Under the pieces are notes generated by a model, which saw only the letters and a program-made list of their open reading frames with translations, did no database searches and was not told where the DNA came from. Source: Crambe crambe (Eukaryota > Porifera > Demospongiae > Poecilosclerida > Crambeidae). From it: a DNA stretch of 64,000 nucleotides. The translations under genes and the position numbers were made by a program. Within the stretch, counting starts at the first letter, position 1, and every line of letters begins with the position of its first letter. Positions 1 to 64,000 of the stretch are shown one piece after another. The stretch spans positions 4,980,501 to 5,044,500 of the forward strand of contig OZ004586.1 of NCBI GenBank assembly GCA_963924555.1, read 5' to 3'.

Positions 1-604
1 GAGATGCCATATGATGTGCCCCCCAAATCCTGAAGTCTCCCAGTCAGGACGAGTGCGAGTCAAGAATTCCACCCCATCACTGGCATCATGAGACTCTTCT
101 ATCACATGAGCTGTGAAATAGGGATCAAAAAGGATGCTTAATCATTGACCTGCAAATCAAGATTTTTGGGAACATGGTGAAGACGCTTCTTCTCCCAATG
201 TAGTACTAAATTTCCATCTAGATGACATGACCTCATTTCAAAGCTTGAACTCACTCATTGCATGATGTGCCCAAGGTGTCAGTGGATTCATTGTCAGCAC
301 TTTGTTAAGGATTTTCTCAGCCTTTTCTCTTTCATTAGTCTCCTCAAGAGCAAAACCATAACTACAATGAATTGGTTCACATAAACACTACAACAACAAT
401 AACAACAACAACAACAACAACAACAAAGACTGTTTGTTTGAAGAGTATTAACCTTCAGAATGCATGGATGAGAAGAATTTACTGTCTTTCTGTCAGTCAG
501 TCAGTCTTTCTGCTTGTCTGTCTGTCTGTCTGTGAGTCAGTCTGTCTTTCTTTCTTTCTTTCTGTCTGTCTGTCTGTCTGTCTTAAGATTTTTTCTTTTT
601 TCTG

Positions 605-639
<35 letters not shown>

Positions 640-2007
640 TTGTCTGTCTAAGATTTCTATCAACAGAGTCTACATGATACACTAAACTTTTCAAAAAAAA
701 AAAAAAAAGGTCAACATCAATCAATCAAGCAGCTAGGGGTGAGGTCTTGGTGCACATACAATGCTGAGGGTTAACACCATGCTTTTCAATTTAGGGGTCG
801 GGGGTGCATCGTCTTATTAATTACTGCACACACATGCACAAGGTAAGTCAACTAACTCACAAAGCCAAGACATTTGGATAGAATTCCATGTCTTCTCTCC
901 AGAATGCAAGAGCCCAGGCAACAGTGTCCCTACACTTGTCATAGTCTCCATTGGTAATTGTGTTCCCAGCCACAAAACGAAGTGCAAGTACATCTAAACA
1001 TGAGTGAATAGCCCAGAGAATGTACGTATATATGCTATGCTGAAAGAATAACTACATACTAAGGGATCTTAACTATGAGAGGTGGGGCCAGTGCCTCTCC
1101 CCTCTATAATTTGGCCACCCCTAATAAAAAAAAAACTTTTAACAGTTGCTCCTACCATCTAGTCAAGGACCAAATTGTGTTTTTAGGGATTCCAGTTTAA
1201 TTGCAGTAGCCACATCCCATGTGACCCTTACCACAATTATTAGACACCACAACAAAGAATCAAGTCTGGTGAGGTTAAAAAGAATCTCTTTGCTGAGTTA
1301 AGCTCCTTTTCAACATACAACATAAGAAATCTCTCGACTTTCTTCCCACACTCTCTCAGGGTTTTACCCACAATGGTCAACAGTGGCCATTTCAGCCACC
1401 AATTAGCGATTTTAGCCATCACTCACACTAATAATTTTGCAATTTTGCCATTATCAATCTTCCTATTCTCTATAAGAACACAAGTTCAGTTGATTCTGCA
1501 CCTTAACTAAATAATGGATGTGGCCAAAGGAAAATGGAATTTTGTCCATCAAGAACACTGCTCTCTTGGGTTTAGTGTCATTGAATTTGAATATACACAC
1601 ATAGGTCCTCCATTTTAGTTACAGCCCTGGATTAGGCATTACTCCTAGTACAGGAAGAAGGCCCCCATTTGTCTGAAGAGGTAAGCAAACCAATTCCAAT
1701 CTCTAAACCTTGAGGGAAGTTTAACAGTCTTGCTATTCAAATATTAAGTTAAAATATAATAAGGGTTGAAAGTTCCAATTTTTTTTGGTGGGCATACTCT
1801 TGACTGTTATATGGCCAAGGAGTCCATCACATTAGAAAACACTTACCAAGTGGATAATCCCTCGACACAGCCATGAATTCTTCCACAGCTTGCATCAAGC
1901 TTCCATTGGCATAGGACTGCACTGCCTTGATGTATGCAAATTCTCGCTTATTGAATGCATTGGCCTTCTTTGCCTTTTCCACTGCTTCAAGATGAGGGGC
2001 CACTACA

Positions 2008-2041
<34 letters not shown>

Positions 2042-3132
2042 ATTTATCATGATTAATATTTTCATAAATGAAATACCGTATTACTTATAGTCATAGGGAT
2101 GAAAATGAAGCCTTTTTTATATTCAGTGGAACCTGGTTATAGTGGTCACCCTCGGGCCAGCAAGATGTGGTTGTAATAAAGAGGTGGCCTGCTAACTCAG
2201 GTTGAAATGTACAGTAAAAGCCCTCTTGGGACTTGGACCCCTGGCTGTTATAGAGAGGTGACCTGCTTATACAGTGATCATTATAACCAGGTTCCACTGG
2301 CAATAATCAATCCAAAGTGATCTTCAGAAGAATAGCTAGACCATACATTATAATGTAGTTGTTAATGGCAACTAGTCCTGCTGTACATACATATGTAAAA
2401 TATCTAACTGAAATAACGTTCTAGGCATTATCTAGCTATTCATTCATGGAAGAGGTTCTGCTGGCAGTGATTAACCCAGCAATAATAACATTTTCACTCA
2501 TGATGGTCCATGTACATGCACACATGTTGACACATCACGTAGCATTTTTTTGTTTTGTTTTGTTTTTTCCCACCAATCATGACTAACTGACCACATCATC
2601 ACGAGATTCAGCAAATAGTCTATCATAACCTATTAGCACCCACTTGCATGGAGTATTATGAATTTGTTATTCCAAGCAAAAATGTTCATTTGGCTAGGCT
2701 ACAATACATACCTTTTGGATGGTTTGGAGGCTTCAAATCATCAAACCAAAAAAATCCCTAAGGTGAAAAAGAGTATTATTGAAGCTGTCAAACCAATTTG
2801 CCTATTAATGGACAGCTATGGATAGGTACTACAATGGTTGGCTCAACTATCTGGTCATGAAAGTCCTCTTCTTCCAGTCCTAGAATGTTACGAGTTCATT
2901 TTTATGTCCCCCTTCCAACACATGATATTTTCCTACAGAACATTATACTCACTAGTGTGCAATGAATCAGGAGGAAGTCAGGGTCTAATTCCAGAGCCTT
3001 GTAGAAAGCAGTCATGGCATCACCTCTCAGGGTTACAAAGGCATAAACGCCCTTGTTAAACCATTTCAACGCCTCCTCAGACTTGCAAGATACGGCATAT
3101 CCGCTGGCATCAAGTAACTGTCCATCCTCCAT
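1..3132 (-). CDS. TTC38: TTC38-like tetratricopeptide protein, 5' part (3' end outside window)
   Basis: Six exons on the minus strand: 2953-3132, 2712-2730, 1847-2002, 861-993, 255-361 and <1-110. All junctions are GT..AG and phases agree. The start at 3132 opens MEDGQLLDASG. Exon 1 holds a TPR-like stretch (WFNKGVYAFVTL, then AFYKALELDPDF). Later exons carry blocks matching TTC38 order: KAVQSYANGSLMQAVEEF, FALEETNEREKAEKIL with NPLTPWAHHAM, and DGVEFLTRTRPDW followed by HIIWHL. TTC38 is a conserved cytoplasmic TPR protein of poorly known function. The 19-base exon (PPNHPK) is inferred from phase and is the least certain. The acceptor of exon 3 lies directly behind a 30-base C run (minus strand). 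The gene runs off the left edge. It starts 120 bases from the epimerase gene on the other strand, so the two may share a promoter. Confidence 0.85.
486..657. repeat. TCTG/TTTC microsatellite in TTC38 intron
   Basis: Imperfect tetranucleotide array (tctg, ttct) inside the intron between exons 861-993 and 255-361. It is preceded at 397-425 by an (aac)n run. Open frames through it are low-complexity artefacts. Confidence 0.95.
2011..2040. repeat. 30-base poly(G) run at a splice acceptor
   Basis: Uninterrupted G on the plus strand. On the TTC38 coding strand it is poly(C) ending eight bases before exon 3 (exon start 2002), where a polypyrimidine tract is expected. Confidence 0.9.
2124..2299. mobile_element. 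Small inverted-repeat element (MITE-like) in TTC38 intron
   Basis: 176 bases bounded by cagtggaacctggttata and its exact reverse complement. The interior repeats the same motif (ggtcacc, gtggcctgc, ggtgacctgc) and is itself foldable. No coding capacity. Related to the element at 20239-20334, which has the same cagtg start. Confidence 0.8.
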
Positions 3133-3251
3133 CTTTCTATCGTTTGCCTTGGAGTAGGCGGGGCATACTACTCTGTGTGGGTGGGGCTTAAACCACTGAT
3201 CACCTGGCCTGGCTGATCAGCTTTCTCTTGGACCATGCTTGGACTGACACA

Positions 3252-5639
3252 ATGAAGATGTCTTGCAGCGTACTGCTGGGAGTGCTTACAATTTCTACGT
3301 TCTCCTTCTCCCTGGGACAAGCTTACAATTACATAATATATGACGAAAAAATAGGAGACCTTAAGACTAAAATACTGTACAACCAGAAGACAGGTAAAGC
3401 TATAGGCTAATGAATTTAGAGTAGGTACATTATAATAGCTACAAGACAATGCAATGCATTGTGGGGGAAGCCTGAGCTGAATGTGTGACACAGTCAGGCA
3501 TTGGCTTGACCATGGATGTAATAGTTTGTACCCCATAAATATTAACAATAATTATTCTGACTTCAATCCTATAATAGTGCCTCTCTGATTATAATATTGA
3601 TACACTGTTGACTAGTCCCCACAGTACTACACTCTATGGATTCATTTCATGTGAAATTTAGCCTTCCAAGAAAGCCTGTGTTGAAATTGAAAGTAGAGTT
3701 TCTTCAAACTCTTATCACTACAAACAGCAACGTCTTACATTATACCATGCATGTATAGCTATAATACTAGATAGATATATAGATTTTGACAGCAGTTACA
3801 ACAATAGATTTTGACTTCTCCTGTGAGTTCCTAGCCAGGCTACAGCACTGGCTTCTATAGCCTCAAACCCAGCCTCTTTAGGAAAAAAAAAGAAGAAGAA
3901 GCTAGATTTGAGAGGCTACAGTATAAAATAAAAACTATGGATTTTCCCAGGGGATCATGCCCCCAGATCTTCTGCTTTGAAAACACTGCTAGCTTAAACA
4001 CAAGATAAGATGTGTAGAACAGCACAGCAGGTGTACTAGGGCTAGAGATCCTATAGGTCATGTCCAAATATTGAATTATTGTCATGTCCAAATATTGAAT
4101 TATTGCCATGCATATAGCTGCTAAGTCATCATGCCCTCTTACCCATTCGTAATATTACTTAGCATACCCATGAATATATCATTGAATTTTTGTAGGTGAG
4201 AGAGCTGAGATAGTGGTAGATTTTGGAGGTAGAGTGGAGAGCTTGACACTACTCTCACAGTCCCTAAGCAATGCACAGCCACAGCAAGTCTTATTGAGTC
4301 ATAATGGAAATGGCACTGCTATCAAGGAAAATCAATGGTGGAAGGGAATGCTATTGGTACCATGGGCTAATAGGATTGCATATGTAAGTTGTTGGTACTG
4401 AATCTATAGCCTCCAAAAGTGTCTGTATATCATATCATGACCAGTGATAAATAGGCTTGTAGCTATAGATTCATAACTGCATCAGAGCAATCAAATAATT
4501 GTATGAATTGAGTGCAGCAAAACTAGGGCACTGAATACTTGCATAGCTATAGCTAATTCATAACTATTCTGGCATTAAAAAGCTAATAGAGCATATACGA
4601 AAATAATTTATTCTCTCCATCGTCATAAAAAAAAGTCGAACCATAAACCGAATCAGATATAGTAAAAGGAGCCTCATAATACTCCATCCCCTGTAAATAT
4701 TAACCCCAACACTACCGTTAAACCCAAACCTATTATTAATATCTCATGCAAAAAATGCTAAGATGCTCTTTATGTAACAGATTGACAATTTTAATGTTGT
4801 ATAGTACGCAAAGAAAGTTTTAGCTAACTTGCTTTGTGTATAGTACTTGCCATACTCACTCCAATTAAAGTTAATAAATTTATTTCTCATGATTGCAGGG
4901 AAGATATACATTCTTCAATAAGACATACCAGTTGCCTCTAAACGAAAACAAAACAAATCCTCCTTTGAAAAATGCCTTACATGGATTGCTAGCTGGCAAG
5001 ATTATGGACCATATTGAACAAACTTATGATGATGAAAAAGCCGCACTTGTTTTAGGCCTTGACATCAAAGGTGCAGAAGGGTATCCATTTTCTTTCCATT
5101 ATGAAGCTAGGTACACTCTATCAAAGGCAGGATTTGACATACAGATCACAATAGTAAGCCTCATGGGCAATCAAACTCTTCCAGTTCCTGTCTATATTGG
5201 ATGGCATCCATATTTTGTATGTACACCATACAAATCTGTGATCACTTTCGATAATTGTACAAATTGGAACCATGTTTATCTTGATAAGAATTCGGATCCA
5301 AATGGATTTACTGACATCGGCACACCATTTGACGGGAAGACTCCAATTGGCGGTACACCAGGCACACCAACTGCTTATGATGATGAGTACAAGGCTACTG
5401 AACCTCCCTCAAGATGTGGAGCAATTAAAACCAAGCTCTTCGATCCTGATACTAAGAAGACCATTGTTCTCCACCAGAGTGAGAACATGAGATTTGTTCA
5501 TGTTTTTACTGGTGTGGAAGGAGCAGTAGCCATGGAGCCTATGAGTGGAATGGCAGATGCTTTCAATAATCATGATCATCTCAGTATTCTCAGCACGCAG
5601 GAAACATTTGAGGCTTCATTTGGAGTGTACCTCGAGTGA
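3252..5639 (+). CDS. Secreted aldose 1-epimerase-like protein A
   Basis: Three exons, 3252-3393, 4196-4383 and 4899-5639, give 356 aa, close to the usual size of the GalM family. The protein begins with a hydrophobic leader (about residues 1-23) ending near SLGQA, so secretion is predicted; most animal GALM enzymes are cytosolic. The family interconverts alpha and beta anomers of aldoses such as galactose. Visible family blocks: [39 protein letters not shown] with the conserved His, and [13 protein letters not shown] holding the expected catalytic Glu. The second gene of a tandem pair with 6611-8380; intron positions and phases are the same (phase 1, then phase 0). A poly(A) signal aataaa lies at 5871. 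Substrate is unknown. Confidence 0.92.
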
Positions 5640-6610
5640 TGGTGCAATCACACTGTGGGTAGAATGAATACTTAGGACATGCTATAGCTAATTTTGTGAA
5701 ACAGTAATCAATCGGTGCTGTACCATTTTGATTGCGCATAAATCATCAAACTCCTTGACCATGATTTAAGAGGTTGATAAAAGTTGGACCACTGATTTCA
5801 AGTAGTTTTAATATGCCTGTGACCATGGTAGCATGAATATCATATGAGGCACTCGTTTGAAACCCCTTTTAATAAAGTACCGGCTGACTACATGTACAAG
5901 TAGGATCACTAGCCTCCTCTCTAAGTTTTTGCTGACAAAAAAGTGTGGTTATATTGAAGTGGGTGTGGTATCAAACATTTTTGTTCACATTTCACATGCT
6001 TTACTTGTGCATGTAATTATAGTTCCCCCCCCCCCCCCCCCTGCACCTCTGAGTGAGCAGCTTTATGCAATTTATACAGCCTCAGGCCTGTGGCCCTCAC
6101 TACCCTTCAGTGTGTAATAGCATAGAGAACTGCACCTCAGTGCACCTCAGTGTAGCCGAATAGAATTGAACCAGTAACAAAAATTGCTCGCATCAAATCT
6201 CCTTCTCTTAACATGCAGCTGTAGCTACATGTGAAAGCCTAAGATTTCTTTTTGAGTGTTACATAATATTATTGGTGCTGGAAACCATCCATTCCAATGT
6301 TGTATTCCATCATTGCAGTGATTGAAGCACATAATATATGTGTAAGCTATAGAGAACTCACCACTAAGTCATGAATGAATGCATGAATTGAATGCCATAG
6401 CTATTTTGTGCATATTTATATAACAAATCTACTGTGGTAGGACAAACACATGCTGGTTATATAAAGTCGTAACTTCCTCAAGAACTGGTCTATTGTAGGG
6501 GTGTGGCTGTAATGTCAATGATGGATAGCTATAGGTCTATAGCTAGCTAGCTACCATTTCATTTCAGCAAAAGTTTGGTGAGATCAAGACAAAGAAGAAG
6601 GCTGTGATCA
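5640..6610. other. Intergenic region between the two epimerase genes
   Basis: Holds the probable 3' UTR of copy A (aataaa at 5871-5876), a C17 run at 6025-6041 and AT-rich sequence with short agct/tagc runs. I see no other gene here. The promoter of copy B should lie in the last few hundred bases. Confidence 0.6.
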
Positions 6611-8380
6611 ATGTATTTTAGCATGAGGCTGTCTTGCAATTTGGGAGTACTTTTGGTTGCTATAATCTCTCACACCTGCCTGGGGAAAAAAATTTACACG
6701 ATACAAGATATGCATGTAGGAGACCTGAGGGCTTTGGTGTTGGTCAACCAGAAAACAGGTAAGCAGCTAGCTAGCCACACCATACTAAATTTGTTGTCAT
6801 AGGATTTTCAGATTACCTTGAGGGAGGGAGGTCAGTATTCAATATTGTACAAAAAATTAATCTAAAGCAAAATGTGGAGTGAGGTTTTAGCTACCATTGT
6901 TTATAGCTAATTTTTAATTCTTTTGTCTGGATGAAATACCTCATCAAATTTGGATAAGGAAAATTATGATAAACTCAAATTAAATTTGCCTGGACTATCA
7001 TTAGTAGCTATATAATAATAATTGTTGATACCCATAGCATGCATAGCTATAGATGGCTGCATGGCTCATGACAAGGCACATTTTTGAATGCTTAACGATA
7101 GGCAGATGGAACACTCTTGACATCATAGCTACCTAATCATGAATAGAAAGCTTGTGTACCATGCAGGGTAGCCAGCAAAAAAAAATTAAAAAATGCAGTA
7201 CTGAGGAGGAATTAAGCAGATGTCAATCCTTCTAGTTGTAGTCTCTCCACCACCATGTACCTAACTCAAATCATTGTGTAGGGGAGAAAGCGGAGATAAT
7301 AGTAGATTTTGGAGGTCGAGTGGAGAGCTTGGATCTGGCTTCACGGTCTCTGGGTGGAGAACCTAAACCAGTCCTGTTGACTCATGAAGGTGATTCTGCA
7401 GCCATTAAGGAGAACACATGGTGGATGGGAATGCTATTGGTGCCATGGGCAAACAGGATTGCATATGTAAGTTAGCTAGCTATTGTGGACAAGTTTTATC
7501 CAAGCTGTCCTTTACTGTAATTATAGTAACTACATTCTACCAGTAGCTACAGCCCAAAACTGTTAAAAATCAGCACACAGTTATTAGAATTAGCAATAGC
7601 TTCCTGCACACTAAGTTGACATGGTTATAATTGCTCACATAATAGGGAAGGTATACATTCTTCAATGCGACACACCAATTGCCACTGAACGAAAACTCAA
7701 CTAACCCCCCAAAGCAAAACTCCTTGCATGGGTTACTAGCCGGGAAGAAGATGGACATCATTGACCATTTGCATGATAATGAAAAGGCCATGCTCGTTCT
7801 AGGCCTTGACATCAAGGGAGCACAGGGATATCCATTTTCTTTCCATTATGAGGCTACTTACACTTTATCAAAGGAAGGATTTGACATAAAAATCACAGTA
7901 AAAAACATCATGGATCATGCCCCTCTTCCTCTTTATATTGGATGGCATCCGTATTTCGTTTGCTCCGTATACAAATCTGTGATCACGTTTGACCAGTGTA
8001 CAGGTTGGAACCACATTCAACTTAACAACAATTCAGATCCCACAGGAATCACTGATTTAGGTGCACCATTTGATGGAAACACTCCAATAGGAGGCACACC
8101 GGCCACAGCAACTGCTTATGATGATGGCTATAAGGCTACCGAACCAGCCTCGAAGTGTGGCATGATAGAAACAAAGTTATTCGATCCCGACACTGAAAAG
8201 ACCATCGTTCCTTACCAGAGTGAGAACATGAGATTCGTTCAAGTTTTCACTGGCCTACAAGGAGCAGTTGCCATTGAGCCTATGAGTGGAATGGCAGATG
8301 CTTTCAATAATCATGATCATCTCAGTATTCTCAGCGGATTAGAAACATGGGAGGCATCATTTGGTGTTTACCTCGAGTAG
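6611..8380 (+). CDS. Secreted aldose 1-epimerase-like protein B (tandem paralogue)
   Basis: Three exons, 6611-6758, 7282-7466 and 7646-8380, give 355 aa. A second in-frame ATG (MRLSC) at 6623 could be the real start; either way a signal peptide ending near HTCLG follows. Blocks are collinear with copy [40 protein letters not shown] and [13 protein letters not shown]. The third exon is strongly conserved with copy A, the leader and introns are not. This points to an old tandem duplication with selection on the enzyme domain. Both copies keep the conserved HPYF histidine and the Glu in the EPMSG block, so both are probably active mutarotase-like proteins. Confidence 0.92.
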
Positions 8381-8489
8381 CCAGTCGCTGTAAAAGGCAA
8401 AAGCAATTCAGTACCTTTAATTATTAGACTGTATAAGTAAAATTTTCGTGAATTTTGTGCTTTATACAAGAACAAGGGAATTTAATATT

Positions 8490-8495
8490 AATAAA
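8490..8495 (+). promoter_or_regulatory. Candidate polyadenylation signal of epimerase B
   Basis: AATAAA about 110 bases after the stop codon at 8380, a usual distance for an animal 3' UTR. Confidence 0.5.
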
Positions 8496-9082
8496 AAGTG
8501 AATTCTGTACAATATTATTCAGGACACAAGACAAACCAAACCATATTATTATTGCCAATACAAAACCTCTAAAGAGTCTATTATTAGGACAAAAATATTA
8601 GGTCCAATATAATAGAGGTTCTGTTGTAGTTCACACTTAACTTTGCACATGTATGCGACCATGCTATTATGGTGAATTTTCATGGCACTATTACAGTGCT
8701 TTTCAATCAGGTTTTTAGGATATAATCATCAAAACTGCATCAAAAGTCCTCTCCACCCACCCACCCATTTCCTTCACATACCTTGAACATTAAACTTGGG
8801 GGACCTATTTGAGACATTCTTGATAAAGAGGACATTCAAAAGATGACTGCCAATACATAATTTTAGCTGTCTACAAAAGACTGAAAAGCATTATAAAGAC
8901 AGTTGATTTCTATATTCAGAGCCTTTGCCATACCTGCAGACTGGAGACTATAAATACAACGAAGCTGATAGACTTCAGGGCCAGAGATAATAAAATGTTA
9001 ATGCACCTCGATCAATACACCTCAACAATAATACAATTAATACACAGAGCTTAAGAGAAAAAAAAAATCCACAAATAATCAT

Positions 9083-12000
9083 CTATACAGGAGTTGATTT
9101 AGACAGTGTTATTGTACTGGCTATGCTTTGATGGTCATATGAAGCAGCAGTGTCCAACTGTTCAGATGATTGTGATTGGTTCTGCTTGGAGAGATTATGG
9201 TGTAGGATATAGCTGTTCAGAGCCGTGTGAATATCAGCTGGGCTATCCATGAACTGGGGATTTCCTGCACATGGTTCATAGTTAGGAATTTCAACTAATA
9301 GTTAGGATTTTTGCATTTGAGGTCGATAAACCACTTGCCAACCTCCTTGAGAGGTTGATAAAATTAATGCTGGACGAATAGGGTTGCCAACTTAAGAAGT
9401 TGGACCAATAGGATTTGTGTAAGTACATAGTTTAGTATGCCTGTGGCCATGGTACAAATTAACCTCGGTGTTTCTATGCAATTTAAAACAGTGATCCTCA
9501 GTTGTGTGAATAGCAACACCTGGGTATTCCCATTTCAATACCATAAATCTGATCAGGTAGACAAGAAATGTGGTCAAATTTTCAGGCACATGTTCAAATT
9601 CACGTGTGCAATTTTCTTAGGAGACAGGGGACACATATTATGGTGTACTCAAGGAGATGACTTTTATGTGAGCCTATCAGTCATAATAGCCAACATTTGA
9701 CATACATACCTGCACCATGATAACTTGAATGTTTCTGCACGTCCAGTTTGAGTTCTTGAGGCTCAATTTTTGCTGCCAACCGTGTCAGGGTGTGGCTTAC
9801 CTAGATGTACAATAATCAAAGGATTCTTAAATAAGGGGATGCATGTCCCCCTCTCGAAAATGTCTTGTGTTCATGTTACTACAGTTTTCATTCAATATTC
9901 ACCTGAATTGAACTGGTCATAAGTTCATACTCAGCTCGTAGTCTAAGTGCTTCTAATGCTTGAAGAGCTAAATCATGGCTGGATTGAAATCTGCAAAATG
10001 AAACGAAATCAAAGTAATAACCACACAAGGGGAGGGTGGATATAGCAAGGTAAAATTTCGCTTGATAATTACGCTTATCCAAGGAGCTGTAGGCTACTGC
10101 TGACTCCGACGTCCTTAACTCATGCATACAAAAAGTATTTGACACACTTTCCCTCCCCCTAGACTAGATCAAACCCTGACACCCACTAATTTCCAGCCAT
10201 AACCATTAATCTTTCCTGAGAAAGGACTCCGCACATCACTATTGGAATGTTCTATAAAGATACACATGCTCTAAACTGGCTCACATGCACATTCTGACTC
10301 CATGAAGCAAGCTTGTCACAAAGGTGTCGCTCAGTGAAAATCTTTTCATATCTGCAATGTCCTTATGATCATCTGAAAGATACTCCATAAATGAATCGAC
10401 CTTTGAACCCAAGGTGCTCATTCCTTGTAGTGACAATCTACAAGTTAAAATTTGTTACTTTGAATGGCTCAGGGCCACATAGGGGTGGAAACCAATCATC
10501 CTATACTATTTTCACCCAGCACTGCCTGCAGTGCATTAATCCCTTGGGGGTATCGCTAAGATAATATGCTGAATTTGAAAGGAGCTAGGATTATAATAAT
10601 CGTGCTACACTAAGCCAGTGATATTGCCAGGACATGATGCATGTAGTGTCCTTATCCCAAAGCTGTTAATTTGACCAGACTACTGGGGGAATTCGCTGGA
10701 AAATGTCTTGCATGTGTCGGTTAACTACGACGTGAGTGCATAATCGACTTACTGTATGCAACATTGGCAGAAGGAAGTTCTTGCTTCATCAGTAAAAGAC
10801 ATCATGTGAGTACAGAACACATCCATAATTGTAGACAGAAATTGCAATCTACAGCAAAGAATTCAAAGTCATCTTAGACTAAACCTCTGGCCCTCACTCC
10901 CAGATTAGCTATACAGAGCAGGGTTCTCCCCAGGATTTATTGAAGGCAGAGGGGCAAGACCACGATCACCATAAAGGAGAGGGACCCAATGATTATGAGT
11001 GTTCTGAGAAGCCAGCCACCAGTAATGAATAATAAGACATAGGGGGAAGAACTGAAGGCATAGTAGCAAGATATAAGGCATAGGGGGAAGAATTGAAGGC
11101 ATAGTGGTCCGCTATACCATAAGATGCCTGGGGAAAACCCTGCAGAGCAGGTAAGACAACCCAAATGACTTACATATGTGACAGTCGAGGGTAGAAATCA
11201 AACTTTATTCACGCTTTCTACTTTTGAAAAAAAAAGTTCGAAAGGCAGAAAATTGTATTGTAGAGCATCAGTCATGACAAAAGGAAACTTTGACTAAAAC
11301 GTGAATAAAGTTTGATTTCTACCCTCGACTGTCACATATATAAACTTGATTTACCCCATGACACACAAGCATTACACACAAGCATAATACCCCATTACAC
11401 ACAAGCATAATACCCCATTACACACAAGCATAATACTCCATAACACACAAGCATAATACTGTTCCTGCTATTAGTTACGTTTAACATCACCTGCATGTGT
11501 TTTTCCCTACAAATTCCCAGCTATAATGATTCATTACCTGTTATTAACTGTGATGGCAGTTCCTAAATATGTGTAAGGTTTAGGAATGGCTTGCATTTCA
11601 TTGTGCCTCTGAAGAACAGCTTCAGTGAGCAGTGGCTGAGATACCTGACTTGAGGAGTGTGGCTGGTTAACACAAAAGAGTGTATGATGAATAAAAAATA
11701 AATAAATGAAATTAAAAAGAACATTGTCAAGGCACACACCTGGTGATAGATGGAAGGCTTCGATAGGGTTGGAAGTTGTAATACCTGTTGAGACTTTTCA
11801 TTCTCAACCTAGAGACACGATAATTATACAAACTGATAAATATCCAGTAGGCCTAAGGTCCCCATGATGGAATATGATACTCATACATCTTAAAATAAGA
11901 TGAACTTGGAACTGAAGTGGTTCCAGATACATATAATAAAGCTCACAGATAACTGTTAGTCAGATCACAGACTATAGCTAGTTCAATCAGTTATGATATA

Positions 12001-13360
12001 TACCCATTATACATAGGAAGCACACGACTGCTCCTCATGCAATATCTTGTACACACTAATAGTATCAATGGCTGACTATTAATGTACTGAACTACCATCA
12101 CATCATGACTGTTATTTTTGTGCTCTTTATGTAAATACACACATACCTCCGACAGGAGTGCTTTCAGGATTGTTTCTGCATTAACTTTCAGCTGCACATT
12201 ATCAGTATGAAAAACATAATCACTGTGCAGAGGACACAGCTATTGGTGTCTGATACTGGGCAGTCTTTTAATTAGTAGTAACATGTAGTACTCCAGCCCC
12301 CCATTCTGTATGCAGACCCATATAATTCATGGCCACTGAATGCTGAACTTGGTTTCTACAATTAACCCTCACTCCGCTCAGGATCCAGGTTCATAACTTT
12401 TAAGTATCTCCACAAAATCATGAAAGCATTAGCAAAGTTGCCTAGCCATGCCCATTTTTGTAGCCATGCCACAAATTTTCAGGCCTGATGTGTAGCCACA
12501 CCACATATGCACTATTTTCTATTGAAGACTCCCACTTCCCCACACATACTCAAGTTAGACATATTGGTGTACAGTAGCCTCCTAGAGATTCATCATACCT
12601 CAGTTACATCCTCATAGATGCCATGCAGGTACAGTAACACTAGGTCAGGGGTGAACTGCAGACAGAAGCGATAAACTTCATCACTCGCCGACTTCAATTG
12701 AGCACTTTTATACAACCACTCAAATAGTGCTGCAGTAAACTGAAATACAAGCATAATTACTGTAGCTGCTTCCTTTGCTCAACAAGGGGGAAAGCTACAT
12801 GATAAGTTGGGCATAATGGACTATTATATATGACTATCCACAAAGCTTACATTTGTCTTCGAAACCTGTGACTTGAGAGCTGAGAAAACCGTACCAGAAT
12901 TTTGAGAAGCAAACTTGACAGCCTCCCTCAACTCTTGTTCCTTGAAAGATTACATACCATGATTATCTATACTACAGGATATTGATCCAAGTCTTAACAA
13001 GGGCAACCCTAGATTCTATAACCTGAAATTTATACAGCTAAAAGCCAAAAACACTACTGCTCAAACCCTTTCTACATATGTGCACACAAGGTACAGTATT
13101 ATGAAACCAGGCTCGATATGCAGCCATTTACGTCTGGATCCTCATAGCTACTTTGACTTCTCTAACAAAGATTCTTCGATCTACTAGTTTGTAGCTGCTC
13201 ATTTCTTTAACTGACCAGACCAAATTCATTACATTAGCTATACGAAATAAGCTAGCTTACTAGCACCAGAAGAAGAGGTCTACCTACACGTGCATAGCAC
13301 CCTAGGTCTTGCTAATACCTTAAATATCTCAATGACGTCTTCGATGCTGACTGCACTCAT
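9083..13360 (-). CDS. FAM126: Hyccin (FAM126) family protein
   Basis: Eleven exons: 13319-13360, 12851-12940, 12599-12739, 12147-12191, 11740-11808, 11538-11662, 10753-10848, 10285-10437, 9903-9990, 9710-9800, 9083-9264. They join without a phase break to 373 aa starting MSAVSIEDVIEIFK. Order and spacing match hyccin: FTPDLVLLYLHGIYEDV, LPTLSKPSIYHQ, QPLLTEAVLQRHNEM and the DLALQALEALRLRAEYEL helix (hyccin DLAQKALDDIIYRAQLEL). In animals hyccin joins TTC7 and EFR3 in the complex that holds PI4KA at the plasma membrane; this role is known for the family, not shown here. The C-terminal tail is short and Ser/Gln-rich. Exon 8 has two possible donors (10285 and slightly inside), both in the same phase. 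Head to head with the MEKK gene. Confidence 0.88.
11177..11336. mobile_element. MITE, TGTGACAG family, in hyccin intron
   Basis: About 40-base near-perfect inverted arms beginning tgtgacagtcgagggtagaa and ending in the complement, flanked by TA on both sides. A second member of the family is at 62183-62409. Confidence 0.85.
11354..11460. repeat. Short tandem repeat, about 24-base unit
   Basis: Four to five copies of cacacaagcataatacccc with small changes, directly beside the MITE at 11177-11336. Confidence 0.85.
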
Positions 13361-16021
13361 ACCTACCTGCCTTCTTTGGTGTGCGTTTATTAGGATAGTT
13401 CCCTTTGAAGTAGGCGGAGCTTACTTTGGCACGTGCAGGTCATGCTACTAAAAATGGTGGAGCGAACAAGATGTCTCAGCTGACGCTTTGACGTGTGCGT
13501 TTCTTACTACACGGAGCCATCTAGTAGAGAGGTAAGGTTCTTTTATTTGACGTCTATGTTTAAATTTTCTACTGCTTGTGCTAAAATGTTCAAATAAGTG
13601 AGTAGGCTGTGTGGTTTGCTCTGTGACCCTTATCTGTTTACTTGTCCCAAGTACGTACTTGTTGTCCAGAGCCACTGCTATAGGTCGTTTATCACTTCTT
13701 AGATATCAGCTAGTTATAGGTTTAGCTAGGCAGCTAGCTTGGAATTCAGACATGAAAAGGGTGTACGTATAAGCACATCAATACAAGTGCTAAAAAGTAG
13801 AAAGAGTGTATCGATCTAGACCAATGTTGTATCTCTCTATTGCTCTGTGATAACCCTTGGTTAAAATATTTGAGATCTTATCGCTTGAGAAGTGTGTAAC
13901 AAATCACTTTTGTTGCTGGCTAGCCTATAATCTTTTCACATTGTATTCGTAAAGCAGTTTATGGCACTTAATGAGTCATGTTCTCCTCTCCATAACCGTG
14001 GCAACCTTGTAGACTGTATGTATCAACATGAGCATGGGTAATCCTTGCTGTGATTGGTAGAACCTCTTGATGTTGGAGTTAATAAAGTGTTGTATCCTTA
14101 TAATAAGGGAAAAGTGTCTTTAGGTGTTACTTTCTCTGTAAGACTCTAAGTAAATATTGAAACAGTAGTTAAGAAATGCAAGGAATGTGAAAGCAAAGAT
14201 CCAACTATAGGTACATATAGAAACCATTCCTGAACACCACAATATCATCACTCTCTGTGACTGACTTGGTGGTGACATGTCCCAAGGTATCACAAAGGGA
14301 TATCACACATTTACTGAATTCAAACCCATATTTTGGAAGTGGTAACTTCACTGGCCGCTGTAGACCAGTATGGGCAGAATCTGAATCAATCACACATCTT
14401 CAAGAAATTATATGTGCTGCTGGTTTAATGTTCACATTCACTGTCAATCACCCTCATAGACTCTTCTATCTTATCCACAGAGTTGTCTTGAATTCAATAT
14501 TCAGAAATTGAATTCAAGCCTACTTTGCTGTACTCAAGTAGGAACTGATGTTGACTTACAGGCTTCCTTTCCGACACTGTTTTTGTTTGTTGTGGGAATA
14601 GCTGGATTCTTTGTTTTTGCTCTTGGGGAGATATCATAGTCTTGTGGCTAAAACACTGGGGATGATACATAACACACTCAATATGAAGGGCTTCGGACAT
14701 TCTCTCTCTAGGTAAGCCATGAGGGCCTTTGCACTCAGAAAACACATAGCAACTGGCCAGAATGCATTTACTTTCTGATGTCCTATCAAGTATCCAATCA
14801 AATTGAAAATATTGATCCATTAGGAGGAGGCAAACTTCATGCCGGCTTCATCTGGTCAAGCTGATACAAGTAACCACCTGCAATACTGTTTATCTTTTAA
14901 GACTATAGCAAGTTTTTTTGAGTATGCTATCATAATTAGGGACTGCTTCTTCAGTATATCTTCCATCCCTTCCTTCCAGTGTCATGATTGTGGCTTCCCT
15001 TAGAGGAAGTATCACATTGTACCTTCATCCTGTCTGTGAATAATTGAAGGGACATGCTCTGCATAAGAATAACTGAGCTTGAAAGACGTACATCAACTGT
15101 TCTCATAGCTGGCCCATCCAATAATGGTATCCCTAGATCTCCTGCATAAGAATAACTGTTGAAAGACAACTAGTTGGCCTATCCAATCTAAGTGTAATAA
15201 AAAGTAGTGATTATTGAAGCCTATTTGCAGTACATAAATGGGAATATCCCATGCATAGGTATGTAGGATTATATTTCTCTATTATGACCAAATGGGTGCT
15301 ATCAAATCTAATTAGGCAATTGACATCCATGAATAAGGTTGTCTAATCATCATGATGTATTAGGGCTATTACAAGAACTGGCTGCACTGACGATATAGAC
15401 AGCTAGCTAGGTTACAATGTTTAACCGAAACATACTTTTTCCCCCTTTAACTATACAACTGGTGTGAAATATGGTTAAGAATTGCAAATCACTTCAATGG
15501 GTCAACTGTCAGGGCAAATGAGCACTAATTGATATTCTAGTTATCACCGATGCATTAGTTACATACGTATGTCATTGAGTGAAGCGGAAGGAACATACTG
15601 TAGCTCTATGTGCATAAATGGAATAAGTTTACTTTGGATTCATAAGGGAGATTACTTGTACCATGTCCTTAAATGTGGACTTGAGTATCCGCACAATACA
15701 GTACGTATGAGGACATATACAATAGTGTGACATCTATACGTACCTCTCTGTGTCCATTTTAATACATATGATCTACCTGTGTCCCACTACCGAATCTGGA
15801 GACTTAATTCTCTAATCCGAACATTATTCGATTGGTCAGAATCCAAATTTGGTTTTGGACATATCCCATAATAACTTATTAAGACACAGTTGGCCATTTC
15901 ATTAAATGGTCGAGAAACTAGTTATCACTTCTAGTTCTCTTATCAGACTTTTTGTATTATCTTTCCTCACAGTTGGCATCAGTACTATAGAGTGGCATAT
16001 CTGCACTCTGGTCAGTCAATC
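13361..16021. other. Head-to-head intergenic region, hyccin / MEKK
   Basis: 2.66 kb between two divergent genes. It probably holds both promoters and a 5' UTR intron of the kinase gene. A GC-richer stretch near 13380-13520 just outside the hyccin start is the likely bidirectional promoter. Near 15050-15180 a segment (gcataagaataactg) is repeated in degraded form. I find no convincing coding exon. Confidence 0.5.
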
Positions 16022-19000
16022 ATGGCTCTTTCTGGAAGTAATGGTATGTATGTGTATATAGCTGATACCCTAGCTATCATTGCTTATTTGTATGAATAAT
16101 TAATTTCACGTTACTATCGTATCCCTTTATTCTCTTTTTCCTATCTCCCCTCCCCCCATATCTCCCTTTCCCATCTTCTGTCCTCCTCCTCCTCCTCCCT
16201 CATTATTTCATATTATAAAGAAGTACACGAATTGGATCAAGAGATTCAGCACAATCTTCTCTTGGGGATAACGCCGAAGTCTCAGATTAAAGTCCCGTGG
16301 CCAAGCAAGGTACATTAAGTTCAACCTTAAACTGAGAGCTCATTGATGTGATTTTTATTTTTCGTAGAAGAATGAAATACGACTAAAGTTTGAGTTGGGA
16401 GAAGAAAAGAGGTAAGTTAAATTCCTAAAATGTGCCAATAAATCTCCAATCTGTCTGCCTATGTCCTCACTTTACTTATTAATAGAACACTAAAAGTTGG
16501 AGCATGAGAATGACACACTTTTCAATAAGCTGTCTTGAAAATTGCATGCTTTAATACAGCAATGTAAACGGAACAACCCTGCATGTTTTTATGTCATCAA
16601 CTTAATAATAGCACCAGCTCGTATTTTGTATGTAGGATTGTGCACATGCAACGTCCACTGACTCTTGAAGCTCTACAGAAGCAAACACAGCGTATCTTCC
16701 CTGGAAATAAATTCACCATGTATTTCTTTAACACTGAAGTAAGTAGTAATGCTTACTGAGTGGTAATGAATGGATCAAAACCAAGGACCATATCAATACC
16801 AGTGATTCGATCTTGTGTAATTGGAGGCAATGAGAAGAGTTTAGCAACTGAAACCAATAAAGGGCTGATTAATACCACATGATTATTGGCCGAATGATAT
16901 GTTCCATAGTATAGTAGTGGCCATAGTTACCACAGCTAATTTTTAGCTGCAGCCTTTTATGTAAGGTTTTGCAATAGGGGTGTGGCTACTTATACCGGTG
17001 CATACGTGTGATCATATCATAGAGATGTGATGGAGGGGGAATTCCCTTTAATGAGGGGTAGTATTCTAGCCAAAAAGAATGTATTGTAATAATGCATTAT
17101 GAATACTTCAATGATAACTGTTAATTGAAGGGGTAATTCTCCTCACCCATTGGATGAATCCAAATACGTACTCGCCTCTCCATGGTTTTTCTGCCAAGAT
17201 CTTATGTATTGTACGTACATTCTCTCTTAGCAAAAGGGCTTCAAACCTCTTTTCACTCAAGAAGACATCAGCCAAGTAGAGAGTTTGCATGACTCCCAAG
17301 TGCATGCCACCAACATGAGGGTGGTGTTAAGTCCTGATATTCCCTCTTCTTCCTCTCGTCCCCTCTCTCCACCTGTCCTCTCTCCTACTTCTACTCCTAC
17401 ATTTGATTCACCCTCCTCCTCTCCCAACCACTCACCTCCTCCCATTCACCCACACCAGGTCAGTTAACCTCAAACTACTTATAGTGGAAAAGATGTTTAT
17501 GGGGACAGGGATATCATATTATGGCCGATCGACTCTTCCCATGGTCTGACGTTTTATCAGATCATTTCAAAAGAGTTATAATCCTCACTAACTGAAAGGA
17601 ATTAAGGGTCCCAGTTACAGTTATTGAATACAGTAAACTATACTACTATGGTTGTTGCTCATACCATGACACTGTGTATTTTATGCACTAGCTAAAACAC
17701 AATCCAACTTAACTGATTATCATTATTATATATATTTTTCTTTGTAGCTTCAGATGAGAACGACAATCAGGTGATTACAGCTAGCAAGTTTCAAAATTTC
17801 ACACTGTATTTATAATATAATTTTTATGCTACAGATCTTCTTCCGATCCTTACAGTATTAGTACACCTGAACTGGAAGGCTTTCGACCTAGTCCTGACCC
17901 TTTCAGAACCTTCCCTGGACACACTGAAACGAACAGGGGATCCTCCCCTCCTCCCTGGTACATAGCAGATCCTGACCACACCCCTGTAGTGTCTGGAGAA
18001 TTCCAGGTCAGTGTACTATAATACAAAATTCATTATTGATCTGTGTGTGCGTACATATGTGTAGGAAGGGGGAAAGTTCATTCCTGAATTGGAAGAGCAT
18101 GACAATCACATGTCTTCGTCCGAGGTAAATATGATGCAAGCTTTCTCTGGAATTCTATCAGTAAAACACTTTAAACGATACATTTTGACCTTGTAGCGGT
18201 ATCAGCATAATGACAATGTGTCCAGTCCTGAGCCGTCTGTCAGATCCATCACATCCACTGCCTCAGGGTCAGAGTTCAGCTACGACTCTAGATCACCACC
18301 AGACAGTATGAGGTATGTTACTCTAAATGATGCACACCTTGGTAGTGGCATGTGGCATATTCAGGGTTTCATATGGAGGTAAGGATGCCCTGGGATCGAT
18401 CCATCCCCCCCCCCCCAAAAAAAAAAAATAATAATTCAAATTGCAATGCTATAGACTGTCTAGAGTAGTAAAGTGCGCAAACTTCTTTCCTTTTGCGTGC
18501 ATTTGGTTTCCCCTCCACACCAAAGCATCTTATCTTTTACTTGATGTATAATCACTAACTGTGACTAATCATGAGGGATGGTATCATGATTCCTGCAGCT
18601 GAGGTACTGCTGTTGGACTAGGGAATATTAAAGTGTCTTATGCTTTGTTCATAGTATCAACAGTGAAAACCAGACAAGAAATGAGCTTCACATGTTTGAC
18701 AGTGAAGGTAGGAAAAAGCATTCTTTGATAGTATTATGATTTGCATGCAACACCAGGACTGCTTGGATAACAGTATTCAATAATTTATATTTTTCAGTAG
18801 ATGGGCATTACATGTTGGAGCATCCAGGCCCACTCACACGAACGTTCCCCAGAGAAGGGCGACCCACAGAAGGAATCCCTGGCACAATAGACCAAAAGAA
18901 TTGTAAGCACAATTATGATTACATTGGGGTTTTCAAACCTTTAGCAAGATTTATAGTTCAATTTCATGACGTGTTTGTTTCTACATTCTGGTCCTTTTAC

Positions 19001-21261
19001 TGTTGTTTGAGTCCTCAACATACACCTCCTTTTCATACACGTACATAAGTTAGGTAATTCACAAGGTCTCCCCCTAACTTAAAATCCTGTATGAATTGTG
19101 AATGAAACCCTCTATGAAGAAAACTTGCATTCTCTGGTTAAGAATGGGCTGTCAACCCTTTACCATAAGTTGTGAGGGTGGTGGCTTGTCGTGTATCAAA
19201 TCCCTCACATGCAGATACTATACTTTGTAATGTTAATGTATGCTTCCAATTCCAGTGTACCGAACCTTTCCTCTTAAAGATCCTCGTTTAGGAAGCAAGA
19301 AGCTTCACCATCTTCCTGTACCTCCACACCCATCCTCTTCTACCTCAGAATCTGTGGGATCCACTCGTCCTCGCAACTCCGATACTGACATAGCACTCCA
19401 AAATCTTGCAAAACTCAACGTCTCCAACAAAGGTATGTGTGTTTCTCAGTTACGTAGTAAGTCACAATGTTAATTGGCTACTATAGGTACCTCCCCTTTA
19501 ATTAAGTACAATGACAGTATTATGACTGTATTTTATCCTCTCATTCTTTGTAGTAACTGCACCAGAAAATTGGTCTAAAGGCAAACTTTTGGGCTCAGGA
19601 GCATTTGGACAGGTATTTCTAGTTGTGCTACTGTATAGTGAAAAAGGTTAACGGTATAATTCTGTTTTGTTTTTTATTTTTGCTGCAGGTATTTTTGTGC
19701 CATGACCATGACACTGGTAGAGAGCTGGCAGTCAAGGTGGTAAATATTGATCACATCGATCATGCAGCACCTTCCAATGATTCACAAAACATGCAACGGG
19801 TAAGCTAAGCCAGTCATTTTGGACTGTTGACCCTTTACCAACCCAATGGTTTTCTGATTACAAACAAGCACAGTCCTAAACACACCTAATTGCACATGCA
19901 AGCTAGACCCCCTTCTGGTAGTAAAGGGCCAGTTGCAGTTCAATCCTCATCAGGATAATATGTATAATTATCATTGCTATTATAGGAGGTGAGATCATTT
20001 GAAACAGAGTTGCAGTTGCTAAAGAATTTACGACATGAACGCATAGTTATATATTTTGGGACAGATAGAAGTGATGGCAAACTGTTCATCTTCATGGAAT
20101 ATATGCCTGGAGTGAGTTTAGCTCAATGCACTATAAAGTTGCTGTGTATGCACATATTGTTAACTGGTTCAGTACTGAAATCAAGCTGGGATTTGATTCC
20201 ACTCCCCCGTGTAGATATGATAATTCAATGATATGGTACAGTGAAACATGTCTAATTAGAACACCCTATAAAAGAGATCACCCCTTAAGACCATTTGACC
20301 ATGCACCTCACTTGGTCACAGTCAGGTTTCGCTGTACCAATTTAAAATGACCTTGGTTTAAAGAATACATTTTTCCTACGATGTTTAGGGTTCAGTTTAC
20401 CAGCACTTGCGAGACACAGGTGCCCTGAATGAAATTTTGACTAGAAAGTATACAAGACAGATTCTTGAAGGCGTAGGTTATCTCCATGAGAACAGAATAG
20501 TACACAGAGATATCAAGGGCGCTAACATACTGAGAGACTCGCATGGAAATGTGAAGCTGGCCGACTTTGGAGCATCAAAAAGATTACAGGTACATTATAG
20601 AAAATAAAATCTTTATGCTGAGCATTAACAGTGGATCCCCTAAAATTGTCTTACTGGGTGCACCATGTATAATACTATCTCTTCCAGTGGAATCATTTTG
20701 TGTGGTATACTGTTTCTTCTAGACTATTCGTAGTGGACGTGGAGGTATAAAGTCAGTGCAAGGAACCCCATACTGGATGGCCCCTGAAGTCATCAAAGGA
20801 GATCCTTATTCTTATGGAGCTGATATATGGTACTGTTTACATACCACTTAAGTAGTGTTGTGATAAGCATTGACTTACTGTATAATGCTTAGGAGCATAG
20901 GTGCAACTGTATAAGCATTGACTTACTGTATAATGCTTGATGGGTGCAACTGTATAAGCATTGACTTACTGTATCATGCTTGATGTAGGAGCATAGGTGC
21001 AACTGTGGCAGAAATGCTGAAGGGCCACCCCCCTTGGTACGAGTATGAGCCCACTGCCGCTATGTTCAAAATAGTAACGGATGAAACTGAACCCAACCTT
21101 CCTCCCCACTGCTCCGAGCATGCTCATGGATTCCTCAGCATGTGCTTCATAAAGTAAGAAACTTGTCTCAGTGAAATCTCCTTATTCATAATTACCACTA
21201 CAGGGATAAAAATCAACGACCTTCTGCCAAAGAACTTTTAGAAACATCATTTGTCACTTAA
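16022..21261 (+). CDS. MAP3K3: MAP3K of the MEKK2/MEKK3 type (PB1 + Ser/Thr kinase)
   Basis: Nineteen exons in phase give 672 aa: 16022-16043, 16221-16309, 16368-16411, 16636-16738, 17231-17458, 17748-17770, 17835-18006, 18065-18124, 18197-18312, 18655-18707, 18798-18902, 19256-19432, 19554-19612, 19689-19799, 19986-20111, 20389-20589, 20723-20829, 20989-21153, 21204-21261. A PB1 domain lies near residues 35-120 ([20 protein letters not shown], then FTMYFFN), followed by a Ser/Pro-rich linker. The kinase domain starts near residue 400: [11 protein letters not shown] (P-loop), LAVKVV (ATP lysine), [10 protein letters not shown] (catalytic loop), [18 protein letters not shown] and [13 protein letters not shown]. 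All catalytic residues are present. MEKK2/3 phosphorylate MEK5 and other MAP2Ks; PB1 pairs with MEK5. One gene appears to stand for the vertebrate MEKK2/3 pair. Symbol marks the family, not strict orthology. Confidence 0.93.
20239..20334. mobile_element. Small TA-flanked inverted-repeat element in kinase intron
   Basis: 96 bases with imperfect ends, cagtgaaacatgtc and the complement of caggtttcgctg, flanked by TA. It lies between kinase exons 20111 and 20389. It resembles the element at 2124-2299. Confidence 0.6.
20850..21010 (+). repeat. Tandem duplication over an intron-exon junction
   Basis: A unit of about 50 bases (aagcattgacttactgtat, aatgctt, then ggtgcaactgt) occurs three times in the intron before kinase exon 18. 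The last part of the unit equals the first bases of the exon (gagcataggtgcaactgt), so one intronic copy carries a decoy acceptor near 20891. Confidence 0.85.
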
Positions 21262-21568
21262 TATTCTGCAGCCTGTGCTAATATTAATTTTAGTTATCAT
21301 GTCAGTCATTCTGTGTGAAAAAAAAACCCAGTAAACTATTTTTTAATAACTAAAGTAGATCAACGATAATTATTTCACAATGTACATAACGCCTTCGCAA
21401 ATGCTGCGGATTGATTACTGACATACTGCCTTGAAGTATGACTGTGTAAAATACCCTCTGCCTTGCATTGACGCCATTGCAATGTTGAACACCATATTAT
21501 AGGCTCAAATCAGAAGAACATACTAAACATAGCAATTAACTTATTTTTTGCAGCCTAGTTACAAATGT

Positions 21569-23143
21569 CTAATTGACTCGATGTTTTTCAGGCATACGTT
21601 TAAGAAGGTCACTCAATGTTTGCTGGTGATATGCTAAGTGACTCTGTAGTGCTGACTGAGACATAGTTAATGTTCTAGTAAGTATCAAGTGCTGTGTTTC
21701 CATTGGAGGGAGATCTGCACACTTCTTCAAACCTTTGGGAGTGAACATTTGATCATTCACAATGCCCCCGAGCAAATGAAGTCTCCCTTCGGTATTAGCA
21801 GCTGAAATCAAATCTGAAACGGGAGTACCTGTACAGAATGCTATTGCAGTGCTACCTTTGAACAAAGGGATGATATTCCTGTATTTCGTCATCTCTAGTA
21901 CCTACAATAACATTAAAGGAATATGAGTTTTGCATAACAATAGCCATCATGCATGCTAACTTTCAATGATAAATGTGTATTATTACGCATGTGCTTGCTA
22001 TCAGCACAACCTCTGGCAAACCCATGGTTTATGAGAATTAATGAATCAAATCTTTGCAGGGCTAGATTAACATGGTCCTTACAACTTCTGGGCATGGCTC
22101 ATTAAACCCAAAGGTTGGGACGCTCTAAAAGAGAATAAACCTACATCTCTAAATTGATAGCATACCCTAATGTGTTTTTTTGTTGTTTTGGTTTCTTGCA
22201 AAAACATTCCTTTTGCCTATGAAACTGCGTATACCTTAGATGATAACTTAGAAGGTACCACTTTCAGCTTGATCTTGTACTTAGCCAACTTGTTGCGAAG
22301 TTTATTCCACTCTTGACACTTGACATCATTATAATGGAACACGCCCACCAACTGGCTGGAATCAAATATATCCATCAGCTCCTTGGTTATCATTTGGTTA
22401 CGAAGTGAAGGCTGCAAAATAGAGTATGCTTGTTTAGATTATGGGTTGGTAAGTGAAGCATTTCTGTGTCCCCATCTTTGGGCCCCCCCCCCCCCCCCCC
22501 CCCCAAGACATTTTGAAAGAATTTTAGAATAAAAAATACTTTAGGGCCCAAGAATTTTTGGCTTTGTGCTCCACACAGGAGGGGGCACACCCTCCCCCTC
22601 GCTGTGGCCTCATGGCCATGATCTGTGAGCTTCCCTCCTCCCCCCAAGGTGAAATTCCTAGATGAAACCCACAATGATTTCACTGTCTTATGGAAACCAT
22701 CAGACTTAGACAGTGGGCATACCACTTTTGAAGTCCACAGTGACGGTAAGATTCTTTTACACAAACATTATATTATTATTGTTATTTACAGTATCATCTA
22801 ATATACCTTAGCCTCTCTGGTACGAACGACTTTGGTATTCTTAAAACACGCTTTACTTCCATATAAACATCTTGGACATTTTGAATCTTTGAGAAACAAA
22901 CAAAAATAGTGCTCAAGAAATATCATTGAGAAATATGGTACTACACCAGATTAATACATGTTTAGTACAGTGGTACTGTTCTGCTAATAATGAGGGACAA
23001 AAGTCTGGTGATCTTTATCACTTACAGAGCAACATTTTAGGAAAGGGTCACCACCTCTGACAATACAGCTACAGGTAGGTAGGTACCGTGTCATTAGATC
23101 TACACTTACATCCAAGGCTAATACTGATTCCAGACCTCAACAT
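21569..23143 (-). CDS. MRPL10: Mitochondrial large-subunit ribosomal protein uL10m
   Basis: Four exons, 23110-23143, 22807-22886, 22235-22411 and 21569-21901, give 207 aa. The start MLRSGISISLG is a fitting mitochondrial presequence. The block LYGSKACFKNTKVV matches the YGSKA region of animal MRPL10. The core reads RNQMITKELMDIF, VGVFHYNDV, LRNKLAKYKIKLKVVPSKL, NIIPLFKG and LHLLGGIVND, which is the uL10 fold in the expected order; the C-terminal helix ends KRMPEKHRVN. In the mitoribosome uL10m anchors the L7/L12 stalk. The gene runs tail to tail with the MEKK gene, 307 bases apart. The first intron-exon pair rests on phase and resemblance only. Confidence 0.88.
22483..22504. repeat. Poly(C) run in MRPL10 intron
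   Basis: 22 C in a row on the plus strand, between exons 22807-22886 and 22235-22411 of the gene on the other strand. Confidence 0.9.
22628..22744 (+). other. Exon-like open segment antisense inside MRPL10 intron
   Basis: An open frame ends at a good donor (gacg/gtaag). It reads SFPPPPKVKFLDETHNDFTV with LWKPSDLDSG following, which recalls the first strands of a fibronectin type III domain. There is no matching acceptor or neighbouring exon, so this may be a stray fragment or chance. Confidence 0.25.
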
Positions 23144-24290
23144 CTCTTTCCAGAGCTCATGCTATCTAAATTTAAGCCACGTGATCGTGAATACAAGTAG
23201 AGTTGATATAGACGATCCTTACCTAATACACCAGGATTAATTAATTGTGTGGAAGGTTGGCTTTCCAGCTTATTAGCCGACCCTTTACCGCCCCAAGTAA
23301 AGGAGGTAAAGGGTCGGCTACCTACAGCTACTACGTACGTACGTACGTACGTACGTAGCTAGCCATGCTGTAAATCACTAGTACTAGGGTATGTTCGTGT
23401 AACATTCAATCGGCGAGCGAAGCTGTTGGTGAAAGTCATTTGTACTTTGACTTACTAAGATATTGCAGCTGCATACATAGGAGGCTGTATAATGCTTACC
23501 ACAAGCACTTAAAGCCAAGCGCCTACAATCCACTTAGCACCTCTATGACAAAATGCTGTAGAAAACAATACGCTCAAGCTGTTTGTTCTAAGTGCTATGG
23601 GCATGTTTCATTTGTGGGGTCAAAGGTCAAACGAACGTGCGCATGCGTATTATTAATTATGCCCGCTAGCTATTGACAAATATATATCTCGAGCTCCCGT
23701 TGACATGACCAGAGAGTGGCTCGCTTCGCTCGCCAACTAAAGAGATTTAGGGCTGGGGGGCATACAACTAGGCAAGCACGCCGATGTAGAAGGCAAAAAG
23801 TACTAACACCATCAAATGATGCACTCAGCTAGCTGATCTGAGCCCGAGTGACAGTCTAGCTATGAAAATCACCTTGGAAGAAGCATGGAAGCGTGGCGAA
23901 ACTCTAGCTATAACTATGTCACGTGCTAGATGAGAAAATGTCATCTTGGTCCACAATCAGATACTTCTGGTAAAATAGCTATCTAGCTCTATTTTCTACT
24001 CAGTAAGCTGTGTCACATAGCACTAGAAAAGTATCTCAGCCTGCATGGTCAATGTCACAGAATCTATGAAGCTAAGTCAGAAAATTCACACTCTTGACAG
24101 TGGTTATAATACTCCAACTGACTAACACACCATTAAAACTAGTCTAGCTATTAGGAATCTAAATAGAAACTATGTATCTTTGCCTCTTGTATGCAATGCA
24201 TACCCAGCTAGCTCAAGTCAATGGCACCTACCTCACATGGTTAGCCCCCGGAAAGTCATAGAAGCTAGCTATGCATATGCGCATGCCTAT
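23144..24290. other. Gene-free region after MRPL10
   Basis: Contains a hairpin at 23275-23319 (agccgaccctttacc and its complement), an (acgt)n run at 23333-23356 and the motif gagtggctcgcttcgctcgc at 23714, which recurs at 27182. No gene is visible. Confidence 0.6.
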
Positions 24291-24645
24291 CATTTTCAAT
24301 GAATGTTGAGTTAATTATTTTGAACTTCAACTCTCTTCTTCTGCTCTGAATGATGATACCACCAAATGAATCTGCAGCTGCATAGTTATTACTGAAATTA
24401 CAACACGCTAGCTATAACTCCAGATGAATTACAAGAAAAGAGTACCACACTTCCGAATGATGATACATTGTTATGAAAATTAGAGCGACTAATTTAATTC
24501 CAGATGTGTGACTGAATTCTATTACTCCTCCGAATGAAGAATCTTGGTTATTTTCATACTCTGAACTACATTAAAACAGCTATCGAACTCCATAGCACCA
24601 TTAGAGCTATCAAAGGATGTAGAATGTGAAATATCAGTGTTATTG
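24291..24645 (-). pseudogene. Broken partial copy of the beta-helix receptor gene
   Basis: This segment aligns along its whole length with 36830-37185, the middle of the beta-helix ectodomain exon at 36464-37553. It has many small insertions (for example agctgc and agct) and deletions that break the frame. It starts and stops abruptly, and the right end runs straight into the minisatellite at 24646. It is a captured fragment, not a gene. Confidence 0.9.
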
Positions 24646-25605
24646 TATGGGGTGCCATTTGTCTCAAAATTCAGTCGAGAAGGAATTTACACAGGTGGTG
24701 GACATTTACTAAATCTCAACCATGTTCATACACAGGGGGTGGGAATTTACTAAATCTCCATGTTCACACAGAGGGTGGACATTTACTAAATCTTAACCAT
24801 ACTCACACACACACACACACACACAGGTGCATGTTTAGTATATCTTAACCATTTCACACACAGAAGGTGGGAATTAACCATGCTCATAGCTACACAGGGA
24901 GTGGGAAATTATGGGGTGCCATTTGTCTTAAAATTCAGTCGAGAAGGAATTTACACAGGTGGTGGACATTTACTAAATCTCAACCATGCTCACACACAGG
25001 GGATGGGAATTTACTAAATCTCAACCATACTCACACAGACATTTACTAAATCACAAACAATCTCAACCATTTCACACTCAGAGGGTGGAAATTTACTAAT
25101 TCAACCATGCTCATAGCTACAGAGGGAGTGCATGGGAAATCTCAACCGGGTGGTGGACATTTACTAAATCTCACACACACAGGTGCACATTTAGTAAATC
25201 TCAACCATTTCACACACAGAGGGTGGGAATTTATAATTCAACCATGCTCATTCAGGAAACTCACACGGGTGGTGGACATTAACTAAATCTCAACCATGCT
25301 CACACACAGGGAGTGGAAAATCTCAACCATACTCACACACGCCCATACACATGGATGGACACATATTTACTAAATCTCAACCATGCTCACACACAGGGAG
25401 TGGGCATTTATTAAATCTCAATCATACTCACACACAGGGGGTGTGTGAGCATGGTTGAGATGTAATAAATTTCCACCCTCCCCCATGGTTGAGATTTAGT
25501 AGATTCCCACCTCCTGTGTGTGAGCATGGTTGAGATTTAATTAATTCCCACCCCTGTGTGTGAGCATGGTTGAGATTTAGTAAAATATCCACCACCCATG
25601 TAAAT
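24646..25605. repeat. Minisatellite with internal inversion
   Basis: Variable units built on ggtggacatttactaaatct, caaccatgctcacacaca and gggaatttactaaatctcaa run forward to about 25440. From 25441 to 25605 the same units run in reverse complement (gagcatggttgagatttagt). The whole can fold into a large cruciform. One 75-base stretch (aaaattcagtcgagaaggaa) occurs at 24664 and again at 24930. Confidence 0.92.
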
Positions 25606-27552
25606 GTTTGGGCTGAATAAATAGCTTAAGAGTAGAAATCATGATGTAGTTTCCTCAAAGATGATGTGGCAGAGCCATGCAGTTATAATAAATAACTCAG
25701 ATATTAATTTTTTTTTAGATCCTGTTGCTATGTGGTTGCTATGTGTATTAAATCAGCAAGTGTGCACTAATTCTGTAGGAGTGCACTAATTTTTGCTCCA
25801 AGTGTGCACATTATCATCCCCAGGCTATCTTCTGAATCTATATTGATGTACAAGGTGACTGCTACCTGTACCGTTCTGACAGCGAGCAAGAAGGCATTCT
25901 TTAGTGCTAGTCCAGTCTCTAATTAGAATAGTGTACTGCTACCTAGAGGTTTAAATAGAGAAGTGTATATGCATGCAGTGACAGTTTACTGTAATACCTT
26001 CGGGTCCTTAGTTCATGCATCTCCAATTAGAATGGTGTACTGCTACCTAGAGTTAAATACTATTGTTTGTTTCAGTTTGCCAAAGTTTACCAGAGTTTGC
26101 CATAATAATAGCAGAAGTCAATTAATAATTGAACACAGGATCAAAATAATGAAGGGCAATAAGACAGACTCAAGTGATTGAAAGAAGAAACAAAGCCCTA
26201 CAAATGACAATCTAATTGATGAAAACATACGGCCTTCCTTTCTGTCTCTTGAAAAAGCACTATTTAGCTAATAGTTACTAAATTTTTCATGCAATATAGG
26301 CTTTTCACTATTTGACTCAGTTTCTTGAGGCCTTGGGCATTTGGTTTTCAATTTAATTTGTTTTTGGTTTTTTATGCAATACTATTCAGGGCTTTTCACT
26401 AGATGATTCGAAGTTTTTTGTGGTTTATTTTATTTAAGAGGAAGGAGAGCAATGAAAATAGACATTCATACCTACAGTACATACATAAAACACCAAAAAA
26501 TTAGACAAGAGAAAATGGATCAACATTGAAATAGAACAGTTTTTTGCTTAATTTTAAGAGGATGTCAAAATTAGAAAATGGAAGAGGACAAAAAATTAAT
26601 AATTAATGAAAAATTCGTAGACGAATTAAGTAAACCACCACAAAAGGTTAACATTTTGAAAGTGCATTTGATGAAACAGAAATAGCATGTGAAAATGCAT
26701 ATGTTATGGGAAGGGCTCTCCTATAGTCCCAGTTCATTGGTCCCCTTTGACCTCATCAGAGAGCGGCACAGACACATCTAAGAGCGTGTACATATTTCTA
26801 ACTCCCCCTCTGAGTCAGGGAAATTGATTTTGCTCAAATTACTAGTTATGTGCTCATAGAACAGAAGCGCAAGTGAAGTAACACGTGCAGCTTGCTTTCA
26901 TGAAAACTTTAAATACATTATATTTTGGAGTTGCATGCCCTGTCTATAAGCCCTATCTCTTTTATCAAGCTTTAATGTCTTTGTTCTGCTGATTCAGAGC
27001 TTCTTCTGGCTCTATCCTTCGCATTCCTCCAGTCTAACATTGCTCTTTTTTGCTGCTCAGTTTTGGAACAGTGTTCATTCGCTTCACTTTCCATCATTAG
27101 CTAAACGTTAGCCATTTTGCAACATGCACAGTATTTTACCCTCTTGATATTATATCGCCACTATCCAGTTTGTACACCATAGAGTGGCTCGCTTCGCTCG
27201 CGATATAAGCAAGTATTAGATTTCGGTTGAAACTAATCACTCCATAGTACCCACACAATGGACCATTAAAAAATTAAACTTAAGCTCTGGTCGTATCTCC
27301 CTAACAGCAAACTAAGACACTAAACCTGGAGTGTGAGTTCACATTGGACACAACTCACATCCAGAATATTTCCCGAGAAACAAAGGGTACAAACTTGTGA
27401 TTTCTGAATCAATACAGACAACTATTATGCATTGCATTATACCACACTTTCACATTCAACATTGATTTCTATATGGCCATGCTCAATGGTGGTGTATGTA
27501 GTACACTCATGCCAAATTTCCACATCAAAAATTTGAAATTAAAAAATAGTCT
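25606..27552. other. Gene-free AT-rich region
   Basis: A segment gtgtactgctacctagag is repeated at 25930 and 26035, and gcttttcacta at 26308 and 26392. The motif gagtggctcgcttcgctcgc is at 27182. Otherwise I see nothing. The last 150 bases are probably the 3' UTR of the gene ending at 27553. Confidence 0.5.
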
Positions 27553-30500
27553 CTAGATTTGTAGTTTAATAGAGTGCTCCATCATGAATATGTCATGTTC
27601 CTTACGAATGAGCTCTCCATCAGAAGCCCCATCAGGCCACGTAATATGTACATGGTTCATAAAACCTGGGTATCTGACCTCCCCCTCCAAGCCAGCCCAC
27701 TCATAGTCTAGTATGCACACCGTCCCATTCTCCCTGACCAACACATTAAGGTCACGAAAGTCACCATGGCATAGGTTTTCGTCATGCAATTTTGTAAGTG
27801 CATGTGTACATTGATCCAAAATGCTTTGTTTCTTGTCAGTCTCTTGTGATAAAAATTCATTAAGGTGTCTTCCTTCCACAAATTCCATGACTATCATCTT
27901 AAATCGGCTTGTCACAGGCTGACACAAGTGCAGCATTGGTGCACGGTCTATACTATGCAAGAGCAGGTGTGCTTCCTCACAGTACGCATCACAAAACTTG
28001 ATAACCACTCGTGCACCATTGAATGTCCCTTTGAAAAGATGAGGCTTCAACTGGGCTTCATACTTGATACCACCATTTTGATTAAATGCTGGAAATCTTG
28101 GATTTTCTATCAGACGTAGATTGTTGTAAAATTGGGTAATGGATTCAACTGCTTTCCTAAAAGATGCCAGCACCCGTGCTATCTTCAGCATTGCTAAGTT
28201 GTTTTGAGTTTGAGGGGTTAACCACAAGGTTGCCAGCCTGTCTACATAAATGCCTTCACCAAACACTGCTCCAGAGATGAACAGGTTAGGTCCAACCACT
28301 TCAATTATGAATGCTGGGAGTGAACATACATCATATGGTCTATACTGAAGGTCTCGAATATAATAAGACAGACACTCTGGGAAACTGTCTGCACCACCTG
28401 TTCCCACTTCATTCTTGAGTTCAATATAAATGTAATCATCCATCATAATGTCACATTTACTGTCACCAGTCTTGCTCACATCAATATTACTTTTGGGGAA
28501 ATACTTCTGTAAAACTTCAACTAAAGCATTCTTGCGGTCTAACTCAACGTTGTAGTGCTTTGCCATTTTAATACATAGTTCCAGGGCAAAGCTATAATCC
28601 TCTGAAGTGGGTTTGACTTGGTCACAGTTGTCCATGAAGTCTTGAAATTCACTGTAGTATAAAGAGACATCATTACCAACTTCACCTTCCCTGTGGTTGA
28701 GGATTGGTATTGCACAGAAATCACTGGCTTTGTTACAAGTGCTGACTAATTTGATTCCTCCATACTTTGAAGTGGGAGTAGTCAATTCAGCACAGTTCTG
28801 CAACTTTTCTTTTGCACCAGACAACTTGTAAGCTATATAATCAAAAGTGTGCAAGTGTAAGGAGCCAGTAATTTACATTAGGCTACTTAAACTAGCTACA
28901 TGTGTGCATGTAAACATGAAAGTCTCGATACAATCCCATATCAAAACAAATAGTTAGGTTCAATGACTGCTCAACACAGATTTGTGGGCTAAATTTCGCT
29001 GTATTTTTCCTAGCTAATAACTAATTTCTGTGTTGGCAGCTATAAGTGCCAAGACTTAGAGCTCTGGTCGTAGGTGGTACATAGTAGCACATGCAAAGAT
29101 TATGCATGAGGCTGGGCATGCCGATACTTCATTTTCAATAAAGTGACTTCGTTAAAATTAATTCAAGTTCTGGATAATAATTAAAATTCTGGACTGAATG
29201 AGTTGCATGTGATAGCAATATTAGTCCTAGGCTATACTTATAATAATGCAGATGTTTGATGTCACAGCATAGATAAGCATGCATATCATATTTTTAAAGA
29301 AAATCTTGTTAGCTCACAAATCTGTGTTGAGCAGCCAACTGTCCCTATTATCCCATGAAGAGTACAGAGAACCAGTCGGAGTGTAGCCAGATATCATGAA
29401 TGTCATTGAACTGCAGGGATGCATGGCAAACCATGGGCTAACTGTTGGATGCTCTTAGAAGACCAGCCATGGAAGCTTGCTCTTTCTATAGGCACTATCT
29501 ACGTAAGCTGTTTGTGCGAGAGGCATGGCATAGCATGCAGTAAAATGGACCATGGCCTGAGTTTGCTTCTAGTGTCTTTGGTCAATGTTGCTAAGCCATA
29601 CCAAGAAGTATGTGGTTACATAGATTTGTTGTACAGGCACTGTGTTAAATGATATATAACTAGTTCAGGCATGAGGCAGTAGTAATGTAGGTCCAACCTT
29701 GCAAGTAGACCATGCCATGCCATAACATATCCATTCATATTGTATGCTCAAGCTTGCCACATAACAGTGATTGCATAAACATGTAATGCCATGCTTACCA
29801 AATGAGAATGGCAAGTCCAATGAAAAATTTACAACAGGCACCTTCACATCCACTGTATTTCCATCATGTTTCACTGCCACCTTATCACAGTCTAACTTCC
29901 ACTTGCTTCCTTCAACCTGAATGAAAGACTTGAATTTGTCCACAACATCTGATACAGAGCTGGTTGCTCTAACTGTCATTTCCAGCCTTTCATCGGGTCG
30001 GTGGGCATAGATAATGTCTACTTTGACAGCTGCAATAGAGTTTAAGCTAAATGTGGAATTTATCACAATGAACCAATCAACTCACAGACTTCTGACACAA
30101 CATGCAAGCAACAGTCTATAGAGGTCTTCTCAAATAATGTGTGAATGAAAGTGTTATTCTTCACAACAGCACCCTCCAACAATGCAACATGATCTCCTGC
30201 ATTAATATCAAGCAACAGATCCCCCAGAGTTATTGTAGGTGGACACGTTATTTTCTTCTTAAGATCATTATTCACTTGTACAGCTAAACCTGATGAAAGA
30301 AGCAATTTGCCATGGTAATATTTTGCCAAGATAATGGCTGATATACAACTTACCAACTTCAGTGATGAAGATCAAGGGGTCCTCTGCATTTGTGCATGGT
30401 ATGCAGTCCAGTGGTGATAATACTTTCCCCCTGTGTTTGACTAAAACATCTTCTTTCAGTGAAATAGTAGAAGTGATGTGGTAAATCTTGATTGAGTCAG

Positions 30501-30588
30501 GACCTGGTGTGAACACTCTCAAGCTCCCATGATTTATCTTGTACAATATTTCATCCAAATGCTGCCGCTTCAAAGAAGGCTCTGCCAT
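27553..30588 (-). CDS. Crinkler-like nuclease-kinase fusion protein
   Basis: Four exons, 30354-30588, 30086-30289, 29799-30029 and 27553-28832, join in phase (all phase 1) to 649 aa starting MAEPSLKRQHLDEIL. Residues 1-223, one unit per small exon, match no domain I know; the third (147-223) could be a beta-grasp fold. Residues about 300-400 look like a PD-(D/E)XK nuclease: Asp351 and the pair Glu361-x-Lys363 in CDIMMDDYIYIELKNE. Residues about 480-620 are a protein-kinase-like domain: VVIK (Lys502), MEFVEGRHL (hinge), HGDFRDLN (Asp581, Asn586) and LDYEWAG in place of DFG (Asp599). A nuclease-like region followed by such a kinase is the known core of one class of Crinkler (CRN) proteins, also reported in some animals. 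No signal peptide is seen, so an intracellular role is likely. Function here is unknown. Confidence 0.85.
28968..29333. mobile_element. Inverted-repeat element in the Crinkler-like gene intron
   Basis: 366 bases with ends tgctcaacacagatttgtgg and the complement of ttagctcacaaatctgtgtt, about 25 bases each. It fills a third of the 966-base intron 28833-29798. No coding capacity. Confidence 0.8.
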
Positions 30589-33060
30589 TTTTTTCTCCAA
30601 TATCTATAAGCAAGAAGAAAATTTTAGCTTCTGGACAAGACTTCACAGTCAGGCAGAGGGAGGTTCAGCAGAATAAGAACTCTATAGCAACAAAATACTG
30701 TATTACTTATACTAACTAGCACAGCTTGCACACCTAGTTGCTGTAGAGTCTAGCATGGTCATTGATTGACACTATCTATAACACATGTTGACTTACTTGT
30801 TGACGACTGACTGACTCTTATCTCAATGTATAGGCTCAAGACACTCACTCACTTGTCCCTTCTGCTATGCAAGACCTAAGCTATACTGCCACATACATCA
30901 TTGACAGCTAGGGCTAGGGCTAGGACAGACACCATCCACCTCAAGGGGCTCCCACCAATTACAGTAGCACATAACAACCCTTGTAACTCTCTTAACAAGA
31001 ATAAAAGTCCCCTGTTACTTCCCCGCCAGTCACCGAATAGTACACATGCCCTTGAGACGGACACCAGCACCTTTTCAACTCCTTCACCAAGAATGGAAAC
31101 TCCAAGTCATGGATAACTTTGAACCCCATACGTTTTATCAAAGCAATATGCACACCCCTAAACAAGACAGACACCATCCACCGCAAGGGGCTCCCAACAC
31201 ACATCTTTCCAAGAGATAAACACCTACAGATAAAAACCCTCTACACACCCTCATTTACTAAGGAATGCCTGTATTCACAACTCACCTAGCAGGGTAGAGA
31301 GACAGCAAGGCAACACGAGCAGGAGGCACTAGCAGCAAAGAAAAAAACAATCTGAGTTGAAGTTTGCCCAAGCAAACACTGGCAAACTTTAGCAAACTAA
31401 GCTCACCTCAGAAACAGCAGGGCTCAGCAACACTACGGCTTAAAAATCTAAAAGGTGTGCTCCTGTGACCTGTGATTATCCTGTTCGATCTAGTTCTCGT
31501 GCCTAGCGCGCGTGCTAATTGAATGTACAATTAATTGTTACTTGGTACATAGCAATCCAGCTGCTACACTTCTGTCAATAGCTGAAGCTTCAGGGTGTTT
31601 TAAATGTCTCAGAGGCCCTTATCTATGTTCTTCCAGCCAAAATCACAGGTAACCAACCTTGAGGTAAAGGATCGGCGCAGCCAGACTATACCATGGTTTA
31701 AATTTATGTATGGCCAAGCTATAGGTCTTCAGTTTTCCAGTCACTCCTTGCTGAATTACAGTACAGATGCTCATCCTATAGTAGTATTATAGCCAATAGT
31801 ACTTGGCTGTAGTGTAGTCAGCTCATTCACCGTGCCATGCATGTCATTTACATTGCTGTTGCTGTAAAGTAAAATAATAGACAAAACTTAAATAGCTAAA
31901 CAAATTCTTTAACCAGAGACTGTGTATATATGTACCTACAAAATAAAAAGAGAGCTGGCTTTGAAATTGTATAGTACTAACTGTACAAATCACTGCATAC
32001 TCTCAGTTGAAGTGATGGTCAATACTGCCACTCTCAATTCTTTACATACACAAACTTATATTCGACTTCAAGCACTAAGAAAAAGGATAGAAATAAGTGA
32101 GTGCAAAAATTTCTCTTAAATAAAAAGGTTAGCTAAGTAGGGATAGCCTAAAATCTAGCTACAGCCTCATATGAAAACAATCCCTACTTTTACAACTACC
32201 ATAGCTAGCTATAGGTAGTGGATGTAAACGTATTCATACAAGGCTGCAGTACATTATAGCTTAGCCCAGCTAGATTTTAGGCTATCCCTACTTAACCTTT
32301 AGAAAATTTTTGCTATTATTAGCAAATGACTTCTGGGAACATTCTCCTCTCTTCTTTGTAGATGTAATAATTCACTGTAGCCTTCTGAGAACCTGTAGAG
32401 TAAGGGTAGAAGAGAAGAAGGGTTTTTAGTTTGTACAGTCCTATGACCTTTGACCTGCCATCCCTACTTAGAGAGTGCTAGCACACTTTCTGATCAAAAT
32501 AATAGATATAAGAATGAGAGCAGTAGCTAGCCATTTCACCTTAGCATCAGAAGCACTCTCATCAACAACCAGTGAAAAGTATTTGTTGATAATCTATGAG
32601 CAAATGAGCCCTTTTGTCATCATGCATGCATTTGATAATGCATTCACATGTTTTCCACAGTCATCATCAAGCCATTTAATCGCCATAAGCTTGATTCTAA
32701 CAGCGAGTCACTGAAAGATGAAACAGTCTACTAAGATAATGAAAGCACTCATTGGCAGTTCTCCTGCAAAATGTGTCAGAAACCTATAGATAGTTAAGTT
32801 ATTATGGACTAGATAACTGGAACAGGATCATCATGTTTACTTGTTACTTTGTGTCATTCATTTATCATTGTCACTATTCCTTTGTGGTCATTTGTGTGTG
32901 ATCATGTGATAAGCTAGCTATAAGCTATAAGCTATAAGTAGATGTCAATTATTATCATGATTGTTGAGTGTGCACTTTAAAAAGTTTCTAAGATCTCTCT
33001 CTCTTGGGCCGCGGCTAAAGCGTGCAAGGACGTTACATAAGTATACTTAGCTATACCTTC
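30589..33060. other. Gene-free region upstream of the Crinkler-like gene
   Basis: The promoter of the 27553-30588 gene should lie at its left end. A 30-base segment with ggacagacaccatccacc occurs at about 30922 and 31164, 240 bases apart. An inverted-repeat element is at 32123-32301. A GC-rich spot (gcgcgcgtgc) is at 31507. No coding exon is supported. Confidence 0.5.
32123..32301. mobile_element. Small inverted-repeat element (TAGGGAT family)
   Basis: About 40-base arms: aaggttagctaagtagggat at the left, its complement atccctacttaacctt at the right, and tagcctaaaatctagct in both arms. No open frame. Confidence 0.85.
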
Positions 33061-33317
33061 ATTTCCTCCTCAATGCTGAAGTCCTATTTGATATGCAATG
33101 ATGATAAGTATAACTGCTACGTATTAATTGATTCATGAAAGTGATTCTAGTATATACCTGTGGCTGATTATGATGAAGGATCACCAGATGGCTGTTTCTT
33201 TGCCTTTTGATCCAGCACCACATCACCAACAGTCCAACAAAGAAGCCTGAGAGTGCCATCACTACAGCTACCACACAGATTGAAACAGCAGTAACAGTGG
33301 AAGAGATGCAGATACTG

Positions 33318-33393
<76 letters not shown>

Positions 33394-34255
33394 TCAACTG
33401 ATATTGCATGTGTGGCAGTGCGATTCAAAGATTATTTATTGACGAATAGCTGCATGTATAGGTGCAAGGGCATTGGGAATCCACTTTCCTACTTAATTAC
33501 TATGCATATGCAGCTAGCTAAAGTATGTCATAATGTCCTAGTCCACTGTTGCATGATAACCCATCTCCCCTAAATATGATAGCTATTTCATCACTGTATA
33601 AGTTAATAAATGCCATAACAATTAAAAACACATGATGCATCTCATATGAGTGTTTCTGTGTTATTATTTTTGCAGTGATAGCTATCTGATCAAGTGTAGA
33701 CAACTCAGCCACATGCAGCTATACATTGCACATTAGCTATAATGCATCTCATATGAGTATTTTTGTGATACTATTTTTTGGCAGTGATATAACTATCCTA
33801 ACAGCTAGCACTAGCTGGGTTAATGGGTATATACCACTGTCAAGTTGGGCTATCACCGGACATGACTATACCCACCCATACAGTGTAGCTATAGCTAAGT
33901 GTAGACAACTCAATGAAGATATTGCTACATTTCATTATAATATGTATAAAAATTATGTACATACGTAGCAAACATACTGTTATCAGGCTTTATGGTTGTT
34001 GATGTATTGATGTACGTAGTCTGACTATCCGGCACCTGTTGAAAATCAGCTGCTACATAGGATGTTGATATGCAAGAGCCATTTATAAAGGTGCTAGCTA
34101 GCTACTTACATCTGCAGCCACCACATGCAATTATTGCATTTTCACCATTGATTTTTCAAATTCTTCTATACATGCAATGGAATTAATGAACCTTGAAGAA
34201 CTTGACACATATACATTAATAGCTGCACTACCAGATGCTGAATTATTTTAATAGT
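33061..34255 (-). pseudogene. Decayed paralogue of the beta-helix receptor gene
   Basis: Reading leftwards: a remnant of the last part of the ectodomain exon (34105-34255), one stalk exon (about 33979-34054) and the transmembrane exon (to about 33308). Each aligns with the intact gene at 35613-37553. The ectodomain remnant has a frameshift (EEFE then SMVKMQ and a stop, where the intact gene reads IGEKAIIGG). The transmembrane exon has lost one base near its start and more after KRQR. Everything upstream of 34255 is missing. A (GA)n array, 33322-33391, has grown from the pyrimidine tract of the last acceptor. The transmembrane stretch (VVMALSGFFVGLLVMWCW) itself is still readable. Confidence 0.8.
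33322..33391. repeat. (GA)n microsatellite
   Basis: About 34 GA units. On the minus strand it is (TC)n just before the acceptor of the decayed transmembrane exon. The intact paralogue has about nine units in the same place (35877-35894). Confidence 0.97.
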
Positions 34256-35612
34256 GAAAAATGTAGTGAGTATTTTTGATTATTAACCTGACATTTTAGC
34301 CCTCAGCGCATGCGCAAGTGTGTGTATACGTGCGCGCACTAGAGTGGAAGGCCTTATAGGCAAGACAAGAATGTCCACTTTTGCCAGGCCTTGTAAGGAT
34401 TTGTGTTAATAATTAGACAGCTTCCTGGCAAATATTTCCCACTAATCACCCTCCTTGCTGACATTATCTACTTTGTAACTATAGCTATAATAAGAGTATT
34501 ATAATTATTATGGTTGCCACAGCTGAAGATTGGATTCCTTTATTATGTCTACGTAGCTAGTTATAAACAGGAAAAATATAATAGTCAATTAAGTGAGTAG
34601 CTACTGAGAAGTAGCCAGCTGTTATGAAAACTTAAGTATGAGGCTAGGGAAGTAGTAGCTATCAACGAAAAACTACAGTTTGAGATTTCCTATCACGTAT
34701 AAGTCAGACCCAGTAATTCTAAATACCCCCTCAATGTTTTATGGAGCTGCATAACCAAACTTCAGATACAGGTGGGTTATAGTTAGACCTAACTATACAT
34801 GTGAAGGTTGGTAATGTAGCTCCTGGATCCAAACCCATACATACCAACCATCCAGGTTTCCCTGGATTATCCAGGGATTGGGTGTCAAATCCAAACATCC
34901 AGGAAATGACAGAAAAATCCAGGGAACATTTAAAAAATATTAGTGGCTATATTACCAGATTCTGCCTTGAAGCCTATGTTTGCGTATATCCGAGATAATT
35001 TAGATCTACATAACATCATAACATTTAAATTAATTTCATCCAGGGAAATAGATTCGAATCCAGGTGGGAAATATCCCAGATCCAGAGAAGTGTCTAGAGG
35101 GGGTTGGCAAGTATGGTGACCTCAAAGTTAATATGTAACCTCAAAGTTATGAGGGGTATTCATAATTACCCTGGGTTGACTTACCTTATGCAGCCATAGT
35201 TACAATGTAGCTGTGCCAACAGGGTGTGTATGTTTTCCAAACATTTTATTGATTTCACTCAAGAGTTTAATGTATAGAGTTTTTTGTTTTTTGTTTTCAC
35301 TAGCTATATCACATAGTGAAGTCCATATGAGCTTAGTTTCTAGAATGGCCATTTTTAGATAAGGGCACTAAGAAAGTATGTAAGCCACAACGGTTTAGCT
35401 TCCTCTTTTTTCCTCCCAGAAATGGAAAAAAGAGGCTGGGTTCGAGGCTAGTTATAGTTATGCAGTAGTGCCAAGAGATAAATAAATTATTCTTACTTCA
35501 ATCATGAAACTATACACATCACTGTGATAGGCGCATCTTTGAAATTTGATTATGGTTTTTATAATAAGTTTTGCTGCTTAGCTGGAAAAGAGAAGTACAT
35601 ATTAATTAGCTA

Positions 35613-37553
35613 CTAATGCTTTACTTTAGTATTGTAACCATAACATTTATTTGTGTGGAGTTTAAAGTTGAGGTCCACATAGGGGGGTGTAGTCACTGTA
35701 TCATACACAGGATCTGATGATGATGAAGGATCTACCATTGGCTGCTTCTTTGCTTTCCTTTTGATCCAGCACCACATCACCAACAGTCCAACAAAGAAGC
35801 CTGAGAGTGCCATCACTATAGCTACCACACAGACTGAAACAGCAGTAACAGTGGAAGAGACTGCAGATACTGTCATGAGAGAGAGAGAGAGAGAGCAATC
35901 GAATCAAGTATAGGCGACTCCATGAAGAGCTATTGCTCCAGTATTAACATAAGTTTGTAGCTAACATACATTGATCAAGCTTTGTGGTTGTTGGTGTAGA
36001 TGATGTTGCAGCTTGACTATCACTACCCATTATGGTCACATTGGCTTGAAAAGCAGCTACATAGGATATTGGCATGCAAAAACCATTTATAAAAGGTGCT
36101 AACTACGTACATACAGTATATTGTATTATAAATATGTAGCTAACATACTGTGATCAGGCTTTATGGTTGTTGGTGTAGATGATGTTGCAGCTTGACTATC
36201 ACTACCCATTATGGTCACATTGGCTTGAAAAGCAGCTACATAGGATATTGGCATGCAAAAACCATTTATAAAAGGTGCTAACTACGTACATACAGTATAT
36301 TGTATTATAAATATGTAGCTAACATACTGTGATCAGGCTTTATGGTTGTTGGTGTAGATGATGTTGTAGTCCGACTATCACCAGTCGCATTGGCTTGAAA
36401 AGTAGCTACATAGGATGACAATATGCAAGAGCCATTTTATAAAGGTGCTACGTAGCTACTTACCTCTGCAGCCACCAATTATTGCCTTTTCACCAATTTC
36501 AAATTCCTCTTGACAAGCACTGGAATTACTCAAGGTCAGAAAACTTGACTCCCCTACATTAATAGCTGTATCACTGGATGCTGAGTTGTTCAAGAAATGT
36601 GTACAATCCACTGTGACATTGCCACTACGACGAGAATTGATAGAACCACCAGATGATCCAGCTCTGTTGTGTGAGAATTCAGAAGCAAGTATATTGACAA
36701 TCCCTCCATCATCAAGGTTTACAACTCCTCCAAAAGATGATGCAGTGTTGTATTTAAAGACACTACTAACAACTGTCGCTACATCATTGCTGGAATCGAG
36801 TCGGATAACACCACCAAAGGAGGATACTTCATTTTCAATGAATGTTGAGTTAATTATTTTGAACTTCGACTCTCCTCTTCTACTTTGAACGATACCACCA
36901 AATGAATCTGCATAGTTATTACTGAAATTACAACACGCTATAACTCCAGATGAATTACGAGAAAAGAGTACCACACTTCCGAATGATGACACATTGTTAT
37001 TATGAAAATTAGAGCGACTGATTTTAATTCCAGATGTGCGACTGAATTCTATTACTCCTCCGAATGAAGAATCTTGGTTATTTCCAAATGTTGAACTATC
37101 GATGCTGACATTAAAACAGCTATCAAACTCCATAGCACCATTAGAGCCATCAAAGGATGTGGAATGTAAAATATCAGTGTTATTGCACTGTTGAAATTCT
37201 AAATTGCATCCAATAAATGTTATACCTCTGATAATGACATTACTCACAGCACGTAGTCTGAGGTTTATCGTATTTTGACTTAATGGTGCACAATTAATGG
37301 TTGTTGATCCAAATTCCCCCATCAATGTAAATCCATTCCTATTCATCAGAGTTAATGATGCCAAGGAGTGGATACCGGACTCAAGATTTAAAATTAAGTT
37401 ACTTGAAGAAGGTGGCACGAAATTAAAAAGTGTAGCACACGATGAAGATGATGAGGGGCAGTTCAGTGATAGGATGATTTCTTCAGCAGTTATAAGTTGA
37501 GTTGTGAACAGAATAAACCAGTATCTCACCAATTTGATCGTTGAATGATCCAT
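35613..37553 (-). CDS. Type I membrane protein with beta-helix ectodomain and tyrosine-motif tail
   Basis: Five exons, 36464-37553, 36328-36405, 36149-36235, 35970-36056 and 35613-35869, all joined in phase 1, give 532 aa. A signal peptide ends near residue 24 (LITAEE). Residues 25-360 are a right-handed parallel beta-helix: repeated units of about 24-26 residues with SSFGGV and N-rich turns (STFGNNQDSSFGGVIEF, SNFHNNNVSSFGSVVLF, STFIENEVSSFGGVIRL). This recalls polymorphic outer-membrane-protein repeats. Three short Thr/Ser-rich exons (residues 364-447) form a stalk. One transmembrane helix spans about 455-483, with a KRKAKK stop-transfer. The 49-residue tail has two tyrosine motifs, Y503DTV and Y511VDL. 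A surface receptor or adhesin is the natural reading; ligand unknown. Two decayed copies lie at 24291 and 33061. Confidence 0.85.
35956..36440 (-). repeat. 178-base tandem repeat containing the stalk exons
   Basis: Three copies of an exon-plus-intron unit. Starts of the shared tagctaacatac motif lie 178 bases apart (36137 and 36315). The middle and left copies are almost identical over exon and intron; the right copy has a shorter exon (78 against 87 bases). Every exon copy is phase 1-1. Confidence 0.92.
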
Positions 37554-38916
37554 TATGTTCCATGCAGTAATGTGTGCAAGTCACGAGTCTTGGTTTTGAC
37601 AGAAAGAAACATTTTACCATAAAAAGTCGCCTGATTGCATATGTGAGGCCTCATGCTTTCACTTAACAGCACTTAATTATACTAGTCCCATGGCCATGCA
37701 TGTAGTAGCTATTATATAGGGGTCCATTTCATCCCTACTTAGAGATATACTCTGCTAACAACTGATAGCAGAGCCCCCAACCAAACTGATTTTGACCAAA
37801 TTAAGAATTTCCAAAAATACGGAAGCTACATTCTGAAATTCATAGTAAAATGGGAGCACTTTATATTGAAATCAGGTTGGAGGCACTGTGATAGGAGGGG
37901 CGTTATAGCTAGCTACATGAACTTACAAATATTAGAATGAATCAGTTCACAAGTCACTATCAAACTGTTGGCTAATTGATCAGGTAACACAGAGAGTTTG
38001 GAAACTTATAGCTTTTATATCAAAGCATAAACATCCTTTTAAGGCTTCAGTTTCATTAATCATAGCTAGGAGTTGGTCCAGCTTTAGACACCACAACAAT
38101 ATACACCCAGCAAAGTATTTTGGATAGATGCCAATAAAAATAACTACGATAGCCCTTCCTTTTTGCACTTTCAGAAAAATCCATAGGGAATATCTCATAG
38201 CTACTTGGGGATACCAAAGGGATTCCAGATTTCTAGGGAAAGACAATGACAGTAGGTAGCTACATAAGATCATGCAGTCATGTAGGGATGATAGCTAGGT
38301 CAAACATCCAAAAATTTACAAGTATAAGACTAGAGATAAAACTTATCCAGTGATAGTAACTGAAGTAATATGCAAAGGGAAGACAGCATTCACATTAGCT
38401 AAGCTGTTACTTTTGATGTTTGACTTGTCATCCCTACAGTCATAATTTAATGACAGTTTGTTATAGACATCATTTTCAATAAAGGCAGATCCAGAAGGGG
38501 TAATGGGGCTATAACCCCCACCCCCCCCCCCCCCCCCCCCCCCCCCCGCTTGCCATGAAAGTGTGGCACTACCCTACTCTGGTGTGTGAATATTGAATGT
38601 AGATATTTATGTTCCTGCCCCGTTACGTAACGGGATGGCCTGTTACGTAACCGGACCACTCCTACTTGCCCGGTTGTAATTGTAAAACGCATGCTCTCAA
38701 CTCGCGCGCCTATACACGTTGTGCATCATTCCTGCAGCTGCATCATCATGGAGGGCCTGCATGCACCCTGAAAACGCAAAAAGAAAAAGAAGTGCTTTGG
38801 TTATAGTAAGAAATATTATAAAAGGAATCCTAGTAAATTATATGAAGGGTGAAAAGATAGAAACTTCAGTTATAGAGTGAAGATTAACAAACTTCAATTG
38901 TTGGATTTGCCTGAAG
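37554..38916. other. Gene-free region upstream of the beta-helix gene
   Basis: Promoter region of the gene at 37553 at its left end. Also a MITE at 38281-38438, a C27 run at 38521-38547 and a pair cgttacgtaacggg / gttacgtaaccgg at 38621-38655. No exon is supported. Confidence 0.5.
38281..38438. mobile_element. Small inverted-repeat element (TGTAGGGATGA family)
   Basis: Arms tgtagggatgatagctaggt and the complement of tgacttgtcatccctaca, about 30 bases with mismatches. Flanks share gtca, a possible four-base target duplication. Confidence 0.75.
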
Positions 38917-39033
38917 CTGGTCTCAGAGACATCTTAGTGGTGAGAGTAAAAAAGGCTGGTCTCAGAGACATCTTAGTGGTGAGAGTAAAAAAGGCTGGTC
39001 TCAGAGACATCTTAGTGGTGAGAGTAAAAAAGT
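38917..39033. repeat. 39-base tandem repeat, three copies
   Basis: Units start at 38917, 38956 and 38995 with ctggtctcagagacatctta. They are almost identical, so the array is young. Read on the minus strand each unit is 13 codons (FFTLTTKMSLRPA), but no gene context supports translation. Confidence 0.93.
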
Positions 39034-39409
39034 AAGGCAAAGTTGCAGTCGGCCTAGATGATGGAATTGCCCCACCCTCATAATTGACCTTATAGCTAAG
39101 TATTCTTCTGTAGGTGATAAAAAAGTTCACAAGATGGCTGAAGAAGTTACAGAGTGTAGATTTGATTATGCCATGGACATATTGATGCCTGAGGTAAATT
39201 AAATATTTTCCAATCATACAGGCCTATAGCTAATCCTTTCTTTAATATTGTAGGTCATGGTTCGGGTGCATGATGGCAAGAATTGAGTATCGAATTAGCA
39301 GTAGAAAAATAGCTATTATTAACTTTATCACTTTAATGATCATGAACTTGCAGTTTCTTGCTAATTAGCTAGCTATAGCTAGCTACTAGTGCATTAGACT
39401 GAAGACCTG

Positions 39410-40030
39410 CCACCCAGCAGGATAGCTGACTAAATAGTAGCTGACCCGTTGCATAACAGGGCAGCTGAAGCTGATCCGTTGCACAATAGGGCAGGTGACC
39501 CGTTGCATAACAGGGCAGCTGGCCCATTGCATAACAGCTAGGGCAGCTGAAGCCACGTTACCAGATGTGATTGAGGTGACAGGTAGCTAGCTAAATAACA
39601 GAACAGCAGACCAGGGTAGCTAGCTATAGACTCGCAAGCCAGACCCATTCTGGCTCGCGAGACTACAGGGTAGCGACCTGTTGCACAACAGGGCAGCTGA
39701 CCCGTTGCACAACTGGGCAGCTGAAGCCACGTTATCAGATGTGATTGAGGTGACAGGTAGCAAACTAAATAACGGGACAGCCGACCCGTATAGGGTACTC
39801 ACAAGCCAGACCCATTCTCGCTTGTGAGACTACAGGGTAGCGACCCATTGTGCAACAGGGCAACTGACCCGTTGTGCAACAGGCCAGCTGGCCCATTGTG
39901 CTATGGGACAAGATAGTTCAGCAACAGGGCGTCCAGTTATGTGGCATAATTACTGTGTTCAGCAATGGGGCATCTGGTTACGTAACGGGCATCCCATTAC
40001 GTAGCGGGACAAATTCAGCATCGGGGCAGA
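39410..40030. repeat. Complex minisatellite with GACCCGTTGCA core
   Basis: Many copies of cagctgacccgttgcacaac with cagggcagctg. A larger unit (cagatgtgattgaggtgaca, then gcaagccagacccattct) is repeated at about 39556 and 39737. Part of it is a hairpin (tcgcaagccagacccattct against tggctcgcga). Confidence 0.9.
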
Positions 40031-40557
40031 ATATTTATACAGCTAGTTACCATGATTATAGTATAATATGTAATTTGATAAACTGCTAAGTCTGTAGCAT
40101 CCTTGCTGGTATTTTCTTGGGAGTTGCTGGGAGAATGGTTTTTTGCTGTGTTGAAAGAACACTGCTAGCTATCTGTTATATCAATACCATCACAATCATT
40201 AGAGTTTCAAGCTCACAGAGCTTTCCAAAAATTAATGACTAGAGAAACTTCCATGGAGGGATGTTCAAATTATCTAGATTATGGGAAGTGCATGAGTGCA
40301 TGGGGCACACATTCTCACACCAGCATGCACCCACTATGAATGTATGATAGGAGTGCAAGTCATTTATGAGGTGCATCGAAATAACTGATAAAAGCAAAGA
40401 CAATTGCTCATCAAATGTCCAAATCAATCATGTTTAGAAAACAATACATTGAATTAGCTATAGCAAAGATCTAATACAGTGAACAGGACTAGATTGAAAC
40501 TATCATTTTTAAGTGCAGTACAATATGAACTCAATGTCAATTACAGTCTATTGCTAG

Positions 40558-41700
40558 TTACACAGATGTGGAATTGGCCCAAACTATCTTCCCCTGTTTC
40601 TTGGTGAGGTCCCACGTCACATAGGTGCCTGATTTGAAATGCCTCATCACTTCATTGCTATTTTGTGTTGCTGGAGCAAGAGGATCTCCCAGAGGCTTGC
40701 TGAACTGCTCATCCCAACCATCACACCCAAGAATAGCTCCTTTCTCCACAGCCAGCAGGAACATGGCAAGTTCATTCTCATTGCATGAGGACTTGGTGCT
40801 AGTGCAGTCTCCATTGATGAGGTCTCTTGTCATAATGTAACAGTATGAATACATACTGAGAGATGCCTTGATGTCTTTGGCAAAACTAAGTGGTGATTTA
40901 ATGTCACCTAGTTTCATCCCTATCATCTTTGTTGTATTAAAGAATACGACTGCAGTTGGACCAAACATTTTATGAAGTGTTTCAAGGACTTGTGGTTTGC
41001 CTTTGTTGTACTCCTGTGCCGTCTCATTTGTGATTATTCCACAAGAGATGTTCCATGTGTTCCCTCCTCCTCCATACTCACACAGTTGCCAGAAAGATCC
41101 TGTTTCATTCCACTTGGCCAAAATATTATGCTTATCATCAAACAACCCATCAACATAGCCAGTATTGATCAGGTCCTGGACAAATCCTGTCCACAAATCT
41201 CGTCCGATTTGCTGGCTGAAATCAAAGACATTGATATTAGGCATGCCATTATCGTTCTTAAAGGCAATCAGTTTTCCATTGACATCCACTACATCAGCAT
41301 TGGCCTTTAAAAACTTCCCATGTAACTCTAGGAAAGGGAAGTCGTACAGAGTGTTGAGGTAGAACACAGCTGAGAGTTTGGGGTTGGCTGTCTTGGCCTG
41401 CTTGATGGTGTTCATCTGGTAGTTCTCTGCTCCACAAGATGGCTGACAGGGCACGGGAGGATTCTTGGTGAGATTACTGTAGCACTCGTACCAGCATGGC
41501 CCTTCCCATTTCTCAATCACAATGACACGCATCTTTGCCAACATTTGGATGTTGTCCTCTGACCTCTGCTTGCAGTTGACTCCTCCAAAGTAGCCAACTG
41601 GTATAGTGTCAAGTGAAGTGTCTGGAGGCGTGATGGCAGCAGCTTCTCCTAACATGACAGAGATGATACACACAAGCACTGCTACGAAGGACATCTTCAT
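40558..41700 (-). CDS. Secreted TIM-barrel glycosidase-like protein, copy 1
   Basis: Single-exon frame of 380 aa starting MKMSFVAVLVCIISVM, a clear signal peptide cleaved near GEAAA. The mature part opens PDTSLDTIPVGYFGGVNCKQ, has a Cys-rich segment near residues 60-90 (GPCWYECYSNLT, PCQPSCGAENYQ), the strand block LSAVFYLNTLYDFPFLELHG, then GYVDGLFDDKHN with acidic residues at the place of a glycosidase active site. It ends GTYVTWDLTKKQGKIVWANS. Several N-glycosylation sites are present. The layout resembles the hypothetical glycoside hydrolase family called GHL15, but I am not sure of this. Lack of introns among intron-rich neighbours is notable. One of three tandem copies in the same direction. 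Confidence 0.9.
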   Translation of the reverse strand: MKMSFVAVLVCIISVMLGEAAAITPPDTSLDTIPVGYFGGVNCKQRSEDNIQMLAKMRVIVIEKWEGPCWYECYSNLTKNPPVPCQPSCGAENYQMNTIKQAKTANPKLSAVFYLNTLYDFPFLELHGKFLKANADVVDVNGKLIAFKNDNGMPNINVFDFSQQIGRDLWTGFVQDLINTGYVDGLFDDKHNILAKWNETGSFWQLCEYGGGGNTWNISCGIITNETAQEYNKGKPQVLETLHKMFGPTAVVFFNTTKMIGMKLGDIKSPLSFAKDIKASLSMYSYCYIMTRDLINGDCTSTKSSCNENELAMFLLAVEKGAILGCDGWDEQFSKPLGDPLAPATQNSNEVMRHFKSGTYVTWDLTKKQGKIVWANSTSV

Positions 41701-42073
41701 TATGATTAGCTATATTATCTATAGTTACACATGTGAGGATAAGGTCACTTGGTGGTGCATGTGCCAGCTACCTATGTACATGCTAATGACTGCATCATGT
41801 GACTTCATGCAATGAATATCACATCACATGCAATGAATAATTAATAAGCTATTACTTAGTAACTCTTGAAGAATGCTTAAAATAATTATGGGGGTGCTAT
41901 TTGTATCGAAGCTAGGAAAATGTATATGAATAAAATTAATGATAGACCATCAACATAATAATGGGTGGCATGATTAAGATAATTATAATGGGATTCTGAT
42001 GCGTGCAATCATCTCATTCCGTTAATTATTAGTGTCTGTCTGTGTGTGTGTGTGTGTGTGTGTGCGTGTGTGC

Positions 42074-42159
<86 letters not shown>

Positions 42160-42452
42160 CTAGAATCCCATTAAATTTCACACCATACATTAATAAGGCT
42201 TGTGAAACCACGATACAATTATTGTTATTATGGGACATGAATGGCCTGAGGTAATACAAATAACACCCACTACTATAATGTCATCCAATGATGAGACACA
42301 TTTTATGCAAATGGATTCCCATAGAAAAATCATGATGGTTTACATCACAAATGTTCCTCTGGTATCAAAATGGATTAATTTTAATGAACACAAAACAAGA
42401 CAAAACAGTTAGGGAAGCAGCTATTGAAAAATATCTGGTCCAGTCATATTAT
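41701..42452. other. Spacer between copies 1 and 2
   Basis: Holds the promoter of copy 1. The stretch atcacatcacatgcaatgaa near 41820 recurs near 43675 upstream of copy 2. A long (TG)n array follows at 42041. Confidence 0.6.
42041..42157. repeat. (TG)n microsatellite
   Basis: About 58 TG units with a few C interruptions near 42064-42080. Frames through it on both strands are artefacts. Confidence 0.98.
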
Positions 42453-43595
42453 TCAAATAGAGGTGGAGTTTGCCCAAACTATCTTCCCTTGTTGCTTGGT
42501 GAGGTCCCATGTCACATAGGTGCCTGATTTGAAGTGCCTCGTCACTTCATTGCCACTCCTTGTTGCTGGAGCGAGAGGGTCACCCAGAGGCTTGCTGAAC
42601 TGCTCATCCCAACCATTACACCCAAGAATAGCTCCTTTCTCTACAGCCAGCAGGAACATGGCAAGCTCATCCTCACTGCATGAGGACTTGGTACTGGTGC
42701 AGTCTCCATCAATGAGATCCCCTGTCTGAACATAGCTATATGGATACATACTGAGAGATGTCTGGACATCTTTGGCAAAACTAAGTGGTGATTTAATGTC
42801 ACCTAGTTTCATTCTTGTCATCTTTGTTGTATTGAAGAATACGACTGCAGTTGGACCAAACATTTTATGAAGTGCTTCAAGGACTTGTGGTTTGCCTTTG
42901 TTGTACTCCTGTGCTGTCTCATTGGAGATTATCCCACAAGAAATGTTCCACGTGTTCTTTCCAGTGCCCCACTCACACAATTGCCAGAAAGATCCTGTTT
43001 CATTCCACATGGCCAAGATATCATGCTTGTCATCAAATAACCCATCGACGTAGCCAGTATTGATCAGGTCCTGGACAAATCCTGTCCACAAATCTCGTCC
43101 AACCTGCTGGCTGAAATCAAAGACATTGATATCAGGCATGCCATTATCATTCTTAAAGGCAATCAGTTTTCCATCGACATCCACTACATCAGCATTGGCC
43201 TTTAAAAACTTCCCATGTAACTCTAGGAAAGGGAAGTCGTACAGAGTGTTGAGGTAGAACACAGCTGAGAGTTTGGGGTTGGCTGTCTTGGCCTGCTTGA
43301 TGGTGTTCATCTGGTAGTTCTCTGCTCCACAAGATGGCTGACAGGGCACGGGAGGATTCTTGGTGAGATTACTGTAGCACTCGTACCAGCATGGCCCTTC
43401 CCATTTCTCAATCACAATGACACGCATCTTTGCCAACATTTGGATGTTGTCCTCTGACCTCTGCTTACAGTTGACTCCTCCAAAGTAGCCAACTGGTATA
43501 GTGTCAAGTGAAGTGTCTGGAGGCGTGATGGCAGCAGCTTCTCCTAACATGACAGAGATGATACACACAAGCACTGCTATGAAGGAGATCTTCAT
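42453..43595 (-). CDS. Secreted TIM-barrel glycosidase-like protein, copy 2
   Basis: 380 aa in one exon. I choose the start at 43595 (MKISFIAVLVC) because it lines up with both sister copies and begins the signal peptide; an in-frame ATG 51 bases upstream would put extra polar residues before it. Over 90 percent identical by eye to copies 1 and 3. Differences cluster in the C-terminal third: WGTGKNTWNISC against YGGGGNTWNISC of copy 1, and YPYSYVQTGDLIDGDCTS. All Cys and the GLFDDKHD acidic block are kept, so the copy looks functional. The long identical runs suggest recent duplication or gene conversion. Confidence 0.92.
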   Translation of the reverse strand: MKISFIAVLVCIISVMLGEAAAITPPDTSLDTIPVGYFGGVNCKQRSEDNIQMLAKMRVIVIEKWEGPCWYECYSNLTKNPPVPCQPSCGAENYQMNTIKQAKTANPKLSAVFYLNTLYDFPFLELHGKFLKANADVVDVDGKLIAFKNDNGMPDINVFDFSQQVGRDLWTGFVQDLINTGYVDGLFDDKHDILAMWNETGSFWQLCEWGTGKNTWNISCGIISNETAQEYNKGKPQVLEALHKMFGPTAVVFFNTTKMTRMKLGDIKSPLSFAKDVQTSLSMYPYSYVQTGDLIDGDCTSTKSSCSEDELAMFLLAVEKGAILGCNGWDEQFSKPLGDPLAPATRSGNEVTRHFKSGTYVTWDLTKQQGKIVWANSTSI

Positions 43596-44272
43596 TGTTA
43601 CACTTGTGATGGTCACTAATCTGACTGCATCATTCATGTGACTCATTCATGCAATGAATATGTACATCTAGCTATCACATCACATGCAATGAATATGGCT
43701 ATCTAGTTGATAAGTTATTACTCCAAGATATGGGGTGCGATTTGTATCAAAGTTAAATAGAGCATATAGCTACTACGATGGTTGACACTAAAATGATAAT
43801 TATGATGGGTGCCATTAATTTGTTCATCTCATTCATGCCTCATCATTATTAGCCAGCTAGCCAATGATAAAACATGAAGCCACGCTATCACATAATTATT
43901 ATGTACTCATCACTTCTCACATGATGCTTGAAGGCCAGGAACCCAAACCAGCAACATCACTCGTGTGTTTTCAAGGCCATATGTAATCTCCCAGTCCCTT
44001 GGTCCACAAACTGCTCATCAGCTGTTGTAGACGGGGTCCTATCACCATCGTGGATTCCCAGCCTTGTGATTATTGCATGCAGGATAGTGTGGCTTCATTA
44101 AATTTCCCATCATACAATAATGAGGCTTGTGATACCAGCATAATTGGACATGAATGGCATGAGGTAATAACACTAATAATGTCACCCGACTGACCATTTT
44201 CTTAGTTTTCCCATAGAAAAATCAGGTTAGCTACATCTGATCACAAATATTCCTCTGCTATCTAGCCTCGTC

Positions 44273-44615
44273 CCCAGGCTCTATTGAAAATAGAGCCTGG
44301 TATCAATTGTTTGCGCATGCATGTAGTATACAGGCAATAACCTGAAAGTTTACTGAGTGAGATTCCTTTCTCCTTTTCTTTATTATTTTTGTCCAGTTTT
44401 TCCATATCATTTGCTACTGCAGTACTTATGCTCAAAAGACTGTCTTTAGGCTGGTTTTATTGTTTGGTGCTCCAATTATTTTTTCACAAATAAACATCCG
44501 TTTATGGAGAGTGTATGAGGAATATACGGAAGCCTCAGACTTCCGAGGCTAATAAGTACAACTGATACCGGCTCTCTTTTAGGCAGGTCACAAAAGAGTG
44601 CCTGGGGCTGAGGCT
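44273..44615. mobile_element. Inverted-repeat element between copies 2 and 3
   Basis: Ends tagcctcgtccccaggct and the complement of gcctggggctgaggcta. A strong internal hairpin (ggctctattgaaaatagagcc) sits at 44277-44299. About 343 bases, noncoding. Confidence 0.65.
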
Positions 44616-44693
44616 ACTCTGGTATCAAGATGATTTTTTAAATAGTTAAACACAAAACAAAATAAAGCAATTAGGGAAGAGCAGTCATCTTTA

Positions 44694-45839
44694 TTAAATA
44701 GAAGTGGAGTTGGCCCAAACTATCTTCCCCTGTCTCTTGGTGAGGTCCCATGTCACATAGGTGCCTGATTTGAAATGCCTCATCACTTCATTGCCACTCT
44801 TTGTTGCTGGAGCAAGAGGGTCACCCAGAGGCTTGCTAAACTGCTCATCCCAACCATTACACCCGAGAATAGCTCCTTTCTCCACAGCCAGCAGGAACAT
44901 GGCAAGTTCATTCTCATTGCATGAGGACTTGGTACTGGTGCAGTCTCCATCTTTGAGGTCCCCTGTCATAACATAGTAGTATGAATACATACTAAGAGAT
45001 GTCTGGACGTCTTTGGCATAACTAAGTGGTGATTTAATGTCACCTAGTTTCATTCTTGTCATCTTTGTTGTATTAAAGAATACGACTGCAGTTGGACCAA
45101 ACATTTTATGAAGTGCTTCAAGGACTTGTGGTTTGCCTTTGTTGTACTCCTGTGCTGTCTCATTGGAGATTATCCCACAAGAAATGTTCCACGTGTTCTT
45201 TCCAGTGCCCCACTCACACAATTGCCAGAAAGATCCTGTTTCATTCCACATGGCCAAGATATCATGCTTGTCATCAAACAACCCATCGACGTAGCCAGTA
45301 TTGATCAGGTCCTGGACAAATCCTGTCCACAAATCTCGTCCGACTTGCTGGCTGAAATCAAAGACATTGATATCAGGCATGCCATTATCATTCTTAAAGG
45401 CAATCAATTTTCCATTGACATCCACTACATCAGCATTGGCCTTTAAAAACTTCCCATGTAACTCTAAGAAAGGGAAGTCGTACAGAGTGTTGAGGTAGAA
45501 CACAGCTGAGAGTTTGGGGTTGGCTGTCTTGGCCTGCTTGATGGTATTCATCTGGTAGTTCTCTGCTCCACAAGATGGCTGACAGGGCACGGGAGGGTTC
45601 TTAGTGAGATTATTGTAACACTCGTACCAGCATGGCCCTTCCCACTTCTCAATCACAATGACACGCATCTTTGCCAACATTTGGATGTTGTCCTCTGACC
45701 TCTGCTTACAGTTGACTCCTCCAAAGTAGCCAACTGGTATAGTGTCAAGTGAAGTGTCTGGAGGTGTGATGGCAGCAGATCCTCCTAACATGACAGAGAT
45801 GATAGTACACACAATCACTACTTCAATGGAGATCTTCAT
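44694..45839 (-). CDS. Secreted TIM-barrel glycosidase-like protein, copy 3
   Basis: 381 aa, one exon, starting MKISIEVVIVCTIISVM, with a signal peptide ending near GGSAA. The body is nearly the same as copy 2 up to GKNTWNISC and then resembles copy 1 in places (YSYYYVMTGDLKDGDCTS, KSSCNENELAMF), a mosaic pattern that fits gene conversion. The GLFDDKHD block and all Cys are kept. A poly(A) signal AATAAA directly overlaps the stop codon on the coding strand (near 44690-44696), so the 3' UTR may be very short. Substrate and activity unknown. Confidence 0.92.
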   Translation of the reverse strand: MKISIEVVIVCTIISVMLGGSAAITPPDTSLDTIPVGYFGGVNCKQRSEDNIQMLAKMRVIVIEKWEGPCWYECYNNLTKNPPVPCQPSCGAENYQMNTIKQAKTANPKLSAVFYLNTLYDFPFLELHGKFLKANADVVDVNGKLIAFKNDNGMPDINVFDFSQQVGRDLWTGFVQDLINTGYVDGLFDDKHDILAMWNETGSFWQLCEWGTGKNTWNISCGIISNETAQEYNKGKPQVLEALHKMFGPTAVVFFNTTKMTRMKLGDIKSPLSYAKDVQTSLSMYSYYYVMTGDLKDGDCTSTKSSCNENELAMFLLAVEKGAILGCNGWDEQFSKPLGDPLAPATKSGNEVMRHFKSGTYVTWDLTKRQGKIVWANSTSI

Positions 45840-46103
45840 GCTGTATAGAGTGGATGGTAACTTGGTTGTGTAAATTTCAGTACAACTGTATCATGTGATT
45901 GTAGTTATCAATATTCATAGCTACAATGAATGATTATTGTTAGCTAATAAGCTGTGTTTTCTGAGATCAGTATATCAAGTTATCACCTCTTCAACAGTAG
46001 CTACATGTAGACCGTTTGCTGAACAACTGAACAAAATCAGGTGAACTCTGTCTAATACACAACATAGCTATGAGTTCCTTCTGGCTTTGAAAGTAAAAAC
46101 TAT

Positions 46104-46140
46104 GACTGTGGAATTGGCCCGAACTATCTTTTGGTGACGA
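46104..46140 (-). pseudogene. Stub of a fourth copy of the secreted gene
   Basis: The run tgtggaattggcccgaacta followed by tctt and ttggtga matches the 3' end of copy 1 (40565-40605) with a short deletion, then the likeness stops. It lies upstream of copy 3, in the same direction, as expected for an array that once was longer. Confidence 0.7.
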
Positions 46141-47770
46141 ACAATTTTTTTCCATGCTATTATTTTGTATCAATGATGCCTGTGGATATAATCAAACAAG
46201 TGGGACACAGTTCATCCAGAAAGGCATGATTAGGGAAAATGGGTGTGGCCTTTCACAGTGCAGAAACAGCTTCTGCCTTCTGAAGCTACTGAATTAGTCT
46301 ATATAAATAGAGTGACTATTCCTTCATGACCGCTATCATGCCATTCAGATTTTTTTTGGTCCACATAAATAGATAGCTAGCTATAGGCGAAGGGGAAGGT
46401 CATCATATTATTCTGGACACATTTTCTTATAACCAATAACATAGATTCTGGTGGGAGATTTGACTTCAGCTATGGAACTTGGAAGCCAAGGAGCCAATCA
46501 CCAAGTATAATTATAGAGGTCTAAGATTTGTCACTTAGTACCTAATAACCTCAGCACTTTTTCTTTATTTGTGTAGTTTTTTTGGATGAATTCGCCCTCA
46601 TTTAGAGATACAGCCTGTATAATCTAAATATCCAGTTGCCCTTCAGGAATCGATACGTAATTAAATGCCAAAAATTAAATTTATATACTCACATCATTGT
46701 TAAGTTTTTCACAGCAACCTGACTTGCAGCTCAAACGGATTAGTATCATTACCATAATAGTTTATGAGAAGCTGGAAGAGTCCAGTCTTTTAAAAGACTA
46801 GGAATGCCTCGGCACTTAAGTGCAACCTTTGACTTTTTTATTTTATGCTTTATAGTGACTATATAAGAGACAAGTAAAAGGTGATAAAGATACACTGAGC
46901 TTGAAGCCAGAGTCCTATAAGGATGATTATAATGTTTGAAGGAATTGCTGAACACTTGCTGCATGGGCATAAATAATGAAAATTGCAGGGGTTTATGGGG
47001 TCAAATGTTTCTACAAAATGTTGCCAAAATATTTCTCTCAGCTTCTTGACTGGAGAGTTCCAAATAATGCAACATGGCTTATTGTAGTAAGATTACAGCT
47101 AGTATTCTTGCTATTCAACACTTAGAACTGCTGTTTTGAATGGTTATTCTCACGCATAGCTTGATTGAAGTATGTGTACTGGATTCTCTCATTGTTTGGA
47201 AGTAGCTCTGAGATTCTCCTTCACCATGGCTCTCTCTTTGGCACTTCAAACGATCACTAGTTCATGTACACTGCAATCTCTGTTGTTTTTGTTCACTGCT
47301 GTCTTTTAGCTAGTCAGTTCTCTGCATGTCATAATGGGCTTGATTTGTTGGCAAAGACGGCCCAGAAGCATCAGCACTTTCTTCACGGTGTAGAGTTACC
47401 GCATAGTGACTGCAAGCCTGAGCCTGAGCCTGTCTGTTTGTCTTGTGTGAGTACTGTTAGTAGAGCTTGTGTCTAGCTAACTAGCTGTACTGGAGCTAAT
47501 GCACATGCTCGATACGCATCATCGTGCATCATTGCGCGTGTGCATGAAATGTACCACCATAGATAGTCTGCGCCTCAGCACTTCGGTGCCGAGGCAAAAA
47601 GGTAGCCATGCTAATTACATTCACCTGGAAAAAAAAAAGAATTCTGAATAGGAGTGAATAGGAGGATAGAACATCACAGTGGTAGAAATACTGGGGGGGG
47701 GGGGGGGGGGGGCTCTAGCTTGACAGTTGATAATTGAATAATATTAGTACATTGTGGTATGTGCCACCAG

Positions 47771-47801
<31 letters not shown>

Positions 47802-48426
47802 ACTTTTCTTGTGGTGTTTCTGCCCCTGCATCTAAGATTTAATGTTCGAATCAAGTTGAGTAACAAAATTGGAACAGCTCCTGAAGATAACAAAGCACAC
47901 TGGAAAGATAATTGGCTTCATCAACCAAATAGATAATTATTAACCAATAGCCCTAGGTCTAGTCTTGCGTAGCCACCCTTTCCTGGTTTTTTGAAAGGGT
48001 TCTGGCTGTGCGAGACTAACCCTAGAATGGTCATATGACAGTAGAATTCTAGCACAAGTCATCAATTCGTACCTCACATGCTGGTAAGAGGCGTCCGTTT
48101 ACTCATGCTCAGTTTCCTATGGCAGATTCTAGTACTCATCTTAGGAGCTTGCACCTCACTGATGCTTGTTTTCATGGTAAGAGGCGTCTGTTTCTTTATG
48201 CTATGGAATCAGCATCTGCAATAGTATGAAGGGATTACTGCTGAAGAAAGGCATCTCCTGAAGACAACGACAGCTGTCAAATTATGCTCATTATGCTCAA
48301 CGCCCACGCAATTTATAACCCACTTACTGTCGGATCCGCGATTAATAATCTTGGGAGGGGCGTTTTGGTTTTTTAAACTTTGAACTTTCAACTGACGGAG
48401 AAGAATGTCTTACTAAGCTAATATTA
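46141..48426. other. Gene-free region
   Basis: Contains a G20 run (47693-47712) and a C31 run (47771-47801) 58 bases apart that could pair, a hairpin at 47951-48024 (gtctagtcttgcg against cgagacta), the motif gcctcagcacttcggtgccg at 47571, and a repeat gtaagaggcgtccgttt at 48086 and 48177. I see no supported gene. Confidence 0.5.
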
Positions 48427-49221
48427 AAGTCTATTCGCGTTCACCTCGACCCCGGAAGTAGCTGTGGTGTAGTAAGCTTACGTAAGAACGCGTATTAATC
48501 CAATTAGCCACATAGTTATGGCTAGAAGTATGCGCGGGTAATTGGAGCCAAGCCACGTATTATCAGTTTAGATCAAGTTATTTTCTCGTTTTTGCGTGAC
48601 TTTCTCTCATGCTGCCATGACTCTCCCTGGACTTCTGCCTTGTTCTTCTACTGGACAATCCCCAGAGAGGTAGGGTGGTTCAGCTGACATCTCAAGCCTG
48701 CTCCTTCCTTTCCTGATCCCAGCAACTCCTGGAGGGTTTAGCAATGAATGTTCTGTATAAGCTAAACTGCTGGGAAGATTAGCAGTGATTCGAATATTGT
48801 AGTTAAACTTGAAAATGTGACTTCTCATTGATTCTATCGATCTAGTTAGCTAAAAGATTCTGTGATTCAGTTTTCTAGTTAGCTGAACTATTCTATAATT
48901 CATATTTCTTAGTTTTAACCAGCAGTTACTTGCGTAAGCTAGCTAACTTACTCGAGATTCAGTAGCACCTGGCAGCCATTGTTGTTGCTCTATCGCGCGC
49001 AATGCGCGCGCACTACATTCCTTGTGGTGAATGGCAGCTCCATACTTTCCTTATGGGACATACAGCTAACTTCTTACTGGTAAGGATTGAGTCTTTATAA
49101 AAAGTGTCATCATAAATCTCGGATAATTAGCTAGCTGCTGGTGTTTGAAATTTTGAAATTGGTCAAGAATTGAGCAAGTTATCGCGGATATAAAAAGGTC
49201 GAGGTGAACGCGAATAGACTT
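48427..49221. mobile_element. Nonautonomous DNA transposon, 795 bp, TA target site
   Basis: Perfect terminal inverted repeats of at least 25 bases: aagtctattcgcgttcacct at the left and the complement at the right, each flanked by TA. TA duplication and short perfect ends fit the IS630/Tc1/mariner group. No transposase frame is present; the longest frame inside (48607-48828) looks like chance. The element sits 200 bases upstream of the Death-ROCO start codon and may supply part of its promoter or 5' UTR. Confidence 0.85.
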
Positions 49222-49424
49222 TAGTACATCAGAAATAAGCAGCTTCCACAGAGTTAGTCGCTCACTGGATGATTTGTACCACGAATGCCCGCCGAATAAA
49301 CCTAGCTAGAGCCTAGTTCAGTAAAAGTTCATGAAAATTTCACATGATGTTCTAATTGACGAGGCCAACTCAGTGACTGCATCTTATTATTCTTAATGCA
49401 GCTACATACTGAAAGTGAGTCTGA

Positions 49425-52400
49425 ATGGCAGAGTCCAAGGAGTATTCCACTATTTTGAACTGCAATAGGAAGCTAGAGATTGCTCTCAAGTCTGACAGGG
49501 ATATTGCACTGTTTCTCCTTCAGCAAGGATTCATCACACAAGAACGTTATGATGAAATTAACAATCCAAAGTCGAATCTGACGGATGATGCAAAAGCTAG
49601 TATGCTAGTGACTGCAATCAGAGACAGAGTTGAACTCAACCCTCGTAATTATCACAAAGTGGTTGATCATTTGCGTCAGAACATGATAAGATATGGAGAT
49701 ATTATAGAGATTCTTGATCAACAGTATCATCAGACCACAACTATAAGCAATCCAGGTATGAGTTTCAGAAGGGAACTAGCCCACCTCCCATTAGATAAGC
49801 TCTCTGATCAAATTAAATTGAGGAACTTAGCTATTTATGGAGATTACTTTTTTCTCATAGGCACTATGATGGCCACACCCTCTCCTCCTCCTCCTGTATC
49901 CAATGCCTCTCCCTTAACAACTCCTTCTATGACAGCCACACCAATCCCTCCTTCTGTACACATTGAGGGAGCCACCTCTCTGTTGGCCACGCCCTCCCCT
50001 CTTCCTGTACCCAATGCCTCTCCTTTACAAAGGTCTTCATGTGAGGGGACAACTTCTATGCTGGCCACCCCACCTCCCAGCAGTGACTCATTTTCAGCTT
50101 CCATAACACAGTCTTCTGTCGATCGTGCCACAATATCTAATGACAACTCAGGTAAGCTATGCTTGTGAAAAGTTATGTGATAGCTTGAGAAAAGGGTCTT
50201 ATGGAGCAAAAAATTCAAAACAGAGTTATTGGTACCATTTTAAAGAGTTCCTATATTCCTTATTAACAGGCTTTCATGTCTTGCAGATCCTTTTCTCAAA
50301 TACTATCACACAAGTACATTAGGTCAGATTACCCCAGGGGAATCCCCAAGGAAAACCCCAAGAATTTGGTGATTGAATGGCTGGATACACACTAGCATCC
50401 AAGGAAGTGTCATTCATCACACTACCTACAGTATCTATTGTCAGCCACATGTATTCCAGATGTAAGAAGTTTAGTTGAGCCTGCAAGAATAGAAGAGATA
50501 CAGAGAGTCCAGTTAGTATTGTTCTAATGAGAGAAGCCACACCCATTCCATACTAACCCTACATAGAGAGTGCTACCGCACTCTCTGATATCTAGGTCTA
50601 CGCTCCAAAATGCCCCAGGCAATAGTAGCACCCTGCACACATAATGCGCATGTTCAAATTGTAATCCCAAGATTGACTTCTACAGTACAGAGGTTTGCAC
50701 GGTTCTTGCACAAAAGCCTAGCTACTTGCTCGCTCGCTCGCTGTGACTCGAATGTTGTACATGACCAAGGGCAAGACAACTCAATCTTACTCTACTACTG
50801 GTACCTGTTTGAATATTCAAGTGTTTGTACAAACACTACATCGAGCTATTCCGTAATGGTCAAACAAGTCAAATGTGACCATCATTCCAATGTCCAATGT
50901 GGCAAAAAGTGGTATATGGTTGACAATATATGTGAATAGGTAGAGGTCATCAATTTAGATTTATTTGCAAACAACAATAAACTGGAGCCTTGGAAATGAA
51001 AAATGTAGCCAAATCAAACTACGCTAGCAATATAAAAAGTAAACAAAACAAGTGAAAGGAAAAAATTTATGCTAAATAAAAAAGGCCATGTAGGCTTAGT
51101 CTGTACTTTTACCTATAGCAGTTTCTGTGAACAAACATCAAGATTATGCTGCCTTCAATAATAATCCCTACATCACTGCCTAAACCAAGCAAAACTTTTA
51201 GACTGACATGAATAATTAAAGCAGCTTGGTGGGAGGCAGTGAAGTAGGGATTATTATTGAAGGCAGCATAATTTTGATGTTTGTTCACAGAAACTGCTAT
51301 AGGTAAAAGTGCAGACTAAGCCTACATGGCCTTTTTTATTTAGCATAAATTTTTTTCCTTTCACTTTTAATATTATTCAGCTATCTCTAGCTAGCTAGCT
51401 CTAGATAATGGACTACACTATCGACTCAGGGATTTTAGATTCACCAATCCATCTACCGGTAGAGCATCTTCAACCTCCAAGTATAGCTCCACCTTGACTC
51501 GTTGATAAATAATGATTGATTGAGCTGCTATGCTAATTCTTCTTTCATCTGTCCCTGCATACACATAGAAGAATGAACTCTATACATAGCTAAAACCATA
51601 AAAGAGAGGAAGAACAAGTAAGGGAAAAAACATTTCGTGAAATGAAAAAAAGATGTAGGGATGACCACTGCTCCAAAAAGTAAGGAAACAAGAAGGATGG
51701 AAATGGGATCAATCTTTGTTCTGTATATCCAGCCAACAATCCCTACATATACGTACATTATTGCACTATAATCTGAAGCTACCCGACGTATATGTAGGGA
51801 TTGTTGGCTGGATATACAGAACAAAGATTGATCCCATTTCCATCCTTCTTGTTTCCTTACTTATTTGAGCAGTGGTCATCCCTATACATCTTTTTTCATT
51901 TCATGAAATGTTTTTCCCTTATCTATTATGAGTTGTTTGTTTTCTTAACTGAGAAAGATTATATAACAATGTAATGTACAAACAATGATAGGTGGCCCTT
52001 CTCCTGTGTTAACTGAAAAAAATGTCAAAGTTATATTACTGAGAGCTGGAGTTGAGTGGACATTCCAGCTGTGTGTTGGAGGGCTTCGTTTGAGGGAGAA
52101 ACGCCTGAAGAAAGTGCAGAAATCCACCCCTGAGGAGAAGTGGAAGTTTACAATTGATTATTGGTTGAACATTGATCCTACCCCATCATGGAGGAGGATG
52201 ATATGTGCAGTGGACTATTATGCTAAACAGTATGAAGCTGCCTCCAGATTGTACCAGTATGCTGAGCCAGTGACAGGTATGAATCAGTTCGTAAAGGTGC
52301 ATGCTAACTTCATTGATGACTTAACCCTTCCAATGCAGATTCGACTCTCACTCTAGAGAATGTCCTGCTTGTATTGAAAGAAGTGAAAAACTTGACTATG

Positions 52401-55400
52401 CTGTGTAGATACCTACGAGTCCCAGAAAACAAGAGAAATCGAATTGATGAGACTGCTATTGCAAAATATTTCATTTTTTATTGTTGTCATCCAACTTGGT
52501 TGAAATTGGCTGGTAAGCTCTACTTCCTGAATGAAGATAGAGCTTTGGGAATTGTTCACAGATTCATACCCACTTCATCTCCAGGTGAGATTTTTTTTGT
52601 GTTCATGAGGAAATGGCACTTCAACAAAGCCAATATAGACTTTTACTTGCACAACTCCAGTGCATTTTCATCCATTCTTTGCCCAAAACGGCAGTGGCCA
52701 TAATGATATTTACTATAATTGTGTGACTAAAGGTTATTCAGAATCTGGGATCATTGTGATGAAGTTGGTATCTCTTTCATTTAGACCCAACTCTCACTGT
52801 GGAAAGTATGTATGAAGTTCTAAAGAAGGTTGACTGGAATCGTGGACTCCGTGGTGAAAAAATTGATATTCCGTGGTCCCAATGTACTGATATCAAGAAA
52901 CAATACAAGGGTAACCCGATTGAGTGTAGTAAAGTCCGTTATGAGTGGTATTTGGATTTCCACCCTGCCCCCTCTTGGGATCATATCGCTGAGGGTCTTT
53001 ATCAAGCAAGGGAACATTATATAGTGAAGCAAGTCGAAAGAAGACTAAAAGGTAATGATACTTACTTATAGCCTACTTGTGGTTAAGATCAAAGCACTGC
53101 TACTTGGTTGTAGTACAGGCACAACCACAGGGGTGATATTGATACAATTACCCAGGAAGTTGGTCAGGGTGATATTAGTTTATGATAACACAATGCCCAA
53201 ATAAGTATGGTTTACATTGCTCGGCTCTAGCAGTACTGTATTATTCTAGCTAGCCATTATGGTGCCAATAATAAACAATGGGGCTAACATTATCAATTCC
53301 CAAAGAATGGCAAATGAGATGTCTGGCGAATGAATAGGGTATTGAACAGCACTGAATCTTTGGCTGGCTGTTTAGGTCTCTTCTGGTTGCTTGATAAATG
53401 ATGTCAGACTCTTGACATTTCCATTATACAGCTGCTAGAAGACTTGCAGCTTGTCGCCAAGCCATAAAAGAGAAGACACCCATTGATGAAACAGTCGTTC
53501 ACAGTATTTTTTGTGGCTTAGCTGGATCTGGAAAAAGTTCTTTAATGAGCCGACTTGTTCGTGCAGATGCTGATAAAAATGTTACAGAAAGGACAATTAA
53601 ACTGGAAGAACCAAAGTTATCTAAATCAGTGGTTCTAGTGGAAGGTCTCAGTTGGAACAAACTGGATTTTATCAGTGAGGCTGATATGATTGCTAATAAA
53701 ATATCTCCCAGCACTTTATCTCGAGTGTCTAAACGAAGGAAAGATTCCTGGATCCATTACCTTTCTGATGTGAAGGGTCAGCCTGAATTCCAAGAGCATT
53801 TGCATGTGTTAATCTCTGGCCACTCTCTCTTCTATCACACTTTTAGGGCTGATGTAGACCTAGATGCTGAGATAGAACTGGAGCATCTCAGTCCAAGTGG
53901 AAAGTCCTTTAAGACAAGCACGACCACAAAAGAATCCATTTTGCAATTTCTTGCCACCATCTCTTCAATAGCAGTGACAAAGAAACCCCAGGAAGGAAAC
54001 CTGGCACAGCCAAAAGTGTTTTTCATTGCCACCCATGTCAATAAGTCAAAAGGCAAGATTAAGATTATCGATCAAAAACTGCAGGAGATTGTAAAAACAA
54101 CGAAGGCTTACAAAGATGGAATGGTTGTATATTGCTCAGAAGCCAGCATGTTGTTTCCTGTTAACAACTGCTCTGATAATGATAATGCTTTCAGGGACAT
54201 ACGAATTGCTGTAAACAGAGTGGTTACTGGCAACAAGGACTACCGCATTAGCGTTCCTCATACATGGTCTCTTTTTTCTGCCCGTATTCAGCACTTCACT
54301 GAACAAGTGTTATCTTATGATACTTGTCTTGCTGTGGGTAAGGAGTGTGGTATTGATACAACTGAAGATCTGGATAGCTGCCTTTGGTTCTTGCACCACC
54401 AAACTGGGATCCTTCGCTACTTCAAGGAGGTCCCAGAACTTCAAGATCTGATTATAAACAACCCACAGTATATATTTGACAGGATTACTGACTTGATTAC
54501 AAATACATTTATATTTGACAAGATTCGTGGTGACATGCGTATCAAGGATGAATTCAGCAAGAAAGGAATATTCTCTGTCGAAAGTTTTGAGAAGTTATCA
54601 TGTTCAGATGATCTATCATCTTCTCAGCTGATAAAGTTATTTGAGCATCTCCACATTATTGCCCCTGTGGAGAAGAGCCCAGATGGTGTTATAAAGAAAT
54701 ATTTTCTCCCTTGTGCACTCAGTCGCCTGGACAGTAAAGACACACCAGCTGCAGAAGTTTCTTCACAGTCTCACCCATCCTTATTCTTCCTCTTTGGCTG
54801 TGGTTACAGTCCATATGGTCTGTTTGGAGCACTAGTAACTGATCTTTTCCATCCGAGTCCAGATTCAGAATTTGAATGGACGTTCGAAAATGATGAAATT
54901 TTTCGCAATCAAATCTGCTTTTCTGTAGGTCCTTTATCTGACAAGTTCCAATTCACTGTAGCTTTGAATCATATTTGCATTGATGTTCTTCGTGAATCTA
55001 ATCAGAAAAAACCTGCATTATCCAAGATTTGTGATCACGTGAGACAACACATTGAAAATAGCCTATCAGATATGATCAGCGTACTAAACTATACCATCGA
55101 TCCAGAAGAAGCATTTCAATGTCCAATTCACAGCTCTCATCTTGCATACATACGCTTCTTTCAGAATAGACCACTTGCTTTGAAATGCTCTATTCAGAAT
55201 AAGACAACCGAATTTCCTGCAAAGTGTAGTATTTGGTTTGATGAGGTTAGTTCTTGAATTTGAATTTAAATAGTCAATAATTATAGATATACATTTTGTA
55301 GGCTGGACAAGGACTTACTTCTCATCTTGGTAAGTCAATAAATGAAATTATGTTGTTATGGTTCAATTCTATTGTATTCACAGGTATCGAAGATCTTGAG

Positions 55401-55842
55401 GATGTTATTGAAGAAGTTGGAGATATATCTGCCAAATGGAAGCAATTTGCTACAAAGTTACATCTTCATCCTGACTTACTCGACAGAATAGGAGTAGAGA
55501 ATCAAGGAAGTGTTGTCATGTGCCTCCGAGTGGCTCTGAAAGAATGGCTAAAGAAAAACTATAATGTGAAAAAATTTGGTGAACCCACCTGGAAGATGTT
55601 AGTGGATGCAGTGAAGGCTAGATATGGTGGGGCCGATACAGCCTTAGCTGAAAAGATGACAGAAAGTCTTATAGGTATGTAGTTGTAATGCAATTGTCTC
55701 AGCATTGAATGATATTTTATTAACTACAGCCAAAGAGAGATTGAAGGGGTTACCCCGCCAACATTCTGAACCACCACTATCAACGACACGTACTCAGGAA
55801 GTAAAAAAACCAGAAAAGGCTAGTAGTTTTGACCAATCTTAG
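49425..55842 (+). CDS. CARD / Death-like x3 / Roc-COR / Death signalling protein
   Basis: Eight exons in phase: 49425-50151, 51992-52276, 52339-52584, 52785-53051, 53432-55245, 55302-55329, 55384-55674, 55730-55842; 1256 aa, or 1221 if the 105-base segment 49756-49860 is spliced out. Residues about 10-100 look like a CARD (DIALFLLQQGFITQERYDEI, VVDHLRQNMIRYGDIIEIL), then a Pro/Ser/Thr linker. Residues 243-508 hold three Death-like units, one per exon, two of them with a PSW motif. Residues 509-1113 are Roc-COR: P-loop GLAGSGKSS (537-545), switch II DVKGQPEF (621-628), and THVNKS where THKD-like G4 is expected. A clear Death domain follows (about 1123-1215: WKQFATKLHLHPDLLDRI, CLRVALKEWLKK). 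Roc-COR-Death is also the C-terminal layout of DAPK1, but there is no kinase, ankyrin or LRR here. Likely an innate-immune or cell-death hub; partners unknown. Confidence 0.85.
49756..49860 (+). other. Possible in-frame retained intron in exon 1
   Basis: gtatgag at the left and ttctcatag at the right make a good GT..AG pair. Its length of 105 is divisible by three and it has no stop, so splicing or retention both give a full protein. It separates the CARD from the Pro/Ser linker. Confidence 0.5.
51050..51369. mobile_element. Long-arm inverted-repeat element in Death-ROCO intron 1
   Basis: Two arms of about 130 bases (tttatgctaaataaaaaagg ... gcagtttctgtgaacaaac) in opposite direction around a 50-base centre. 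Arms differ at only a few positions, so insertion is recent. It would form a strong hairpin in the pre-mRNA. Confidence 0.92.
51618..51922. mobile_element. Second long-arm inverted-repeat element in intron 1
   Basis: Arms of about 135 bases: agatgtagggatgaccactg and atccagccaacaatccctac on the left, complements on the right, around a 30-base centre. Different sequence from the element at 51050, but both contain a tagggat/atcccta box. Confidence 0.92.
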
Positions 55843-56470
55843 ATCTCTAATAGCAGATCAAGTATGACTTGTTCAGCAATTATTATTAGCTATATGTAAA
55901 CATTTGAAAGTATCTAATTAATGAGCATGCAAGCATCTGATTTTTATTTTTTTTATTGTTGTGGTTGTTTTGTTGTTTGTTTTTGTTTTATTTTTTCTTT
56001 ATTGTTTGTTTTTTTGTTTATGTAATTTTAAAAATAAGCTTTGCTGACAGGCTCCAACTTGTATATGTGGTTCAACTCTGTTGAGTTACTTATATAGGTG
56101 GATACCCACTTGGTTGTGTGTGCACCATTAAAGTCTAGCAAGAATAAACGTGCACAAAGAATTCTCAGAATGTAATTTAATATGCTGTTTCAATAGCTCT
56201 ATAAGCATTTGCAGATAATTTTGCCTGGGGCACTAAAAATGTCCTAGTTCCTCAGTTGCTTTTTGCAATGTCCCTCTAACATCAACTATGGCTAAATCGG
56301 TTCTGCTAGCACTGTTTTTCAATTGTAAGAGAATCTCATTATAGTACACACAAGACAAATAAAAAGCAGAGAGAGAGAAACCAAATCTATTTCCACAGAT
56401 TCTGATGAGAAAGGTTCCACATGGTGAGTCGGTGAGGAGTTTCTCTTATAAATTACAATGATGACGTCAT
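55843..56470. other. 3' flank of the Death-ROCO gene
   Basis: T-rich stretch at 55938-56025 and a candidate poly(A) signal AATAAA at 56143-56148, 300 bases after the stop. No gene visible. Confidence 0.5.
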
Positions 56471-56496
56471 ACAAAAATTAATGGATATATGTACCA

Positions 56497-59050
56497 CATT
56501 CCTCCCCACCAAAATAGGGAGCTCCACACAACAAAGATTAACAGTAGTCAATGATACCTGTCAGGTGGGTGCCAAGTTCGTCTTGGATAACAAGGAGTGG
56601 AATTATTCTCAGAACCAGCCTCAGTGGGTGTCATGTATAGTGGAGAATGACTCCCACTAGCTTCAGCAGGGTCAGGCTCAACAGGAGGTGGAGGACTATT
56701 GTCAATAGACAACAGCACTTCATCACTAGGTTCATCAATAAAGGGTCCTCCTCTGGAACATCCTCCGGATCTGTTCGATCAACAATGGGTGTTACATTGA
56801 CTTCCTTTAGAGCTGATCCATGTGACATCTCCAGTGTTGATGATGCTGATGCTGTATATGGTATGACAGAGGACCAAGTCTCTGAATAATGACAGCGGGA
56901 ATCCATGCTGGTTCAGCTCTCAAGTTACAGCCTGTCCTACAAACCAGGACCTATCTTCAGCTTTGCTGGTCATCTTCTGTCGAGATTGCTGATCCAGAAC
57001 AGTGGCTTCAGTAGAAAGTCAAACGCCTTTTTATCAAGAAGGTGGCGAATTCATCATCAATAAACTGAGATCTATTGTCACAAACAGCCCAGCTAAATCA
57101 CAATGTACACGTTGCCACAGCTTTGCAGCCCACACCCAGGGGTGTAGTGGTGCAACTGGAGGGGTATCATTGACAGATTGACAAGACTGGCAATTATTGG
57201 TGATTCTCTCAATATCCTTGTCAACTCCAGGCCACCAGAAGTAGCTCCTGGCAACCGATTTCATTCATGATATCCCTGGATGATCATGGTGTAATAACTT
57301 CGATTGCAGTTTAGTGGGAATCACAGCTCTAATTTCCCATAGGAGACAGTTGTAAACTATAAGGTCGCAGTGTAGCTAGTATCCACATTCCATGGCCATT
57401 TCCCCTTCATGTAACAAAGTACTTACCACATCTGTAGCAGTAGCATTCTTCAGTTGTGCAGCTGTGCAGTTGTGACTGGTAGATTATTCAATCGAGTGAT
57501 ATTGAACACACTGGTTTCTGTGGCAGAAATTGCTCACTCTCTTTCAGCGGCAATCTAGATAGGCCATCAACATTCCCGTGAGCAGTGGTTGGCATAAATT
57601 CGATGGTATAGTTATACGCTGCCAGCAGAATGGCCCAGTGTTGAAGACTGCAGCTAGAGGAGGAATACCCTTCTTGGGTCCAAGTATTGCCGTCAACGGT
57701 TTGTGGTCAGTTACGACTGTAAATGAGCGTCCATAAAGATAAGAGTGACTCCAAATATCAAGGAGGAAGCCTCTTTTTCAACTTGTGGGTAATTGCGTTC
57801 ACTCTGAGTCAAGGCAATTGGGTGTTTGCTGCCATCAGGTATAAAGGTGAGAAATGACTGCACAAATATCATATGCAGACACATTTCCAGCCAGAGATAT
57901 CATAATGAACAAGACACCAACTTATCCTTGGCAGACTTGAAGGCTTGTTCACATTCCAGTGACCATTTCCATCGGTTATCTTTACAGGGAAGTCTATTCA
58001 ACGGATGCAGTATGGAAGCCAGGTTAGGGATAAATCATCCATAATAATCCCAAGAATGACCTGAGCTTGCACATTTTTCGGAGCCGGTGCACCGGTAATT
58101 GCCTGAAGTTTACTTTGTGTTGTTGCATCTGCATCAATTTTTATGTCTGAGGTATTCAACACTGGAACACATAAACTTACACTTTGCCCGTTTTAGATGA
58201 ACACTATGATTCTGTAGACATTGCAACACTTTTTCTACCTCCAGAAAGGGTAGCTAGCAAATAAATCTTCCGGTCAAGATAAGGGGTATTGCTCTACATC
58301 CATTTGAGGGTTAACGGTGACAGATCCGATCTTTCTTTGGTACTGCTACTATGGGAGCAGCCCAAGTGACCTTCTCTAGCATGCCTTCTTGTTCAAGTCG
58401 GACCTCAACAGCATGCAAACGGTATGGACCTTGGCTTGTAAAACTTGGGGAGACATCTTTCAATACCATCAAGGTTCTATTGTGCCAAGACCTTTGGAAA
58501 ATACCTCATCACCCCCTGAAGTCTTTCCTGAGGGTTCCGAGACAGTGAGACAGTAGCAATCACCTTCCTATCGAGCCGAACATGGTGTAACCAATCACAG
58601 CCAATCAAACAGGACCATTCCCCTTCACAATCACTACATCCAATTTCTTTGGAGGTTGTTGGTCACACTGTAGCTACAGTCACAGGTAGCTCTCCTAACA
58701 CTCATTCGTTCCCCAGTGTAGGTCTTCAAAATCACTTATGATGGATGAAGTGTAGCATCTGGCAAGGAGTGGAACACCTGTTCAGATAACAAAGAAACTG
58801 CAGCTCCAGTGTCAACATCCATCACCACAGGTTTACCATCAATGAGTAGCTCTACCCGAAAATGGGTCGTGAGAATGTCTCCAACAAAGAAGAGACCCAT
58901 ATCTCTGGTCACCAGCACTGATGGAAGGTGACGTCTCTACGTATAGCGTCCGAGACCCTGACTTTTTTCCAGATGAGGAACGTTTCCCAGTTTGCTTGGA
59001 CTTGCAAACAGTCGAATATGGCCAGTTTAGCCTCACGAAACTAGTCAGCA
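56497..59050 (-). pseudogene. Decayed Ty3/gypsy-type retrotransposon, pol part
   Basis: Minus-strand remains in the usual order. An aspartic protease at 58736-58918 has the DTGA active-site motif (VVMDVDTGAAVSLLSE). A heavily frameshifted reverse-transcriptase region spans about 57850-58600. RNase H at 57660-57735 reads FTVVTDHKPLTAILGPKKG. A spacer block AHGNVDGLSRLP follows near 57550-57590. An integrase zinc-binding region at 57034-57264 has the CQSC half of HHCC (RSYFWWPGVDKDIERI). A purine-rich run near 56500 (complement of cattcctccccacc) could be the polypurine tract before a 3' LTR. Many stops and shifts: not functional. No matching 5' LTR was found. Confidence 0.85.
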
Positions 59051-60560
59051 GTTTGTTGTTGTTGTTTTTTGTTGTTGTTGTTTTTTGTCACACGTACATC
59101 ATCGATCAATTCAGCAAGAACTGGAGCAATCCTGTCAGTGACCCAAGTGGTGTATAGCTATAATTTATACTTATCCAGTGCAACTATACAACTACTTTGT
59201 TGTCACTATTACTTTTCATTATACATCACCTCAGAGTTCTACTTCCCCTCATGTTTGGAGACCTACATTTCAAAACTAGTAATTACAGTAGTCTTTGGAT
59301 ACCATTCCCCAAATTTCGAATAAAGCAATTTTAATAGAGCAAAATTTTAAACTTCAAAATTTAATGGTGTAGCTACAAATGCTATAGGTAATAGAGCAGC
59401 AAGTCATTAGTAAATTCATTAGCTAACACAATTCATTCTTCCTCTTATTTTTCTTTAATTTCATTGAAGATAAGAGTGTCGATAAGATATGTTCCATCCT
59501 TTTGTTTCTTCCTTATAGTCATATGACTAAAAAAGAGCAATAAAAATAAACAATAATTAGACTATAAATATTTTAAACCTTAATGAGGTTTTTTCCTCAG
59601 CACCAAAGTGCCGAGGCACAGTGGTGGTGGAGGTGACTATGATGGTACGTTTGCCCATATCTATGCATGCATGTGACCTTTAATACATGACTTTTAATGG
59701 CTGAAGTTAATAGCAAGAGACAGCAGGCAAGTTAATGATCGTTTGAGAAAGCATAGGGGGGAAGAAAAGTAACATGAAAGTCATAAACAGCGAGAACAGA
59801 GAGTAGAATCTACAAAGATACGCTTGTTTGAAAGACAGCAAACAAAAAGGCTTTGAACAACAAGACCTGAGAGTGTATATATAAAGTTTCTGAACAGTCA
59901 TACAAACTAGGTCAATTGGCAATTTTATTATTATAAACTGTATAGATACCAATCAGCATTAGCCAGATTCATTTCAGCTCATACAATATTATGATGAAAC
60001 CTCCAATGAACTACATAGCTACAATTAACTTGGATAGCAGGATCACAGCATCCAGTTGCCTAAAAATAATAAAGGATTAAAAAGGTGATGAATAAGTGGT
60101 GATGGGTAAGGGGTTACTTGATTGAAGTTGTTGCTGAACTTTTTAACTGCACATGGCCATCCCTACTTACTTAGAATATATATTTTCCCTAAGAATTGGT
60201 CTATTGTGATATTGTACCCCCCTAACTGAAACTGAAATCATTTTCCTCCACCTATGCAAAGCTTGACACTGTTATCTGCAGCCTGGATACTAGATGAAGG
60301 TAAAGTGGAGTAAAAGCTTCAAATAGTTTTAGTACTACAAGAGTCAAAGGTTAACTAGCTACCTGTCCAGGTTATTATTCACATGTGCATATAACCACAA
60401 TAAATTCTGATAATTGTTTTTGTGAGCATGCTCAGTTACTCTCACTTGCTCTCATTTATACTAGTCAGTCAGTGCACTCTAATGAAATTCACTTTTTTCT
60501 TTTTTTTGAGTCAAGTTAGTGTTAGTTTACTAAAACACATTTCGCAAAGAGGACGGGACC
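59051..60560. other. Gene-free region between retrotransposon pieces
   Basis: A (gtt)n run at 59059-59090 and the motif cctcagcaccaaagtgccga at 59597, which recurs in altered form at 47571. Otherwise AT-rich with nothing I can support. Confidence 0.5.
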
Positions 60561-61065
60561 TCTCCAATGGCAGGATAAACGAAGTACTCTAACCTCAAGG
60601 TGGAATCAATAAGGAGCTACCTCGAACGGCTACAAATATTTTTCACTGCGAATAATATTGCAGAAGGAAAGCAAGTAGCAACTGTACTGATTATTGGTTC
60701 AAAATATTATGATCTAGCTACTGTCAACAATAGCACCAAAAGATAAAACTCTCACCAGTCTGATCAGAATCATTTGATTCAAGCCTATACTTATTGCAGA
60801 ATGTGCTTTCACTTTTATAAATGCTCTCAGCAGGTAGGAGAATCAGTCACTGAATACCTGGCTGAGTTGCATAAGTTAGCGCGAGTCACTGTAATTTTGG
60901 AACCTTTATGGACGGATGATGCTTTAAGAGATCATTTCGTCTTTGGGCTACTTAGTGATGGTAACCAGAAGAGCCTACTTGCATAGGAAACACTGATGCT
61001 CAAAACAGCAATGGATAAGGCTCAAGTTATGGAAGCCACCATCCAGAATACCAAGACTATAGCTA
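60560..61065 (+). pseudogene. Gag fragment of a Ty3/gypsy-like retrotransposon
   Basis: On the plus strand RSYLERLQIFFTANNIAEGK (60612 on), then after a frameshift QQVGESVTEYLAELHKLARV and LWTDDALRDHFVFGLL: the typical gag core of metazoan Ty3/gypsy elements. It ends in a stop after KSLLA at about 60986. It has the opposite direction to the pol remains at 56.5-59 kb, so the two come from separate insertions or from an inversion. Confidence 0.8.
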
Positions 61066-61622
61066 GCTATCAACAAGTAGTGTTGCGAGTCAGCCCTGCC
61101 CACAAAAGGTCTGGCCGGCTCAATTGCCCAGTCCAATTCCATTTGTGACCTTTGATGCTGACTGTGACCTTTGACTCGGTTCAATATTATTAGCAAAAAA
61201 TTCACTAAAATGAGCACCTGTTCTTAAATGGTAGATCCTCTCAGTTTGAGGATAACTACTCTGCTGCTATCACTCAAAAAGATAAGCATCTTGCAAGGTG
61301 CGCTATGTCTAGATCAATGCACAAAAGGAGATATGGAAGGAAGAAGTTGAGAGCACATCACATTATGACAAATCCCTGGTTTCAACTTAATCACTTCTTC
61401 ATCCCTTGTTTCTTTACTTTGTGTGTTGCTACATTACTATGCATTTTAAGAAAAAATGTTCCCCCCCCCCCTCCTTCTTTGCTTTGAGAAGGGTGGATTA
61501 ATGTTGAGACCAAAACAAGTTTAGTGAACATGAGTAAGCAATACATGGGGATACCTTGGAACAAGAGTAGTGGTATGATATGCCATATTTTGATTGTCAC
61601 ACATGATAAGAAAGGATGCAAG

Positions 61623-62734
61623 CTACTCCTTAAAGGGATATAATCTACTGTTACTGTAAATCTGTGACAATCAAGTGATAATCACATGATAGACTATCCT
61701 GACTAAATAGAAACTTACTTATTTTTCTGAACGACTTTTTGACCTTGAAAAAATTCTGTAATGCCGGATTCATAATATCCGGTACGAGATTCCAGATATC
61801 CATAGTCATGACTAATTATCTTCATTGAGGTAAGCCCTCTATGTTCTGGTCCAGGAGTTGTGTAATCTTCAAGAACTTGTTTAAAATCTACAATACAATT
61901 AAGTGGTTTAAGTATGATCGATTTTAGCCACTTATTTTGTTTAACTTTAGTACCATATAACTCATGCATGAATACGAGTGGCCATTGTCCTATGTACTTG
62001 GGTATACTCACTCTATAAATCATCTCAAAGCATTATACTGGATTACATGCATGTTACAAGAATACAGTTTGAATTTTTATTACACAGCTTCATTACCCGT
62101 CATTAAGGGTCTCATACTGTTTCAAATAAAAAGGGCTACGTAAGGATACTATTGCAATTGCTGCTCATAGCAGTCCCTATAATGTGACAGCCAGGTAGAA
62201 ATCAGATGCATTAATTCTTGGCCACTTTAGTTGTCCTTAACTCATGACTACAAGTGGCCTAGGTCTTGAAATTTGCTATAGAGATAGTTCAATCATTATA
62301 GAACACATGATAGAAGTTTGGGACAATTTCATCAAAACATGTTTGAGTAATTGCCCATTCAATTAAGCTACTTAAAACGGAATAATAGATTTCTACCGGG
62401 ACTGTCACATAAAATCATGTGATGGACATTATACTACTCACGATTCCTGTTTCTCTCGCTCTTCTCTTTAGGCCCTAATCCAGGTGGCAAAATGTTAGCC
62501 TGAAGCGTATAATGACCAACTGCATCTTCTAGTGCTCCATCCACAGCTGCTGTAAGTTTATTCGAAGGAAAAAGAACCTTAGTCAATATAAAACAATAAT
62601 ATTATCATCAATGGTCCCATTTTTATCCTTACCTTTTGATGCATTTTCAGCTGTCCTGACTTCGTGGAGCCTTTTGAAGGTTGTTGCAATGGCATCATTA
62701 TCTTTCTGAATAATTTCTCCAAGATCTTTAAGCT
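61623..62734 (-). CDS. Unrecognised gene, 3' exons
   Basis: Four exons agree in phase: 62633-62734, 62442-62549, 61719-61887 and 61623-61653 (stop at 61623). They encode about 136 aa. The first looks helical and could be coiled coil (LKDLGEIIQKDNDAIATTF); the second reads GALEDAVGHYTLQANILPPG; the third is YTTPGPEHRGLTSMKIISHD followed by GYLESRTGYYESGITEFF; the last ends RLYPFKE. I do not recognise the family. Exon a needs two bases from an upstream exon, so the start lies to the right, in 62735-64000 or beyond the window. Good splice sites and unbroken phases argue for a real gene. Confidence 0.55.
62183..62409. mobile_element. Diverged MITE, TGTGACAG family
   Basis: Ends tgtgacagccaggtagaaat and the complement of gatttctaccgggactgtca. 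Same terminal pattern as the element at 11177-11336, with a longer, different centre. It lies in the intron between exons 61719-61887 and 62442-62549. Confidence 0.75.
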
Positions 62735-64000
62735 CTGCATAAGTGTACAATATGCAGTGAATTACTTCATTATTATAGTGCTTTCCTCATGATCCGAAAA
62801 CTTAGTGTCACTATGGGGGGGGGGGGGGGGGGGGGGGGGGGGGGCTGTAATAAACACAGCTATAACATTGCCGGAGCAAAAGGAGTTATAAAGAATTATG
62901 ACAGCAATCTTCTCAGTGCAATGGAGTTCATTGACCAAACACCGGGGAATTACACATGGGATTTGTCAAAAGACGTGCAAGTACAATAGCAAAAATTTCC
63001 ATTGTATATTTCGATCATTTTAAGCCATAGTTTGCTTATGATGTGAAGCAATAATTATGCTGGAAGAAATCCCCTATCATCGACCAAACTGGGATACATT
63101 TTTGCTATTTATAGTGCAGGCGTATCCAGAAATAACATAAGCCCCATTTATACGGGGGTTCTAACCTGGATTTGACCTAGATTCGCTTTGCGTGTGAATG
63201 GTGCCAACCCAGATTCCAATCCAGGTAGCCCAATCAACATCAATTAGGTGGGTGTTAGGGATACACCCCTAACAGTTACATAGGACAGAATACAAACACT
63301 GACACATAATCAACACACAATCATCACATTTTGAGATAAGCTTTATGCTCATCCTCACATGATTATATCATATCTTGCTAATATAAGAGAGCCAAGTCAT
63401 TCTTTTATTTTCTGGTTCACGAAAAAGATATTTGTTAGCTTCATAGCAAGTGGACCCATAATTGTGATAGGGTAGTAGATCCCTAACAGTGGGTTGGAAT
63501 CCGGATGGTTGGGCATGCATGTAACACGGCTTTATAGATTTACTAGATTTACAATAATAGCCTAAGGGGTGGATTCTATTATTCGCACGAGGGTGGATTC
63601 TATAATGTAAAGTCCCTCCACAGAGAAGTGATTTCCATTATAATAGTAGAGTATAATTATGACACCACAGGAAGTATAATAGCTGCCTGTCAATAGTCAT
63701 CATGAGAGCCAGATTAACCTTTGCAAGGGTAGATAAAAGATGGTCTCAGCTCAGAGTCTTTTGATTTTGTTTTTTGTTTTTCTTGTTGTTGTTTTTTTAA
63801 ATGCAGTGAACTCTTATTATCTAGCGAAAGTGGTTACACAAGTGGCTTTAGCCCTCCTTCCCTGGATCCACCCCCACAAGTGGCACAAAAAAGGAGTATT
63901 GCTCTAAATAATTATAATATATGCAAAATGTGCCACATTGCATGCTACTGAGCTGGACATTTTATAGAGGCATAATTTTTTACACCAGAAGCAAACATTT
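62735..64000. other. Right end of window, no gene resolved
   Basis: G30 run at 62815-62844. Near 63155-63240 a short direct repeat of cctggatttgacctagatt / cccagattccaatccaggt type. Upstream exons of the gene at 61623-62734 may be here but I could not define any. Confidence 0.4.

What the first reader, a model, noticed from the sequence alone, without database searches (positions are those of the whole stretch)
49425..55842. CARD with three Death-like domains, Roc-COR and a terminal Death domain in one gene
Seen: eight exons in phase; P-loop GLAGSGKSS; DVKGQ switch II; a clear Death domain at the C terminus; three upstream exons, each phase 1-1 and each a Death-like unit. Known: DAPK1 ends Roc-COR-Death, and ROCO proteins usually carry LRR or kinase. 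Inference: a death-fold scaffold gated by a GTPase, with adaptor (CARD) and Death contacts at opposite ends. I know of no described family with this order. This is my main candidate for an undescribed system.
Basis: partly seen in the sequence, partly recalled or inferred. Interest (0 to 1): 0.85.

Follow-up and report, generated by a model that had tools for sequence, protein, structure and literature searches.

The report
ROCO gene with NLR-type CARD exon
This animal gene appears to join a caspase-recruitment-type domain of the kind used by the same genome's NLR immune receptors to a GTPase scaffold flanked by death domains; the scaffold belongs to a large gene family of a known kind, and the borrowed front domain is the unusual part.

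Summary
The eight-exon reading holds: GT-AG junctions, matching phases, 1256 aa. Exons 2-5 and 7 (three Death-type units, Roc-COR, terminal Death) form a conserved gene: exon 2, 3, 4, Roc-COR order occurs in 10 of 11 close copies, this one included. Of 88 exon-4-type units, 80 have a Roc/COR match within 20 kb downstream; 298 Roc/COR places were counted from capped lists. So the body is an expanded ROCO-Death family, akin to DAPK1's tail and to published placozoan CARD/Death ROCO proteins (PMC4104024).

The CARD-type exon is the odd part. Its nine best matches are 84-89% identical; of 100 matches, 31 have a listed NACHT within 15 kb downstream and only this one has Roc/COR within 30 kb. It pairs with an NLR's exon in a tree (0.79), is under strong purifying selection (dN/dS 0.09-0.13) and keeps its donor. 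The closest ROCO paralogue has a Death exon there instead. Best reading: an NLR-type CARD exon shuffled onto a ROCO-Death gene. No transcript was available; two adjacent genes remain possible. New variant of a known kind.

The parts
49425..50151 (+). Exon 1: CARD-type domain (aa 1-103) plus a Pro/Ser/Thr-rich linker; phase-1 donor
   Evidence: CARD weak in Pfam and in the PDB profile search; six-helix model pLDDT 77 whose first four Foldseek matches are CARDs, E 0.6-0.7; dN/dS 0.09-0.13 against nine relatives; similarity reaches the donor in 5 of 9 relatives
50152..51991 (.). Intron 1 (inferred), 1840 bases, holding two long hairpins of MITE type
   Evidence: Inverted repeats 51055-51360 and 51645-51895; 51623-51918 has 39 other copies at 96-97% among the 40 places scored of 1704 candidates
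51992..52276 (+). Exon 2: Death-type unit 1, phase 1-1
   Evidence: Profile match to the exon-4 family, probability 97.3; 70% identical in the C6 paralogue; DNA similarity 51988-52277, so with the bases before the acceptor edge and the donor G
52339..52584 (+). Exon 3: Death-type unit 2, phase 1-1
   Evidence: Profile match to the exon-4 family, probability 98.1; 11 genome matches, all in the 11 close copies
52785..53051 (+). Exon 4: Death-type unit 3, phase 1-1, next to Roc
   Evidence: 4 of 15 relatives match Pfam Death, best 9.2e-5; 80 of 88 genome hits have a Roc/COR match within 20 kb downstream, 5 upstream
53432..55245 (+). Exon 5: Roc-type P-loop GTPase region and COR
   Evidence: COR-A 5.3e-9, over cut-off; G1 GLAGSGKSS, G3 DVKGQ, G4 position THVN (motif names recalled)
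55302..55329 (+). Exon 6: short linker exon
   Evidence: inside the stretch similar to the C6 paralogue, 53430-55352
55384..55674 (+). Exon 7: terminal Death domain
   Evidence: Pfam Death 1.9e-4 alone, 22.0 bits against 22.6; 61% identical in the C6 paralogue
55730..55842 (+). Exon 8: C-terminal tail and stop
   Evidence: no relative found in the loci searched, the C6 locus L032 among them

Best explanation
A cytosolic ROCO-Death protein of an animal (probably a sponge, inferred) in which the N-terminal module is an NLR-type CARD exon gained by phase-1 exon shuffling. Likely mechanism: the Roc-COR pair is a nucleotide-dependent dimerisation switch; the three Death units and the terminal Death domain hold it in, or recruit it to, Death-fold complexes; when released, the CARD nucleates the same CARD assembly (adaptor and caspase) that this genome's CARD-NLRs use. 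With no LRR or other sensing domain matched it is more likely a relay or co-scaffold than a direct receptor. Shown: exon order, homologies, selection, conserved splice edges. Inferred: the exon 1-2 splice, the direction of the exon transfer, the shared CARD partner, the GTP switch, the immune or cell-death role. The confidence given is for the fusion and its origin; for the mechanism as a whole I would say about 0.35.
For: Gene model in phase. Exons 2, 3, 4 and Roc-COR in the same order in 10 of 11 close copies, the window included; the C9:4615898 copy lacks a listed Roc; a listed terminal Death follows in 7 of 11. CARD exon: 31 of 100 have a listed NACHT within 15 kb downstream against 2 with the strand flipped; the closest relative, C10:7252906 at 89%, is followed by frames with NACHT (2.8e-13) and LRR (3.3e-13). 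1 of 100 has Roc/COR within 30 kb downstream, this one; 3 of 100 have one upstream. Trees: the CARD pairs with C10:7252906 (0.79), the pair being sister to the other eight close relatives; Roc-COR pairs with the C6 copy (0.996). Similarity of exon 1 to its relatives begins one or two bases before the ATG in 9 of 9 loci and reaches the donor in 5 of 9. The CARD relative's next exon begins at what looks by eye like a phase-1 acceptor. In C6 a Death exon over the Pfam cut-off with a possible phase-1 donor stands upstream of exon 2, and no CARD match was found there.
Against: No RNA evidence. The exon-2 acceptor here has a poor pyrimidine tract (by eye) and lies 73 bases after a MITE-type insertion; an in-frame ATG at 51985 would let the ROCO part start alone. 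AATAAA or ATTAAA lies at 50976, 51075 and 51215. No other Roc/COR place found has the CARD, so the join has no second example. The tree support for the CARD pairing is moderate (0.79). The G4 position reads THVN where relatives have THVD or THID, so guanine binding may be weakened in this copy. Pfam's Roc model does not match the window protein, and phmmer finds no solved Roc-COR relative at E up to 1.
Confidence: 0.66

Rival explanations
1. Two neighbouring genes: a short CARD-only gene (exon 1, read through its donor or spliced to an unseen exon) and a separate Death-Roc-COR-Death gene starting at the ATG at 51985. The CARD gene would be a decoy or small adaptor left from an NLR duplication.
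For: In-frame ATG at 51985, and a stop codon at 50166-50168 if the exon-1 donor is not used; polyA-like signals in between; 1840-base gap with two hairpin insertions; the CARD is not found with any other Roc/COR place.
Against: The exon-1 donor is kept in 5 of 9 relatives compared, and the edges of exon 2 are shared with C6; phases match; the C6 copy has a Death exon with a possible phase-1 donor upstream of its exon 2.
Confidence: 0.24
2. A fused but regulatory protein: the changed G4 motif leaves Roc locked or nucleotide-free, so the protein is a dominant-negative or tuning partner for the CARD-NLRs instead of an activator. (A variant of the best explanation; its odds overlap with it.)
For: THVN instead of THVD/THID in the G4 position; the CARD is well conserved.
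Against: P-loop and DxxG are intact; dN/dS of Roc-COR against C6 is 0.30, that is, constrained.
Confidence: 0.2
3. Exons 1-4 are not death folds and the likeness is chance.
For: No Pfam match for exons 2-4 and a CARD score far under cut-off; a FumaraseC_C model matches 9 of 19 CARD-family members, CARD 8 of 19; exon 2 against the terminal Death gives only 4.8% and the CARD family against it 0.9%; the exon-4 model has pLDDT 56.
Against: Relatives of exon 4 reach Pfam Death at 9.2e-5 (4 of 15); exons 2 and 3 match its profile at 97.3 and 98.1, exon 4 matches the terminal Death at 75.6; fold matches rank CARDs 1-4 and Death domains 1-8, although no E-value is under 0.1.
Confidence: 0.04

Closest known systems
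Trichoplax adhaerens ROCO proteins (PMC4104024; passages, section 5 part 1 of 2 and figure legend read)
   Same: Roc-COR with CARD and death domains among the flanking domains; a multi-gene expansion in an early-branching animal
   Different: The exact orders lie in a figure that I could not see; at least 17 genes there, 298 Roc/COR places counted here; a link of the CARD to NLR exons is not described in the parts I read
DAPK1
   Same: Roc-COR followed by a C-terminal Death domain (recalled)
   Different: No kinase and no ankyrin repeats matched here; Death units and a CARD-type domain in front instead
CARD-NLR gene of the same genome at C10:7252906
   Same: CARD exon 89% identical, similar Pro/Ser/Thr-rich tail, donor in the same phase
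   Different: It is followed by NACHT and LRR frames; this gene continues into Death units and Roc-COR
Amphimedon TRADD-N proteins (PMC8195603; passages and section 10 read)
   Same: 1-3 Death-like domains in an N-terminal unit followed by a variable C-terminal part
   Different: No TRADD-N domain identified in this gene (not specifically tested); Roc-COR is not among the C-terminal domains listed in the section I read
Brown algal LRR-ROCO genes (PMC11378527; abstract, passages and section 10 read)
   Same: ROCO genes diversified by exon shuffling, proposed immune receptors
   Different: There the LRR exons are shuffled; here an N-terminal death-fold exon is exchanged

Membership tests
ROCO | COR domain | tested here: met
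   COR-A 36.5 bits against cut-off 35.3, aa 784-921
ROCO | Roc GTPase directly before COR | tested here: inconclusive
   G1 and G3 motifs in the right order before COR, but no Pfam Roc match and G4 changed; a distant same-genome relative (25% identity, E 3e-19) matches Roc at 1.7e-4, 22.2 bits against 27
DAPK1 | Kinase and ankyrin repeats before Roc-COR-Death | tested here: not met
   No kinase or ankyrin match in the 1256 aa at E up to 10
DAPK1 | Death domain after COR | tested here: met
   Exon 7, Death 1.9e-4, though 22.0 bits against 22.6 is just under cut-off. In the genome, best-150 Death hits lie within 4 kb downstream of 28 of 201 Roc/COR places and upstream of 0; within 8 kb 32 and 2
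NLR | NACHT and LRR | tested here: not met
   No match in the full protein at E up to 10
CARD | Recognisable CARD sequence profile | tested here: inconclusive
   13 bits against a cut-off of 23.9; 8 of 19 relatives match at E up to 1, best 0.0012; profile of the family hits Apaf-1 chains in 8 of 17 rows, best E 0.0098
CARD | Six-helix death fold nearest to CARDs | tested here: inconclusive
Death domain (exons 2-4) | Homology to Pfam Death | tested here: inconclusive
   No direct match; 4 of 15 exon-4 relatives match, best 9.2e-5; exon-4 profile against terminal Death 75.6, exon 2 against terminal Death only 4.8
TRADD-N proteins | TRADD-N domain | not tested
   No TRADD-N model was run as such

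The most novel reading that the evidence does not exclude
NLR and ROCO genes of this animal draw their N-terminal signalling exons from one shared pool of phase-1 death-fold exons, so that hundreds of NACHT-LRR and Roc-COR scaffolds form one combinatorial intracellular repertoire wired by exon exchange to common CARD and Death adaptors. The window gene would be the first seen direct bridge between the two.
Probability: 0.3. Interest if true: 0.75.

Novelty: new variant of a known kind. Interest (0 to 1): 0.5.

Why it matters
ROCO proteins such as LRRK2 and MASL1 are reported to be upregulated on infection while the mechanism stays unclear (PMC4104024, section 5 part 1). A gene that carries an NLR-type CARD in front of Roc-COR gives a direct, testable link between a ROCO switch and a CARD pathway. 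It also suggests how early animals could rewire receptors by exchanging single signalling exons.

Tried and rejected
A categorically new system was rejected: the body of the gene belongs to a large same-genome family, and CARD/Death ROCO proteins are in print.

A decaying CARD remnant was rejected: dN/dS 0.09-0.13, no stop in the exon, donor kept. Among the nine relatives themselves the mean dN/dS is 0.24.

Shared promoter or segmental copy of the CARD region: apart from simple-sequence matches, no similarity further than two bases upstream of the ATG in 9 of 9 loci, so the direction and age of the transfer rest on the tree and on the rarity of the CARD among Roc/COR places.

Extra domains between exon 4 and Roc in the C9 array: one gap read (C9:4443300-4452199, frames of 90 aa or more) shows retrotransposon-like frames, judged by eye. 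N-terminal exon of the array copies: 7.4 kb before one copy read (frames of 70 aa or more), nothing CARD- or Death-like seen by eye. A further C6 frame upstream of the Death exon, which I first took for a Death unit, has no Pfam match.

My first Roc list missed the C11 family, so the pairing of exon-4-type units with Roc was redone with a third search: 10 of the 80 pairings rest. For that C11-type group I read one gene; its Roc and COR-A matches are under their cut-offs (22.2 against 27, 16.4 against 35.3 bits), and the link to the window's Roc-COR is 25% identity, E 3e-19. The lists are capped: candidates scored were 117 of 447 (Roc), 150 of 339 (COR), 98 of 469 (C11-type Roc), 103 of 232 (NACHT) and 150 of 484 (terminal Death), so pairings are lower bounds; the lists for exons 1, 2, 3 and 4 had all candidates scored. 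The 298 places are not checked for being whole genes. For one search, 84 of 150 COR hits were pasted, the rest dropped by eye as duplicates; one search checked that all 150 fall in the merged set of 298. The 201 places hold none of the C11:1.6-3.9 Mb array. Only 4 of the 9 CARD relatives used are shown to be followed by NACHT (L022; L024, L028, L029); the other five are CARD exons of unread context. The fold library cannot settle CARD against Death for exon 1, and the exon-4 model is poor. phmmer of Roc-COR against solved structures gave nothing.

Full report
What is there. The eight exons reported are in the sequence: 49425-50151, 51992-52276, 52339-52584, 52785-53051, 53432-55245, 55302-55329, 55384-55674 and 55730-55842, all introns GT-AG, end phases 1,1,1,1,0,1,1, 1256 aa. 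The window lies in an unnamed 143 Mb assembly of 119 contigs (contig C9, 4980501-5044500). By its gene content I take it for a demosponge, probably Amphimedon; that is inference, not tested.

The ROCO part is one conserved gene family. Of 51 exon-2 matches 11 are strong (E 2.7e-23 or better, the next 3.1e-7), and the 11 exon-3 matches lie in the same 11 genes: the window, one on C6, nine in a tandem array at C9:4.32-4.82 Mb. With exon 4 and Roc 10 of 11 show the order exon 2, 3, 4, Roc-COR; a listed terminal Death follows in 7 of 11. The C6 copy is closest: exons 2-4 at 70, 69 and 79%, Roc-COR 60%, Death 61%, pairing with the window at 0.996. More widely, 80 of 88 exon-4-type units have a Roc/COR match within 20 kb downstream (5 upstream), and three capped searches merge to 298 Roc/COR places, not checked for being whole genes. 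Of the 80 pairings 70 rest on the C11-type query. One C11 gene was read: exon-4-type unit, Roc-COR-like exon with sub-threshold Roc and COR-A matches, Death-like exon; its Roc-COR is 25% identical to the window's, E 3e-19.

The CARD exon belongs to another gene class. It has 100 genome matches, the best nine 84-89% identical. Of the 100, 31 have a listed NACHT within 15 kb downstream (flipped-strand control 2), 1 has Roc/COR within 30 kb downstream, this one (3 upstream). The nearest relative is followed by NACHT and LRR frames, though its NACHT is not in the capped list. In a tree the window CARD pairs with that relative (0.79), the pair being sister to the other eight. Similarity begins one or two bases before the ATG in 9 of 9 loci and runs to the donor in 5 of 9. 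dN/dS is 0.09-0.13 at dS 0.40-0.97, against 0.48, 0.52, 0.20, 0.30 and 0.45 for exons 2, 3, 4, Roc-COR and Death against C6.

One gene or two. A kept donor, a shared exon-2 edge, matching phases and, in C6, a Death exon with a possible phase-1 donor upstream of exon 2 favour one gene. Against: no RNA, a poor acceptor, polyA-like signals and a usable ATG, and two hairpin insertions in the intron. I put the fusion at about 0.75.

How it may work. A Roc-COR unit as a nucleotide-dependent dimerisation device is a model given in PMC4104024 (section 5 part 1). Here dimerisation would bring CARDs together and start the CARD assembly that the CARD-NLRs use; the Death units would gate or dock the scaffold. 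The G4 position reads THVN where the C6 copy has THVD and the four array copies aligned have THID, so this copy may bind nucleotide poorly; that leaves a regulatory role open. That G4 matters for guanine binding is recalled.

Compared with what is known. Trichoplax ROCO proteins carry CARD and death domains (PMC4104024; passages and section 5 part 1 read). Teng and others report as many as forty ROCO domain combinations in animals, N-terminal death domains in some organisms, and exon shuffling of LRRs in brown algal ROCO genes (PMC11378527; abstract, passages and section 10 read). Kaur and others (authors' names recalled) report 357 Amphimedon TRADD-N proteins, mostly with N-terminal Death-like units and variable C-terminal parts (PMC8195603; passages and section 10 read). 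The Dysidea avara NLR paper reports 20 CARD-NLRs and 25 Death-NLRs (PMC12909245; passages read). My ten searches listed no title or abstract on a sponge ROCO expansion or on CARD exons shared by NLR and ROCO genes; subscription journals are mostly not covered.

Verdict. Observation confirmed; new variant of a known kind; the sharing of an N-terminal exon between NLR and ROCO genes is the part worth following.

Noticed in passing
window 51055-51360 and 51645-51895: Two long near-perfect hairpins (127- and 110-base arms, 95-96% complementary) in intron 1; 51623-51918 folds strongly and is a high-copy element, 39 other copies at 96-97% among the 40 places scored of 1704 candidates.
   Followed up: partly
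L069 (C11:3304272-3313271) and C11:1.59-3.84 Mb: A tandem array with 39 Roc places on C11, one read as exon-4-type Death, Roc-COR-like, Death-like; relatives on C15, C10, C5, C8, C1 and others.
   Followed up: partly
window 40558-45890: Three tandem minus-strand copies of a GHL15-type glycosyl hydrolase, secreted-looking by eye.
   Followed up: no
window 4893-8380: Two tandem frames of aldose 1-epimerase type.
   Followed up: no
window 27553-28872: A 439-aa open frame ending in a kinase/RIO-like domain after a long part without a match.
   Followed up: no
window 57034-57706, minus strand: Retrotransposon-like frames (integrase and RNase H motifs by eye) downstream of the gene.
   Followed up: no
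C9:4615898-4625164 and C9:4539451: Array members that look incomplete: one without a listed Roc and with a partial exon 4, one Roc fragment with stops.
   Followed up: no
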